DNA from: Narthecium ossifragum
Taxonomy: Eukaryota > Streptophyta > Magnoliopsida > Dioscoreales > Nartheciaceae
Assembly: GCA_963920575.1 (NCBI GenBank)
Contig: OY986969.1
Coordinates: 6,086,001 to 6,150,000, forward strand
Reading direction: 5' to 3'
DNA: 64,000 nucleotides
The first letter of the stretch is position 1; each line of letters begins with the position of its first letter. The notes beneath the pieces are model-generated. The model did no database searches. It was not told where the DNA came from and worked only from the letters and a program-made list of their open reading frames with translations. A program made the position numbers and the translations under genes. Below, piece by piece: positions 1-64,000 of the stretch.

Positions 1-1039
1 TGACGTAGGTTAAAGAGCTCCTTTTTGTTTTCTGGAATGCGTCCAACAAACTCATTGAGATGGTACCTTACACCCCAGTACGGTGCAACAAACCCAGGCA
101 TCGTTGGGTACCCGGCATCTACAAGGTAATACTTCCCTACAAGATTAGAAAGGGTTTCAAACGACTAGTAAGCCTAATCAAGTATGAAGCTAAACGACGA
201 TTGTGTGGGGCTACTTATACCTTCAATGGTTTTCAAGCCACCGGGAGGTCGTCGAGAAAGGGCGTCTTTCAAGACAGTGTAGTCATTGGCTAACCCTTCC
301 CAACCAGCCAAGACGTAGGTAAAATGAAGGTCAGGTGTAGCAGCATCTAACACGTTCTGTGTAAGGCCCTTACGACCTCGGAAAGTAAGTGCCATGTCGG
401 CGGGGACAGTGGCATCTACGTGAGTTCCATCTTTGAGGCCGATACAATTCTACAGGGAAAAAAGCGAAGCGTTCATGGTGAGTTCTGGAAAGTATGAAAT
501 TTAGTGACGTCATTATGTGCAAAGAGGGTTGGATAGTACCTCAAAGTACGAAAAATATTAACGGTTGTACAAAATTTCAGGGTGTGTTGATGAGACAGGT
601 TGTTGCCTAAATATGTCACAGAGGGCCAGTACCGCCTTCAAAACTATGTGAAAATATCGACTGATGGTCTCACCAGACAACATAAACTCCATGCACATGA
701 CCCGATTTTTCGTGTTATGGCTCACAATATGCAGGAATATACATAATTGTTCTTCAACTTTGACATGATCAGTGTCTATCAGAAGTTGGCGTGCTCTCAT
801 CACTCTTGCTAACTCATGCAGCGTGTCTGCATCCATACGGATGTAACTAACAGAGTAATCCCCCCAGGTCTCAATATCCTATCCATATGCCCTTCCCGCA
901 ACACAAGTAGTTGCCCACGTGGTATAACACATGTGTTATCACGTGAGTCAAGGCAGCATCGCACCACCGCGACAACGACTACATAGGCTGTAGCTAGCAT
1001 CCTCATCCACTCAAATTGCTCGTCGTCGTCATTGGCCAT
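1..1039 (-). pseudogene. PIF/Harbinger (HARBI1-like) transposase, partial and decayed
   Basis: DDE_Tnp_4-type transposase read on the minus strand and cut by the window edge. Exons inferred from splice signals are about 540-1039, 221-449 and 1-136. The first carries the N-terminal helix region (VEEQLCIFLH, then SGETISRYF). The second carries CIGLKDGTHVDA, which holds the first catalytic Asp, then FRGRKGLTQNVL and YVLAGWEGLAND. The third carries KYYLVDAGYP with the second catalytic Asp. The third acidic residue would lie beyond the edge. Introns at 137-220 and 450-539 have GT..AG ends on the minus strand. Damage: a frameshift near 836-870 and an in-frame TAA just before the 540 donor (NR*YFSYFE). 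The family cuts and pastes DNA, usually with a separate Myb-like partner protein, which I do not see here. Confidence 0.85.
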
Positions 1040-1046
1040 CTAATAT

Positions 1047-1490
1047 AAAAGTCAAACTTTAACTAATTACATCTATATTTGTATCTATTTGCATGTAAAA
1101 CAGCTATACCAACATGAGTATCTAAAGAACATAACATGAAATCATAAATTCAAATAGGGGATCAGCTACTACCAACATGAGCATGAAGAACAATTATAAA
1201 AGTCAAACTTTAACTAATTACATCTATATTTGTATCTATTTGCATGTAAAACAGTTATACCAACATGAGTATCTAAAGAACATAACATGAAATCATAAAT
1301 TCAAATAGGGGATCAGCTACTACCAACATGAGCATGAAGAGCAATTATAAAAGTCAAACTTTAACTAATTACATCTATATTTGTATCTATTTGCATGTAA
1401 AACAGCTATACCAACATGAGTATCTACAGAACATAACATGAAATCATAAATTCAAATAGGGGATCAGCTACTACCAACATGAGCATGAAG
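1047..1490. repeat. Tandem repeat, about 151-bp unit, 3 copies
   Basis: The string starting GTCAAACTTTAACTAATTAC recurs at 1051, 1202 and 1353, a spacing of 151 bp each time. The copies are nearly identical, so the array is recent. It lies just upstream of the Harbinger-like reading frame (minus strand), in its 5' region. Confidence 0.9.
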
Positions 1491-1632
1491 AAACCATAGA
1501 GTAGGGGATCAGATCAAGCCCAATGCATAAGAACACATAAATGGCAGCCTCATTACAAACAAAGCATATTTCATAGTGAAATAACTAAAATGGACATCTA
1601 CCAACAATAGCATATTTCATAGTGAACAAAAT

Positions 1633-2170
1633 ACAAAGCTATAAAATCAAATTGCGTGCTAATAGAATACCAATAGCATATCAGATTGCATACTAATAGC
1701 ATAGCATATGAGATTGCATACTAGTAGCATACGAATAGATCAACCCACGCAACAACGTCATAAAAGATTGCAAGTGGATAAGACTGCATAAAGGATCAGA
1801 TAGCCAAAATGCCAAGCATATTTCATACTAATAGATCACATTGCATACTAGTAGCATTCTAATAGAAAATACAAAGCTATAAAATCAAATTGCATGATAA
1901 TAGAATACCAATAGCATATCAAATTGCATACTAATAGCATAGCATATCAGATTGCATACTAGTAGCATACGAATAGATCAACCCAGGCAATAACGTCATA
2001 AAAGATTGCAAGTGGATAAGACTGCATAAGGGATCCAGTAGCCAAAATACCAAGCAGAATTGCATACTAATAGATCACATTGCATACTAGTAACATACTA
2101 ATAGAAAATACAAAGCCATAAATCGGATTGCATACTCATAACATAACAATAGATCAACCCACATGGCAAT
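1633..2170. repeat. Tandem repeat, about 238-bp unit, 2.2 copies, with short internal repeats
   Basis: ACAAAGCTATAAAATCAAA recurs at 1633 and 1871 and, diverged, at 2110. Inside each unit are many copies of a short word like GCATACTAATAG, giving a repeat within a repeat. It is AT-rich and I see no coding potential. The flanks at 1491-1632 and 2171-2451 are similar AT-rich sequence without genes. Confidence 0.85.
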
Positions 2171-2451
2171 GGCATACTAACAGCGAATGAATAAGATTGC
2201 ATGAGGGATCAGATAGCATACTACAAGCATCAGCAAAGGGAGCCAGTCATTTCATGAAAGCAGCAATTGCAAAGGGTCACATTGCATGGTGTAATGATGA
2301 GAGCCAAGGGATCAAACAATGGTAAACAAACAACAATACTCAAGGCAAGGGGATCAGGTATGATAACTGCGTCGAAAGAATAGAAAAATCGAACCACTCA
2401 GGACATGGAGAGGCACCCGTAAGAATAAAATCACAGATCGATAGCAAATAT

Positions 2452-2950
2452 ATGCAATCAATCAAAGCAAAGGGATCAGATCCAGCAAATACACCATATA
2501 ACATCAAGAATCAAGCCATAAAAGCACAGATAGGCCCAAATAAAAGCAAAGAAACCAGTCAAGGGGATCAAATCCAGGAAATGCACCATATATACATGAA
2601 GAATCAAGCCATAAAAGCACAGATCGGCCTAAATAAAAGCACATAAACTAGACAAGGGGATCAGATCTAGCAAATGCACCATATAACATTAAGAATCAAG
2701 CCATAAAAGCACAGATCGGCCCAAATAAAAGCAAAGAAACTAGGTAAGGGGATCCGATCCAGCAACTGCACCATATAACATGAACGATCAAGCCACAAAA
2801 TCACAGATCGGCTCAAATGAAAGCAAAGAAACTAGGCAAGGGGATCAGATACAGCAAATGCACCATGTAACAAGAAGAATCAAGCCATAAAACCACAGAT
2901 CCGCCCAAATAAAAGCAAAGAAACCATGCAAGGGGATCAAATTCAACAAA
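2452..2950. repeat. Tandem repeat, about 92-bp unit, 5 to 6 copies
   Basis: GGATCAGATCCAGCAAAT-like starts occur at 2473, 2565, 2658, 2750, 2843 and 2934, a period of 91-93 bp. Copies differ from one another by several substitutions, so the array is older than the 151-bp array. The reading frame at 2452-2646 is a by-product of the repeat and is not called as a gene. Confidence 0.88.
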
Positions 2951-3199
2951 GAAACAAGCCTCTCGTGACATGGAGAGGGAAAAGGAGATATAAAACCACA
3001 GATCTCGAAATGAAACAAGGTACAAAGGTGTTAAAAACTTAAAAAAGGTAGCAGGGATCAGATCCAAATCTACCACTAGACTAGATAGGAACAACGTCCT
3101 TGGTTGCCGACCAGATCCAGCACCGCGTGGAGAGGGAAAAGCTCCTGGGCTCGCCGATCCACCACTAGAGAGGTAGCATTAGGGTTCCTGGCCCCTCCG
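2951..3199. other. Unassigned sequence before the LTR junction
   Basis: No recognisable coding or structural element. It may be the original 5' flank or leader of the Harbinger-type element, cut at 3200 by the Tekay-type LTR fragment. Confidence 0.4.
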
Positions 3200-5616
3200 T
3201 GTCACGCCCCGACCCAGAAAATCCATCCAGATCGAGACGTGAGCCACCTAAACCTGTTTACATCATCAATTGACGCACAAGTATATAACTGCTACGAATT
3301 TAAATCATTTAGTCCTCAAGTTCATAAAAATTTCAGCAGAATCCCCTTTATAATTATAGCACAAGAAACATGTACATTTTATAATTGTACAACTTCAACA
3401 TCATTACATTCCTCAATGTGTATATTAAAATATATTACAACATGTCTCAAATACAATTGAATCAATAATCATACATTTCTGTTCTTGGATACATCAGATT
3501 ATACATCAACTAGTACATCATTTATTAAAACTGTATATTAACTGTAGAAGAACTCCTCGACGCTCCAAGTCCTCGGTCACCTTGAAATATCGCGCCATCT
3601 TCTTGAAGAACACCTGAAAGAAGGAACTGCATCGACCTGCATCGCCGATGCAGCCCAGATAGGGTGAGCAACAATGCCTAGTAGGGTTCTACTCTACATC
3701 GCACAGAAAGGAAGGGAAACTGCAACTGTGTCGTTCTCCGCCTAAACCTAAGGTATGTCAAGGGCCTCATGACCCCGTCGATTTCCGAGGGCTCCTGTCC
3801 AGGTCCTATCCTCACCCAAGAATAGACGAGAAGAAACAAAGACTGCGGGCTCCTGTCCAGGTACCACCCTGCCCAGTCATACCATCTCTCGAGGGAACAC
3901 ACATGTCAGGGACATCGACAACCATCCTTAGCGCTTGGCCTTGGAGACCCGACAGGACCTCTACACCTCAAATACAAGAATAATGCATAGTCGACTATAA
4001 CAATAACCTCAAATGTTAGCAATCATAATTATTGATGACAATCACGTCCTAATCCTCGACTACCAAAACCCTGGTCCTAGGGCTAGATCCGGGCTACCCG
4101 AGAACCCCGAATCGGCGATCGAATCCATCGCCTACCACCTAGCCTTAATGCTTCTAATGCATACAACATGCATGAGCCTATTCAAGCAACTAGGTCTAAG
4201 TGTCTCTACATGCCAAATCATCACTCAATTGTCCAACAGGTTATAATATAGCTATAGAGTATTTAGCATCAATGAATTTACAGAAGCCCCACATGGCATT
4301 CGCATACCCAAACCATGCATAATATCATTTAACAAACAAGGGCACACCCTCGGCCATATTCTATCTCCACATTCCCGAGGGTCATCACCCACTCGGTTAA
4401 TCTTACAAATAAAATATGAACGGGCACACAGCAGGCTCTAGGCTTCAACATAATACATGAATATATAATTGGGCAATTAACAAGAAATCATACGATTTGC
4501 GAAGCTACCATTAGTTTGAAGGAATTTAACAGAGACGGAAACATGCTACGATATTATGCAATTAACATGATTGGCATACATATACCATGACCGCATGGGA
4601 TTATACCAATAATCCATTGGCAGCTTAACATTTCAACATCAACTATAAAGCATTTCAACAGCGAATTGGAGGTCGATGAGTGGAGAGAGGAAGGGAAGCT
4701 TAGGCATCGGGGGGAACACGACCATCGATCATATCAAGCCCCAGCCAGACTCACTCGATCAAGGTTAAGGGCAGTGAAGAGGATTCCAAACAGCAATCCA
4801 ATTTGTTTGCATTAGATGCATTCCTAGGCTAGAAGTGGGCGATGGGTTGATTTTTGATCCGAGGCTTTCGAGTAGCTCGGATTTAGCCTTAGGATCGTGG
4901 CTGGATAGCGTGGTTCAGATTTGAATGGTAGTATTCAGTCACTATCGATGATAGGCTTAGATGACTTGAGAGGTTGTGTTGGCCTCGAGGCGGTTTTGAG
5001 GTGTAGCCGGTATCCAATGTCCTATGACTCTTAAGTAGAGGGTGTGCCTACTCAGCGGTGTCGTTTCCCACATAGCAGTGCTGATTTTTGGCTTGTGGGT
5101 TTGCAGTGTTGGTTTGCTCCGTTCAGGGACACGTGGTGGGGTTATGGGACCCATGTGTACACCCAGGCTTGTTTGATGGCGACACTGTTGTATTCCCTCC
5201 TTCTTGTGTGAGTCGTAGTGTAGTTTCCCTGCTGAGCTTAGTTGCTCCCTCCTACCCGGGCTGTATTTTATAGGTGCAGGCGATAGCTCTTCTTCAATAG
5301 CCCCTACTGGGCATGTCTTTTGTGGCGCGGCGGTGTCTGGCGGTGCTTGAGGAGCGGTGATGGTCTGCTTACCCCTTTTTGTTAGATAGTCTCCTATGAG
5401 AGTATGATGTATAAATGTTAATCCTTTTGAGGTTTTGAATTATATCTTTATTATATCATTTGAGATTTGTGATAATCGTTTTAATCTGGGCGCTTATGAA
5501 TTGTTTAGGGAGACCAATAGACTAGAGGGAACCTTTGCCAAAAGTTTTCTGCATTTAGTTAGGTTCCGGTTCGCGTCGCCCGGCCCGATTGGGCTTTCAC
5601 GGGTCGGGGCGTGATA
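3200..5616. mobile_element. Two converging Tekay-type LTR fragments, U5 tips outward
   Basis: The left part (3200 to about 4750) begins TGTCACGCCCCGACCC, the inverted U5 tip of the Tekay-type LTRs in this window. It runs parallel to the minus-strand LTR at 26776-29267, for example the blocks near 3700-3900 and 4070-4200. The right part (about 4790-5616) matches the plus-strand LTR at 50355-52560, for example GTAGTATTCAGTC near 4930, and ends GGGTCGGGGCGTGATA. Both outer ends are therefore U5 tips and no U3 tip (TGTGAGGACC) is present. The flanks show no matching 5-bp duplication, so this is a rearranged pair of fragments and not one insertion. The right junction cuts the integrase of element B. 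Confidence 0.7.
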
Positions 5617-6971
5617 ACCACATGCATGTGTATGACAGAAAGTGAGAATGTCATGAACTTCTGACTCATGCACATATCATCTAATTACCTGATCAGAGCA
5701 ATGCTTAAACAATTCAGGGTCTTCCCTTATATAATATTTAATCTGAGAAAAGAATCTATTTTTAGCATTTTTAGACCATGAATCGGGAAGCTTGCCTGAA
5801 ACAAGATAATTCAGTATATGTGCGTACGAAGGCTGTGAAAGACGAGTCATCTGAAAGAGATGCTCATCGGGAAAGGACGTATCAACAGTAGTGTTATCAA
5901 GAATATGTTCCAAAGGAAGGCGAGACAAGTGATCAGCAACTACATTTTCTAAGCCTTTCTTATCCCTAATCTTTAGGTCAAATTCTTGCTAAAGCAAGAT
6001 CCATCAAATCAGTCTACGTTTGGCATCCTTTTTAGCTAAAAGAAGCGGCATTATTAGTATAGATAAGGATTTGGAACCTAAGAGTTAGGGACGAAACTTT
6101 TCCAATGCAAATATTACGGCTAATAATTCATTCTCAGTAGTGGTATAATTCAATTGAGATTCAGAGAGAGTCTTACTAGCATAATAAATCACATGTGAGA
6201 TTTTGTTTACTCGTTGTCCTAAAACAGCTCCTATGGCAGAATCAGAAGCATCGCTCATAAGTTCAAAAGGTAGAGAATAATCAGGAGCATGAACTATAGG
6301 TGCGGTAGACAATAAATCACGGATAGTTTTAAAAGCAGTCAAACATGCATCATCAAAGACAAAAGGGACATCCTTGGCTAGTAATTCACACAAGGGTCGT
6401 GAAATTTTGGAAATTTTTTTAATGAATCGACGGTAGAATCCAGCATGACCTAGAAAAGAACGAATTTAACGCACAGATGAAGGTGGAGGTAATTTAGCAA
6501 TTAACTCAACTTTAGCTCTATCAACCTCTATTCCACGTTCAGAAACAATGTGTCATAAAACAATTCCTTCTTCGACCATAAAATGACTATTTTCCCAGCT
6601 CAAAACTAAATTAGTTTCAATGCAACGATCTAAAACTTTAGACATATTGTTTAAACATGATTCAAAAGAACTTCCAAATACAGAAAAATCATCCATCAAG
6701 ACTTCTAAGAATTTATCAATCATGTCCGAGAAGATGGCCATCATACACCTTTGAAAAGTCATAGGTGCATTATAAAGACCAAAAGACATCCTATGATAAG
6801 CAAAAGTACCAAAATGACACGTGAAAGTCGTCTTCTCTTGATCTTGAGGATCGACTCCAACTTGGTTATACCTTGAATAACCATATAGAAAACAATAATA
6901 ACTCTAACTATAAAGTCTTTCTATGATTTGATCAATGAAAGGAAGAGGGAAGTGATCTTTCCTAGTCAAAG
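5617..6971 (-). pseudogene. Element B pol, 3' part: RT C-half, RNase H, start of integrase
   Basis: Continues the RT of element B downstream of the element A insertion, beginning TRKDHFPLPF near 6966. The RT catalytic motif reads LMDDFSVFG (within 6553-6789) after the conserved MSFGLYNAPMTFQ. RNase H follows (6085-6393: VIYYASKTLSESQLNY, TTTENELLAVIFA). At 5677-5928 the linker and KYYIREDPELF lead into the integrase zinc finger; HESEVHDILTFCH is readable after an in-frame TGA near 5668. Integrase stops at the LTR junction at 5616, so the catalytic DDE core is absent. Several frameshifts separate the pieces. Confidence 0.82.
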
Positions 6972-8618
6972 TGATAAGACGTGAAAAGTGCATAAATCAC
7001 CCTTTTAACTTGGCCTTGTTAGTCTCCGAGCAAGGCCTTACTGATGGATTTTACCCTATTACAGGTACAAGTGCCCCCAACGAGGATTGGATCAAGTTCC
7101 GAGCTTAAACGACGTCATTCGGGCCAGTTTTTATGAAGAAGATCGATCCTGTATGGAAGAAGGATCGATCCTTTGAAGTGCTTTAAGAAGGAGCCAATCA
7201 GGACAACAAGGATCGATCCTAAGGCATGAGAGGATCGATCATTTTTGCGCATTTTCTCAGTGACAGAACGCAAGTTCTGAAGGATCAATCTTCACCCTGG
7301 ATAGGATCGATCACTTTTGCGCATTTTCCTAGTGACAGAACGCAAATTCTAGAGGATCGATCTCCACACACTGGAGGATCGATTTTCATCGGGGCGAAGC
7401 CAGAATTCAAGAAGAAAAGATCGATCCTTTCCTATGGGAGGATCGATCCTTCACGGGACCAGCGATCACACGAAGTGAATGATCGATCCTTCACCCTATG
7501 AGGATCGATCCTTTGATGCCAGCCGAGCAAAATCAATGGCCCTGATCTAATCCGAGTGGGGGGAGGCTTGTTGACTATAAATAGACCCCTTAGGGGGGAT
7601 TTTAGGGAGTCTTCTCTTAGTTTTCTCCAGCCCTTCTAGGTTTCTTACCCAATTGAGAGGAGGACTTCTTGGAGGGAATCCATGGGAGGGGAGCTTCATC
7701 AACCTCCATCCATGGATCCAACCAAGATGAGTAGCTAACTTCCTATCTCTTGGGATTTCCATGTAGTTGTAGGATTCTTTTGTAGTTTTCTTAGGGTTTT
7801 GATGTGTAACCTTTAGGGATGATCTATTGTATGGATTTGAGCATTATTTCTCTATCTTTGTACATGGATTTCATTTGATGAATGGATGAATGCCTTTCTT
7901 TGGTATGAGTTAGAACTTGTGCATGATAGGTGTTTGTTGTTATGCCCCAATGAGTTGGATGTGCTAGAAACACATCCAAATCTATTGGGAGGATTATTAG
8001 CCCTAGATTAGAGATTAGGGATGCTAGAACCATCCCTATCTCTCTAATCAAAGGATCCATTCTATCTTTCTCTTGCATTGGATTCGAGGTGCTAGAACCA
8101 TCTCGATCCAATGCCCGACTCCATGCAATATCTTTTTCTTGCGACGAATCGATCTTAATCGAAGGTTCGTTAGCGATGATAGAAGCTAATCACTCATTCG
8201 TCGACTTTGTGAATGTGATTATTTCCGGCGGATGATCCTAAACCGACTTCCGTTGAGCGATAAGTGAGGCTAACCACCCGCTTGTCGACTTCTTGATTTC
8301 GATCGTCCCAATTGGATTACACACCTCAATTCCTTAGGAGGCTACACTAGAACCTACAATGAAATGGAGATCCCAAGACCTCTCTATATTAGTCATCTTT
8401 CTTTTCACTTAGTTAATTACTTTAATAGTCATTAATCCAAAACCAAAATCATTTTAGCTAGTTGTTTGGAGTTATCTATCGAGTACGTTAGTCATTTCTC
8501 ATTTCCCTGCGGATCGACCCGGACTCCCGCTAGCTAAGTAGTAGTTAGTAGGATTCGGTATAAATTGTAATCTTTGACGCCCTAGTCACTTTTAACGACG
8601 AGTGGTTTGGGCGCGTCA
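6972..8618 (+). repeat. Element A 5' LTR
   Basis: 1647 bp, TG...CA ends. In order it contains an early U3 block shared with the element C LTR (CACCCTTTTAACTTGGC), the GATCGATC array (7141-7510), an AGATCTAATCCGAG-like box (7544-7556), a TATA box CTATAAATAG (7575-7584), R and U5. Its partner is at 16663-18309. Confidence 0.93.
7141..7584 (+). promoter_or_regulatory. Element A U3 promoter: GATCGATC array, GATCTAATCCGAG box, TATA
   Basis: About a dozen copies of a 12-bp near-palindrome AGGATCGATCCT and variants (GATCGATCATTTTTGCG, GATCGATCTTC) lie in 7141-7510, spaced 15-50 bp. The box at 7544-7556 and the TATA box at 7575-7584 follow. The same order recurs in the 3' LTR (array 16832-17202, box 17234-17247, TATA 17266), in both element C LTRs and in the solo LTR at 48350. 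Promoter assignment rests on the TATA box and its U3 position. The role of the array is inferred. Confidence 0.72.
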
Positions 8619-8624
8619 AATTTT

Positions 8625-8642
8625 TGGCGCCGTTGCCGGGGA
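8625..8642 (+). other. Primer binding site, tRNA-Asp type
   Basis: TGGCGCCGTTGCCGGGGA starts six bases after the 5' LTR. It is complementary to the 3' end of plant tRNA-Asp(GTC), the usual primer of Athila/Tat-like elements. Confidence 0.93.
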
Positions 8643-8879
8643 CTTGTTGATTTGAATTTCTTACTTGATAAATTCCTTCATTCAATTAGATTGCTTTATT
8701 TTCTTTTATTACAAAATACCAAAAATAGAACGTTGCTTATATTGTATATCTTTTTGTGGTTGTAGGTGAAGCTTCCGAGCGGCGAAGCGACTCATCTACG
8801 GGCGAAGATACAAAGTTCTTGGACCAGCCCACTGTAATGTATCTCTTACCTTGTATGGTCCAAGTTCTTATATGTGTGA

Positions 8880-10559
8880 ATGAGTGTGCATGAGGATTCA
8901 GATTTAGATATCACCTTGCAAGAATTCCTAGACTCTAGGACATCTTCTAGCATACCCGTGCATAAGGATCTCCTTTTTCCTCAAATCATGGATGAGCCCA
9001 TCCCGGACCCCAATCCTAATGCCAATCCCATTCCGGACCGTAGGAGTATGAGGGATTATTATGTCCCTACTACTTTTGCACCCACATCGGGCATACAACA
9101 ACCCGTTGTTCAAGCCGCACATTATGAGTTTAAGCCTCAATTCCTTCAATTCCTTCCAAACTTCCACGGCTTGAGTAATGAGGACCCTTACTATCACTTA
9201 GAAGACTTCCTCGAAAAGAGTTCCACGGTTAAAATTCCAAACTTTACCGAGGATGCAATGAAATTAAAGTTGTTCCCATTTACCTTGAAGGGCAAAGCCA
9301 AGCATTGGTTAGGATCCCTTGAGCCCCAAACGATCACTACATGGGACCAATTACAAAGTGCTTTTCTAGAAAAGTTCTTTCCTATCGCTAAGACTCATGA
9401 AATGAGGACCCAAATTGCAACCTTTCGTCAAGAAGATGACGAACCTTTTCATGATGCTTGGGATAGGTTTAAAGAGCTTCTTAGGAAATGCCCACACCAT
9501 CAAATTCCTAAGTGGTCCCTCGTTGATTATTTTTACAATGGTCTTAGAATACGTCATCAACAAGACGTAGACACCGCGTGCGGTGGGGTATTCATGACCA
9601 ATCCATACGAAGACTCATGGGTCTTATTTGGAAAGCTTGCCATTAATTCCCAAAACCATGCCTACACTTCAAGAAATGTTAGGGAGACTTCAAGTGCTAA
9701 GGGACAATCCAACCCGAGAGGATTTTTAGAGTTATCCGAAGCTACCCGTGTTTCACAACAAATCGATACTCTAAGTAGGAAAGTTGATCAAGTTCTTGCT
9801 CATTCTTTGAATCAAACTCCTACTCCTCCTTCTTCATCGAGCTACCCACTCAATTCTCCATCATTGGGAGAACTTTGCTTCCTTTGTTCGACTCCCGGCC
9901 ACGTAGTTACCGATTGCCATTTGGCCGGTGAGTATCCGGAGCTCGTGCAAGAGCATATCAATGCGGTCTTCAATCAAGCAAAGCCTACTTATGACCCTTA
10001 TGCAAACACGTACAATCCTAGGCCTCCGATTGCGGGCAATCAAGCCCCGAGCTATCCTCCTAGGTATCAAGCGCCATATCATTCTAACCAATCTCCACAA
10101 TCTCAAACCACCTACCGGCCACCTCAAGCTCCTCAAGCATATCCACCTCAAGCCCCTCATGCATATCCCTCTAAAGTGGCGGGTTATCCACAATCCTCTC
10201 ATCCTCCAAATTGGAATCAAAGGCCACCTGGGCCTTCCCAATACCAAGCTCCCTACCAAGCCCATCAAGCCCCTCAAGCTCCTAAACGTGATCCTTGTAT
10301 TGAGGAAAGGCTTCTCAAGGCTTTGGATTCCTTTGAGACAAGTACCCAACTTTTGTATTCTCATTCCCAATCCATTGCAAAGTTGGAAGTACAAATAGGC
10401 CAATTGGCCAATACTATGGCAAGAAGGGAGGAGGGTAGGCTTCCTAGTCAACCCATAGTTAAAAGGGTGATTCCACTCACGAGGAAGTGCAAGCGGTCAC
10501 TACCCTCCGAAGTGGAAAGATTTTTCCTAATGTGGAGATGTCCAAAGACACCACATTAG
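8880..10559 (+). CDS. gag: Element A gag (capsid and nucleocapsid), frameshifted near its end
   Basis: 559-residue reading frame, structural protein of the virus-like particle. A retrotransposon gag domain occupies about residues 85-275 (NFHGLSNEDPYYHLEDF, KLKLFPFTLKGKAKHWL, AFLEKFFPIAKT). A CCHC zinc knuckle C-FL-C-STPG-H-VVTD-C lies near residue 335, followed by a Pro/Gln/Tyr-rich stretch and a helical segment (IAKLEVQIGQLA). The true gag-protease frame continues as GDSTHEEVQAVTTLRSGK, but a small indel in the AAAAGGG run near 10457-10468 throws it out of frame, so the end read here (MWRCPKTPH) is spurious. Apart from that break it is well preserved, in keeping with a young insertion. Confidence 0.9.
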   Translation: MSVHEDSDLDITLQEFLDSRTSSSIPVHKDLLFPQIMDEPIPDPNPNANPIPDRRSMRDYYVPTTFAPTSGIQQPVVQAAHYEFKPQFLQFLPNFHGLSNEDPYYHLEDFLEKSSTVKIPNFTEDAMKLKLFPFTLKGKAKHWLGSLEPQTITTWDQLQSAFLEKFFPIAKTHEMRTQIATFRQEDDEPFHDAWDRFKELLRKCPHHQIPKWSLVDYFYNGLRIRHQQDVDTACGGVFMTNPYEDSWVLFGKLAINSQNHAYTSRNVRETSSAKGQSNPRGFLELSEATRVSQQIDTLSRKVDQVLAHSLNQTPTPPSSSSYPLNSPSLGELCFLCSTPGHVVTDCHLAGEYPELVQEHINAVFNQAKPTYDPYANTYNPRPPIAGNQAPSYPPRYQAPYHSNQSPQSQTTYRPPQAPQAYPPQAPHAYPSKVAGYPQSSHPPNWNQRPPGPSQYQAPYQAHQAPQAPKRDPCIEERLLKALDSFETSTQLLYSHSQSIAKLEVQIGQLANTMARREEGRLPSQPIVKRVIPLTRKCKRSLPSEVERFFLMWRCPKTPH

Positions 10560-11944
10560 AGCAAGGGCATGAACCTCATTTATCAACTTCAATGAATGAC
10601 TCTCAAGCATCACTTCATCATGCCCCTCATGATCCCTCAAGTTCTTTGCCATCTTCCAAGGAAAATGAGCCTATTTCACTCGACCCATTACCAACCAAAA
10701 CATACATTTCAAGGGCTCCATACCCTTAAGCACTAGTTGATCCTCAAGCCACATCCCAACCTTGGAAGAGTGGAAAGTATGAGGAAATGCTAGAACTTTT
10801 TAAGAAGGTCCACATCAACCTTCCCTTGTTGGATGCCATTAAGCAAGTGCCTTCTTATGCCAAATTTTTGAAGGACTTGTGTACTCATAAGAGGCAATCC
10901 AAGTCTCATGTCTCTAAAAAGCTCTTCCTAACTGAGCAAGTTAGCTCGATTCTTCAACTCGATCTACCTCCGAAATTGAGAGACCCCGGCACTCCTACTA
11001 TTTCTTGCATCATAGGAGATCAATTGATTGAGGGGGCTCTTCTTGATTTAGGAGCTAGTGTGAATCTTATGCCATACTCCTTGTTTTGTAAGTTTGGCTT
11101 AGGAGAGCTCAAGCCGACCTCCATGACGTTGCAATTAGCCGATAGATCTATCAAAACACCACGGGGTGTCCTTGAAGATATACTAGTCAAGGTCGATAGT
11201 TGTGTCTTCCCGGTCGACTTCGTTGTGCTTGACATGGAACCGGGTCTTAGATATAGGAAGTCCATTCCCATCATACTTGGACGACCATTCTTGGCTACGG
11301 CCAATGCATGCATCAATTGTAGGAGTGGCATCATGACCGTTACCTTCGGGAATATGGAATTGAAATTAAATATTTTTGATGCTGCTAAACAATCTATGCA
11401 TGGGAATGAATGTTTTATGGTCGATTCTTTAGTGGATGATGATATTGGTGATGAATGTGCTAATGATGTGATGGTTGCAAATTTTGATATAGATGATACT
11501 TGTGAATCATGTGTCGATGCTTGGAATGATCATGATGATGAGGAATGCTTGAATGAATTACTTGGTAATGATAAAGAGGTTGATGATGATTGTTATGATA
11601 TTAATCTTTCGGTATATCAACCATTTTATGAAGACATACCCAAGTACGAAGAGGATGTTTATGATATTAATATGCCCATCTATGAGGTTTTTGGTGAGGA
11701 GATATCAATTGTTGCCAACTCCTATGATATTAATATGCCTATCTATGAGGTGTTTTGGGAGGACATAACTAAGGTTGATGAGCCAAGTTTGGTTGTTTTC
11801 CAAGAAAGGTTATCAATCCCTCATGTTTGGGATGATGAAGGCCAATATATGTTACCGGCATTAGAGACTTTTGAAATTTTGGATGAGGTCTTGCCCATTC
11901 TTAAATGTGATTATATAGGCGATGATTGTGTGACCCCTTGGTGA
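10487..11944 (+). pseudogene. Element A aspartic protease with long acidic repeat tail
   Basis: Continues gag after the frameshift and contains one in-frame TAA at 10727-10729. From 10787 the frame is open for 385 residues. The retropepsin active site reads DLGAS at residues 87-91 and the second conserved block is IILGRPFLATANACI. Beyond about residue 205 the protein is an acidic tail with three copies of a YDIN(M/L)P-IYEVF-like unit (near residues 285, 298 and 314). RT should follow protease in an autonomous element, but here the frame stops and no RT is found anywhere in element A. Processing of gag is the family role of the protease; the tail has no known function. Confidence 0.87.
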
Positions 11945-12596
11945 AGGCATGCCTTTGATTTGTCACCTTCCACATCTTCCTCCACAATAATATTTGGCAC
12001 AACACTAGCATTGCTCATCTCGAATGCCGCCCCATTTCCCGCGTTCATGCATACATTCATTCGGCCTTATAAAACCGTTAATAAAAAACGTGACATCTTT
12101 TGTGCTAAAATGGACATAAGGTTAAAATGGCTTGTGATGAAAGAAATGTGGTTTTATCATTGGCATTTAAATAAAGTTCTTCGAAAATGGCTTCGATCTC
12201 GCATTTCTAGATGCGACCACCATTTAGAGGGGACATCGAAATTTTATGGGTGAGCTTGCATTATGTCGAGCTAGAGACGATAAATTTAGCGCTTGGTGGG
12301 AGGCAACCCATCCTTTCTTCGTATTTTTCTGTTTTTGTTTGTTATTTCTTCTTTGCATGATTGATTGTTTTTCCCATTCTTTGCATGTTTGATTTTGGTG
12401 TGTTTTTGATTTGATCTTTGTTGGAATAATTGTGATGTCAAGATGATATGTTGAATTTGTGGGATGATTGATGTTTTGTTTGGTTTGGAGGGCTGTTTTG
12501 GTGGTATTTTCATGCCTAAGGAGCCTAGTATTCATGTTTGGGGTGTATGGGGCGAATTCCCAGGTTTTCAGCCCAGTTTTGCATTTTGGTACATAA
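11945..12596 (+). other. Element A linker with conserved GGGAGGCAACCCA motif
   Basis: 11960-12253 holds a short readable stretch (WLRSRISRC context) related to the C-terminal end of the element C protein (RRWLLSRLCRC). At 12281-12310 is TTTAGCGCTTGGTGGGAGGC followed by AACCCA, matching 39701-39730 in element C on the other strand. I recall the same motif after the coding region in other Athila/Tat-like elements. The rest, to 12596, is T-rich non-coding sequence. Confidence 0.7.
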
Positions 12597-13020
12597 AAGA
12601 TCGATCCTCCAAGCGGTGAGGATCGATCCTTTATGTCCGATTGAATGTACGCTGGAACCTGGGGGCGAGTGATCGATCCTTCAATACCTCATGATCGATC
12701 ATTTTTGCGAATTTATTCGTGGCAGAGGGTTGGTTTTGAGAAGATCGATCCTTCTATCCCTCATGATCGATCATTTTTGCGAATTTATTCGTGACAGAGG
12801 GATGGTTTCTGGATGATCGATCCTTGAGCATAGAAAGATTGATCTTACTTACTTATACACGTCAGCACGACTTAAGTGAGAACCGTTATGATGCTGCCAC
12901 GTGTTCAAAAGATCGATCTTCCCTCTCTCAAGAGATCGATCTTTTGCGGGGATGGTTAAAAAAATATATAGCCGCGGGAGATCGACTTAGGGCCCCAAGC
13001 CCTAAGATCGATCATCTCTC
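12597..13020 (+). promoter_or_regulatory. Internal GATCGATC array upstream of ORF2
   Basis: About ten GATCGATC sites (12600-13015) with the same flanks as the LTR array, including GATCGATCATTTTTGCG followed by a variant of the LTR phrase GTGACAGA. A TATATAG string at 12965-12971 sits in it, followed by a C-rich leader and ORF2. Element C has an equivalent internal array at the same place. A second promoter for ORF2 is an inference. Confidence 0.55.
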
Positions 13021-13441
13021 CCCCTTCCCCTGTTCGCCCCGTCGCCACCTCTCTTCTTCGCCGCCTCCAACCGGTGCGCCACCCACTCCTCCGGCCGAAT
13101 TTCACCGCCGCCGACCTTCCCAAGGTGTCCGCGACCACCCTCCACTTCCCTTCGCCACTCGATCGAGCTCCCGTCCCCCACATTTACCCCACCTCCTCTC
13201 ACATCTCCGTGATCGGCGGGATCCTTTCGCCTCCGACGCAAATCGCCGCCGCCCTCCACCTCCCAGTGCCTCCACTACCCCTCCCCTTCACTCCACTTCC
13301 CTCAATCCACCCCGGCGCCGTCCACATTTCGTCATCACCTTCCATCGAGCCGCCGGTGCCGCCTCATCCTTCAAGCTCGTCGTCGCCGGCCATCTTTGTG
13401 GTTCCACTTCACCCCAAGGCATATCCTCTCCATTCACCTCG

Positions 13442-14838
13442 ATGGTTCGCAAGCATACCGCCGCCATCAAGAAGGCCGCCGGGAAGGGCAAGGCTGCGGC
13501 ATCCTCTCCTTCTTCCTCACCAGCCGGGCAAGCTTCTTCCACACCATCATCGTAGGCGGCATCCTCTTCATCTTCCTCTGGGCCGGCCACTGATTCACCT
13601 TCTCCTCCTACACGGCCGGTCCGTGCCTCGCGTGCCCCTGCCACTTCATCCACAGCTCCGACAGCTTCCAAGAGGAAAGCCTCCGCTGCCCCTTCGTCAT
13701 CCAATCCGCGCCGATCCAAGAAGCTGAAGAAGCCCATGCCCTCCACTGCACCCACTGATGTTCGAGGCCTAGATCCGCAGTGGCGACGGGAGGTAAAACT
13801 TGAGTACACCTTTGACGTATCCTTCTTCCACACGATCGAGCATGCGCAAGATTCCGTCGCCACACTGGAAGCCCGCGGTTGGCTGCCCTTCTGCACCCCC
13901 TCCACCACTGTTTACCCACGGCTGGCCTGCATGTTCTACCAGAACATGAAGGCTATTCCCTGCGGTAATGAGAGGGACGAGGCTGGTGATGCCCCGAGCC
14001 GGGCCTTGGGCTTCACTTCGATCATTGACGGCGAGGATATCACGTTCACTGCCCGGGACGTGGCTGCACTCTTGGGTGTCCCTCGCCACTCCCCTGGTCT
14101 CCACCGAGCCACCCCTGAGGAGCTGCCTCATGAGGTGGATGCCCAGCTGCTTCTCCACCCAGATCGCACAGGAGAGGGCAAATTTGTGCGGGCAGAGCTG
14201 CCCCCTCAGATGTGGTTGATCGACGATATCTTTCGCCGAAACATTTACCAAACTGGCCACCCCAGTATAGGACTGGCAAGTGGTTGTGTTCACTATGGTT
14301 TTTGGCTAAGTCATGGTCGATCGACTTGGCCCAGTAGGTCATCGAGGACATGTCCCAGTTTTATTGTGGAGCGGTTCGGGACCGATCGGACAGTTTTAAC
14401 GATAAACTCGTCCCGCACCCCTGCCTTATTTCGGCTTTTCTCGCTAGCCAGGACCTAGTCCCTGAGGGCGAGCCTACTGTTTCGGACGCGGCCTTCAGGT
14501 TTGCCCGCTTCGGTAAGGCCACCTGGGCCAAGGTCCTTAGCCATATGAGGAGAGCCGCCCATCCTCGTCCTCAGCCGAGACCCAGTAGGACCCAGTCGAC
14601 CCCAGAGTTCGGGCCTGTTGAGCACCCGACTATGGGTGAGATCTATAGGGAGCATCGGGCATTCCAGGACGCGGTGCTGCAGCAGTTGGACGCGGTAGAC
14701 GCGCGCATCGGCGCCCTACACCAGGTCACGTCGAGTATCCTTGCCCGTCTCGACGCCATCCACCCTCCTCCTCCACCTGTCACAGATCTCGCTTCTTCCC
14801 ATCCGTTTACTTGTTCAGAGCCGGCACCTCAGGGATGA
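13442..14838 (+). pseudogene. Element A ORF2, GC-rich, plant-transposon-protein-like
   Basis: Starts MVRKHTAAIKKAAGKGKAA, a basic Ala/Ser/Pro-rich N-terminus, then a folded region (EARGWLPFC, ARLACMFYQNM-like, LGFTSIIDGEDITFTARDVA, ALLGVPR). This resembles the putative plant transposon protein domain often found beside Athila-type elements. The C-terminal part (14350-14838) has a helical segment (FQDAVLQQLDAVDARIGAL). Breaks: TAG at 13553, a frameshift near 14260 and TAG at 14335. I see no membrane segment, so an envelope role is not supported. The high GC content differs sharply from the AT-rich flanks. Element C keeps only the start of a matching ORF (MRPKKKLAAKK). Confidence 0.65.
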
Positions 14839-16650
14839 TAGACTATATCTAGGGGTATTTTCTGTATTTTCTGGATGGTTGGAGTGTATCTCTTTTTGTG
14901 TTTGGAGGGTGGGTAACTTTTTGTACTCCATTGCTCCACTTTTGTATATGGTTAACATCATTGATAGTGGATATATATACATGATTTTTGGCGGTGGGGG
15001 TGTGCCCCGGGTGTGTGTGTGTATGTGTAGATGTGGCTATGTAACTGATAAAGATGGATGGATGGATGCTTGTAAATGATGGTTGGATGTAGTTACATTT
15101 ATGTATTTCAATTTGAACATGTTGGATGCAAATGGCATCTTTGTACAGCCCTTGGGCGTATTGAATAAATAGAGGGAATGCTGCCCAATTTTTCTCAAAA
15201 TTTTTCATATCTCTTCTTTGATTTCCATAATGCTATGGGTGGTATTTGCTCTATGTTTTTACAGGGCATACGAGCTATGGATAGCAACGCAAAATACGAC
15301 ATTTTGACATCACAACAATACTGTTTTTCACGACTAACCTTGACCCTAACTCCTTTGATACATGTCGTCAAGGTTACATTTTCGTCCATTTCGTCACAAG
15401 GTTATCTCTATACTTTACCCTTCTTCCGTGCTTGAGGACAAACACGCTTAAGTTAGGGGGTATGATTGCATCATGTTTATAGATAACCTGTGATCGATGT
15501 ACAGTTAATCACACGTTTATTTGATTGGTAAATATGCGAAAAATTTTCAACTCTTATGTTAGCATGGATGACTATTGCATAATTCATCTTGATTCCCATG
15601 CTTTGTAAAATTTGGTGAATCATTTCATGAGTAGTGTTATTCTTCTACTTTAATTCTTCTTGTCATGCATTAAGGACATTTAAGTGATCCAATCCACTTG
15701 TGCACTTACACTTGTATGAGGGGGCAAGTAGTGTTTGATTGGGGGACCTTGATAGATTGAGAGTCCAAAGCTATTTACACTCGATTGAGATGACTTGTAG
15801 TAGGGTTCGAAGCCAAGTTAGAGGCCGAGAGCCAGGTTAATAAAAGTGACTAGTCTTGATTCGTAGCCTTCTAGGCTCGAGTAGTTAGATCCGAGGGGTG
15901 CTTCAACATCTAATGCCCCAAAGCCATCTGGCGTGGGAGTCATTGATCTAACACTCGTTAAATGGGTCTAGTAGAAAGCTTAAGGGATCAAGGCATTGCA
16001 CGGTCACGCTAGTATCAATTAAAAGCTTGTTGGTCAGCTGTGATTCGTGGCCTGCTAGGTTCGGGAAATTAAGCCCGTGGGGTGCCTCAACACCTAGTGC
16101 CCTTAGGTCATCTGACCAAGGAGTCACTGGCCTAAATCCTGTTACATGGACCTAGTAGAAAGCCTAAGGGATCATGGCATTGCACGACCACTGGTTTAGT
16201 TAAAAAAAAAAGAAAAAAAAAGAAAGAAGAACAAAGATTTTACTTTAAATAAAACTTGTCATTTGTTCAACCGGTGTAAAGCACTAAGGATGTCTAGTTT
16301 TGATGGGAACCCTACTTGAATGACTACGAGACCCCGAATACTTGAGTAGCAACTTTCACTACACGGATTACTTAGATGAGCTTTAATCTTGTTCAAGTGC
16401 TTTGAAGTGTTTGAATGATGCTATTAATGGAATTATTCGCTTGCATTTTACTTGTGCTATGAGTTGATGGATGGAGCTATGCATTTGAATCTATGTGTGC
16501 ATAGGAATGAATTTTGATCGTATAAGAACCGAAGCTACTTGAGAAGTGACTAATTGTTGATCGGGGGATTGCTCTTTTTGAGTATCTTATTTCTCCTCTT
16601 TCCCTTCTAGTTATTTTTCTTTTGCTTTGCTCGAGGACTAGCAAAGTTCA
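14839..16650 (+). other. Element A 3' non-coding region with internal PPT copy and tandem pair
   Basis: No coding potential. At 15428-15464 lies CTTGAGGACAAACACGC, then TTAAGTTAGGGGGTATG, a near copy of the true polypurine tract. At about 15845-16025 and 16035-16200 a block of roughly 180 bp is repeated (TCGTAGCCTTCTAGGCTCG, TGCCCCAAAGCCATCTG, then AGGCATTGCACGG). Element C has the homologous pair at about 37640-38020 on the other strand. A short GT-rich stretch is at 15005-15030 and an A/G-rich run is at 16200-16235. Confidence 0.75.
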
Positions 16651-16662
16651 AGTTAGGGGGTG
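16651..16662 (+). other. Element A 3' polypurine tract
   Basis: AGTTAGGGGGTG ends immediately before the 3' LTR and is preceded by GCTCGAGGACTAGCAAAG. It is the expected plus-strand primer site. The same block precedes the element C 3' LTR. Confidence 0.88.
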
Positions 16663-18309
16663 TGATAAGACGTGAAAAGTGCATAAATCACCCTTTTAAC
16701 TTGGCCTTGTTAGTCTCCGAGCAAGGCCTTACTGATGGATTTTACCCTATTACAGGTACAAGTGCCCCCAACGAGGATTGGATCAAGTTCCGAGCTTAAA
16801 CGACGTCATTCGGGCCAGTTTTTATGAAGAAGATCGATCCTGTATGGAAGAAGGATCGATCCTTTGAAGTGCTTTAAGAAGGAGCCAATCAGAACAACAA
16901 GGATCGATCCTAAGGCATGAGAGGATCGATCATTTTTGCGCATTTTCTCAGTGACAGAACGCAAGTTCTGAAGGATCGATCTTCACCCATGATAGGATCG
17001 ATCACTTTTGCGCATTTTCCCAGTGACAGAACGCAAATTCTATAGGATCGATCTCCACACACTGGAGGATCGATCTTCATCGGGGCGAAGCCAGAATTCA
17101 AGAAGAAAAGATCGATCCTTTCCTATGGGAGGATCGATCCTTCACGGGACCAGCGATCACACGAAGCGAATGATCGATCCTTCACCCTATGAGGATCGAT
17201 CCTTTGATGCCAGCCGAGCAAAATCAATGGCCCAGATCTAATCCGAGTGGGGGGAGGCTTGTTGACTATAAATAGACCCCTTAGGGGGGATTTTAGGGAG
17301 TCTTCTCTTAGTTTTCTCCAGCCCTTCTAGGTTTCTTACCCAATTGAGAGGAGGACTTCTTGGAGGGAATCCATGGGAGGGGAGCTTCATCAACCTCCAT
17401 CCATGGATCCAACCAAGATGAGTAGCTAACTTCCTATCTCTTGGGATTTCCATGTAGTTGTAGGATTCTTTTGTAGTTTTCTTAGGGTTTTGATGTGTAA
17501 CCTTTAGGGATGATCTATTGTATGGATTTGAGCATTATTTCTCTATCTTTGTACATGGATTTCATTTGATGAATGGATGAATGCCTTTCTTTGGTATGAG
17601 TTAGAACTTGTGCATGATAGGTGTTTGTTGTTATGCCCCAATGAGTTGGATGTGCTAGAAACACATCCAAATCTATTGGGAGGATTATTAGCCCTAGATT
17701 AGAGATTAGGGATGCTAGAACCATCCCTATCTCTCTAATCAAAGGATCCATTCTATCTTTCTCTTGCATTGGATTCGAGGTGCTAGAACCATCTCGATCC
17801 AATGCCCGACTCCATGCAATATCTTTTTCTTGCGACGAATCGATCTTAATCGAAGGTTCGTTAGCGACGATAGAAGCTAATCACTCATTCGTCGACTTTG
17901 TGAATGTGATTATTTCCGGCGGATGATCCTAAACCGACTTCCGTTGAGCGATAAGTGAGGCTAACCACCCGCTTGTCGACTTCTTGATTTCGATCGTCCC
18001 AATTGGATTACACACCTCAATTCCTTAGGAGGCTACACTAGAACCTACAATGAAATGGAGATCCCAAGACCTCTCTATATTAGTTATCTTTCTTTTCACT
18101 TAGTTAATTACTTTAATAGTCATTAATCCAAAACCAAAATCATTTTAGCTAGTTGTTTGGAGTTATCTATCGAGTACGTCAGTCATTTCTCATTTCCCTG
18201 CGGATCGACCCGGACTCCCGCTAGCTACGTAGTAGTTAGTAGGATTCGGTATAAATTGTAATCTTTGACGCCCTAGTCACTTTTAACGACGAGTGGTTTG
18301 GGCGCGTCA
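16663..18309 (+). repeat. Element A 3' LTR
   Basis: 1647 bp, the same length as the 5' LTR. Differences seen by eye include G/A near 16892, changes in the array near 16978-17050, T/C near 17167 and T/C near 18180. All are substitutions. It is followed by the CAAAG target duplication. Confidence 0.93.
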
Positions 18310-18314
18310 CAAAG

Positions 18315-18660
18315 CATTTAGTTTCCTATAATCTATGCAAACACGCCATTCCGTAGTCTGACGCATCGGGATCTGATCACCGTTCTCATTTTCTACAACT
18401 GTTAAACCGGATTTGTTAGGAACGACTTGTGTAGGGCTAACCCACTGGCTATCAAAAATTGGGTAAATAATACCGGCATCCAAAAGTTTCACTACCTCTT
18501 TCTTCACCACCTCTTTCATATTAGGATTAAGGCGGCGTTGTATTTCCGTAACAGTTTTAGATTCATCCTCGAGATGAATCTTATGCATGCAAATCGAAGG
18601 GTCAATACCTTTCAAAATATTTTTTAGCGTTTTAGGCAGCGGTTTTAATTCTAAATTAGG
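18315..18660 (-). pseudogene. Element B RT, N-terminal half
   Basis: Minus-strand frame with DPSICMHKIHLEDESK, EVVKLLDAGIIYPI, SQWVSPTQVVPNKSG and RVCIDYRKLNAL, the classic start of a Ty3/gypsy RT after the protease linker. Element A is inserted right after KLNAL, and the reading frame resumes at 6966 once element A and one CAAAG copy are set aside. Confidence 0.88.
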
Positions 18661-18748
18661 TGGTGCTTTCAGTGAAGAAGTGCTGGAGTAGAAGAGAGCG
18701 GTTGAAGGAGTTCAACCATTCAAGAAACAGATTCAATCGCCGCTGTGT

Positions 18749-19350
18749 CTAGACCGATTGATCAGCCGTCTGGCCTATTGATCGATATATTTGAGATGTG
18801 TGTTGTGATGTCATCTTCGATTGTGTAATTTCTAACATAACATCATCATCATTATCAGAGTCATAATCATGCAAAATATCAGAGAATTCATCAAACATCA
18901 TGGTATGTGATCTAGTATCGATACATTCAGCCAAAGTATCACTATTATAACATTCAAGATCATCATGCTCAGGCAAGCATGCAATTTTGAAAATATTCAA
19001 TTTCACATGCATATATCCAAACGAAACATCCATAACATCAGTTCGATAATTTATGCAGGCATTTGCTGTCACCAAAAAGGGACGTCCTAAGATAATAGGT
19101 ACAATCTTTTTGCAGTGGACAACATGCTCCATATCCAAGACAACAAAGTCAACAGGAAAGAAGAAATTGTCCATCTTAACTAAAACATCTTCTAATATAC
19201 CTCTTGAAGTCTTAATAGATCTATCAGCTAATTGCAGAATTACTGATGTCTTTTTAAGCTCTCCCATACCAAATTCTTTATAAAGATAATAGGGCATAAG
19301 GTTTACACTGGCAGCTAAATCAAGAAGGGCACCATCTATATGATAGTCTC
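18749..19350 (-). pseudogene. Element B aspartic protease with altered active site
   Basis: Retropepsin-like domain: GALLDLAASVNLMPYYLY near 19270-19330, then LQLADRSIKTSRGILEDVLV and IILGRPFLVTANACI. The active site reads DLAAS where element A has DLGAS, so the invariant Gly is Ala. A frameshift near 19345 separates it from gag. An acidic tail follows at about 18850-18970. Confidence 0.82.
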
Positions 19351-21205
19351 CTATACAATAAGGTGATCTTTCAGTTTGGGCAGTGTATCATGTTTCAGAA
19401 TTGAACTAACTTGCTCAGTGAGAAAAATCTTTTTGGATACTTTGGATTTGGCTTGGCATTTATGGGTACATAGATCTTTTCTATTAACTTTTTTAAAGGT
19501 TTCAAGGATTTCTTCGGCAGTCTTTCGGGATTTCAACGTTGAAGAAGGGTCCTTGAGGGCTGCTAGAAAAGGTACTTTTGGAACATATTTAGCTAGGTCA
19601 TGCTCTCTAGAATTAGTTGGATCATAATCAGGTGGAAGAAGAGGGTCATCTCGAGACGGTCGATTGATCGTCGGATCGGGCGATTGATCGTCCGAACTGA
19701 TAGGCTCACCAATTTGATTATTTACGGTTTTTCCACTTCTAAGGGTCACAACAGCTTTTGCACTCTCAAAGTTCCGACCTTCTACATAATGCTGACCTCT
19801 AGGGTTGGTCACAGGTTGACTTGGCAAGTGACCTTCCTCTCTCTTGGCTACCGTGTCAACTAGTTGCCCAACTTGAGTCTCAAGTTTAACAATGGATTGG
19901 GTATTAGAATTACATTGGTTCTCCATTCTATAAACATTATTCTGAATTTTAGAAATATCACTTTTTAGGCCACTTCTCATTCCACTTAAATTTTCATTTA
20001 TGGATGAAAGGATGGAACTCAAAGTGGGTTCAGGGTAGTTTGGCCCGGAGGGGCTGAAGTTGGTTGTGAAGGTACCCAGGATTTGAATTTGCAGAAGTTT
20101 TAGATGGGTATTTGAAAACAGAAGGATTAGCTGTATCGTTTTGTCCTTGAAAGTTACTTGACTGTTTCGGCTTCCAACTAAAATTAGGATGATTTCTCCA
20201 ACCTGAATTATAGGTATTAGAATAAGGATTATTTTGAGGTTTGGAAAAACTATAAGTCGTATTAACTTGTTCCTGAACAAAGTCAAGGAAATTGGGAGCT
20301 AAGTGACAATCAGTGATGTGATGATCAGAGCTAAGACAAAGGGCACAGGTCTCAGAAGAAGTGTGAGGTAATTGTTGAGTAAGAGTTTGACATGTTTTCA
20401 ACTGATTTAAATCTTTAGTTAGGAGGGCTACATGTGCTGAGAGACTTTGGACTTCAGAAATTTCATGAATTCCCCGAGAATTACAAGCAGTGGTGGACCG
20501 ACTCCAAGAATTTTCAGCAAGCTTGTTATACATTTCCCAAAGAGCAGTCCATGGCTTACTAAGAACAACACCTCCGCAGCATGTTTCAACCATTGTCATA
20601 TAACAATCATTAAGACCATTATAAAATGAATGGGCTAACTGCCACTCAGGTACCTCTTGATGGGGACACTCTCTAAGAAGATTCTTAAATCTTTCCCAAG
20701 CTTCATGAAACATCTCATCTTCATTTTGCTTAAAAAAGATAATCATTAAACAATAGTTTTGAGTTTTAATGATAGGAAAATATTTTTTAAGGAAGGCATC
20801 CTGAAGTTGATCCCATGTTGAAATCCAATTTGGAGCTAAGGTTTGAAGCCAATGTTTAGCCTTGTCTTTCAAAGAAAAAGGGGAGAGCTTGAGTCTAAAG
20901 ACATCATCATAAAAATGCTGAAGTTTGAACATGGACAGAATTTCAAGAAAACTAGCAATGTGTTCATAGGGATCCTCGCTCTCACGCCCATAGAAAGAAG
21001 GCAGAGCTGTAATCCAGTTAGGCTTAATGTCATAATGTGTAGCATTAATGGCAGATGGGTTGATACGAGAACCATAACTGTAAGGCCCAGGTAGAAAGTG
21101 ATTCATAATTGGGACTTCTCTATTATTGTTATTATTACCACACCTACTCATATTAGCATTAAGGTCAATGACGCGTCCCTCGTTTTCAGCCATTAAAGAT
21201 TGCAA
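19351..21205 (-). pseudogene. gag: Element B gag, frameshifted
   Basis: The 391-residue frame starting at 21205 has the gag domain (LPSFYGRESEDPYEHI, FRLKLSPFSLKDKAKHWL, KKYFPIIKTQ) and a CCHC knuckle C-AL-C-LSSD-H-HITD-C. A frameshift near 20080-20100 moves to the frame ending at 19351, which carries IVKLETQVGQLVDTVA, AVVTLRSGKTV and LTEQVSSIL. The layout is as in element A gag, but the sequence is clearly diverged. Confidence 0.87.
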
Positions 21206-21831
21206 GTTACTTAAGGATTCTTGGTAATTACTTAAAGATTTCTGTCCTAAGGTTCTAGCTGTTCAAAGTGTGGCTTCTATTTCTAGATCCAAAGGTTCTA
21301 GCAGGTTATTTAGGGATCGTCTACCTTGCATGCAAGATCACACCAAAAAGAGAAAAAGAAAATAGAATATTCAGAGGAGAGGACAAAATCCAGAAAACAA
21401 CGATTGAAACGAAAAATTTTGAAGCATGAAAACTAACCTATCTGCGCTCACGATCAATCTGACAGTCGATTTGATGTTCGACCGTGGGACTATGCAACCT
21501 TACTTGAAGAAGCGAGGGTCGATCGTTGCATCGACCCTAAGAAGCTTTTTTCGTGACAAAGGCTCATGGTCGATCCTGCGGACGATATCACAGTCGATCA
21601 TGGATATCGTAGAGCACAACGGTCGATTCGGCGGACAATGTCACGGTCGACCGTCAGTCTGCTTCAAAGTAAAATCGTTCCACTGCTGCAAAAAATTCCA
21701 GAAAATTGTCAGAAAAATCCTAAAAAGTGTAAAATAAAGTAATTAAAAATAGAGAAAGATAAAAATCTAACTATGCTCAGAAAAAGAGTTAAGAGAAAAT
21801 TAAATCGATACTCCTTAAAAATCAGAAAATT
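21206..21831 (-). other. Element B 5' leader with TCGA-rich array
   Basis: Leader between the primer site and gag. Within 21440-21660 are about ten GTCGAT, TCGATC and GGTCGACC words, some pairing into imperfect palindromes. The rest is AT-rich without ORFs. Confidence 0.6.
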
Positions 21832-21848
21832 TCCCGGCAACGGCGCCA
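21832..21848 (-). other. Element B primer binding site, tRNA-Asp type
   Basis: On the minus strand TGGCGCCGTTGCCGGGA, four bases from the LTR end. It matches the 3' end of plant tRNA-Asp, as in element A. Confidence 0.9.
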
Positions 21849-21852
21849 AAAT

Positions 21853-23283
21853 TGATCGCTTGCAAACGATATCGTTAAGTCATATGCAAAACACAATTTA
21901 GAAATTTCTAAATGTTTCTTTCAACACTAAATTAATAAGATAGGATAATGGTGAAATACAGGGTCGATCCTTAGGGAAAACTTTGACTAACAAAGAAAAA
22001 TCAGAACTAAATCTCGAAACTCTAATCCTAAAGCGAGGAAGGATTGATTTGGGTTGTTTTAGAATTATTTAATGAAAACTAACTAGGAAAGCAATGTAAA
22101 AAGGATTTAAGATAGATCAATGAGAAAACCTAGGGATTACTCAATCCACTTTAGTTTCACTTGTTGTACTCTCTAGTTATCCTCTTGTTTTCTTATCTAA
22201 ACATTATAGATTCATAGCTTCTTAAGCTTACATGAATCCCTAAAAGAAGGTAAGTATTTTCCAAAAGCATATTTTATCTTCGATTAGCATAGATTGTCTT
22301 TGGGGTAACGTTAGCACAACCTATCGTCACTAAGTATAAAATATCTCATCGGTTATTCACAAACCACATCAAAATTATCTTATAGATCTCTATCATCAAT
22401 CACCGAAATCAGGTAGGCCTCAATATACGTCAAGGAACTCTGTTCTCTCAACTCTATTAAGAATAAATCTATATCTATAAGATTATGTCTAGAAAAGAAT
22501 ACAAGTATCAAACTAGAAAATACAAAGAAGCTAAACTAAAGTTTCAAGAGATCCCTAAGTAAAGGAACTAGCCACTCATCTTGGTAATGGAAGCCATAGA
22601 TTTGTTGAAGAACAATCGGGATCCACGCATCAACTCCTCCGTCTTCAGAAAGCTTAATCCTCTCTTTTCTCTCTATGGAGACCACCAATTTTCGGCCAGC
22701 AAACACCTTTTTATAAGTTAACTCCCAGAATTAGGGTTTTGGGCTAAGTTGGACTCTATTGCAACTCGAATTCCCTGAATTAATCCCTTGCAGCATATTC
22801 GGGTCACAACTGGGCCCAATCAATTCAGAATCAAAAAATGTGTTCCACACGAAAGTTGTTAATTAGGAAGCCCACTGTCATATCCCGAAGATTTCATAAT
22901 ATTTAGAATTACTTAGAATATTTTACGAATATTCTTCTGACATGCAACGGAACAGTTTTCAGCATCTGTATATCTTCATAGTCTTCAAAACTGGTATTAA
23001 TTTGTTTGGAATATTGCAAAGTGTCCAATATGAACGTTGTAGCTCTTGATGTCTTCTAGAAGTCCTCCAAATTTTTGGAATTTTGGATTTATCTAGAGAA
23101 TTTGATGAATTCTTTTCAAACTGACAGCGGAGCGGCGTAATTTCAACATATTAGTCTTTTCTTGTATTTTCTAACTTGAATATTCATTAAACTTGAAATC
23201 AACTAACAAACTATCAAATACAAACACTCTCGGGCTAACAAAGGTAAATTAAGGGGTTTAAATATGAATAATTTATGACTCAT
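21853..23283 (-). repeat. Element B 5' LTR
   Basis: Its 3' end is fixed by the primer site. Its 5' end, about 23283, is placed by similarity of the first bases (TGAGTCATAAATTATTCAT) to the start of the element C LTR (TGATGAGTCACAAAATATGC). A TATA-like TTATAAAAAGG lies near 22705-22718 on the minus strand. It lacks the GATCGATC array seen in the other Athila-type LTRs. The outer boundary is approximate because the partner LTR is lost. Confidence 0.72.
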
Positions 23284-24672
23284 TAATGTCCCATGAGTAG
23301 TGTTGCCCATGACCATAGGACGGAATCTGATCTCCATGGTCTGATTTGCTGTGCAGGGTCTTGGCTTGTAACTAAGTCAAGCTGGCTTTGGTCCAGTCTG
23401 AAGTGAAGTCGGCTGGGCCACACTTCTGCTGCAATATTCGACGCTTGAAGTTGTTCGAGTCAAGTTGAATCTTCTGCGGTGCAGAGTCATACTCTGGTCC
23501 AAACCTGTCTAACATGGTTGGGTCTACCGGTGTCAATCTGGACTTGATCTGAATAAGGAGGGTAGCTCCTTTGATGGCTCATATCAACCTTCGGATGCTT
23601 GATCAACGGCGGAGGATGCATCATGATCACTCGGACTTGATCTGAATGGTCTTGATTGCTTGGGATTCTTTGATCAGGTTCAGATAGAAGATCGGAAGCA
23701 CTGGATCGTAGATCAGGCTGATCAAATGGCTGGATCAAGTTGTTGTCTTAATAGGACGGCTGAGAAGCTGCCAGAGCTGGATCAACGGTCAAACAAGGTC
23801 GCCGGAGTGTGGCAACGGCACAGGTAGCTTCACATGGAGATGGGGGTTCCATGTGTACGGTTTATTCATCGTATTAGGCTTCGGATGCACCGGATCTGAA
23901 GGTGGCGACACGGTAGAGGTCGTCGCCGATGATTACCAGTGAAGGAGTGCTCATCGGTAGCTGGGGATGGGTGGAAATGGTTCGGGAATGTCTCGGGACA
24001 TTTCTGGTGTGGTTTGATCATGAGATCATTCCCGGGAAGTGGCGGAGCGGAGGAGGCCGGAACAGGGAAGTTCGCCGGAGTTGAATCCCAGCAATCCAAG
24101 CCTCGATCCTGGTCGTGGTTGGCCACGGTGGCTTCGGGGAAAGTCGCCGATGCTTCCTCAGTGGATGGGTGAAGACGACGGAGACGGTGGCCGGTCTTGG
24201 GGTGGCGGCTCGAGGACGAGCTGATGGAAGCCGGTTTTGAGCTGGGACGACGAGCCAGTCGCTAGGTAGGGGATGAGCCACGGCTTGAGCCAATCTGGGA
24301 GGAGAGAGAAAGCAAGGGAAAATTCAGGAAAAATATGGACAAACGGGGAAAATTTCGAAAAAAGTAGGGGAAAGTAAAAAGAAGTTTTCACCCGGGTCTG
24401 GTGGTGTTGAACTCGGAGTTGCAATAGGGATTTCTCTCGGAATCTGAGTCCCTCTAGGACTTGTCTGAGTCATCGTTGACCACCTATTAGAGGTATGCTC
24501 CAACTTTCTGCTATCACGCTCCATCTTTCTTCTATCGCGCTCGATCCAGGTTAAACAGAGGTTCACCTCGGAAGGGCGAGTCTTGATTTGTTGTTCCCGC
24601 ATCACCTGGGGTACTCCATACATGGTGGCAAAGTTTCCGTAAGGTTCTGGGCCACACAATCGAAGGAACAGA
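23284..24672. other. Unassigned region, rich in GATC words
   Basis: No recognised protein. 23480-24150 contains many CTGATC, GGATCA and GATCTG words. Short reading frames on both strands do not resemble known families. It may be the internal part of the element whose primer site lies at 24673, but no gag or pol motif is visible. Confidence 0.3.
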
Positions 24673-25325
24673 GCTCTGATACCAAGTTGATACGAGCGGT
24701 CTACTCGCAATCCTCTCGTATCGGGTCTCTACTGCTCCAATTTATCAGAATTGGGTCTGATCGGACTTGATTAAGTCCAATTGGCTGATCTGGCTAGCTG
24801 GATCGAATCGGGCTTGAGCGGGTTCAGATCTGGCTGAGCCTGATTGGGGTAGGACTTGACTAGGTCAAATCTGAGTTGATCTGGATTAGGTTTAAGTGGT
24901 TGTGATACGAGTCGATCCGACTCGACTAACTGGATCCGTGCCCAGAAGAGGACTTGGACTTCCCTAGTTCAAACTAGAGTATTTAATTAGGATTTTTCAT
25001 TAGTCTTTTATATTTAATTGAGTCCTAGTTTTATTTGCTTTCCAAATTATCTACAAGTTGTTAGGAATTAATGATGAGTCCTATTTGACATAGAAGTTGA
25101 GTTTGAGTATTGAAGCCTTATTACTTGCTAATTAACCAAGGGGGTTTTCTAAATGGATAAGGACTCAGTCGAGGCCTCTATAAAAGGATCTCAGTAGCTA
25201 GGAATAATGTATCCATGATCAATGATGTGAGTTTATGAATAAAGTAGAGTAGCTAAGTAGAATATCATAGGAGTAGAAGTAATATAGTTTCCATCAGAAA
25301 TCCACCATCGATCTTCCTTCTTCCC
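24673..25325 (-). repeat. Candidate LTR with tRNA-iMet-type primer site
   Basis: GCTCTGATACCA at 24673-24684 is the reverse complement of TGGTATCAGAGC, the initiator-tRNA-Met primer site of many plant LTR elements. Three bases later TGATACGAG could be the LTR end. A TATA-like CTCTATAAAAGG near 25175 is on the plus strand, which does not fit a minus-strand LTR, and the second terminus is not found. Treat as tentative. Confidence 0.4.
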
Positions 25326-25559
25326 CGTTGGTCATCTTCTCTACATCCGGCACCGCCTCCACCCTATCCGTATTCCCCTCGACTCCATCTTCATCTTCTC
25401 TCTCTCCACACACTTTCTCTCTCCTCCACATCAGCGACCCCACGCCATGTCAGCGCCACATCACCACCTTCCTCCTTCCTCTCTTCTCTCCCATGCCAAA
25501 CCCGAGCCGCCACATTGCCGATCACCATCGATCTTCTCTCCGGCTGTCCCCGTCACCAA
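25326..25559. other. Pyrimidine-rich unassigned stretch
   Basis: C/T-rich sequence with CCACATCA and TCTCTCTC words. It resembles a leader but no gene follows. I see no supported function. Confidence 0.25.
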
Positions 25560-26775
25560 CCAAGGTGATTACGTCCAAAAAGTTGTCACAGCGGTCGCAG
25601 CAGTATAGCCTAAGAGGGCGGTCGTATCCACAGAGAGACAGTGGATAGGATTACACAATTATGAGAGGATAAATGTAAAATAGTAAAAAGTCGATTATAT
25701 TAGAACCGAAAACAAGCAAAGGTTGAGTGTTTTTAGTGAAGTTTCTTAAAGGTTAATGTGGCATGGCATTGAAGATCTCTCACTTGAACTCGAGTATGTC
25801 TCTCACCCTCTATCCTGTTAGATACACAATTGGCGGATTCACATCTCAATCTCGCCAATCAGAATATATTGAACTACAAATCATAGCAAGCAACAATACT
25901 AGCTCTCAAGGATCATTCTCCCTTTATGAATCATGCAACTATCACCTTGTTCAATTAGATTCAAAGACGACGATATATTTAAGTGATAACGCAACAAAGA
26001 TATTAAACCCTAAGACGATGATATGCTTAAACAATAACGTAGCAGAAAATCTGATTAACAAAGGAACAACAAATTAAACCATGCCCAAGAACATCACTGA
26101 TTATATATGAGAAGAATCAAATCCCCACTTAGGCACATTCAAAAGACTAAAACAAATAAGAAAATAGATCCATACGAGAGTTGTATCAACAATAAAATCA
26201 AAAGAGGATTTCAGATGAGGAGAAAAACTCTTGTTCAAGATTGAGCATCCCTCCGCCTTGCCAAAAGGATCTACTCGTCCATGGATGATGAAGAAATCTC
26301 CAAAAGGTCTCCAAGAAGTCTTCCAAAAGTCCCCAAAAAGCTCTCATTGAATAGCCCTAAATTTCCTATTTATAAGCTCCAAAGGTCTTCAACTAGTATT
26401 AGATCTGCACCCTTGATTTTGCTTAACTGCTATAAAATGATCGATCATTTAGGGATCATGATCGATCATTTTATCCCGTAGAATTGTCATGCCCTGAAGA
26501 TGATCGATCATTTAAAACACGGCTCTCGGTCATCTCTGGCTGTATAAAATGATGGATCATTACAGGGGATGAAGATCGATCATTTGTCCTGCGTATTTTC
26601 TCTTTTGCCATTCAGACAGGGCAATTGGTATTAAACATACCATAACGTCCTCTAGAAAACTCGGAATCATGAACTATGTCCTACAGAAACTAGACTTCAA
26701 GAGATTTCCAGCCATATATGACACATCATCTGGTTCTTCATGAGCAGGTACAGTTTAATCTTCCAAGTTGACCCC
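25560..26775 (-). repeat. Truncated Athila-type LTR
   Basis: Read on the minus strand it parallels the solo LTR at 48350-50072: AGATTAAACTGTACCTGCTC and AACCAGATGATG near 26720-26770, CATGATTCCGAGTTT, a palindrome array (ATGATCGATCATTT type, 26438-26585), an AGATCTAATAC box (about 26395-26406), TTATAAATAG (26366-26376), and a CTGTGGATACGAC block near its 3' end. Its 5' (U3) end is cut at 26775 by Tekay-type insertions. Confidence 0.75.
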
Positions 26776-29267
26776 TGTCACACCCCGACCCAGAAAACCC
26801 ATCCGAGCCGAGGCGTGAGGGGAAACCTATCACTATTCATCTTCAAATCGGCGCGATACAAAGCGGAAGAGACGGATAATTTAAACAAATGTATTCCAGA
26901 GGCGAAACAGATTCAATTATAATATATCATCAAGTTGTACAGTTCATAATTGATACAAAGTCTTCCAAGAGACAGATTTATACAAAAGTCCCAAAGTCCT
27001 CAAAATGTTTACAACATATACAAACATATCAAAAGGGTACAACCGGTAATCCTCCAAGCAACCTCAAGCACCTCTGGATGTACTCGCGCCGCCAAAGGCC
27101 GATACTGCCGGCTCCACTGAAGAAGAACTGCCGCCTGCACCTGCAAACGCAACCTGGGTAGGAGTGAGCGATAAGCTCAGTAGGGTTCTACTCTACGGCA
27201 CACTGAAAGGAGGAAAACAACAACAGTGTTGTCTCCCAGCCTAAGTCTAACGGATGCCACGGGTCCCATAACCCATCGATGTCTCAAGGGCTCCTGTCAT
27301 GAACCTCTCTCTTGGACACGTTACCAAGATCACCCTAAGCACTGACAGGGGAACAGTACCATGCAGGATCACCCTTACCCAGCAGGGATACCACTGCTTG
27401 GGGACCACGTCGGGAACACATCGATTGCATCCTTAGCACTTGGCATTGGAAGACAACACGACCTCTAAACCTCAAACACTGATCAGAGTCAACTATCGTG
27501 AATCCACAAAGACATGAGACTTGATCATACAATCACACTCTACTCCTGATTACCCATCGTCGGTCCTAAGGCTAGATCCGAGCTACCCGAGAGCCTCGGA
27601 TCGGTGACCCAAACCATCGCCCGCCTATCCTCAAATGCCTCTAATGCACACAATGCATGAGCTTAGGCAAACATCTATACTAGATGTCTCTATATGTCAC
27701 ATCAACAGTCAAGAGTTCCACATTTATACAATAGCCCTCGGCATTCGCCGGCAAGAGGCTAAGGTTCCACAATTCCTCATTAACTAGCACTCATAGCTAG
27801 TTAATGGCTAGGCAATCAACTAAGCATTTAACTACAATCACACGTGTATTAAATGCAAACAAAGCCATAGATTTACCCATAAAGAGAGTTACTCAAATCG
27901 ATTCTCAAACCCGATGAAAATCCTTTGGAAACCTCATCAAATCCCCCCCACATGCTTCCCAACATGTTTAGATACTAATCCCAAATCAAATCCATCCAAG
28001 AAAAGCCAGAAAACCGAGTCCAAGGGGTTACGGACGATGTCACGGTCGATCCGGGGACCGTGAGACCACGGACGATGTCACGGTCGATCCGGCGATCGAC
28101 CGTGAGACCAAGGCGAAGAAAACCAAGGACGACGGTCGATCCACCCATCGACCGTGCGAAACCCAAAACCAAACAGCGCATGACGGTCGATGCAACGGTC
28201 GACCGTCAGGTAAATGGCGAAAAGGAGAAGATCCCGTGGTCGATCCATCCATCGACCGTGGGAGTCCAAAATCCCGATAGAGCCCGACGGTCGATGCGAT
28301 GGTCGATCCGACGGTCGACCGCCAGGCCCAGAAAGAGTAAAACAATACTCGACGGTCGATGCACCGATCGACCGTCGAGCCATGAAAGAGCGTATCAATT
28401 CTTGACGGTCGATGCACCGATCGACCGTCGAGCCTCAGGCACAGTTCATCGGAACAGTGCCGGAAATCCAATTTCTTGGATTTCAAAGATCAAATCTAGT
28501 TGGAAAACAATGAGATTTTGCAAGCAAGAGTAATTCTCGATGGGGAATCCAATGGTATAAAGAAATCAATTTTTTAAGGATAAATCTCCAACTTATGTCA
28601 AAACGGCCGAAAACCGATAAACGGCGGCAATACAAGATTCAACCGATAAAATACGGAAATCGCGAGGTAGGAATACTTGAAATCATCCATAACACATGCA
28701 CAATGAATTACACAATATTCTAAGAAGTACTCCTACATCGTAAAGGCATTAAACCTATCCTAGGAGAACCCGATCCGAAGATCGAGGTAGAAACACCTAC
28801 TTGAAGAGATAGGGCAGCTCCTCCACGCATCCCCCAAGTTCGATCGCCGGAAGCCGCTCCTCGAAATCCACACTCCGATGCCCTAGCACCCAGCCGCAGG
28901 AGAGAGAGAGAGAGAGAGGAGAAAGAGAACGGCGGGAGAAGAAAGAAGGAAAGAAGGAGAAAGAAGGAGCTTAAATAGAAAGCTGGAAACGATCACAGCC
29001 GTCCGATTCGATCTCTCCCGATCGAGCTCCGATCTTCCGATCGGAAGCGCCCTAAAGGTTCTAATCAAACACATACATCAATCAAAGGCCATGTGTGCAA
29101 CGCGGGTGTGAAACTGACCACCAGGGAGCATATTTACCAAAATGTCACTGGAGTCAAAAGCAACGATGCGATCAACCGATCGCATCCCAAGGTCAACCGA
29201 GCCAAACCACAAACCCAGACCCTCGACCTAACGTGGTCGGACCAGGTTGGAGGTACAGGTCCTCACA
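26776..29267 (-). mobile_element. Solo Tekay-type LTR (LTR1), 2492 bp
   Basis: On the minus strand it starts TGTGAGGACC (ending at 29267) and ends GGGTCGGGGTGTGACA (at 26776). It is flanked by ACCCC at 26771-26775 and 29268-29272. No internal region accompanies it, so it is a solo LTR left by recombination. A TCGAT/GATCGACC array of long imperfect palindromes lies at 28030-28440. A purine-rich GA run is near 28900-28970. Minor reading frames in the array are repeat artefacts. Confidence 0.85.
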
Positions 29268-29272
29268 ACCCC

Positions 29273-29381
29273 TGTCGCGCCCCTACCCGCGAAAACCCAA
29301 CCGGGCCGGGCGACGCGAACCGGAACCTAACGAAACGAGAAAAATTTGAGCAGGTACAATTTAATCTTCCAAGTTGACCCC
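29273..29381. repeat. Tandem duplication across an Athila/Tekay LTR junction
   Basis: 29273-29349 repeats the first 77 bp of LTR2 (29382-29458). 29347-29381 repeats the 35 bp of Athila LTR at 26741-26775 (TGAGCAGGTAC...TTGACCCC, one mismatch). The inner junction shares TGA. The segment therefore duplicates an Athila-LTR/LTR2 boundary, and LTR1 then inserted at the first copy's ACCCC. Confidence 0.8.
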
Positions 29382-32352
29382 TGTCGCGCCCCTACCCGCG
29401 AAAACCCAACTGGGCCGGGCGACGCGAACCGGAACCTAACGAAACGAGAAAAATTTGACAAGGGTTCCCTCTAACCTATTGGTCTCCCTAGCAATTCATC
29501 AAAACACCCTCAAATTTCAAAACTATAAGTTACAGAACCTCGAACCACATATTACAAAACCCAAATTTAATATACATATACTCGGAGAGGGGAAGATTCG
29601 AATACAACATTTAAACACTCCCGTAGGAGACTAACTAACCAAGGGTTTAAAGCAATAAAGGATCACCACTTCTCAGACTCCGCCTGGCGCCGCCGCACCG
29701 CCGACCAACTGCCCGATAGGGGCCACCAAAGTGGAGTTAACGTCTGCACCTGCAAAACGCAGCCCGGGTTGGAGTGAGCACTAAGCTCAGCAGAGAAACT
29801 ACACTACGACACACAGAAGGAAGAGGGGAACACAATAGTGTCGCCCTCAAGTAAGACCTGGATGTATACAAAGGTGCCATAACCCCACCGGGTGTCCCTG
29901 AAGACCACGATCATGGTCTTCCAGAAGAATTGGTCACATGATGGGTCACACTCAGTAAGCAGGAACCAACAGTGCTGACTCACAAGCAGGAAACATGCAC
30001 CGCTGAGTAGGCAACCCCTCTACTCAAGAGTCATCACAATGAAACACCGGCTACACCTCAGAATCCGACTCGAGGCCGACACGACCTCTACAATCATCAA
30101 GCAACATGTGTACCAGTTATCTAGGCCTATCACTAAAATTGACTGTACACCACAATTCAAACCAGGTCCAAACCGGTCTTAGGGCTAAATCCGAGCTTCC
30201 AAGCCTCAGGACGGCGACCCACAGATCGCCCACGCCCTAACCTTATGCAACTAATGCATAATAAGGATGCATGCGATGAACATACGTATAAACAACAGTT
30301 AAGCACGCAACAATATGTGATGATAACATAACAAGGTATGGGCTCGGCACTCTGCCGGCCTGGGGTGGTGAACATGTAAATAAGGTCAAGAACTGCTGCA
30401 GTGGTACCACCACCAACTGCCAGCCAGTTCACAAGCCACTTGCATCGGGAAGCAGCCCCGCAAACAACAGGAGACGAACCACACAGATAAAGGTCGTCGA
30501 CGCACGCCGGCATGCAAGGCTAAGGAAAGATGTAGGGCCACTCGCCCACTTATTCTAAACATCCCAGGAGTCATCACTCTCCTGGTTCACCACTACCCCT
30601 AATATGGGGCTAGCATGTTTAAGGACAATTTTGTAAGATTGTAAAGAAAACCGCACATGTGAAGCCCCACGGGCAAACCCATTGAAAACGCCCCTCAGCC
30701 ACTAAGAGATCGATCTCTCCCAGAGAAGATCGATCTTCTTAGTGCTTGGGAGAAAACTCGTCCCTGTCAACCGGAAGAGATCGGTCTTCTCCAGCAGAAG
30801 GATCGATCTTCTTCATGACACGGACCAAATTTGATAAATCAATCAAAATCCTATTGAAAATAAGTTGGATTAAAACCAAACTTTTCAGATCTCTTCCAAA
30901 GATCATCAAGATCATCTCAGCCAAGAATCAACTTAATTAAATAATTAAAAACCACTTAATTACACTAATCAAGCTAACTGTCCTGTTTCAGCACAGACAG
31001 TCCATTTCATTCACCAGAAATTGTACATAGCTCTAAAAATCTTGAAACCGGTTGGAAATGAAAGCTAGCTTATGGATCTACAACTTCCATTCAAAACAAC
31101 AACTCAGATCATGCACGTACAGCTCGGCACTCATGTTAGAACACCACTGTTCTAATTAAACCAGAAAATCCGAAATTAACATAGAGAAATCTTGCTTAAA
31201 TCCACATCAAATCCAAACAAAATCCTACCAAACTTTATTCAGGTGAAAAACAAGCTATCAAGCATCAGCTAGCATAGTTTAATTGAAGAACAATGAATTA
31301 AACAACACAAAAACACCTAATCTAAGGTTTAATGAAGAATCCTACCAAACTACGCTAATCCACGTTTGATTCTCAATCAAACCGTGCAAGGAGGGTATAG
31401 ACGCTAGATCAAACTCCAAACGAGAATTTCTAAGGTAGGAGGAGAGGAGAAGAAAAACCGGAAAAACAGAGGGGTCTCGGGTTACTTATACGCTCAAGTC
31501 CGATTGGTTCGCGTCCTTATCCGGACACGTCAGCCGCGTCCTTAACCAGACAACTGACACAGGTCCGATTGATCGACCGATCGCCTCCAGTATCCGGCCA
31601 ACCAAGAACAGAGGAGAAGAAAATCCACAGAAAACCATCGATCAAAACCAAAAACCACATAAGCAAGCAAGAAATCTCATCGGAAGTCCGTTGGCATCCA
31701 AAGATCTAAGAAACTGCAGCAAAGAAGAGAGAAGAAACATCAACACGCAGTCATGAGATCAACAGACTCCAAGATATCATGCGTCAAAGCCCGTCCTAAA
31801 ATCCTAATCAAAGATTAGGGTAGAGTTCCGTACCTATGGCGTCGAGATCGTCTCCTATTTCCCCTTTTCCGGCCGCAGTTGTCGTCATCAACCTCTCCGT
31901 CTTTGCCGCAGTCGCCCCGCCGCGGTCGCCAAGTTCGCCTCTCCTCTCCGGTCACAGTGGCGTCCGCCGTCGTCGCCTCTCTCCCTCTTCCTCTCTATCA
32001 CGGCTGAAAACCTCACGGAGGAAAGGAAAGGAAAAGGGCTCTTATTATTGAACGGCTCAAGATTAGATCTTGACCATCTGATCAACCGAATCTGATCCTA
32101 GCCGCTCAGATCTCGATCCTTACGATCGAACCCAGATCCTCCGAGCTATGATACTCCTAATAGTCTAGTCAAGCACATACATCATTACAAGGCCGTGTGT
32201 GCGCTACGCGTGTGTGAAACCAACTCCGCATAGGGTAATTTACCAAATTACCCCCGGAGCCGCAACGATCAAAGGAGATCGCGAAGCAAGGCCAACCGAA
32301 CCAGACCCTCGACTGACACGGTCGGACCGAGTTGGAGGTACGGGTCCTCACA
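29382..32352 (-). repeat. Tekay-like element 3' LTR (LTR2), 2971 bp
   Basis: Begins TGTGAGGACC at 32352 and ends GGTAGGGGCGCGACA at 29382 (minus strand). It is directly preceded by a polypurine tract in the typical chromovirus context GGGACGAAATTCCTTTAAGG. A small GATCGATC array is at 30705-30815. The 5' LTR partner is not in the window. Confidence 0.85.
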
Positions 32353-32392
32353 ACCTATCACCCTTAAAGGAATTTCGTCCCGAAATTCGATA
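32353..32392 (-). other. Polypurine tract of the Tekay-like element
   Basis: On the minus strand TTTCGGGACGAAATTCC then TTTAAGGGTGATAGGT, adjoining the LTR start. This is the usual pol end and PPT context of plant Ty3/gypsy Tekay/Del-type elements. Confidence 0.85.
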
Positions 32393-35189
32393 AGAGTAGG
32401 GTCGAAAACAACAAACAAAAATAAAGCATACCTGCACAAGACAAGAATGTTAGCAAGCTCACAACCTGAGCGACCTCACAAACAAAGAACACCAACGCCC
32501 ACAATAGGTGATACACTCCGGGTTAGGAACCACTTGGGACACTCTGCACATGCGCCTTCAGCGCTCCCAAGTCACCCCCACAACACCTCGGCACCACAAG
32601 AGGACTAAAGCTGACGGAACCGTCTTCTCTCTCGAGACTGACCTCTCCTGCCAAGAATCTGAACTTGTCGCTCTCCTGTGCTTTACACCAGGCCCATGCT
32701 CACATCATCGAGTCTGGCTGTGTACGACGAAATCGAACGATGTATCCTCGGCAACTCTACCGCCAAAACTGACTATTGCGTGGACCATCCTTAAGAGCAC
32801 TCTGTCGTCAATTGCAAACTCAAACGACGGTCACATCTTATATATGCACCTCTTCTGTCAAAATTGACCTGATCTGTGTTGGTTTTCTGAAGATTGGGTG
32901 ATGATGTCTGAGTCGGTGGATGAAGCCTCTGCAAGCTATGGCCAATAAGCTGGAAATCAACATGGGATGTCGTATTATGCCTCAAACGGTGCAATGCCAA
33001 TGCTGAACTGTTAACTGTTGTAGTAAGCGAACTCCACCATGGAATGTGATCTTGTCAGCTGATATCTGCATCAACAATACACGCTTCATCTGAGATCTGC
33101 ATCGTCCTCTCTGACCGTCTCTCTATCAGTAGGTGAGATATTGTGCAGAAATTTAACAAAGTGATCATGGGCTTTTGAGAATTGCACTAAAGCCTGCCCG
33201 TGAATCTAGAATCGCGACCTGACATGATGGAAGCTGAAACATCATGCAACATGTTCACCTCTCTGACATGAGACCTGCTAAACTGCTATGCAGTATCTGT
33301 ACTCATAGACAATATATGTGCTGATTTGGCTAATCAGGCTATAATGACCCAAATCATATAAAGTCCTCTCAGCATCCTTTATATGATGATAATGAAGTCC
33401 GTCATGCTATAATATCCACTCTGACACTGGAAAGGGCCGTAACAAGTCTGTTATCTGTTGACATTCCGCCTCCACCTCCTGACAGGTGAGGTTATAAGGA
33501 ACGAACTCTGCGTCTGACCTCTGCATTTGGTGCCAACTAAGTTGATGATGAAGTCCATGACATATCTCCGTGCCTCCTGGATGAACATTAATAAGGAAGG
33601 GGTCAATCTCACTCACGATGCCCTCGCACAGTTTTCAAACCTCTAGAGCACAATCAACTGTCTGCGGATGCCACCAGAAATCTCTGTAAGCTCGGTGTCG
33701 TCGTCGCTCCATGTCATCTTGAGTCTTTGTTTGATCTGTAATAATCTCTTTGGGGACTGTCTGATGACGTCTGGAATGGTAGGTGATGTCTTGACAACCT
33801 CTGTCGAGCAATCGAAAGACGGCACAAATGGACATACTACACCTCGAATGGCACCGCATCGGTCTGGACTGAAATGCTGACAACCTCTGAGTGGTAAGGA
33901 GTGATGTCTGAACTGGATAACTGCCTCCACCTCCACCACTGACAGGTTGTCACTGCCCCTAAAGTTGTTCTAATTTCTTTGGCCCATCTCTTCGAGGTAA
34001 GAACTACGGCATTAGCCTAAACTGAAAGGTGATACACTCGAAAGGTCGAGACCTTTCTAGCAACTACCAGTTGCTATCACCCTTAAAGGCACTGACGTAG
34101 TGACTTTTAAGACTAGAGCTCCGATCTCCTGGTCAAAGGTCCGCAGTCCTGGCGATATGTCTACTGAATTTCGAATACCAACTTTGATATTTGTTGTCGC
34201 ACATCTGCCTCGAGCTCAGCTACGTCAACTAATCTACCCGCCATTGACACAATCCGTATCTGGTTGTAGCTAGTACGAAATCCGACCTACGGGAAGGTCA
34301 GCGAAACTCTGAGCTGACAAGCATCTCGTCGATGCACAGCAACAAGTATGTACTCCTCGGAGAGCAAAAGGCTCAGGGACGGTCTGCTGATGTGACTACT
34401 GAAGTTGCTGAGATGGCGGAAACTGATGTACTCGGTCCAGCTGCTCATAGTCTGGAAGAGCGAACACACGTCCCCGACGGTCGCCTCTACCCCAACTACA
34501 GCCCGGCCTACTCGGCCCTGTGGTCTCTGTGACGCGCTCACTGAAGACACTGGTTGAATTACCCCGAACGAACCTCGAGTCCAAACTCGGCAATCCTGCG
34601 AAGGTGGAAAATCCTGGAAGCTCCTCAAAAGGACGGCTGCACAAACAATACGAGGGAAACCTGCTCTCCCGAGCACCCTCAAAAAACAAAAGGGGAGGAG
34701 ATAACCATAGACTGGTGAACAACCCCAGCTCTCGGCAACCAGAAGGCCCGCCAACCCGTGACCTTCAACGAGAGCAAAACAACGCCGTCAGGTGTACCCG
34801 CGACACCTTCCCACGGCCAAAAAGCACAACTCGGCGCGTGACCAACCGATGCAACCGAGAAAGCCGTCGAACCCCAACATGCACCACACGTGGGCAACGG
34901 ATACCTAGAGGTCCCCAACCTCTAGGAAACGCCCCGACAAGAGCAACCAACCCGAGCTCTTGTCCCAATCGGTGGCTACACCCAAAGCCACACCCGACTC
35001 CAGTCCCAAGCCAACACGGCTGCACGAGGACGAGTCATAGGGGGGAAACACCCAACACCACAAGAAAACCATGTGCCGCAAGACACTCCGAAAGCTGAAA
35101 TCTGAAAGAAGACGGCTCTGAAATGGGCTGCTGTTGAAGCTGCTCTATGCCAAGAAGTGCGTGAAACTCTGGTATGACTGGTCGCTACC
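32393..35189 (-). pseudogene. Tekay-like internal region: gag-protease, RNase H, integrase remnants
   Basis: Heavily decayed minus-strand coding region with no long frame. From right to left: 34287-34760, the end of gag or start of protease (GRVFAL motif, Gly/Arg-rich context); 33635-33940, RNase H-like (AVIQFRHH, then a decayed linker); 33407-33620, the integrase zinc-finger and linker (NLTCQEVEAECQQITDLLRP then PVSEW), matching the chromovirus CQ-VKAEHQ-PAGLLQPLP-PEW block. The integrase core and any chromodomain at 32393-33400 cannot be read with confidence. Element C interrupts it at 35190. Confidence 0.68.
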
Positions 35190-37114
35190 TGACTCACCTT
35201 GAAATGCGTCGTTAATTATCTCAAAGGCGGACAAAACAAAATACCGAACTATTACTTAACTACAACGTAGGTAGTAGGAGTACGGGTCGAGTCCACAGGG
35301 AATTTGATGGTTGAATTACAAAGATGATCTCTACAAGAGTTGTATAAAATTTGAATGGTTTTGATTAACTAGTTAACTAAAGTATTTTAAAAACAAGTAA
35401 AGAAGGTTGTTTATTAGGATAAAGGTCCTAGGGGATTTTGATCCGAATTAGGGTCTAAGGATGTTCTCTATAAATCAAGATGCATGACTTCTAAATGAGA
35501 TGGTCAAAATAAGAGATCGACGAGCATAGGATTAGTATCGCTCGTCGCTAATGAGATGTCGGGTTAGGATCAACTCATCGCATTTAGCACAAGGGTAGGA
35601 TCCAGGATCAAGGCTTTAATTCGATCATGGCTCAACAATGGCCGGCTAGGGTCCTATTGTTGGCAACAATGGCCGGCTTAGGGTCCTATTGTTAATTAGA
35701 GATCTAGGCTTTGCATGAATAAGAATGCTAGATAGGGTAGAATGAGGCTTGGATGGTTCTAGCACCCAAGTAGTGGATAGGATAGCTATGGCTTGGGTGG
35801 TTCTAGCACCTCAAGATCATAGCTTACCTTGGGTGGTTCTAGCACCTCAAGATCCTATCCCTAGATCAAGGAGAATTGGCCATGGTTCTAGCATGGACCT
35901 CTCTTTGAGACATTACATCAAACACCTATCAAACATCTATTTCACAAGTAATTACATATAAGAATTTATCATGAAACCATTCGATTATTTAATTCCTTAA
36001 TGAATTATGATTCAAACCCTAGAATTAGGCATGATTCTAATATGACTTCTTCTTTGGGGAAATGAATCAAAGACTAAACAAGCATGTAATCTCTCTACAT
36101 ACACTTGTAAGAAATAAAGCATTCATTGAAGAAAACTAAGAATTACATGTGAATTCATACAAAATCCATCATCACAAGAGTCATTACATGGAGAATTATA
36201 AAGAAATCAAAGATCTAACCCTAAGACATCACAAAATTCCCAAGGAAGAGGGATTTAGCTACTCATCTTAGGTAGGATCTCCATGGAAGATGAGGCTTTA
36301 CCCATCTTCTCCATCAAAATCCAACCCTTGAAGCACTCAATCTCTCTCTCACACTAAGGGGAAAGAAGGCTGGACAAAGGAGGGAACAAGAGTGGAGAAA
36401 ATATCCTAAAATTAGAGCCAAAACCCCTATTTATAGGCCCCAAGTCGTGGACCCTCGGATTAGATCCGAGCCGTCCATTTTTAACCATCAGCGATCTTGG
36501 ATCGATCCGAAATAGGTTTGGATCGATCCAAGATGTCAAAATCTGGGTTTCGATCAACTTGGATCGATCCAATATGGGTCTGGATCGATCCAATATGGGT
36601 CTGGGAATCATAGCTCTCTGGAAAGGGTTTTGGATCGATCCATACTGGTTCAGATCGATCCGAATATGTTTGGATCGATCCAGACTGGTTTTGGATCGAT
36701 CCGATGTGTAAAAACTGCAAAACTGGTCCCTGAAAAGGGTTTTGGATCGATCCAAACTAGTTTGGATCGATCCAGAATATGTTTGGATCGATCCAGACTG
36801 GGTTGGATCGATCCAAATATTCTGGATTCATCCAGACTGGGTCTGGATCAAGTCTGGATCAATCCAGACTGGGTCTGGATCAATTCTGGACCCATCCAGA
36901 CTGGGTCTGGTATGGATTCAATTCAGACTGGGTCTGGTTCAATCCGAATATGGCAGATTTTGTGCAATTTATGTCTTTTAAGCCCGGAATCGATTCAACT
37001 CTCTTTGGAAACTCTTGTACTTGAAATAACATGAAAAGATATTAGAAATGCATTGCTTGAGAGCTAACAAAGCCAAGTTAAATGGGTGAATTATGCATAT
37101 TTTGTGACTCATCA
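35190..37114 (-). repeat. Element C 3' LTR, 1925 bp
   Basis: Minus strand: starts TGATGAGTCACAAAATATGC and ends AAGGTGAGTCA. The palindrome array at 36493-36825 has about 12 TTGGATCGATCCRR units. The CTCGGATTAGATC box (reverse of GATCTAATCCGAG) is at 36454-36466 and the TATA box at 36427-36436. Near the U5 end CTGTGGACTCGACCC parallels element A. Short plus and minus frames over 36350-37034 are array artefacts. Confidence 0.88.
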
Positions 37115-37136
37115 CACCCCCCAACTTGAACTTTGC
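37115..37136 (-). other. Element C 3' polypurine tract
   Basis: Minus strand AAAGTTCAAGTTGGGGGGTG directly before the LTR, with GAGGACTAGC upstream as in element A. Confidence 0.85.
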
Positions 37137-38699
37137 TAGTCCTCGAGCAAAGCAAAAAGACAAATAAAATCTAACTAGCCACTTTCGTAAGACTCACGAT
37201 TGCACTTAGCATGTACAACAAGCCGTTAAACCCCTAGATTTACCCTAGAGGACGAGTGTTGTCTCGTGAGGGTTTACAGTGATGATACCCACAAACATCT
37301 CATTTACAATCGAAATGTCAAGAAACAATACATCAATTCATATGTGATCTAGATTTACTCCAATGTCAAATAATAGAATCATGTGCATAATGATATCCTT
37401 CAAATCACACAAATATAAGAAATATGCTAATCAAGCTATGGTTATTACCCTTCAAGGACTTTAAAGCACTTAGTACAATTATAGTATAGTCAATGAATCC
37501 AAGTGTAAGATGTTACCGCACACGTATTTGGGGTTTTCAAAATCAACCAAGTAAGGCCCAATCCGGCTTAGTCATCTCAAGTATTTCACATGTTTGCTAA
37601 AATGTAACATGGTTACTCTTTATACTTTTCTTACTTAGTGTGCGATCATGCAATGTTATAATTCATTAAGCTTTCTTCTAGGTCCTTGTAACGAGCTTTG
37701 GGTCAATGACTCCCAAACCAAATGGCTTTAGGGCATTGGGTGATAAAGCACCCCTCGGACTTAATTGCTCGAACCCAAAAGGCTACGAATTATAACTAGT
37801 CAACACACATATTTTTTTTATTTTTCTCTTATATTTTTTTCATTGGTGTGCGACCGTGCAATGTCATAATCCCTTAAGCTTTCTTCTAGGCCCTTGTAAC
37901 GAGCTTTGGGTCAATGGCTCCCAAACCAAATGGTCTTAGGGCATTGGGTGATAAAGCACCCCTCGGACTTAATTGCTCGAACCTAGAAGGCTACGAATTA
38001 TAACTAGTCACGACACATATTTTTTTCATTCCTAAGCTGTTTGACGCGAACAATACACGTTGTTACGCACATTGCCCGGTTACTAAGCTTTCGGATTTCC
38101 CTACATGAGCATTGCCATTTTTGATTAAGCAAAACATGTTTCCTACCTTCGACTTCTTAATCCTTCAAGGTACCAAACTCAAATTGACTAATCAACCCCT
38201 CATAAGTGTGCGAATATAAAATGATGATGAATTACTCAACCAACTTTAACATGTATCAAGCGGGTTAAAGTAGATGAACAATAATATCCAAATCATGATT
38301 AACAAATCCTTATAACTATGTGAAGTTTCGAATATATCATACCACAATCATTAATAAAGGGTAATTGAGTTGAATGTTTCACATAATCATTAATGCAAGT
38401 ATCTTTCATTTCAAGTGTAAATAAAAAAATGGTTATCATGCATGTAATGCATACCCCCCAACTTAAACGGGATTGTCCTCAAGCACGATTGAAGGGTAAG
38501 GGAAAGAGATAACCTGGATTGTTGTTTGAGAACCGTATAAGACGTTCAACCTTGCAAAGCAAATTGCACATATGTGAAGCATAGGATTAATGAACAAAAC
38601 TAGAGAAATGAAGTGAATAAAGATTGAGGGTTGAGTTGAAGATAGGATAAGATTGTAGAGGATCGTTGGCTTGGTTCAATATCATATGTGATACTTTTA
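37137..38699 (-). other. Element C 3' non-coding region with tandem pair and internal PPT copy
   Basis: A unit of about 210 bp is repeated at about 37640-37810 and 37852-38025 (GCAATGT, AAGCTTTCTTCTAGG, GGGCATTGGGTGATAAAGCA, GGCTACGAATTATAACTAGT). At 38453-38490, on the minus strand, CTTGAGGACAATCCCG then TTTAAGTTGGGGGGTATG copies the PPT. Both match the homologous positions of element A (15428-16200). No ORF. Confidence 0.78.
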
Positions 38700-38770
38700 A
38701 CATATCCACCACAAATATAACGTTTCTTCTCCGGCGTCTTCTTGGCTGCAAGCTTCTTCTTTGGCCTCAT
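38700..38770 (-). pseudogene. Element C ORF2 start, remnant
   Basis: From 38770 the minus strand reads MRPKKKLAAKKTPEKKRY, a basic start like that of element A ORF2 (MVRKHTAAIKKAAGKGK). It then runs straight into 3' non-coding sequence, so the body of ORF2 is deleted. A C/T-rich leader lies at 38771-38935, as in element A. Confidence 0.5.
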
Positions 38771-38959
38771 GGAAGCTAGGATGACGGGTGGATGTGTGGT
38801 GGAGAGTCACTGGTGGTTAAGAACGTTAGTAACGCTCCCGCCGCCTGAGCAATCGCCGGAGATGGGAGAGAGGAGAGGAGAGACGGGAGAGAGTTCGGAG
38901 AAGAAGATGGGCGAGAAATGCCCTAACTGACGCACTAAAGCCCTTTAAGTGTGTTTTCA

Positions 38960-39390
38960 GTGGAATTGGGATCGATCCAATAAGGACTTGGATCGATCCC
39001 AAACACGTGTCATGATCGTAGATGGTAACTTGAGTGACGTGGCAAGGATCTGGATCGATCCCAATTAGACAAGGATCGATCCACACGGTGACAGAATGGC
39101 CCTTTTTTTAGGTCATGTTGGATCGATCCAAACAAGGATTTGTATCGATCCGAACACACGGTTCCGGATCGATCCAGGACAATTGGGATCGATCCAAATT
39201 GTCCCACCAAGTATTGTGCTTATTGAAAGATAAATGTGGATCGATCCAAATTAAATGTGGATCGATCCTACCAGTGACAGAACGTATGTCCTGGAAGACC
39301 GTTTTGGATCGATCCATTAAGGATTTGGATCGATCCAACATGTGTTTGTGGATCGATCCCAAGTAAATATGGATCGATCCACCCTGGAGC
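38960..39390 (-). promoter_or_regulatory. Element C internal GATCGATCC array
   Basis: About 14 GGATCGATCC units in 430 bp between the gag-protease tail and the ORF2 start, the same place as the array at 12597-13020 in element A. Flanks are of the element C type (TTGGATCGATCCAA), matching its own LTR array and not that of element A. Promoter role for ORF2 is inferred; no clear TATA box was found. Confidence 0.5.
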
Positions 39391-39681
39391 ACGAATTTTA
39401 AAGCAACCTAAAAATTGTATAAAAATACAAGATTTCACTCCAAAATGAATTCTAACTTCTATTTCACCTCAATTCTCAATCATTCATGAATATCAGATCA
39501 TTATAATCACAATTATAACTCACACATGCATTGACTCAAGATCAAACATATATCCAATTTATACTCAAACAACAATGAAATTTACAGAATTAAAACCACT
39601 ACAACACAAGAACAAACAATCAATCATACAAAGAAAAAATGAACTATGCATGCATTCAATCAAACATATGACAACAAGCAA

Positions 39682-40932
39682 TTATGCAAGTAATAAAGGT
39701 TGGGTTGCCTCCCAACAAGCGCTACGTTTAACGTCTTTAGCTAGACTCAATACAAGCTTATGAGATGCTCTATCTAATTGATAGAAACATCTACAAAGTC
39801 TTGATAAAAGCCATCTCCGGATGGTTTTACTCACGTGCCAATGATCATATAAAATATTTATCAAAACAAACCATTGTAACATTTTTCCAATGTTGGCACG
39901 AGATAAGTCAAAATCTCGATCAAAGGAGATATTTGGTCCAAAGAGTTTATGCAATATCAAAAAAAATGGCTTGAGATTCAAAATTGGAGGTGACATTGTA
40001 GTGTGCAATGTTGGAATGGAAATTGTAGTAGATGAGCACTCCCATTGATGCCTCCACCATGGGATTACACAAAAATTGTCTAAATTATTATGCTCATCAA
40101 AAACGGGTAAAATCCCATTCAATCCTTTACAAGCATCCAATGCCGGTAAAATATCAAGGCACATCTTATCATCATCATTGTCATGAGTAACTAACACATC
40201 ATCGTGCATCAAGATACTATTTTCGAGTAAACGTTCATTAAGATTTGTAGTGTCCTCATATAAGACTTCATCAACCGGCAAATCGATATCATACAAATCC
40301 TCATTAAGATTAGGCATTCCTTCGTAAAAAACTTCATTATCCGACAAAGCAATATTATGACAAAAAGGAGACATCAAATCATGCACGCATTCACCAATCC
40401 ATTTATTATCTTGATCATGAAAAATCGAAGGCTCCGGCTCATTTACAAAAATATCAAAGGCCGGTAAAAGATTATCTAAACTATTAACAACCGGCAAAGC
40501 CTTTTCACACACCTCATTATTATATGCATTACTATCATTGGAAATATAACCATCACAAACATTGTCATTAAAAGCAATAGGCATTAGCTCATTCATACAT
40601 CCATCAACATCATCATAATATGAATCAATCGAGGAAGCTATTTGTCCAACTTGGATTTCTAGATTGGCTAATGATTGTGAGTGTGAATGTATAAGTTGGC
40701 TTTGTTCTTCAAAAGTTTCAAATGCCTTAAGTAATCTTTCCATCAAAACCGGATCTCTTTGTGCTTGTGGTGGAGGGGAAAGGGGTGGCTCATACCAATG
40801 ATAAGGCTGAGAAGGATGCGTCGGTGGAAACATAGGTGCACAATCATAGGTTGGTGTGCTATAGGGTTGAGAAGGATGCGTCGGTGGAAACATAGGTGCA
40901 CAATCACAGCTTACCTTGGGTGGTTCTAGCAC
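39682..40932 (-). pseudogene. Element C gag C-terminus plus protease-tail fusion ORF
   Basis: 416-residue open frame whose first nine codons (MLEPPKVSC) lie in LTR sequence. It then has two copies of DCAPMFPPTHPSQPY, a gag C-terminal helix (LANLEIQVGQIASS) and an acidic region (NEDLYDIDLPVDEVLYED, NLNERLLEN) like the tail in element A. It ends with a basic Trp/Arg stretch (RRWLLSRLCRC) and the GGGAGGCAACCCA motif. Gag core, zinc knuckle and protease active site are missing. The GGGAGGCAACCCA motif lies at 39701-39730, overlapping its end. The open frame probably reflects youth and not function. Confidence 0.75.
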
Positions 40933-42202
40933 CTCAAGATCCTATCCCTAGATCAAGGAGAATTGGTCATGGTTCTAGCATGGACCTCTCTTTGAGACAT
41001 TACATCAAACACCTATCAAACATCTATTTCACAAGTAATTACATATAAGAATTTATCATGAAACCATTCGATTATTTAATTCCTCAATGAATTATGATTC
41101 AAACCCTAGAATTAGGCATGATTCTAATATGACTTCTTCTTTGGGGAAATGAATCAAAGACTAAACAAGCATGTAATCTCTCTACATACACTTGTAAGAA
41201 ATAAAGCATTCATTGAAGAAAACTAAGAATTACATGTGAATTCATAAAAAATCCATCATCACAAGAGTCATTGCATGGAGAATTATAAAGAAATCAAAGA
41301 TTTAACCCTAAGACATCACAAAATTCCCAAGGAAGAGGGATTTAGCTACTCATCTTAGGTAGGATCTCCATGGAAGATGAGGCTTTACCCATCTTCTCCA
41401 TCAAAATCCAACCCTTGAAGCACTCAATCTCTCTCTCACACTAAGGGGAAAGAAGGCTGGAGAAAGGAGGGAACAAGAGTGGAGAAAAGATCCTAAAATT
41501 AGAGCCAAAACCCCTATTTATAGGCCCCAAGTCGTGGACCCTCGGATTAGATCCGAGCCGTCCATTTTTAACCATCAGCGATCTTGGATCGATCCGAAAT
41601 AGGTTTGGATCGATCCAAGATGTCAAAATCTAGGTTTCGATCAACTTGGATCGATCCAATATGGGTCTGGATCGATCCAATATGGGTCTGGGAATCATGG
41701 CTCTCTGGAAAGGGTTTTGGATCGATCCAGACTGGTTCAGATCGATCCGAATATGTTTGGATTGATCCATACTGGTTTTGGATCGATCCGGACTGGTTTT
41801 GGATCGATCCGATGTGTAAAAACTGCAAAACTGGTCCCTGGAAAGGGTTTTGGATCGATCCAGAATATGTTTGGATCGATCCAGACTGGGTTGGATCGAT
41901 CCAAATATTCTGGATTCATCCAGACCGGGTCTGGATCAAGTCTGGATCAATCTAGACTGGGTCTGGATCAATTCTGGACCCATCCAGACTGGGTCTGGTC
42001 TGGATTCAATTCAGACTGGGTCTGGTTCAATCCGAATATGGCAGATTTTGTGCAATTTATGTCTTTTAAGCCCGGAATCGATTCAACTCTCTTTGGAAAC
42101 TCTTGTACCTGAAATAACATGAAAAGATATTAGAAATGCATTGCTTGAGAGCTAACAAAGCCAAGTTAAATGGGTGAATTATGCATATTTTGTGACTCAT
42201 CA
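40908..42202 (-). repeat. Element C 5' LTR, missing its 3' 630 bp
   Basis: Matches 35821-37114 of the 3' LTR, about 1295 bp with some 15-20 substitutions by eye. In the palindrome array (41585-41912) it has one extra unit and lacks another relative to its sister. The TATA box is at 41514-41523 and the GATCTAATCCGAG box at 41541-41553 (minus strand). Confidence 0.87.
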
Positions 42203-42207
42203 CTACC

Positions 42208-42755
42208 TCGTCTCCGGCAAGGCTCTATCTGGAATATGAATTCCCGCGTCTGCCACAGGTACCTGCCCCAGCTGAGGCATCAACCCACTGCTCTGCTCTA
42301 CGCCGTGCGTCACGCCTGACTGCTCTACGGTAAGCGTCTTGCGCCCCTCGCAACCAGCACCGTCGGCGGAAAGGCTCCCGACGGCTAGCACTCGAGCACC
42401 CTGCGGGTTCCCTCTTAGTCTGGCGGTCCAGGCTACCTCTCAAAGGACTGGCACGACACTGCTGCTGTCGCGGCTGTCGCTGATGCTGAAACCATTGCCT
42501 CCACCAACGGCTACCATGCTGTTCCCCAGAAGCAGGAACGACAACCCTGAAACTCACCACGACCACCGACCAACAGCCCGGTGTCAACCCTCAAGTCATC
42601 TGTCTCTGTATCCAGAGTACAGTCCAGGGCGTCCCCCGATGTCACTCCAGCATACAGAGCCAGGTGATCCAACCAACCCACGTGCTGCCACGCGATGCGA
42701 GTACCAAGAACAGAGGAAGGTACTCCCAACTACACCACCCTCCAAGGGTAGGTGA
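42208..42755 (-). pseudogene. Tekay-like gag N-terminal region, remnant
   Basis: Continuation of the Tekay-like internal region beyond element C. It is GC-rich with Gly/Arg-rich short frames and is probably the start of gag, but too decayed to prove. The element is truncated near 42755, where AT-rich sequence begins; no primer site or 5' LTR follows. Confidence 0.45.
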
Positions 42756-43099
42756 CAGAGAACAGTACGCTATTTATTTTTATTTTTTATTTAGTTATGG
42801 TAATTAGTAACATTTTTTTTATTTAATAATGATTGTTTTTAGCATTCTTTTTAGTTATTATATTACTTTCTGATGCTATTTAGTTTTTTATTACTTATTC
42901 ATGTTAATTTTTACGTTAATTGCTGATGTTACTTTCTATGTTAATTACTTACGATAATTTCTATATTAATTGATAAATGGTGTATTTTATATCAAAATTA
43001 ATTCAAATTGGTGGACAAATTAGAAAACTAGTATTTGTCCGTATTTGAAGGTGTTAAAAAAAAGTTTAAAAATTTTCATGAATTTCCTGTTGGAATGCT
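42756..43099. other. AT-rich spacer outside the MULE
   Basis: Very AT-rich (TTAGTTATTATATTAC-like words), no ORF. It ends with the left copy of the MULE target duplication. Confidence 0.5.
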
Positions 43100-43108
43100 A
43101 TCTGTTTT

Positions 43109-43215
43109 GGGATTTTAACAGTTTGATAGCCTCTAGTTTGCCTTATTACCCTATAGTTTTAGTAATCTACTTTAGTACCATTATCTTTCAAAACCAGGAC
43201 AAACGTCCAAACGGC
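43109..43215 (+). repeat. MULE left terminal inverted repeat
   Basis: Matches the right TIR: GGGATTTTAACAGTTTGATA, then CCTCTAGTTTGCCTTATTA, then more diverged sequence. The outer end abuts the 9-bp target duplication. Confidence 0.88.
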
Positions 43216-43444
43216 GTTAGCCCCCCTTATAGAATACCGCTCACGTGCGACGCATGATTTTATCTTAAGTCTGGGGTACCCTACTTGGAAGGCTATATGG
43301 TATGCTAAGCCAGAGGTAGGTCATGAGCTAACTGTTGAGGGGCTGAAGGAACTCATGACTGACAAGCATGTCATTGGGATGGTGTCTGTGTTTAGAGAGG
43401 AGGAGATTGACATCAATGAGATAGATGTCTATGTGGACCACCAT

Positions 43445-46117
43445 TGTCGCGCCCCGACCCGCAGAGCGCAGCCAGGCCGGGACACGAGGGGGAAGAGACC
43501 TACATCTACTAGCCTCAACTGGCGGAAACAGTTGAGACTAAAGCCCAGCTGGCGGAAACAGCTGGCCACAGGCACAAGGTGGAAGCGAACTACTACAACA
43601 TCTATTAACATCTATTAATATCTATTACAAAATAGATATTAAAGAGATAAACAGAGTTCTAGTACAACAACGCTACAAGGGATCAACAGTCCCCCAAAAA
43701 GAAGCTACAGCACCCACCGGGGTCTCCTCGAAGGCGCAAACAAAACCATCCTGACCCTCAGACATGGTCAGGATCCGGCGCACTGTCACGGGACGACCGA
43801 GAGGGCAACACGGGGACAGAGCGGCCAGCTGCACCTGCAACAAACACAGTCCAGGTAGGCATGAGCAACAGCTCAGCAGGGTCCTACTCTACCACACTCG
43901 CTACGAGGGCAAACCCAAACGAACCAGCTCTGAAGCCAAGTACTGAGGCTTGCCAAGGATCCCATAAATCCCGTCAATAACCCAAAGAGTTTCCTGTCCC
44001 AAGTACGCCCCTCCGACAACCACTGCTCAGGGGTGGGCAACTCCGACAATCCCTGACACAGGGTGGACATGACGCTATTGGTAAGACACCCTTCTCCAAG
44101 CGGGATCTCTACACTTGGCGGAACGACCGAGGTTAAGACTACCACCTCTCAGTACTCCAAGCCACAGAGCTAACAGGACCCCTAACTCCTGACCAAGGAC
44201 TAAGTCTAGCCAGGGTGTCCATCGATCCCATCGATGCTTCCCTTCCCAAGGTTTCCTGTCCAACGTACATCTCTCCGATAGCCACTGCTCGAGGACTGGA
44301 CTACCTCCGACGGTCCTTGACACAGGGTGGGCCAGACGATACCTGTAGGACCCCCTTACCCGTGCTAGCCACCAGCACAGGGACACAAGTCGGGTAACGG
44401 CATCCACCACCTAGCCTTTGATCACCAGAGTTCACGGGTCAACCCCACCCATAAAACCTAGCATGTCTAATGCACAGGAAACATGGCAGGATATGAAATA
44501 AGGAAAGCAGTAACAAACAACATGACAAAGGCACACCTTCGGCCCATTTACACTATCACTCCCGAGGGTCATGACTCCTTCGGTTCACCACAAAGCGATA
44601 TAGGGCATAACCCATGGCCCATTTATACTAAGCATTCCCGAGGGTTCATTACTCCCCCGGTTAACCACAAAGCAGTAAACACTAAGCAGGATAAGCAACA
44701 TGTTAAGCCCCGAGGGCAAAACCATCAAAATCACTTGCAAGCGAAGCCCCGAGGGCAAAACCGTCAAAACCACTTGCAAGCAAAGCCCCGCGGGCAAAAC
44801 AACACTTAAAGCAAGTAAAAACCCCCTCTGCATCGAAGAAGATCGATCTCCTATAGCAGCGAGATCGATCTTCCTCGAGGCTAGAAGCACCGTCCTGGTC
44901 ACCCCAACGAGATCGATCTCCACCCATATGAAGATCGATCATGTATGTGACCCTCGACGTACTAACACCAGCCGCCAAGAGATCGATCTCCCTCCCAGGG
45001 AGATCGCTCTCGCTCGGGCGGGCTGGGCCACCCCGACCAAGATCGATCTCATCCCATGAGATCGATCTGGATTTGGGTTCACCGGTGGCCGGACGGCGAG
45101 GGATACCGCCGGAACCCTCCACCATACCTCACCAAACAAGGTGGGCTGGTAGATCTCAGTGCCACGAAGCCCCTCAAGGCCTCAAAACCGGAAAACCTCA
45201 ACTCCACAAGAAGATCCATTGAAATCAAAATCGGATTTCAAAACCCTCAAAACATCCAGAGCTTTGAGTGAGAACCCTACCTCTTCAACGCAGCTTCGAT
45301 CCCCAAGGCCTAACCCAGGACCTTCCTCGCCTAGCCACGAACCCAACGAGCCTTCAAGCTCTAGGAAAGGTGGTCGGAGGAGGAAGAACGGCGAGCGGAA
45401 GCTCTCAGCCGGAACAGGGGAAGAAAACAGAGCCCCGGGAGAAGGAGGAAGGAGAGGAAGAAAGGAAGGGGGAGGGGAAGGGGGGTAAGGCCGGGGGAAA
45501 GCCGGCGAAGGCGGGGAAAAGCTGGGGGAGGGGAGGGAAAGTCTTCACTCCCCTGACAGGGGAAGCGACGGCCATCGCCGTGGCCGTCCTTCGAAAGCCA
45601 CCGCCAACGACTTTCAGGCACTGAGAGATCGATCTCCATGCCCTGAAGATCGATCTCCTTTGCCCAGAACGGCAACCTCCTGGCACAGAGAGATCGATCT
45701 CCATTGCCATGTAGATCGATCTCCCTTGCCTAGAACGGCAAGCCTGAGCTGAGACTCAGGCCCAAGCCCAGAACTTCCGATCCCGGGTCCACCTAACCTT
45801 TCTAACAAACAAAAACACCAAACAAGGTCTGTGTGTGCACACCCAGTGTGAAACGACCGCCAAGGCGCAATTTCCCAAATTGCCCTTGGGGTCAACAACA
45901 AGCCAAGGGAAAAAAGAGGGGCAGGTCCTCACATTGAAAGATATTAATAGATGTTAATAGATGTTGTAGTAGTTCGCTTCCGCCTTGTGCCTGTGGCCAG
46001 CTGTTACCGCCAACTGGGCTTTAGTCTCAACTGTTTCCGCCAGTTGAGGCTAGTAGATGTAGGTCTCTTCCCCCTCGTGTCCCGGCCCGGGTGCGCTCTG
46101 CGGGTCGGGGCGCGACA
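43445..46117 (-). mobile_element. Tekay-type LTR with inverted U5-tip addition (foldback LTR)
   Basis: Flanked by ACCAT (43440-43444, 46118-46122). A complete minus-strand LTR occupies 43445-45933, with U5 tip TGTCGCGCCCCGACCC at left and U3 tip GGTCCTCACA at right. Five bases (TTGAA) then join it to 45939-46117, an inverted copy of the first 179 bp (about 97% identical by eye). Both inserted ends are thus U5 tips. GAGATCGATCTC arrays lie at 44835-45070 and 45622-45735. A purine-rich stretch is at 45360-45540. Confidence 0.85.
44705..44815. repeat. 39-bp tandem repeat, 3 copies, within the foldback LTR
   Basis: AAGCCCCGAGGGCAAAACC recurs at 44705, 44744 and 44783. The other Tekay-type LTRs have a single copy (near 30663, and reversed near 51330), so the amplification is specific to this LTR copy. 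Confidence 0.85.
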
Positions 46118-48349
46118 ACCATGATGTTGACCAAGGAGGTGGTCCAACCCCAGCAGATGACATTGAAAGTCGGAAGCAGCCTGAACCTCCAGAGTCATCT
46201 AGTGAAAGCAGTATGTATGAACCAATGGATAACACTGATGATGATGATGATGACTTCACTTATGAAGCTAACATTGACACCAACCTTTTGGACCTAGAGC
46301 CTGGGGATCATGAGGATGAAGGGCATGAGGAGAGAGCAGATCATATGGAAGAAGGTCATGAGGAGAGAGCAGATCATGTGGAGGATCAATGTCCTTTTGA
46401 TGAACAAGTCAGTGTCCATGGTTCTTCAGATGAAGATGAGCATGTTAGGTATCCATTATACAGAGATGATAGGCCTGGGAATGGGACCCCTTTCAGGGTA
46501 GGCATGAGGTTTGTCAGAGGTGAAGATTTGAGGAACCTTATCAAGGAGCATGCAGTGGTTGGTAGGCATAATATCAGATTTGTGAGGAGTACAAGGGACA
46601 TGATAGCAGTAGAGTGTTTGGAAGAGTATCCTTGGAGGCTTCATGCCTCATCCATGCAGCAGTCAAGGACATTCCAGATTAAGACATTCAATAGCAAACA
46701 CACATGCACAATACAACATTACAATAGGTTTGCCAATTCTGGTTGGTTGTCTAGAAAGTACAAGGATGAGCTCAAGCACAACCCTGACATATCTGTTGGC
46801 AACTTCCTGGGAAAAATTAGGAGTGAGCTCAATGTGAGGGTCAGCAGGGCCCAAGCCAGGAGAGCTAAGAACAAGGCATTGGGGCAGTTGAGGGGCAATT
46901 TTGCTGAGGAGTATTTACATTTGAGGGACTACTGTGAGGAGATATTAAGAAGCAAACCAGGCAGCACATGTAAGATCAAAACAACCAGGGGCAATGATGG
47001 TAAATGTTACTTTGAGAGAATGTATGTGTGTCTGTATACATGCAAGAAGGGTTTTGTTGAGGGATGTAGGCCAGTTATTCAGCTAGATGGTTGTCACCTC
47101 AAGGGACCATTTGGAGGACAACTACTGGCTGCAGTATCCAAGGATGCAAATGATCAGATGTTCCCCATAGCATATGCTGCAGTTGAAGTGGAGAACACAT
47201 CAGCTTGGTCCTGGTTCCTGGAGCTTCTTGTAGAGGATATTGGCTTCACACCAACATCTGGGATAACAGTTATTAGTGATCAGCAGAAGGTAAGCATTGT
47301 TGTAATGTTTTATGTTTTGAAATGTCTGTCTTATTCAAGCAGTTGCAGAGACTTATACATGCATTAGGGACTTATACAAGTAGTTTTAGGGACTTATATC
47401 AAATGTTTTATTTGTTGAAATGTATGTTTTATTCAATGTTTGTTCTAATGTTTACATGCTGTAGGGATTTATACATGCTGTTGATAGAAGTTTGCCAGGT
47501 GCAGAACAGAGGTTATGTGTTAGGCACCTCTACCAGAATTTCTACAAGAGGTTCAAGGGTGAGGAGTTGAAGAAGCTGATGTGGGAGGCAGCTCATGCAA
47601 CAGTTGTTGAAGATTTTGAATGGATCATGAATGATATCAGACTTAAAGATGAAGAAACATTCATCTACTTGAGGGGATTGGATACCAAGTTCTGGTGCAA
47701 GCTATCAGCTGTTACCCTAAGAATGATAGCATAACAAATAATCTGGCTGAGTCATTCAACTCTTCAATTCAAAGTGCAAGAGAGAAGTCAATTCTGAAAA
47801 TGTTTGAGGAGATTAGAGTTGGGCTCATGACCAGGATGACAAAAAGGAGGGAAGAGATCCATAAGTAGACCACTGATTTTGGGAAAAACATTCAAAACTA
47901 GTTGGAGAGTTATGAAGGACAAGGCTAGGTTATGTTCATGCACATGGTTTAGGGATATGTTGTATGAAGTTGGAACTCAAGGATTGGATAGGTTCACAGT
48001 AAACCTGGAGGAATAGTCATGTAGCTGTAATTATTGGCAGTTGACTGGTATTTCATGTACACATGCCATCTGCTGCATATTTCATGCAAGGCTGAAGGTT
48101 GAGGATTTTGTCGATGACTGGTATAAGAGAGACAAGCACCTAGCAAGCTACATCAACTTGATCAAACCATTAAATGGCCAAAGAATGTGGCCTAAGGCTC
48201 ATGGAGACCCAATACTACCTCCTTAATATAGAAGGCCTCCTGGTAGGCCAAAGAAACTTAGGAGGAGGCAGCCAGATGAGCCACAGGAATCTAGCAAATT
48301 GAAGAGGAAATATACTACAGTCAGATGCAGAAATTGCTGGGGTTGGGGG

Positions 48350-50072
48350 TGATAAGACTTGAAAAGTGCACAAATCACCTTTTTAACTAGGTCTCGTTAG
48401 TCTCCGAGCAATGTTATTTTGATAGTCTATGATGTATTTCAGGTTTAAGAGCCTTCAATGAAGATTAGATCATGTTTGGTGCTAAAATGAACAAATAAAG
48501 AACATGCGAAGCCAAAGGAGCAAAGGTGGGCCATCTTTGAAGATTAAATTGTATCTGCTCAGGAAGAACCAGATGATGTTCCATATATGGTTGGAAAGCT
48601 CTTGAAGTCTAATTTCTGGAGAATTTTACGGTTCATGATTCCGAGTTTCCTAGAGGAAGTTACGGCAATTTTAGTACCGATGGCGCAGTCTGAATGACAG
48701 AACAGTAAATACGCTAGAAAGTTCGATCGATCCGACATCTAAAGTAGGATCGATCCGTCTATGCAGAAACCTGACAAAATGCATACTTTTCAGCTGTACA
48801 CAGTCAGATCGATCCCTCCATCCATCCTACCGAGTCCGATCGATCTGACACCTATAGTCCGATCGATCGGACTCGGGAAAAGTCAGAAATTGAAGATTTT
48901 GATGCACCAGATCGATCCGACACCCATGGACGGATCGATCCTACTTTCCCAGTGAAAAAAAATCAATGGTTTAGATCTAATCCGAGGATGGAGACACTTA
49001 AGGCTATAAATAGGCATCTTTTAGGGTTTTTGTGGGGGGCTCTTCCTTGGCCTTTTGGCTGAGCCTTCTTGGTTCTTTTTCTTCTTTGTTTTACATAAGT
49101 TAGGGAAGATCCATGGGTGGAGTGTGGCGACAACCTTCATCGATGGATCTCCTTTCTAAAGATGAGTAGCTAAAACCCTAACCATGGGATTCTTATGATG
49201 TAACTAGGGCTTCTATTGGGGATTTCTTAGATCTAGGGCTTGTATACATTATTGATTGGCTTGTATGGATTGATTTCTATTTCTTTTATACCTTGGTGTC
49301 GATTTCTTGCTGGATGTATGGATTGTTCTTGTTTGCACTTGATTCTGGAGTTTGTGTATGCTAGGGCTTGGATTGGATTCATCCAAATAAGAGGATCATG
49401 CTAGTCCCATGGTATCTCAGATGAAATCTTCTTCGTGGTTAGGGATTGTATAGTGCTAGTCCCACTATAGTAGTGCTAGTCCCACTACGTTCCATCCCTA
49501 ATCCTTCTTACATCTTACCTTTGTAGTTTCGGCCATCGATATGCGAAGTCATCTCGATCATACACCTAAATCCATATCCATGATACTATTTGTGATGAAT
49601 TCATCCTAATAATAGGGTTCATTAGCAGTGAATGTAACTAATCATTCGGTCACTGACAATTAGATATTTGTTCTGCCAACAAGAAATCCTAACCAGAACT
49701 TGTTGAGTGATAAGGAGAACTAGCCATTCACTTATCAACTATTAGAAAGCCATTAATCGTGATTACATGCCCTGATCTTAAGAAGACTTGGTAGAATCTT
49801 AGTTATTGATTAAGAATTCCCTGGTACCTTTTTCTCGTATTTATCAATTCTTAGTATAAAGTTAGTTTAATTCTAATTCTGAATCTTTTATCAACTTATT
49901 GGTAGGAATACTTAGATTGAGTTTAATAGTTTAATTATTTTTCTACGCATTCCCTGTGGATTCGACTCGAACTCACTGCTATCTACCCCCAAAGTAGTTA
50001 GTTAGTAGTTTGATTATAAATTTATAATTTTGAGTAGACTTGTTAAGGAACGACACTTTTCAAGTCTTATCA
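48350..50072 (+). mobile_element. Solo Athila-type LTR, 1723 bp, with 19-bp terminal inverted repeats
   Basis: Begins TGATAAGACTTGAAAAGTG and ends with its exact reverse complement (50054-50072). Flanked by GGGGG (48345-48349, 50073-50077). Array of GATCGATCC/T units at 48723-48945, AGATCTAATCCGAG box at 48973-48986, TATA CTATAAATAG at 49004-49013, CCTGTGGATTCGAC near the U5 end. No internal region. It lies in the MULE zinc-knuckle codons. Confidence 0.9.
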
Positions 50073-50354
50073 GGGGGCACAACAAAAGGAGATGCAAGAT
50101 GCCCCCAGCCCCTAAACTCAATGAAGACCACTAATTGGCACATCAACTATTGGCCATGCATCAGTTGACACTGTTGGCGCATCAACTACATCTGGAGGTG
50201 TAGGAAGAGGAGCTGGAAGAGGAGTTGGAGGTGTAAGAAGAGGTGCTGGAAGAGGAGTTGGAGGTGTAAGAAGAGGTGTTGGAAGTGGAAGAAGATGAGT
50301 TGGGACTGTAGGAAGAGGCACACAACCTGAAAGTGTAAGTGTTTGCAATTCATT

Positions 50355-52560
50355 TGTGAGGACCCTTCCCTCTACTCATGTGGCTCGTCGTGGGCCACAA
50401 GGGCAATTTGATAAATTGCACCTTGTCGGCTTGTTTCACACCCACGTGTGCACACACTGACCGTGTTTGTGGTAATGTTTGGTTAGAACGGTTAGTAGAC
50501 CCGGGATCGAAAGATCCAGACTTAGGCTTGAGTTCTTGCCTAAGTTTAGCTTTCAGCACAAAAAGGATCGATCCTCTCTGGCTAAGAGATCGATCCTCTT
50601 GTGCCAGAAAGTCAAGTGTGATCGTCATGAAGGATCGATCCATTCATAAGTCGGTTCGTTTGCCTATAAAGAAAACGAGACTTTCTTCCTTGAATCCCTT
50701 TTGAAATCCGAAGATTTGAGCTCAGATCTTGTGATTTTTGAAGGCGTTTGAGGACGATCCAAGGCCTAGCTGCTTGGATCTAAGCTGCTCTTGCTCCGGT
50801 AGGGATTCCTACCTACTTTTATTTCGGGTTTTTGGAGTTTCTGGTTTGATTGTGTTCTTTTACTTAGATCTCTTGATATACATGTTTGTTTTTCATGTTT
50901 TCACTGGTTTTGGACTCGTGGGATCTTGATCTATCAGATCCCAGAGTTTCGTTAAGTTTGGATGTCTCCTCCGGCGGTATTTCTCGTCAGAAGTACGCCG
51001 GAGAACCCATTAGGATCGATCCCTCTTGAAGGAAGGATCAATCCCTCTGGGTTGATCATGCTACGCCCGATGAAGGATCGATCCACTGCTTGGAGAAGAT
51101 CGATCCCGGTTCTTGGGTAGCATGGTTACTCTTCGCCGCGAGGAAGATCGATCTTTCTGGGGGGAAGGATCAATTTTTCTTGGCGCGATGCGAAGGGTGC
51201 CCTCTGTCTCAAGAAGGATCGATCTTCCTGGAAGGAAGGATCGATCTCTTTTGCTCGACAGCGAGGGAAGGCTCACTGTTACTTAAAAGATCGATCCTTT
51301 AGTAGCAGAGAGGATTTTTCATGGTTTTTGCCCGCGGGGCTTGGTATGCCGGTTTTCCTTATCGCTTTATACCTTGTGTATACGATTAAACATGCTAGCC
51401 CTATAATAGGGGCAGTGGTGAACCGGGGGAGTGATGACTCCCGGGATGTTTAGAATAAACGGGTGAGTAGCCCTACAACTTTCCTTAGCCTCGCATGCCG
51501 GCGTGCGCCGAGGGCTTTACCTGCTATCTAGGTGAGCTGTTGTTTGCCGGGCTGCTTCCCGGTGCAGGTGTTGTGGTGGACTGCTGACAGTCGGTGGGGT
51601 ACCGCTGTAGCAGTCCCTAGACCTTATTTATCTGTTCACTACCCCGGGCCTACAGGGTGCCGTGCCCAAACCTTATTTGTATATCATCACATACTATTGC
51701 ATGTTTATCTGTATTATCCTGCGCATGTCCATAACATGCATTGTGTTACGCATTAGTTGCATCTGTGTAGGGTGTTGCCGATCCGGGGCTTTCGGGTAGC
51801 CCGGATCTAGCTCTAGGACCGTTGCGGGTAGCTTGGTCCAGGACTCGATTTGTAGTATTCAGTCGTTTTCGATGATAGGGTTAGTTTGACCTGAATACAT
51901 GTTTGTTCGATGTTTAGAGGTCGTGTCGACTTCAAGTTGTATCCGAAGTGTAGCCGGAGTTCGGTGTTTCTAAACTCTTGAGTAGAGGAGTTGCCTACTC
52001 AGCGGTGTCTCCTCCCACCAAACGGTGTTCTGTGTCCTGTTGAGAGTTGCAGTGTTTTGGGCCTGCGTTCACGGATTTCCGGTAGGGTTATGGGACCCTT
52101 GTATACACCTAGGGTAAACTTGAAGGCGACACTGTTGTGTTCCCTCCCTTGTGAGTGTCGTAGTGTAGTGTCCCTACTGAGCTTAGTGCTCACTCCTACC
52201 CGGGCTGCGTTTTGCAGGTGCTGGCGCTAGCTCTTCTTCGGTCGCCCCTACCGGGCCGGTGTTTGGTGACGTGGCGGCGTCTGGCGGTGCTTGAGAGGTG
52301 GTGATCCTTACTGTTTTACATCTTTTGTTTTAGATAGTCTCCTACGGGAGTGATAAATGTATAATTTCCCTGTTTTGAGGGTTTGTAATATATGTCAGTT
52401 CAGTCTTTGAGTTTTGTATTATTTGTGAATACAGGATGATTATGATTTGTTAGGGTAACCACTATGATTAGAGGGAAACCTTGCCAAAATTTCCGCAGTA
52501 GGTTAGGTTCCGCTTCGCGTCGCCCGGCCCGGTTGGGCCTACGCAGATCGGGGCGCGACA
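50355..52560 (+). mobile_element. Solo Tekay-type LTR, 2206 bp
   Basis: Starts TGTGAGGACC and ends GATCGGGGCGCGACA, with TCATT at 50350-50354 and 52561-52565. TATA-like CCTATAAAG near 50665. GATCGATCC arrays at 50565-50645 and again at 51010-51300. It sits inside the last MULE intron, so the pair of splice signals (near 50337 and 52620) is still recognisable around it. Confidence 0.88.
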
Positions 52561-52770
52561 TCATTGATAAAATTGGTCCTAGTTAAAATTGGTCCTATTG
52601 ACTACTCTTTCTTGTTTGCAGTTCATCTATGGGTCCCAGCCAAGTCAAATCTTTGGCTCCCAGCCAAGTGAACATAGTAGTAGCCAGTCTTAGTCAAGAC
52701 CTGGGCAGAGTGGTGGAGAGCCACAAACAAGAAAGGATGCTGTGATGATGAGAAACAATTAGGACATTTG

Positions 52771-53153
52771 GAACATTTTATATAATGTCCCCAGCTGTGA
52801 GGGTGACAAACAATTGTTATTTTTGTACTGTGATGGTGACAAACAATTAAGACATGGGGATTCTAATTTTGTGTAGTAGTGGCATCTAATTATGTACTTT
52901 GATGAATGTAACATCTAATTTTGTGTTGTGATGAATGTAACCAGCAGTTATTTTTGTGTTGTGATGAATGTAACATCTCAATTTGTAATGAATGTAATAT
53001 CTCAATTTGTGCAACATCTCAGAGAAACTGAGTAATCAATTTGAGTGGTCAATTTATGCAACATCTCAGATTACATTATATTATAATAGAGTTACATAGT
53101 TACATTGCACTGGAACAGGACAGAACAGAGCATCAAAAATACATTGCTTTGCT
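52771..53153. other. MULE 3' spacer between the convergent genes
   Basis: Short repeats of TGTGATGAATGTAACATCTAA type (52860-53000), a probable shared 3' UTR region. No gene. Confidence 0.45.
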
Positions 53154-53783
53154 TCACAGTATGAGACAACAACAAAGCAGGATAATTCCTGCAATACATG
53201 ACAGCATCAGGCAACTAAGATACATCCTAGACCTAATGTGCAATTTCTTGTTCTCTAGCTCAAGTACTACAACAACTCTATCTTTATCATCCAAGCAACT
53301 CCTCATGCTTAGGTTTTCTGCCATGGCCTGCTCCTCTCTCTCCCTACTTGAAGTAATCTCTTCCAGCAGTGATTCAACCTTCTTTTGACAATCCTCAAGC
53401 ATTGCCTCTCCATTCTTCAGCTTATCCCTCAACTAACTGACCAACTGCCTACCACGAGCACATGTGTTTGCATCAAACCAAACCCAAAAATCACAGCCCC
53501 CATGATTCTGCATGAGTAAACAAAACAAAACATAAAAAATTACTGCATTTAAATTTATGGAATGGAAGATACTTATGAACTGAAGTACCTTAGGGATCGG
53601 ACAGCAACTGAATCTTCTTCCAGGGTTCTTAGTTGTCCATGAAGTCCTCAAAGAGGCCTTATACCCACAAAAACACTGATATACAACTCCACTTTCTCTC
53701 GAGGAGGAGATGGAGCTACCACTAGCTCCGGAACTCTCTTGCGATGAGGACGACGCCATGGAGGTGGCCAATTGAGGAACCAA
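53154..53783 (-). pseudogene. MULE-borne GRF-type zinc-finger protein with coiled coil and C-terminal hydrophobic segment
   Basis: Minus strand, two exons: 53589-53783 and 53154-53507, with intron 53508-53588 showing GT..AG. Exon 1 starts MASSSSQESSG (or the Met 8 codons upstream) and encodes CFCGYKASLRTS then NPGRRFSCC. Exon 2 continues GGCDFWVWFD, completing a GRF zinc finger, then a Glu/Lys-rich coiled coil (EDCQKKVESLLEEI) and a final hydrophobic segment (LMLSCIAGIILLCCCLIL). One in-frame TAG at 53433-53435 splits it. Similar small proteins are annotated in plants as At4g04775-like and often belong to transposons. Function unknown. Confidence 0.75.
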
Positions 53784-54037
53784 TAGAGCACAATAGGATA
53801 CTTAAACCACCATACCTGGCATGATCTTAGACGAAGCACCACTCTGATCATCGGATTTCAACATGAAAGCAAGGTGTCGCATAATAGGAGACTTGAAACC
53901 CTAAGCCCTCTTTTCTGGCGGTTAGAGAATGGAGGGAAGCATGAATACCGCCTTCTATATGGCAGGAGAGAATGGAAACTACTCACGTGAGTGATTTTGG
54001 GTGAACGGCGACTAACGACGTCTGAAAATTGGTATTA

Positions 54038-54144
54038 GATCGTAAATATTTGAAAGATGAGGATACTAAATTGATATTAATTAAAACCTAGGGTACCAGA
54101 GTTATAATAAGGCAAACTAGAGGGTATCAAACTGTTAAAATCCC
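54038..54144 (-). repeat. MULE right terminal inverted repeat
   Basis: Reverse complement of the left TIR over its first 50 bases or so, then diverging. It abuts the 9-bp target duplication ATCTGTTTT at 54145. Confidence 0.88.
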
Positions 54145-54153
54145 ATCTGTTTT

Positions 54154-55368
54154 TGAAGGTGTTATTGGAGATGTCGTCTAAGGAGCATGAATACGAGTAA
54201 ATTTCACTCATCTGGATCGGCACGCCCCGTGCTGGTCCGGCGCGCCCTGGGCCAGCAGGTTGCCAGCGCGGCGCGTGCCACCGACATGACAATCCGTGGT
54301 GGGTACTGTGTTACTTCTGAAAGGTAGAAGGTTTCATATGGTATAATACATCGCGGAACATTTACTCCATGCGTCTCAAGCAACAAGACAAAACATATTG
54401 AGAAGATCATTCATTAATCTTTTCAATTTGAAGTTGGTAAAGTTCTTTTAAAGGGTGGAAAAGTGAGAGAGAACGACGCATGCTGATTGATCACTCCAGA
54501 CAGCCTTGATAGTGAAGATCTGACATCTGTCTACAAACAGTCAGCAAGTTATTGCATGTATACACAACAGACAAACATTTAAGTACAACAACAGTATCTT
54601 CTCCGTAATCCCTAACGTTGGTTATTATTTATCGTTTGTAATCTCTAGATATCTTTACCTAAGCTGCTTAAGTTCATATACTGTGGCAATTGTTTTATTG
54701 GTCCATGCAAAAGCAATAGTATTTTTGTCTGTCTTTGTATTTTAACAACACTTCTGATAAAATTTCATCAATTTCAAGGTTTTTTTGTCCGGCATAAGGC
54801 CCTTATTGGCAAACCATTTGGAACAGACATTTGTGGAAAATGATTAATAAAAGAGGCTTTGAGCAGCGCATGATCTGCTTCCTGGCAGATTCAACAGACC
54901 TATCTGTCTCATTAAGTCGCCTGAGAGTCATCACAATTCCTGTTCTGGAACTAGAAAATTAACGCTGATTGGCTTATTATCAGTACTAACTTTTAGGGCC
55001 TCAGATTGTTTGATCAGCAGAACGGAGTTATATTGGAGGATGTTAAGTGGAAGATACGTTCTTTATTTGTACTTTTTCCATTCGTTTCCATGGTGGGTGG
55101 TGATTGGATATAAGTAGTGTATTTAGAATGCTGCAATGTTGGGAGAAACTGGAATAATTCAATACTTCTTGGTTCACAATACAGTAATAGAATTTGTGTC
55201 ATGAAAATGTGACTGGAGCATTTTCATGAGGAGCCTCTTTCCTTGGTTTACTTGTATTTGGCAGTTAGCTTCTTCACTCTATATCCCTATGTGATGGCTA
55301 TGAAGACTTTCATGACACCATGCTAAAATGTCATTGTTGTTCATATTTTGTGTAACTTGCTTTTTCAG
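54154..55368. other. Probable SAS10 intron or 5' flank, no exon recognised
   Basis: A short GC-rich segment at 54220-54290, otherwise AT-rich. It ends in a good polypyrimidine tract and AG acceptor (TGCTTTTTCAG) at 55368, so at least its right part is intronic. I find no stretch matching the upstream SAS10 protein. Confidence 0.5.
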
Positions 55369-56152
55369 ATGGTTTCTGGTGATGATGACTTGCCCAAGAG
55401 GGTTGACATTGGAGAAAGGTGGAGAAAACACGAGCTTTGGGTTCTGGCAAGAGTTGGAGCAGAGGCTGTTGAAGATGAAGGTATTCAAACAAAGACCATG
55501 GATGTTGATCGCCCGGGAGAGGGCGAAGCACTAGATGCAGAAGACGATTTCTACAAAGAAGCAAAGAAGAAACGGACGGAAAAACTCATGGCCAAAGGAG
55601 AACTATACTCGCGGTATTTTGTATTCCGAATTGTCCATCTAGAAGCTATAGCCTGTTGAATTGTAATTGGTGAAATTTCTAGTATGTGTCTACTCATAGC
55701 CATTTTATTCTTCTCGTTGGTCTCTGCAGATTGCCGACAATCCCTGCGTCAGTGGAAACCGTCACATATCAGGTCTGTTTGACCCCTTTATCAAATTGGA
55801 GAATGACTAGGAAATCACAATTCATAGTTAATCTAAATCTAAGCCCACCTCTTTGCACGACAGATGGAGAAAAACAGAGGTCTGACTCGCTCTCGGAAGA
55901 AGCTTACCAAGATCCCACGAAAGAAATACAAGGTAAATGCAGCCACAATTGTGATATCAGCTGCATTCTTCTGCCTTTTCCCAGTAGGCTCTTATTTCAA
56001 TGCCAATTGTGTTGCTCTTCCAGATTAAGCACCAAAAGGCAGTGATCCGGCGAAAAGGACAAGTTCGTGACATTAAAAAGCCAACTGGCCCATACGGTGG
56101 TGAAGCAACTGGAATCAACATCAACGTTAGCCGCAGTATCAGGCTTAAATAA
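55369..56152 (+). CDS. SAS10/UTP3 (THALLO-like), last four exons
   Basis: Exons 55369-55613, 55730-55772, 55864-55932 and 56024-56152, all with GT..AG introns and a continuous frame to TAA. The product ends with the Sas10 C-terminal domain: [15 protein letters not shown], then [51 protein letters not shown] and [12 protein letters not shown]...SRSIRLK. This family is part of the U3 snoRNP/SSU processome that processes pre-rRNA in the nucleolus. The basic C-terminus is its most conserved region. The first exon shown opens at an AG acceptor, so the real start codon lies further upstream and the ATG at 55369 is internal. No damage is seen in these exons. Confidence 0.9.
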
Positions 56153-57220
56153 GAAACTCCACAATTCTGGGGCTGATATTTCTGTGCTACAGCAGATTGC
56201 TCTGTACTAGTGATGAAGTCAAGTCTCGGCCAAATTTTGTCATGCAGTTCATATAGCAAGATATTTGAGTACACCTTCCTGGTTGTCAGGTTTTTTCCCG
56301 GTAAAGGCTTTTCCCATTGCATCAATGACTTTTTGCAATCAAAGCAATTGATGATGCTTTGGGCTGTATTAGTTTTAGCTCTCTCATGTTCCGTTACTTA
56401 TGGTGTCGTCCTTTTTTCCCGTACTTGCAGCTTGTTTTGATTGCTTTGGAAATATATGGCTGGCAGTTTAATGATTAGGCATTTGAAGATCGTGTGACTG
56501 ACTGAGCTGCAAAACATTTGTTTCAACAAATCCAGCATTAGAATACTGGGCTGTAGTCTCAGCATCCAGAGAGCATCTAAATGCGAGCGTGTTCTCAGGT
56601 TACTCCTAGTCCCTAGACTAATGTTTGTCAGGAGCTCAGGTTAGTCCTGGACTAATATTCATCAGGAGCTGGTTTGAAGTTTTGGCCGAGCCAATCGGAA
56701 ACTCCTGAAACTTGTCAGGTTTTGTATTGGGTTTTAGTTTGGACCAAAACCGAAACTTCAAGCCTTGGTCAGGAGTTTAGAGTGTCTGGTTAATTGGCAA
56801 AATGTATTCTTTCCTCATGAAGGTTGAAAAGTTTAGTTAAACAAAATAATAAAATAAAAATGCAATACTATCATCATCAATGATCAATTTGTTACAGGAA
56901 ACTGGATCAAGGCCTTCTTTCTTTGTAAGCTTATTCACATATTATGCCTGTTGGAGGGTCTAAATCCACAGCGTTATTACATGGATCCAAAAACCAGAAA
57001 TAAAGCGATTGCTGCTTCAATGTTTAGAATAATCATCTGCTGATAGGAAAACTGACATGAAACCATCGGCCATATAAACTGTGGAAATCAATTGTCAGTG
57101 TAAGACTCATGCTGATTTACATATCATCCATGATACACCTTTTCAATCCTTGTGCTATTAACTCTAGCTGCATGAACATTCATTATTCGAGCCCTTGAGC
57201 TGGCGTAAGGAAGAAACACA
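56153..57220. other. Intergenic region between two convergent genes
   Basis: Holds the 3' UTRs of SAS10 (left) and AGPase (right). At 56595-56670 a phrase like TCAGGTTAGTCCTGGACTAAT is imperfectly duplicated (period about 46 bp), and at 56680-56790 GAAGTTTTGG / CCAAAACCGAAACTTC can fold back. This may be an old MITE. No gene. Confidence 0.45.
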
Positions 57221-60200
57221 TCAAATAACAACACCATCAGGGATCGTCGAATCCTTGAGAATGATGGTAATTCCAGAGCGAATGTAGAAGCCTTCAGAAG
57301 ATCTGTCTGCCTCTTGTACCCCCTGCAAGAATAAAAGAAACACACACCTGCCATCAAACTTGTTTCAAGTCATAGGAAAAACAGAAATTATGGGAATAGA
57401 GGATATAGAAATCATACATCTGAGTTTGAAATGACCACATTCTTTCCAATTCTTGCATTCTTGTCTGTTATACAATTCCTGCAAGAAAGCAATAGTAGAC
57501 TCTTAAGAAGAAAGACGAGTACCAGGTGTAGAGGAGTGTATGATCAATCGAGCGACAAGCGTGAAGGAAGAGGAAATAATACTTTATCTTTGTGTTTTCT
57601 CCAATACCAATAGGAACCCTTCCTTCAGCCAACAATGATACGACTTCGTCGCCTATTCCATAATAGTCGGCACCAAGCATAACTGTATCCTGCAGTTATA
57701 TGGCCCCTTATTCTTACAATTCTTATTGAAGTACAAGTGGCAGAGACGTTCAAGCAAATGTAACCCTTTTTTTATGTTACTGCCGAATGAGTAAGAAGAG
57801 ACTAATGTGTTACAGAATGAGTACAAGGAAGAACCTTTAAGTGCACATTGCAGGTTATTCGAGATCGGATTCCAACCACACTGTGCTCTATCAGGCAGTT
57901 GTCCAAGAAACTTCCATGGGAAACAATTGAGTCAACAATCTGGAAAAGAGCAGTGAGAAGTAAACGTGTATACGGCAGTAATCAAAAGGTAAGAGGCAAT
58001 CAAGAGTCACCTAACAATAAAATGGAAAAAATACTGATCAGAAATATGGCAATCATTTACAGGCTATGAAAGATGGCAAGAATCTGTTCCCTATTTTTTT
58101 AAATTAATTGTGCCAGAAAGGCTGAGCTATGGGTACAAGAGAAAAAGAAAAATTGGAACAGAACAGCAGCCCAAAAAGAAAACAAAAAAGCTCCCTAGAT
58201 TATGTATGCAGTACAAGCAAATCCATTTATTTAATCAATTAGTCAATTAAAGTGTTCGATAACATGGAATGCAGATTGAATTCTATAACCATAATTGGGA
58301 AACTGTTGGTCATGACCTGTTACAATTATTCCAGAAATTCTTTAGTATGTCTCTTCTTCCTCCTAACTGGAATACGACCTTCGTCTCTCTTATCCCTAAA
58401 TGTGATAACCCCGGGGAGATCAAAGACTTTCAACGTGACCTATAAGATCATTGCAGCTGTCTTAACCAACCGCCTGCGCACTGTTATTGGATCCCTAATC
58501 AGTGAGGAACAGTCAACTTTCATCCCTGACAGAAGCATCTTCAACAACATTTCGGCGGCTCAGGAACTACTACACTCAATCCTCAAATCCCCCCGAACAA
58601 GACCACTGATGGCACTAAAAATCAATCTGAAGTCGGCATTTGATTGTGTAAGCTGGTCTTTTCTTGAAAATGTCTTGGCTGCCATGAATTTCCCTTCACT
58701 TATATTGCTTGGATCCGTCCCCGCATATCTACTGCCACTTTCTCCATTATCATCAACAGTAGCGCCCAAAGAGGATTGAGATAAGGAGACCCGATATCTC
58801 CTCATCTCTTTATCCTGGTCCAAGAAGTTCTCAGCAGACTAATCCGAGATCCAATCAATGGCCTCTCTGGTCTCAAATTCTACCGCAATCCATCTACTTT
58901 GTCTCATCTCCTTTATGCAGATGACCTCTTGCTGGTCTCAAGAGGTTCGCTTGCTGAGGCTGCCAAGACTAAAGCCATTCTCTCCAAGTTTCACTCTCTT
59001 TCTGGCCTTGCTATGAATCCTACCAAGTCCAAGGTCAGCTTCTCACCAAGCCTAGACGAAGACCAACGGTGCTCCATCTGCCGCTCTTTAAACATCATGG
59101 AGACAAGGAGCTGCTTCACCTACCTCGGCGCCCTTGTTGATGGCCGTCGGCTTCGAGCACATGACTTCAACGACCTTCTCGAAAGCGTTTAGTTGCGGCT
59201 CCATGATTGGAATTCCCTCAAGCTATCGGAAGCCAGAAGAGTAACCCTCATAAAATCTGTTTTGCAGGCAAGCCTCACCCATGTCTTCATGGCAACTCAC
59301 ATGCCTATTGAAGTCATCAACTCCATGGGATCTTCTCTCTAGGAACTTCCTCTGGGGCGGAAAGACTTCACCGGCAGGCAGAGTAGCTTGGCGCTCAGTG
59401 TTCAAACCAACTGAATCTGGTGGCTTGGGGCTTCGTGACTAGCGAACATGGCAGCAATCTCTAAGAATCAAGCGTGCAGCATCCCTCCTCTCGGAAGGCC
59501 CCTCAATTTGGAAGAAGATCACTAAGGCCAAATACAAGTGGCAAGGGCATCTCCCAATCAGCCCCACTCCAAGCCGTAGCTCTGGATGTTGGCGCAAGAT
59601 CTGTGCAGCTGCGAAGATTCTCTGGTCAGGACTGTGTTGGATTCCCCGCGCAAGATCTAACCTTCATGCTCTCAATGATACTTGGTTCTCTGATTTGCCA
59701 ATCATCAGTTCCCCTTCTTTCTTTCTCCATGACTGTGACCATCCAGATTGGTTCGATGGCTCTATTGGATCACTTATGACGGAAGATGCTCAATGGGATC
59801 AATCACGCCTTCACTCCCTCTTCAATTCTAACCTCGTGGAGATGATTCTCAATGTTAAGATTCATCCTATGTCATCCCCTGATCAACAGATCTGGATGTT
59901 CTCCAACAAAGGCCTCATATCTACCTCTTCTATCTATCAATGGTTGTTGGCGCAAGTAACTAATGCAGACATGTTCATTCTCTTGGACAAACCTCTGGAA
60001 AGTCCCGGCTGGACCAAGAATCAAGCTCTTTCTTTGAAATCTCCAGCACCAGAAACTCACCACAGTCGAGGCCCTCTGGAGGCACAAATGCATTCCTGAT
60101 CCCATCTGCAAGCGTTGCGGCATTGATTTTGAGTCCCTAGAACACATATTCTTTGAATGTGACTTTGCCAGGTATGTTTGGGATTTGCTCCTAAAAAATT

Positions 60201-63200
60201 ACCATCTCCGACCATGCTCTGTTCTTGACTGTTGGTCCATTCTTTCTGCAACAATGCCGGCGGATCCTTCGAACAATAAAACATGGATTGCCTATACCCT
60301 CTGGTGGCTTTAGAAGGAGAGGAACTCTCTGGTATTCAATGATCAACACTCCTCACCACTCCAGCTCTACAGACTGATAGCAAGGCAATCGAAGGAATAC
60401 CTGGCGGCTAGGAAACCTGCTCATTCTCCACCAACGCATGCTCCTGCTCACCCCTTCTTGATCCGCACCGACGCCTCTGTTTCCTCATCTTCCTCTGGTC
60501 TTGCTGCTTGCTGCTTGGATTGGCAGGGAGCCACCACTCTCTGGACCTGGCAGCAATCATACCAATCCCAGCCCGTTATTGAAGCTGAACTTAGCCATTG
60601 ATGGTGGTGTTAAGGAAGCAAAGAAACGTGGCCACACTGAATTCCACATTGAATCTGATTGCCTCCTTGCAGTCCGCTTGCTCAACGGAACCTCTGCCTG
60701 GCCAGCCTCCCTCCAGGATGTCCTCAAGTCCATTTGGTGGGTTTGCTCACAAGGAACATCCTGTAGCTTCTCTCATCTACCTAGAACTATCAACACTAGT
60801 TCAACTGAGCTTGCTGTTCAAGCTCGTCTCAATGGTGGTTTGATGCATTAGTTGTCTCCCTTGTATCTTCCCTTCTGCTGCTCCCCTGTACTCTCTCCTG
60901 CTGCTCCCAAGTAATCGGCTCTGTTTTATGCCAGCCTTCGGGCTTACTTAGTCAAAAAAAAAAAAGTGTTCGATGACATGTTCAAAGCGCTATTTCATGA
61001 AAACCAAATAAAGTTCATACATCTTGTTTCCAGCATACATAGATTACGCATCCACATCAAAGTCAAAAGATAATGAACAACGCTATTAAGGGAAGAAACT
61101 CATACATCATTCGCCTAGAGGTTAAATTACCTTGCTATTGTCAACTGTTGTTGGGGGCAAATTTCTTCTTGATGTATACATTGGCTTTGCTGCATCATAA
61201 AAGCTGAATCTTGGTGGCTGCAAGTTAGTGTAAGAAATGTTACACAAACTGCAGTATTACCGTAAGAAAAATATGATACCCAGTACAAAAAAATGTGCGA
61301 CAGAATGAAACCACCTATGCAAGTAGTTGAAGGATGAAAATGTTAAGCAACACCAAGTGGAACCATATCTTTGGAGCGAAAGGGACCATCTAAGCAAAGA
61401 ACAAGTGAAGCTTTTATTTAGCTCTTTTACAGCTCCGTAACGTAGACTATGCATGGGAAATCACCATTATAGTTGGTCTCTTGATGCTCATGATTATATT
61501 TGGTCCCAAAAGAAAATTGAATGAATCATCATCATCCAAGAATTTTTGAAGGATGCAGGTTAGCTATGGAAGAGAACATTGAGTCTAGTAGGCTTGACAA
61601 TGGAAATCAGCAACATTTTGTGACTTGCTTCTGAAGTGGAAATCAACCTCAATTTGCTTCCAATTTCTTGGCTAGTTCAGCTACATTTGCCACAAGACAT
61701 GGAAGGCAATTAGGGGGGAAGAGATCTTATTTATTGGCTCCGTATCATATTTCATGCTCATTCAACCAGTAAGCCCATCCATCCCACTAGACAGAGAGAC
61801 ATGCAAGTCCATTGGGAGGTAAAGGGTATATGCCATAAGGGCTAAACCACACATTCCATATTAACAGACAAGTAGAATAGACGAGGTAGTGATTGCAGGA
61901 CAAGTAGAATATTGAGGTAGATTAAATGCCATAATCTCTATCCAAAAACTTACATGCTCAGTAACCGCTAGGTTTGCTTCAAAAAAGATTTGATTGTCCC
62001 AATGTCCTCCCAATAATCATTGAAAAGATATGCCTACAGCCAATGATAAAAGTCAAGTCAAGCAAAGGAAATGCACTCAGCATGATTGAATTAATGCGAC
62101 AAAAAGAGATGTGAAAGAATATGATATCAAAATGCTTAACGCATGCAGTTATGCTTCTGCAGCACATGAATATATTTTGATAAAGACAATTCATCCTTAT
62201 GACTTCTTTTAGCTTTCTCACTGAACGAAAATCAACGCATTCGTAGTAATCAAGCTCAAGGGAAAATCTTGAATTGAAAACTCGACTTTTCAAATTCATA
62301 CTACAAACAATAGTGGCTCTTACAAAGAATCATATCTGTAGAATGATTCCTGGAACTCAATCGACCTCCAAGTTGATGTTCAACCAGAGTGAGATATCAG
62401 TAATTCCATGAACAGAGGCTTACTCTTTTTAAATGTAACAGTAGATTTTCCCAATACGAGAAACAGAAAAGATGTGATGAGAGCAGAATAAGCTATTCAA
62501 CTGCGAATAATTAAGAGCATAAATTTCGTGGTCTTAGCAATATTAAAAGGTGAAACCTGAGTTTAGAAAGGCATAGTTAAGAATAACTGAGGTTTGTCAT
62601 CTCTGGCTGAACTACTGACATTTGTGCAGCTCATCCTCTCCTTAAAAGATCTTAAACATGGTTTCCTTGAAAACCATGCAATTCAATTCAACATATCGAT
62701 ATCATTATTGCATATGTAAATTTCAGCAATTTTAACTAAGTTGCTGGATATTCTCTGTGTAAAGGAGAAGATAAAATGGATGGATTCATCCATCAATCAC
62801 TAGATATGAGAAGATGATCTGATTATCTTCTTCCTTCTTTCTTTTTTTTATTTTTTCTTTTGAGAAGTTAAGCCAAGAGACTGAAATTACAAAGAGGTCC
62901 TAAGGGCTAGTAGGCAAATCACGCAGTAGGGGATCACCAGAGTCTGTTGGCAAGCGAGTAATATCCAAGAATTGACAAGCTCGATGGGTGATATCATTGA
63001 CTCATTCTAAAAACTGCCTAGTGGCAAATATAGACTGGATCTGCTAAAAATGAGTGGAAAGTCACCAAATATTCGACAACATTTGTCTTGGCCTCACAGG
63101 GCCAAGGGAACCTATTATTGTTTGCTTTCGATATTTCAGCAGAAGAAATATCTCAGGCCACTTATGAATGGGCTATTGTTCAGACAATGAGTAATGTGGT

Positions 63201-63717
63201 TCGGAGGTTTGAACAGCCTTAGATCTTGCTCTTTAATAATAAGCAAACTGCTATTCAGCAAGCCAACAGTTTACTAGAAGATGAAGCATTTAAGAGGGAT
63301 ATCAACTTACTTTTCAACATATGGGACAATATAGTTTTGTTGTAAGATAAACATTAGAGATCAAGTAGAGCAAAGGGTCCATTAGCGAATAGATTCCAGC
63401 AAGATTTGCTTTGTAAATCCACCATTTGCACATCACATTAAAGGTAAAACATAAGAAAGGGGAATTAATTTTACTACAACTAATATTCTGTCTTAAGCAC
63501 AATATATTCCTTGTGTTTTTTGAGCAGAAAGAGGGGTTAAAAACCCCTGAATGCATTAATCTATTCCCCTGTGTTGGAATCACGAGCTATCTACCATAAG
63601 AGAACAGATAAAAAGATGATCTACTTATAATGAAAAGTGATCCAGGAGATTGACAACAGACCTTGATAAAGAATTCTTTTGCAGATGCAGGGATAATTTC
63701 AGACCCAAAGTCATTTG
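57221..63717 (-). CDS. ADP-glucose pyrophosphorylase large subunit, last seven exons (one frameshifted)
   Basis: Glucose-1-phosphate adenylyltransferase makes ADP-glucose for starch in plastids; the large subunit is mainly regulatory. Exons on the minus strand: 63662-63717 ([18 protein letters not shown]), 61954-62033 ([16 protein letters not shown]), 61131-61217 ([20 protein letters not shown]), 57835-57939 ([25 protein letters not shown]), 57583-57689 ([15 protein letters not shown]), 57418-57478 ([16 protein letters not shown]) and 57221-57322 ([16 protein letters not shown], ending DGVVI). The last four form the hexapeptide beta-helix. The VVI-type end and [14 protein letters not shown] mark it as large, not small, subunit. 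Exon 61954-62033 is 80 bp where 81 is expected: a run of six T lacks one base, giving a frameshift. The 5' exons lie beyond the right edge. The intron 57940-61130 holds a LINE. Confidence 0.88.
58267..60964 (+). mobile_element. 5'-truncated L1-type LINE in an AGPase intron
   Basis: Flanked by AGTGTTCGATRACATG (58251-58266 and 60965-60980, one mismatch) and ending in an 11-base poly(A) (60954-60964). RT pieces: [38 protein letters not shown] and the catalytic [10 protein letters not shown] (about 58905-58930). Then a zinc-binding reverse-transcriptase segment ([20 protein letters not shown]) and RNase H ([25 protein letters not shown]). Endonuclease and ORF1 are absent. Many stops and frameshifts. 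The RT motif reads KINL where KIDL is usual. It is antisense to the host gene. Confidence 0.92.
61218..61953 (-). other. AGPase intron
   Basis: AT-rich intron between the [10 protein letters not shown] and PPRFSFYD exons. I see no other feature. Confidence 0.6.
62034..63661 (-). other. AGPase intron with possible decayed insertion
   Basis: Intron between the NDFGSEIIP and [10 protein letters not shown] exons. At 62830-62875 a T-rich run followed by GAAGTTAAGCCAAGAGACTG looks like the reversed poly(A) end of another LINE, with possible body to about 63120. No motif confirms it. Confidence 0.4.
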
Positions 63718-64000
63718 CTGTAGGAAACCGCCATCTGACCCAACAACAATGCATAATACTTAATGCTCCTGTTTACATGCTATCTACAATTTATTGACAG
63801 AAATAATGTATGGCTTGACCTATACTAAAGAACATTGATCAAAGCAATATTGCTTTATTTACAATGGCATTTGCCGGTTCTATACCTATGACAACAAGGA
63901 AACTAGGACAACTCAAAGCTCTCATAATCCATCATTTCTTGCTCTGAATGATGTTATTCCTTTTATTAATGGTCATACTATATCCCGTAGTTGATCAAAA
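63718..64000 (-). other. AGPase intron at the right edge
   Basis: Begins with a clear acceptor (CCTACAG on the minus strand). No further exon found before the window ends. Confidence 0.5.

Follow-up and report, generated by a model that had tools for sequence, protein, structure and literature searches.

Arrays of paired palindromic sites in Athila-type and Tekay-type retrotransposons as candidate enhancer clusters

The DNA analyzed here, a 64-kb stretch referred to as the window, contained 103 exact copies of the 8-bp palindromic doublet GATCGATC, as compared to a mean of 1.13 and a maximum of 5 in 100 dinucleotide shuffles. All 103 copies were located in 13 arrays, which together span 4,063 bp, and the rest of the window contained none. 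The ATCGAT core was found 129 times, versus 17.7 times in dinucleotide shuffles. In a ranking of 8-mers on both strands, GATCGATC occupied the second position, behind only its own one-base shift, ATCGATCC. All of these counts come from one 64-kb window. Dense palindrome arrays had been claimed in the initial annotation, which proposed a comparison with dinucleotide-shuffled controls; run within the window, this comparison confirmed the arrays, which are stronger than had been described. Inside the arrays, the 103 exact sites compare with 12 one-mismatch variants (a count limited to sites with at most one change), and 206 of the 236 GATC sequences were part of doublets, indicating that the doublet is kept, not GATC alone. 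No description of such arrays in LTRs was found among the open-licence literature matches listed, at the level of titles and abstract openings. Based on their sequence, we lean towards reading the arrays as homotypic enhancer clusters that are read by host transcription factors and that unrelated retrotransposon lineages adopted convergently.

The sites are paired at 19-23 bp, and the pairs mostly lie 39-52 bp apart, in Athila-type and Tekay-type elements alike. This pairing and spacing grammar had been missed previously. The analysis of 11 arrays, from which the near-duplicates A3 and C3 were left out, yielded 69 distances between adjacent exact sites: 36 at 19-23 bp, 21 at 39-52 bp, and 11 larger ones, with a single distance at 24-38 bp. 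In 2000 simulations of random placement, the best 5-bp bin contained at most 19 distances, and the 24-38-bp bin never contained fewer than 5. The distances at 19-23 bp, at 39-52 bp, larger, and at 24-38 bp accounted for 27, 15, 7, and 1 of the 50 in Athila-type elements and for 9, 6, 4, and 0 of the 19 in Tekay-type elements. Strict helical phasing was unconvincing, with an R of 0.48 at 10.5 bp and a higher value (R = 0.65) at a period of 13.

Elements A, C, and D as well as the LTRs S26 and S48 were provisionally assigned to the Athila lineage, based on a PBS-like sequence and homologous LTR starts. The PBS-like TTTTTGGCGCCGTTGCCGGGGA after the LTR, which we take to be Athila-type, was seen after position 8618, with a near match at about 21840. 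In alignments of the LTR starts, A, C, and S48 reached 73-79%, and S26 and S48 reached 80%; the start of D was compared by eye. Element A has a 5' LTR at 6972-8618 (TG..CA, + strand) that is 99.2% identical to the 3' LTR at 16662-18309, and the target duplication CAAAG flanks both LTR ends (6967-6971 and 18310-18314). The 5' LTR harbors array A5 (7141-7510, + strand), with 10 exact GATCGATC and 2 one-mismatch sites, an arm consensus of AAG/CTT, and successive spacings of 22, 48, 22, 50, 22, 50, 22, 42, 22, 40, and 22 bp. Its copy in the 3' LTR, A3 (16832-17201, + strand), has 12 exact sites, in agreement with the approximately 12 sites in 370 bp reported for the LTRs of this element. Another array, Aint (12599-13013, + strand; 10 exact sites and 1 further site), lies inside element A, some 5 kb past its LTR promoter. 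A TATATA-like box is found there at about 12965, 23 bp past the 12934 site, and one more site (13006) follows the box. Aint is located upstream of an ORF with a sub-threshold match to PF20167 (13556-14458; 27.2 bits, with a cut-off of 45), for which no homologue was found at an E value of 0.001.

The LTR copies of element C (35816-37115 and 40903-42203, - strand) are 95.6% identical. Array C5 (36500-36813, - strand) contains 12 exact sites plus a variant at 36857 and has TTG/CAA arms, and C3 (41587-41901, - strand) contains 11 exact sites and 2 variants (41760 and 41945), so that the approximately 12 sites ascribed to these LTRs were also recovered. Array Cint (38970-39379, no strand assigned), inside element C, has 13 exact sites and 1 further site, and TATAAAAAT, a TATA-type box, is located 38 bp past its + end. 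Its arms are C-type, and its spacer stretch is like that of A5 in the opposite orientation. The leader of element D (21440-21670, - strand), between the PBS-like sequence and gag (21262-20030, - strand), carries TCGAT-type dyads, among them GGTCGA-N8-TCGACC once, at 21517; it is devoid of exact GATCGATC and stands outside the 13 arrays. The LTR fragment ending near 26775 and the solo LTR at 48350 both carry sites in U3, as had been noted. The former contains array S26 (26439-26581, - strand; 4 exact sites and 1 further site; arms AAAT/ATTT). The latter (48350-50072, + strand; TG..CA, duplication GGGGG, Athila-type start) contains array S48 (48725-48940, + strand), with 7 exact sites, one variant that overlaps the first of them, and GTCN/NGAC arms.

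The arrays T28, T30, T44/T45, and T50/T51 were provisionally assigned to the Tekay lineage, based on the initial annotation and on a polypurine-tract-like sequence adjoining position 32355, presumably a Tekay-type feature. These copies are mostly LTRs without assigned genes, and no pol was assigned to them. T28 (28044-28429, - strand) consists of seven GGTCGA-N8-TCGACC dyads at 28082, 28134, 28185, 28238, 28301, 28354, and 28407, with spacings of 51-53 bp and once 63 bp; 0.005 such dyads are expected per 64 kb (mean of 200 shuffles of two-base blocks). T28 has no exact GATCGATC and is also outside the 13 arrays. T30 (30708-30808, - strand) has 3 exact sites and 1 further site. T44 (44841-45067, - strand; 7 exact sites and 1 further site) and T45 (45627-45721, - strand; 4 sites) belong to the same LTR, T45 being nearer to the LTR start, and both have GA/TC arms. 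The solo LTR at 50355-52560 (+ strand; TG..CA, duplication TCATT) is of Tekay type and harbors T50 (50566-50640, + strand; 3 sites), with TATAAAGAA 24 bp downstream, and T51 (51014-51296, + strand; 7 exact sites and 1 further site), about 350 bp past the TATA box of T50. The site variants described for the Tekay-type LTRs, namely, GAGATCGATCTC, AAGATCGATCTT, and the GGTCGATC/GATCGACC forms, were all found. The proposed restriction of the arrays to U3 was wrong, as Aint and Cint lie inside elements and T28, T30, T44, and T51 in the bodies of Tekay-type LTRs.

The position of the arrays relative to the TATA box, a check suggested earlier, was determined in the window. In six Athila-type LTRs from four families (A5, A3, S48, C5, C3, and S26), TATAAATAG is located 64-65 bp past the last site: at 7576-7584 (+ strand), 65 bp past the last palindrome of A5, and 64 bp past the final site of S48, C5, C3, and S26 (the latter three on the - strand). 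The proximal promoters of A, S48, C, and S26 are homologous, and a GATCTAATCCGAG box is present in A, S48, and C and degenerate in S26. Since the stretch between array and TATAAATAG is homologous, the constant TATA distance, within this one promoter type, is inherited and reflects one event, not four. As for the other arrays, T28 and T51 follow a TATA-like box, T44 follows T45, and the placement of T30 relies on a weak box. In the 187 bp past T45, a TATA-like box was not detected. Downstream of the internal and LTR-body arrays, inspected at four places in element orientation, a TATA-like box was present at Aint only, and the stretches searched beyond Cint (- side), T44, and T51 had none.

The core is constant and its arms vary between families, as the initial annotation had stated; in addition, the arms are dyad symmetric and family specific. 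In the 9 of 11 arrays that have four or more exact sites, the mean JS between the left arm and the mirrored right arm was 0.23 within arrays, 0.97 between arrays, and 1.42 without complementing, and only 1 of 20000 permutations gave a value as low. Covariation of the arms of single sites beyond the array consensus was not detected (80 sites, p 0.42-0.81). Cruciforms or self-pairing of single sites were rejected on these grounds: a palindrome maintained because its own strands pair would be expected to covary at each site, which is not required of the consensus of a homodimer. Symmetric arms without site-by-site covariation thus look like a homodimer motif and unlike base pairing. The symmetry within one array could possibly also stem from a palindromic founder site and duplication of the unit. 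The two arrays of one element match in their arms, with JS values of 0.12, 0.22, 0.34, and 0.16 for four elements (mean 0.21, versus 1.01 for all other pairs); this was the best of the 105 matchings of these 8 arrays. Arm likeness also extends across lineages: AAG/CTT-like arms are shared by Athila-type A5 and Tekay-type T50/T51, with a JS of 0.14-0.17, as close as T50 is to T51, and GGTCGA-N8-TCGACC occurs in Tekay-type T28 (seven dyads) and Athila-type D (one dyad).

We compared the spacers of 66 array pairs, with 100 shuffles each, and listed the 25 pairs with the highest z. A spacer stretch around TGACA is common to A5 and Cint (0 of 300 shuffles as high), A5 and Aint (1 of 300), and D and Aint (0 of 200), and the stretch shared by Cint and A5 is CAGTGACAGAACG. 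The likeness between the A5 and S48 spacers was weaker (z of 3.0, below the largest shuffle), and the C5 and Cint spacers had no detectable relation, 281 of 300 shuffles scoring as well. Copying of whole arrays is thus supported by the spacers for A5/Aint (1 of 300 shuffles as high), and as an explanation for arm sharing it was unsupported for C5/Cint (281 of 300), T45/T44 (38 of 300), and T50/T51 (298 of 300). Because the Cint spacer is like that of A5 and unlike that of C5, the arms shared within element C do not reflect a simple array duplication. Between lineages, T30-C5 was the sole pair above all 100 shuffles (14 bp, score of 23 versus a null maximum of 21). The comparison of D with T28 gave a weak signal with masked cores (4 of 200 shuffles as high) and was not significant when cores were kept (score of 41 versus a null mean of 36 and maximum of 47). 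For these sequences, we favor inheritance as the source of likeness among the Athila-type elements, and likeness between the lineages is read as convergence or an occasional exchange; convergence between Athila-type and Tekay-type elements is favored by the same core and spacing despite mostly unrelated spacers. The earlier statement that inheritance alone is insufficient is thus favored between lineages, and within the Athila type inheritance accounts for a good part of the likeness, as seen from shared spacers and a shared proximal promoter.

According to the enhancer reading, each GATCGATC would be the docking site of a homodimeric DNA-binding protein, and the sites would be used as pairs, about two helical turns apart. 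The arrays would sit ahead of the element promoter (in the Athila type, 64-65 bp before the TATA box) or close to secondary start regions. Most likely, the host supplies this protein, probably in the form of a few paralogous factors with a common core and differing flank preferences, and unrelated retrotransposon lineages would have converged on the same factors for their transcription. The enrichment, the paired spacing, the symmetric family-specific arms, their likeness within one element and their recurrence in two lineages, and the TATA distance within one promoter type were shown directly; protein binding, activation, the host origin and identity of the factor, and the lineage labels are what we infer. 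The constant core, the spacing, the symmetric arms, and the TATA distance make clustered binding sites, as proposed in the initial annotation, the best reading, once the restriction to U3 is dropped, and plant factors that recognize a GATC core are known in the form of GATA factors (PMC11525189, PMC6918188). Several observations count against it, namely, the unit-specific hairpin complementarity of the Tekay-type arrays (see below), for which a model of protein sites has no use; the partial fit of the known GATC motif and its minimal effect upstream of the start site; the single origin of the TATA distance; the loose helical phasing; the duplication of a founder palindrome, which could explain shared arms; the position of Aint so far past the LTR promoter; the absence of TATA-like boxes at three of the four internal or LTR-body places inspected in element orientation; and the one cross-lineage spacer match (T30-C5) above all shuffles. 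A broader proposal, which we regard as possible but doubtful, is a host-wide LTR enhancer language: a few palindromic dialects with one GATCGATC/TCGAT core and fixed pair spacing would be read by paralogous host factors and adopted convergently by distant lineages, each element using one dialect throughout its arrays, including internal ones that would drive a second promoter.

The recurrence of arms and dyads across lineages (A5 with T50/T51; D with T28) favors host factors over element-encoded ones. Recognition of the arms of each family by a DNA-binding protein of its own, in the manner of virus-specific iterons, which are tied to viral replication proteins, would agree with arms that are family specific and alike in both arrays of one element, and with the C-type arms on an A-like spacer in Cint. 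We nevertheless consider it improbable, as neither lineage was found to have a DNA-binding gene in the window, the Tekay-type copies are mostly LTRs to which no genes were assigned, and the ORF behind Aint yielded only its sub-threshold PF20167 match. A function of the arrays in RNA, with pairs folding into hairpins in the genomic RNA for packaging, dimerisation, or translation control, appears unlikely. The arrays would enter the genomic RNA via the leader, the internal region, or the 3' U3, and the dyads of element D are located between PBS and gag, where retroviral packaging signals lie. The outer arms of the 12 Tekay-type units showed unit-specific complementarity. The within-array p was 0.005-0.015 for lengths of 12-20 nt and 0.07 for 8 nt, and pooling gave 0.0003 for 16-20 nt, the lineages having been split after the result over all arrays had been seen. 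The long gaps lacked such complementarity (6 gaps, p 0.67-1.0). A 416-nt stretch of T28 folds to -202 kcal/mol (no shuffle control). However, this split followed a non-significant swap test over all arrays (folding with swapped halves in the 10 arrays that have two or more pairs, p 0.127), and unit-specific complementarity was absent from the Athila-type units (29 units, within-array p 0.14-0.84), in which the pooled values (8 nt, p 0.0001; 12 nt, p 0.035) reflect arms common to a family; among the Athila long-gap controls, one (16 nt) had a p of 0.023. Furthermore, single sites lack covariation, the outer arms of T28 reached only a p of 0.089 (7 units), a hairpin does not require a conserved stem sequence, and no Rfam family was detected at threshold in the arrays. 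Hairpins as a feature of all arrays were rejected, as the ungapped test (outer p 0.18, inner p 0.50) and the swap test were both non-significant. The Tekay-type units appear to be extended hairpins, arising from RNA function or from template switching in reverse transcription.

Template switching, together with slippage and gene conversion in reverse transcription, could also have spread the palindromes and repeats as functionless by-products. In line with this, the array of element A changed faster than the rest of its LTR (8 of 381 versus 5 of 1267 positions, p 0.003), and units of about 20 bp were gained or lost between C5 and C3, with 41 gap bases within the array; the corresponding difference in the LTRs of element C was not significant (7 of 356 versus 10 of 924 elsewhere, p 0.27). 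Such an origin is nonetheless quite improbable, given the same 8-bp core and spacing across lineages with mostly unrelated spacers, the constant distance to the TATA box, and a core that is kept while arms and spacers drift. Regarding a target for host silencing, i.e., a CG-containing repeat that the plant recognizes to direct methylation, transitions at the central CG accounted for 6 of the 12 one-mismatch variants (p 2e-4), and for 5 of 11 (p 0.0012) when the C5/C3 duplicate was removed; germ-line methylation of this CG would be expected to produce such variants. These sequence variants are compatible with a role of methylation. However, any silenced LTR would show methylation decay, and elements would be expected to lose such a site, not to multiply it or to converge on it, so that we see very little chance of this explanation being correct.

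The enhancer reading invites comparison with known promoter repeats. Tnt1 belongs to the copia lineage, and its BII boxes stand in tandem in U3 and have a sequence unlike GATCGATC. We know of no sharing of arm dialects across families for these boxes. Here, too, repeated boxes precede the TATA box of the LTR, at 64-65 bp in A, C, S26, and S48 and at 24 bp in T50; at T45, where no TATA-like box was found, this arrangement was not observed. The BII boxes of this tobacco LTR retrotransposon promoter are said to bind defence-induced DNA-binding factors (PMC3316501). By analogy, we file the arrays as probably working like repeated promoter boxes of the Tnt1 kind and place them outside the GATC-motif class. 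Plant GATA factors bind GATC cores, and the GATC motif YVGATCBR was described to raise transcription per copy when located downstream of the start site (within about 500 bp), with minimal effect upstream (PMC11525189). The arrays share with it the GATC core, the presence of several copies (associated with dose-dependent activation there), and, for T51 and T28, a position past a TATA-like box. They differ from it by the 8-bp doublet GATCGATC, its arrangement in pairs, and the location of most arrays upstream of the TATA box. The YVGATCBR consensus fits 47 of the 103 sites, including 36 of 36 in C5, Cint, and C3, 7 of 7 in S48, and 4 of 24 in Tekay-type arrays, whereas it fits 0 of 32 in A5, A3, and Aint, 0 of 4 in S26, and none in T30. 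Membership in this class was rejected because the consensus fits only part of the sites and A5, A3, C5, C3, S26, S48, and T50 are upstream of a TATA box; T51, which begins about 350 bp past its TATA box, would partly fit the downstream position. A GATA factor of this kind as the reader of the arrays would therefore be a lead only.

The words GATCGATC, MTCGATCN, and NMTCGATC were predicted as rice promoter elements (PMC6918188), the first of them also in PMC8207140, and the authors of the former article tie the rice elements to GATC-core GATA factors. The same word thus occurs in plant promoters, but there it appears as single predicted gene motifs and not as paired LTR arrays. Intergenic repeats of geminiviruses and nanoviruses are likewise short, promoter adjacent, and in some cases palindromic, and their sequences differ; only 14 of the 105 tested enhanced transcription, and overlap with virus-specific iterons was described (PMC554758). 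For the SIRC repeats of Arabidopsis, a MITE origin has been proposed, and a palindromic core or a TATA-anchored grammar is unmentioned in the abstract of that source (PMC10342631).

The occurrence of the grammar elsewhere was assessed with a triple pattern (site, 11-16, site, 30-60, site), which had 33 matches on the + strand of the window. In prokaryotic genomes, which served as a control, 257 billion bases contained 107 stretches with the pattern; viral contigs contained 22. Certain of the bacterial stretches were dense in sites, with up to 19 in 500 bp. A chromovirus-like motif had 4 matches in viral contigs, all without GATCGATC, and neither an exact Athila-type PBS nor a relative of the gag of element A was found in these contigs. 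The relatives of this gag (120 of 127 proteins listed) had 25-56% identity and were often of partial length, and a MuDR ORF in the window had 87 protein relatives. The named organisms among the listed relatives of both were plants, which suggests a plant host.

If the arrays are enhancer clusters, they would constitute a cis-code by which host factors switch on several unrelated retrotransposon families together, and they would offer a testable path from LTR sequence to the responsible factors. They would also represent a clean natural case of regulatory convergence, in which spacing rules and flank dialects separate protein recognition from folding. The hairpin units of the Tekay type raise the separate question of whether the same sites may also work in RNA.

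A GATCTAATCCGAG-type box was found between the palindrome array and the TATA box at a near-constant position in four LTR families. In the Athila-type element A it occupies positions 7544-7556, with equivalents in the solo LTR S48, element C and the LTR fragment S26, in the last of which the box is degenerate. Further GATTGATC-type dyads were detected downstream of gag in element D, at 18745-18800 and 19640-19700, and one of these dyads falls within an open frame. Outside the LTR arrays, three tandem or nested repeat blocks were observed, with units of ~150 bp (1044-1492; 99% identity), ~240 bp (1628-2217; 87%) and ~93 bp (2425-2950; 82-85%).

Element A appears to have inserted into the reverse-transcriptase region of another minus-strand element, perhaps D, with junctions at 6971-6972 and 18309-18310. 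One flank contains an RVT_1 domain (6553-6903) and an RNase H domain (6085-6465), and the opposite flank was judged by eye only. A MuDR-type transposase ORF region (PF03108, PF10551) spans 46063-50077, and inspection of the nucleotide sequence by eye indicates that the zinc-knuckle end of the coding region appears to be split by S48.

Matches to the Rfam family snoR71 (RF00097) above threshold were obtained at 9399-9505 (minus strand) and 20652-20758 (plus strand). The first falls inside the gag gene of element A and the second inside that of element D, each in antisense orientation, so retrotransposon gag sequence may be among the members of this plant snoRNA family.
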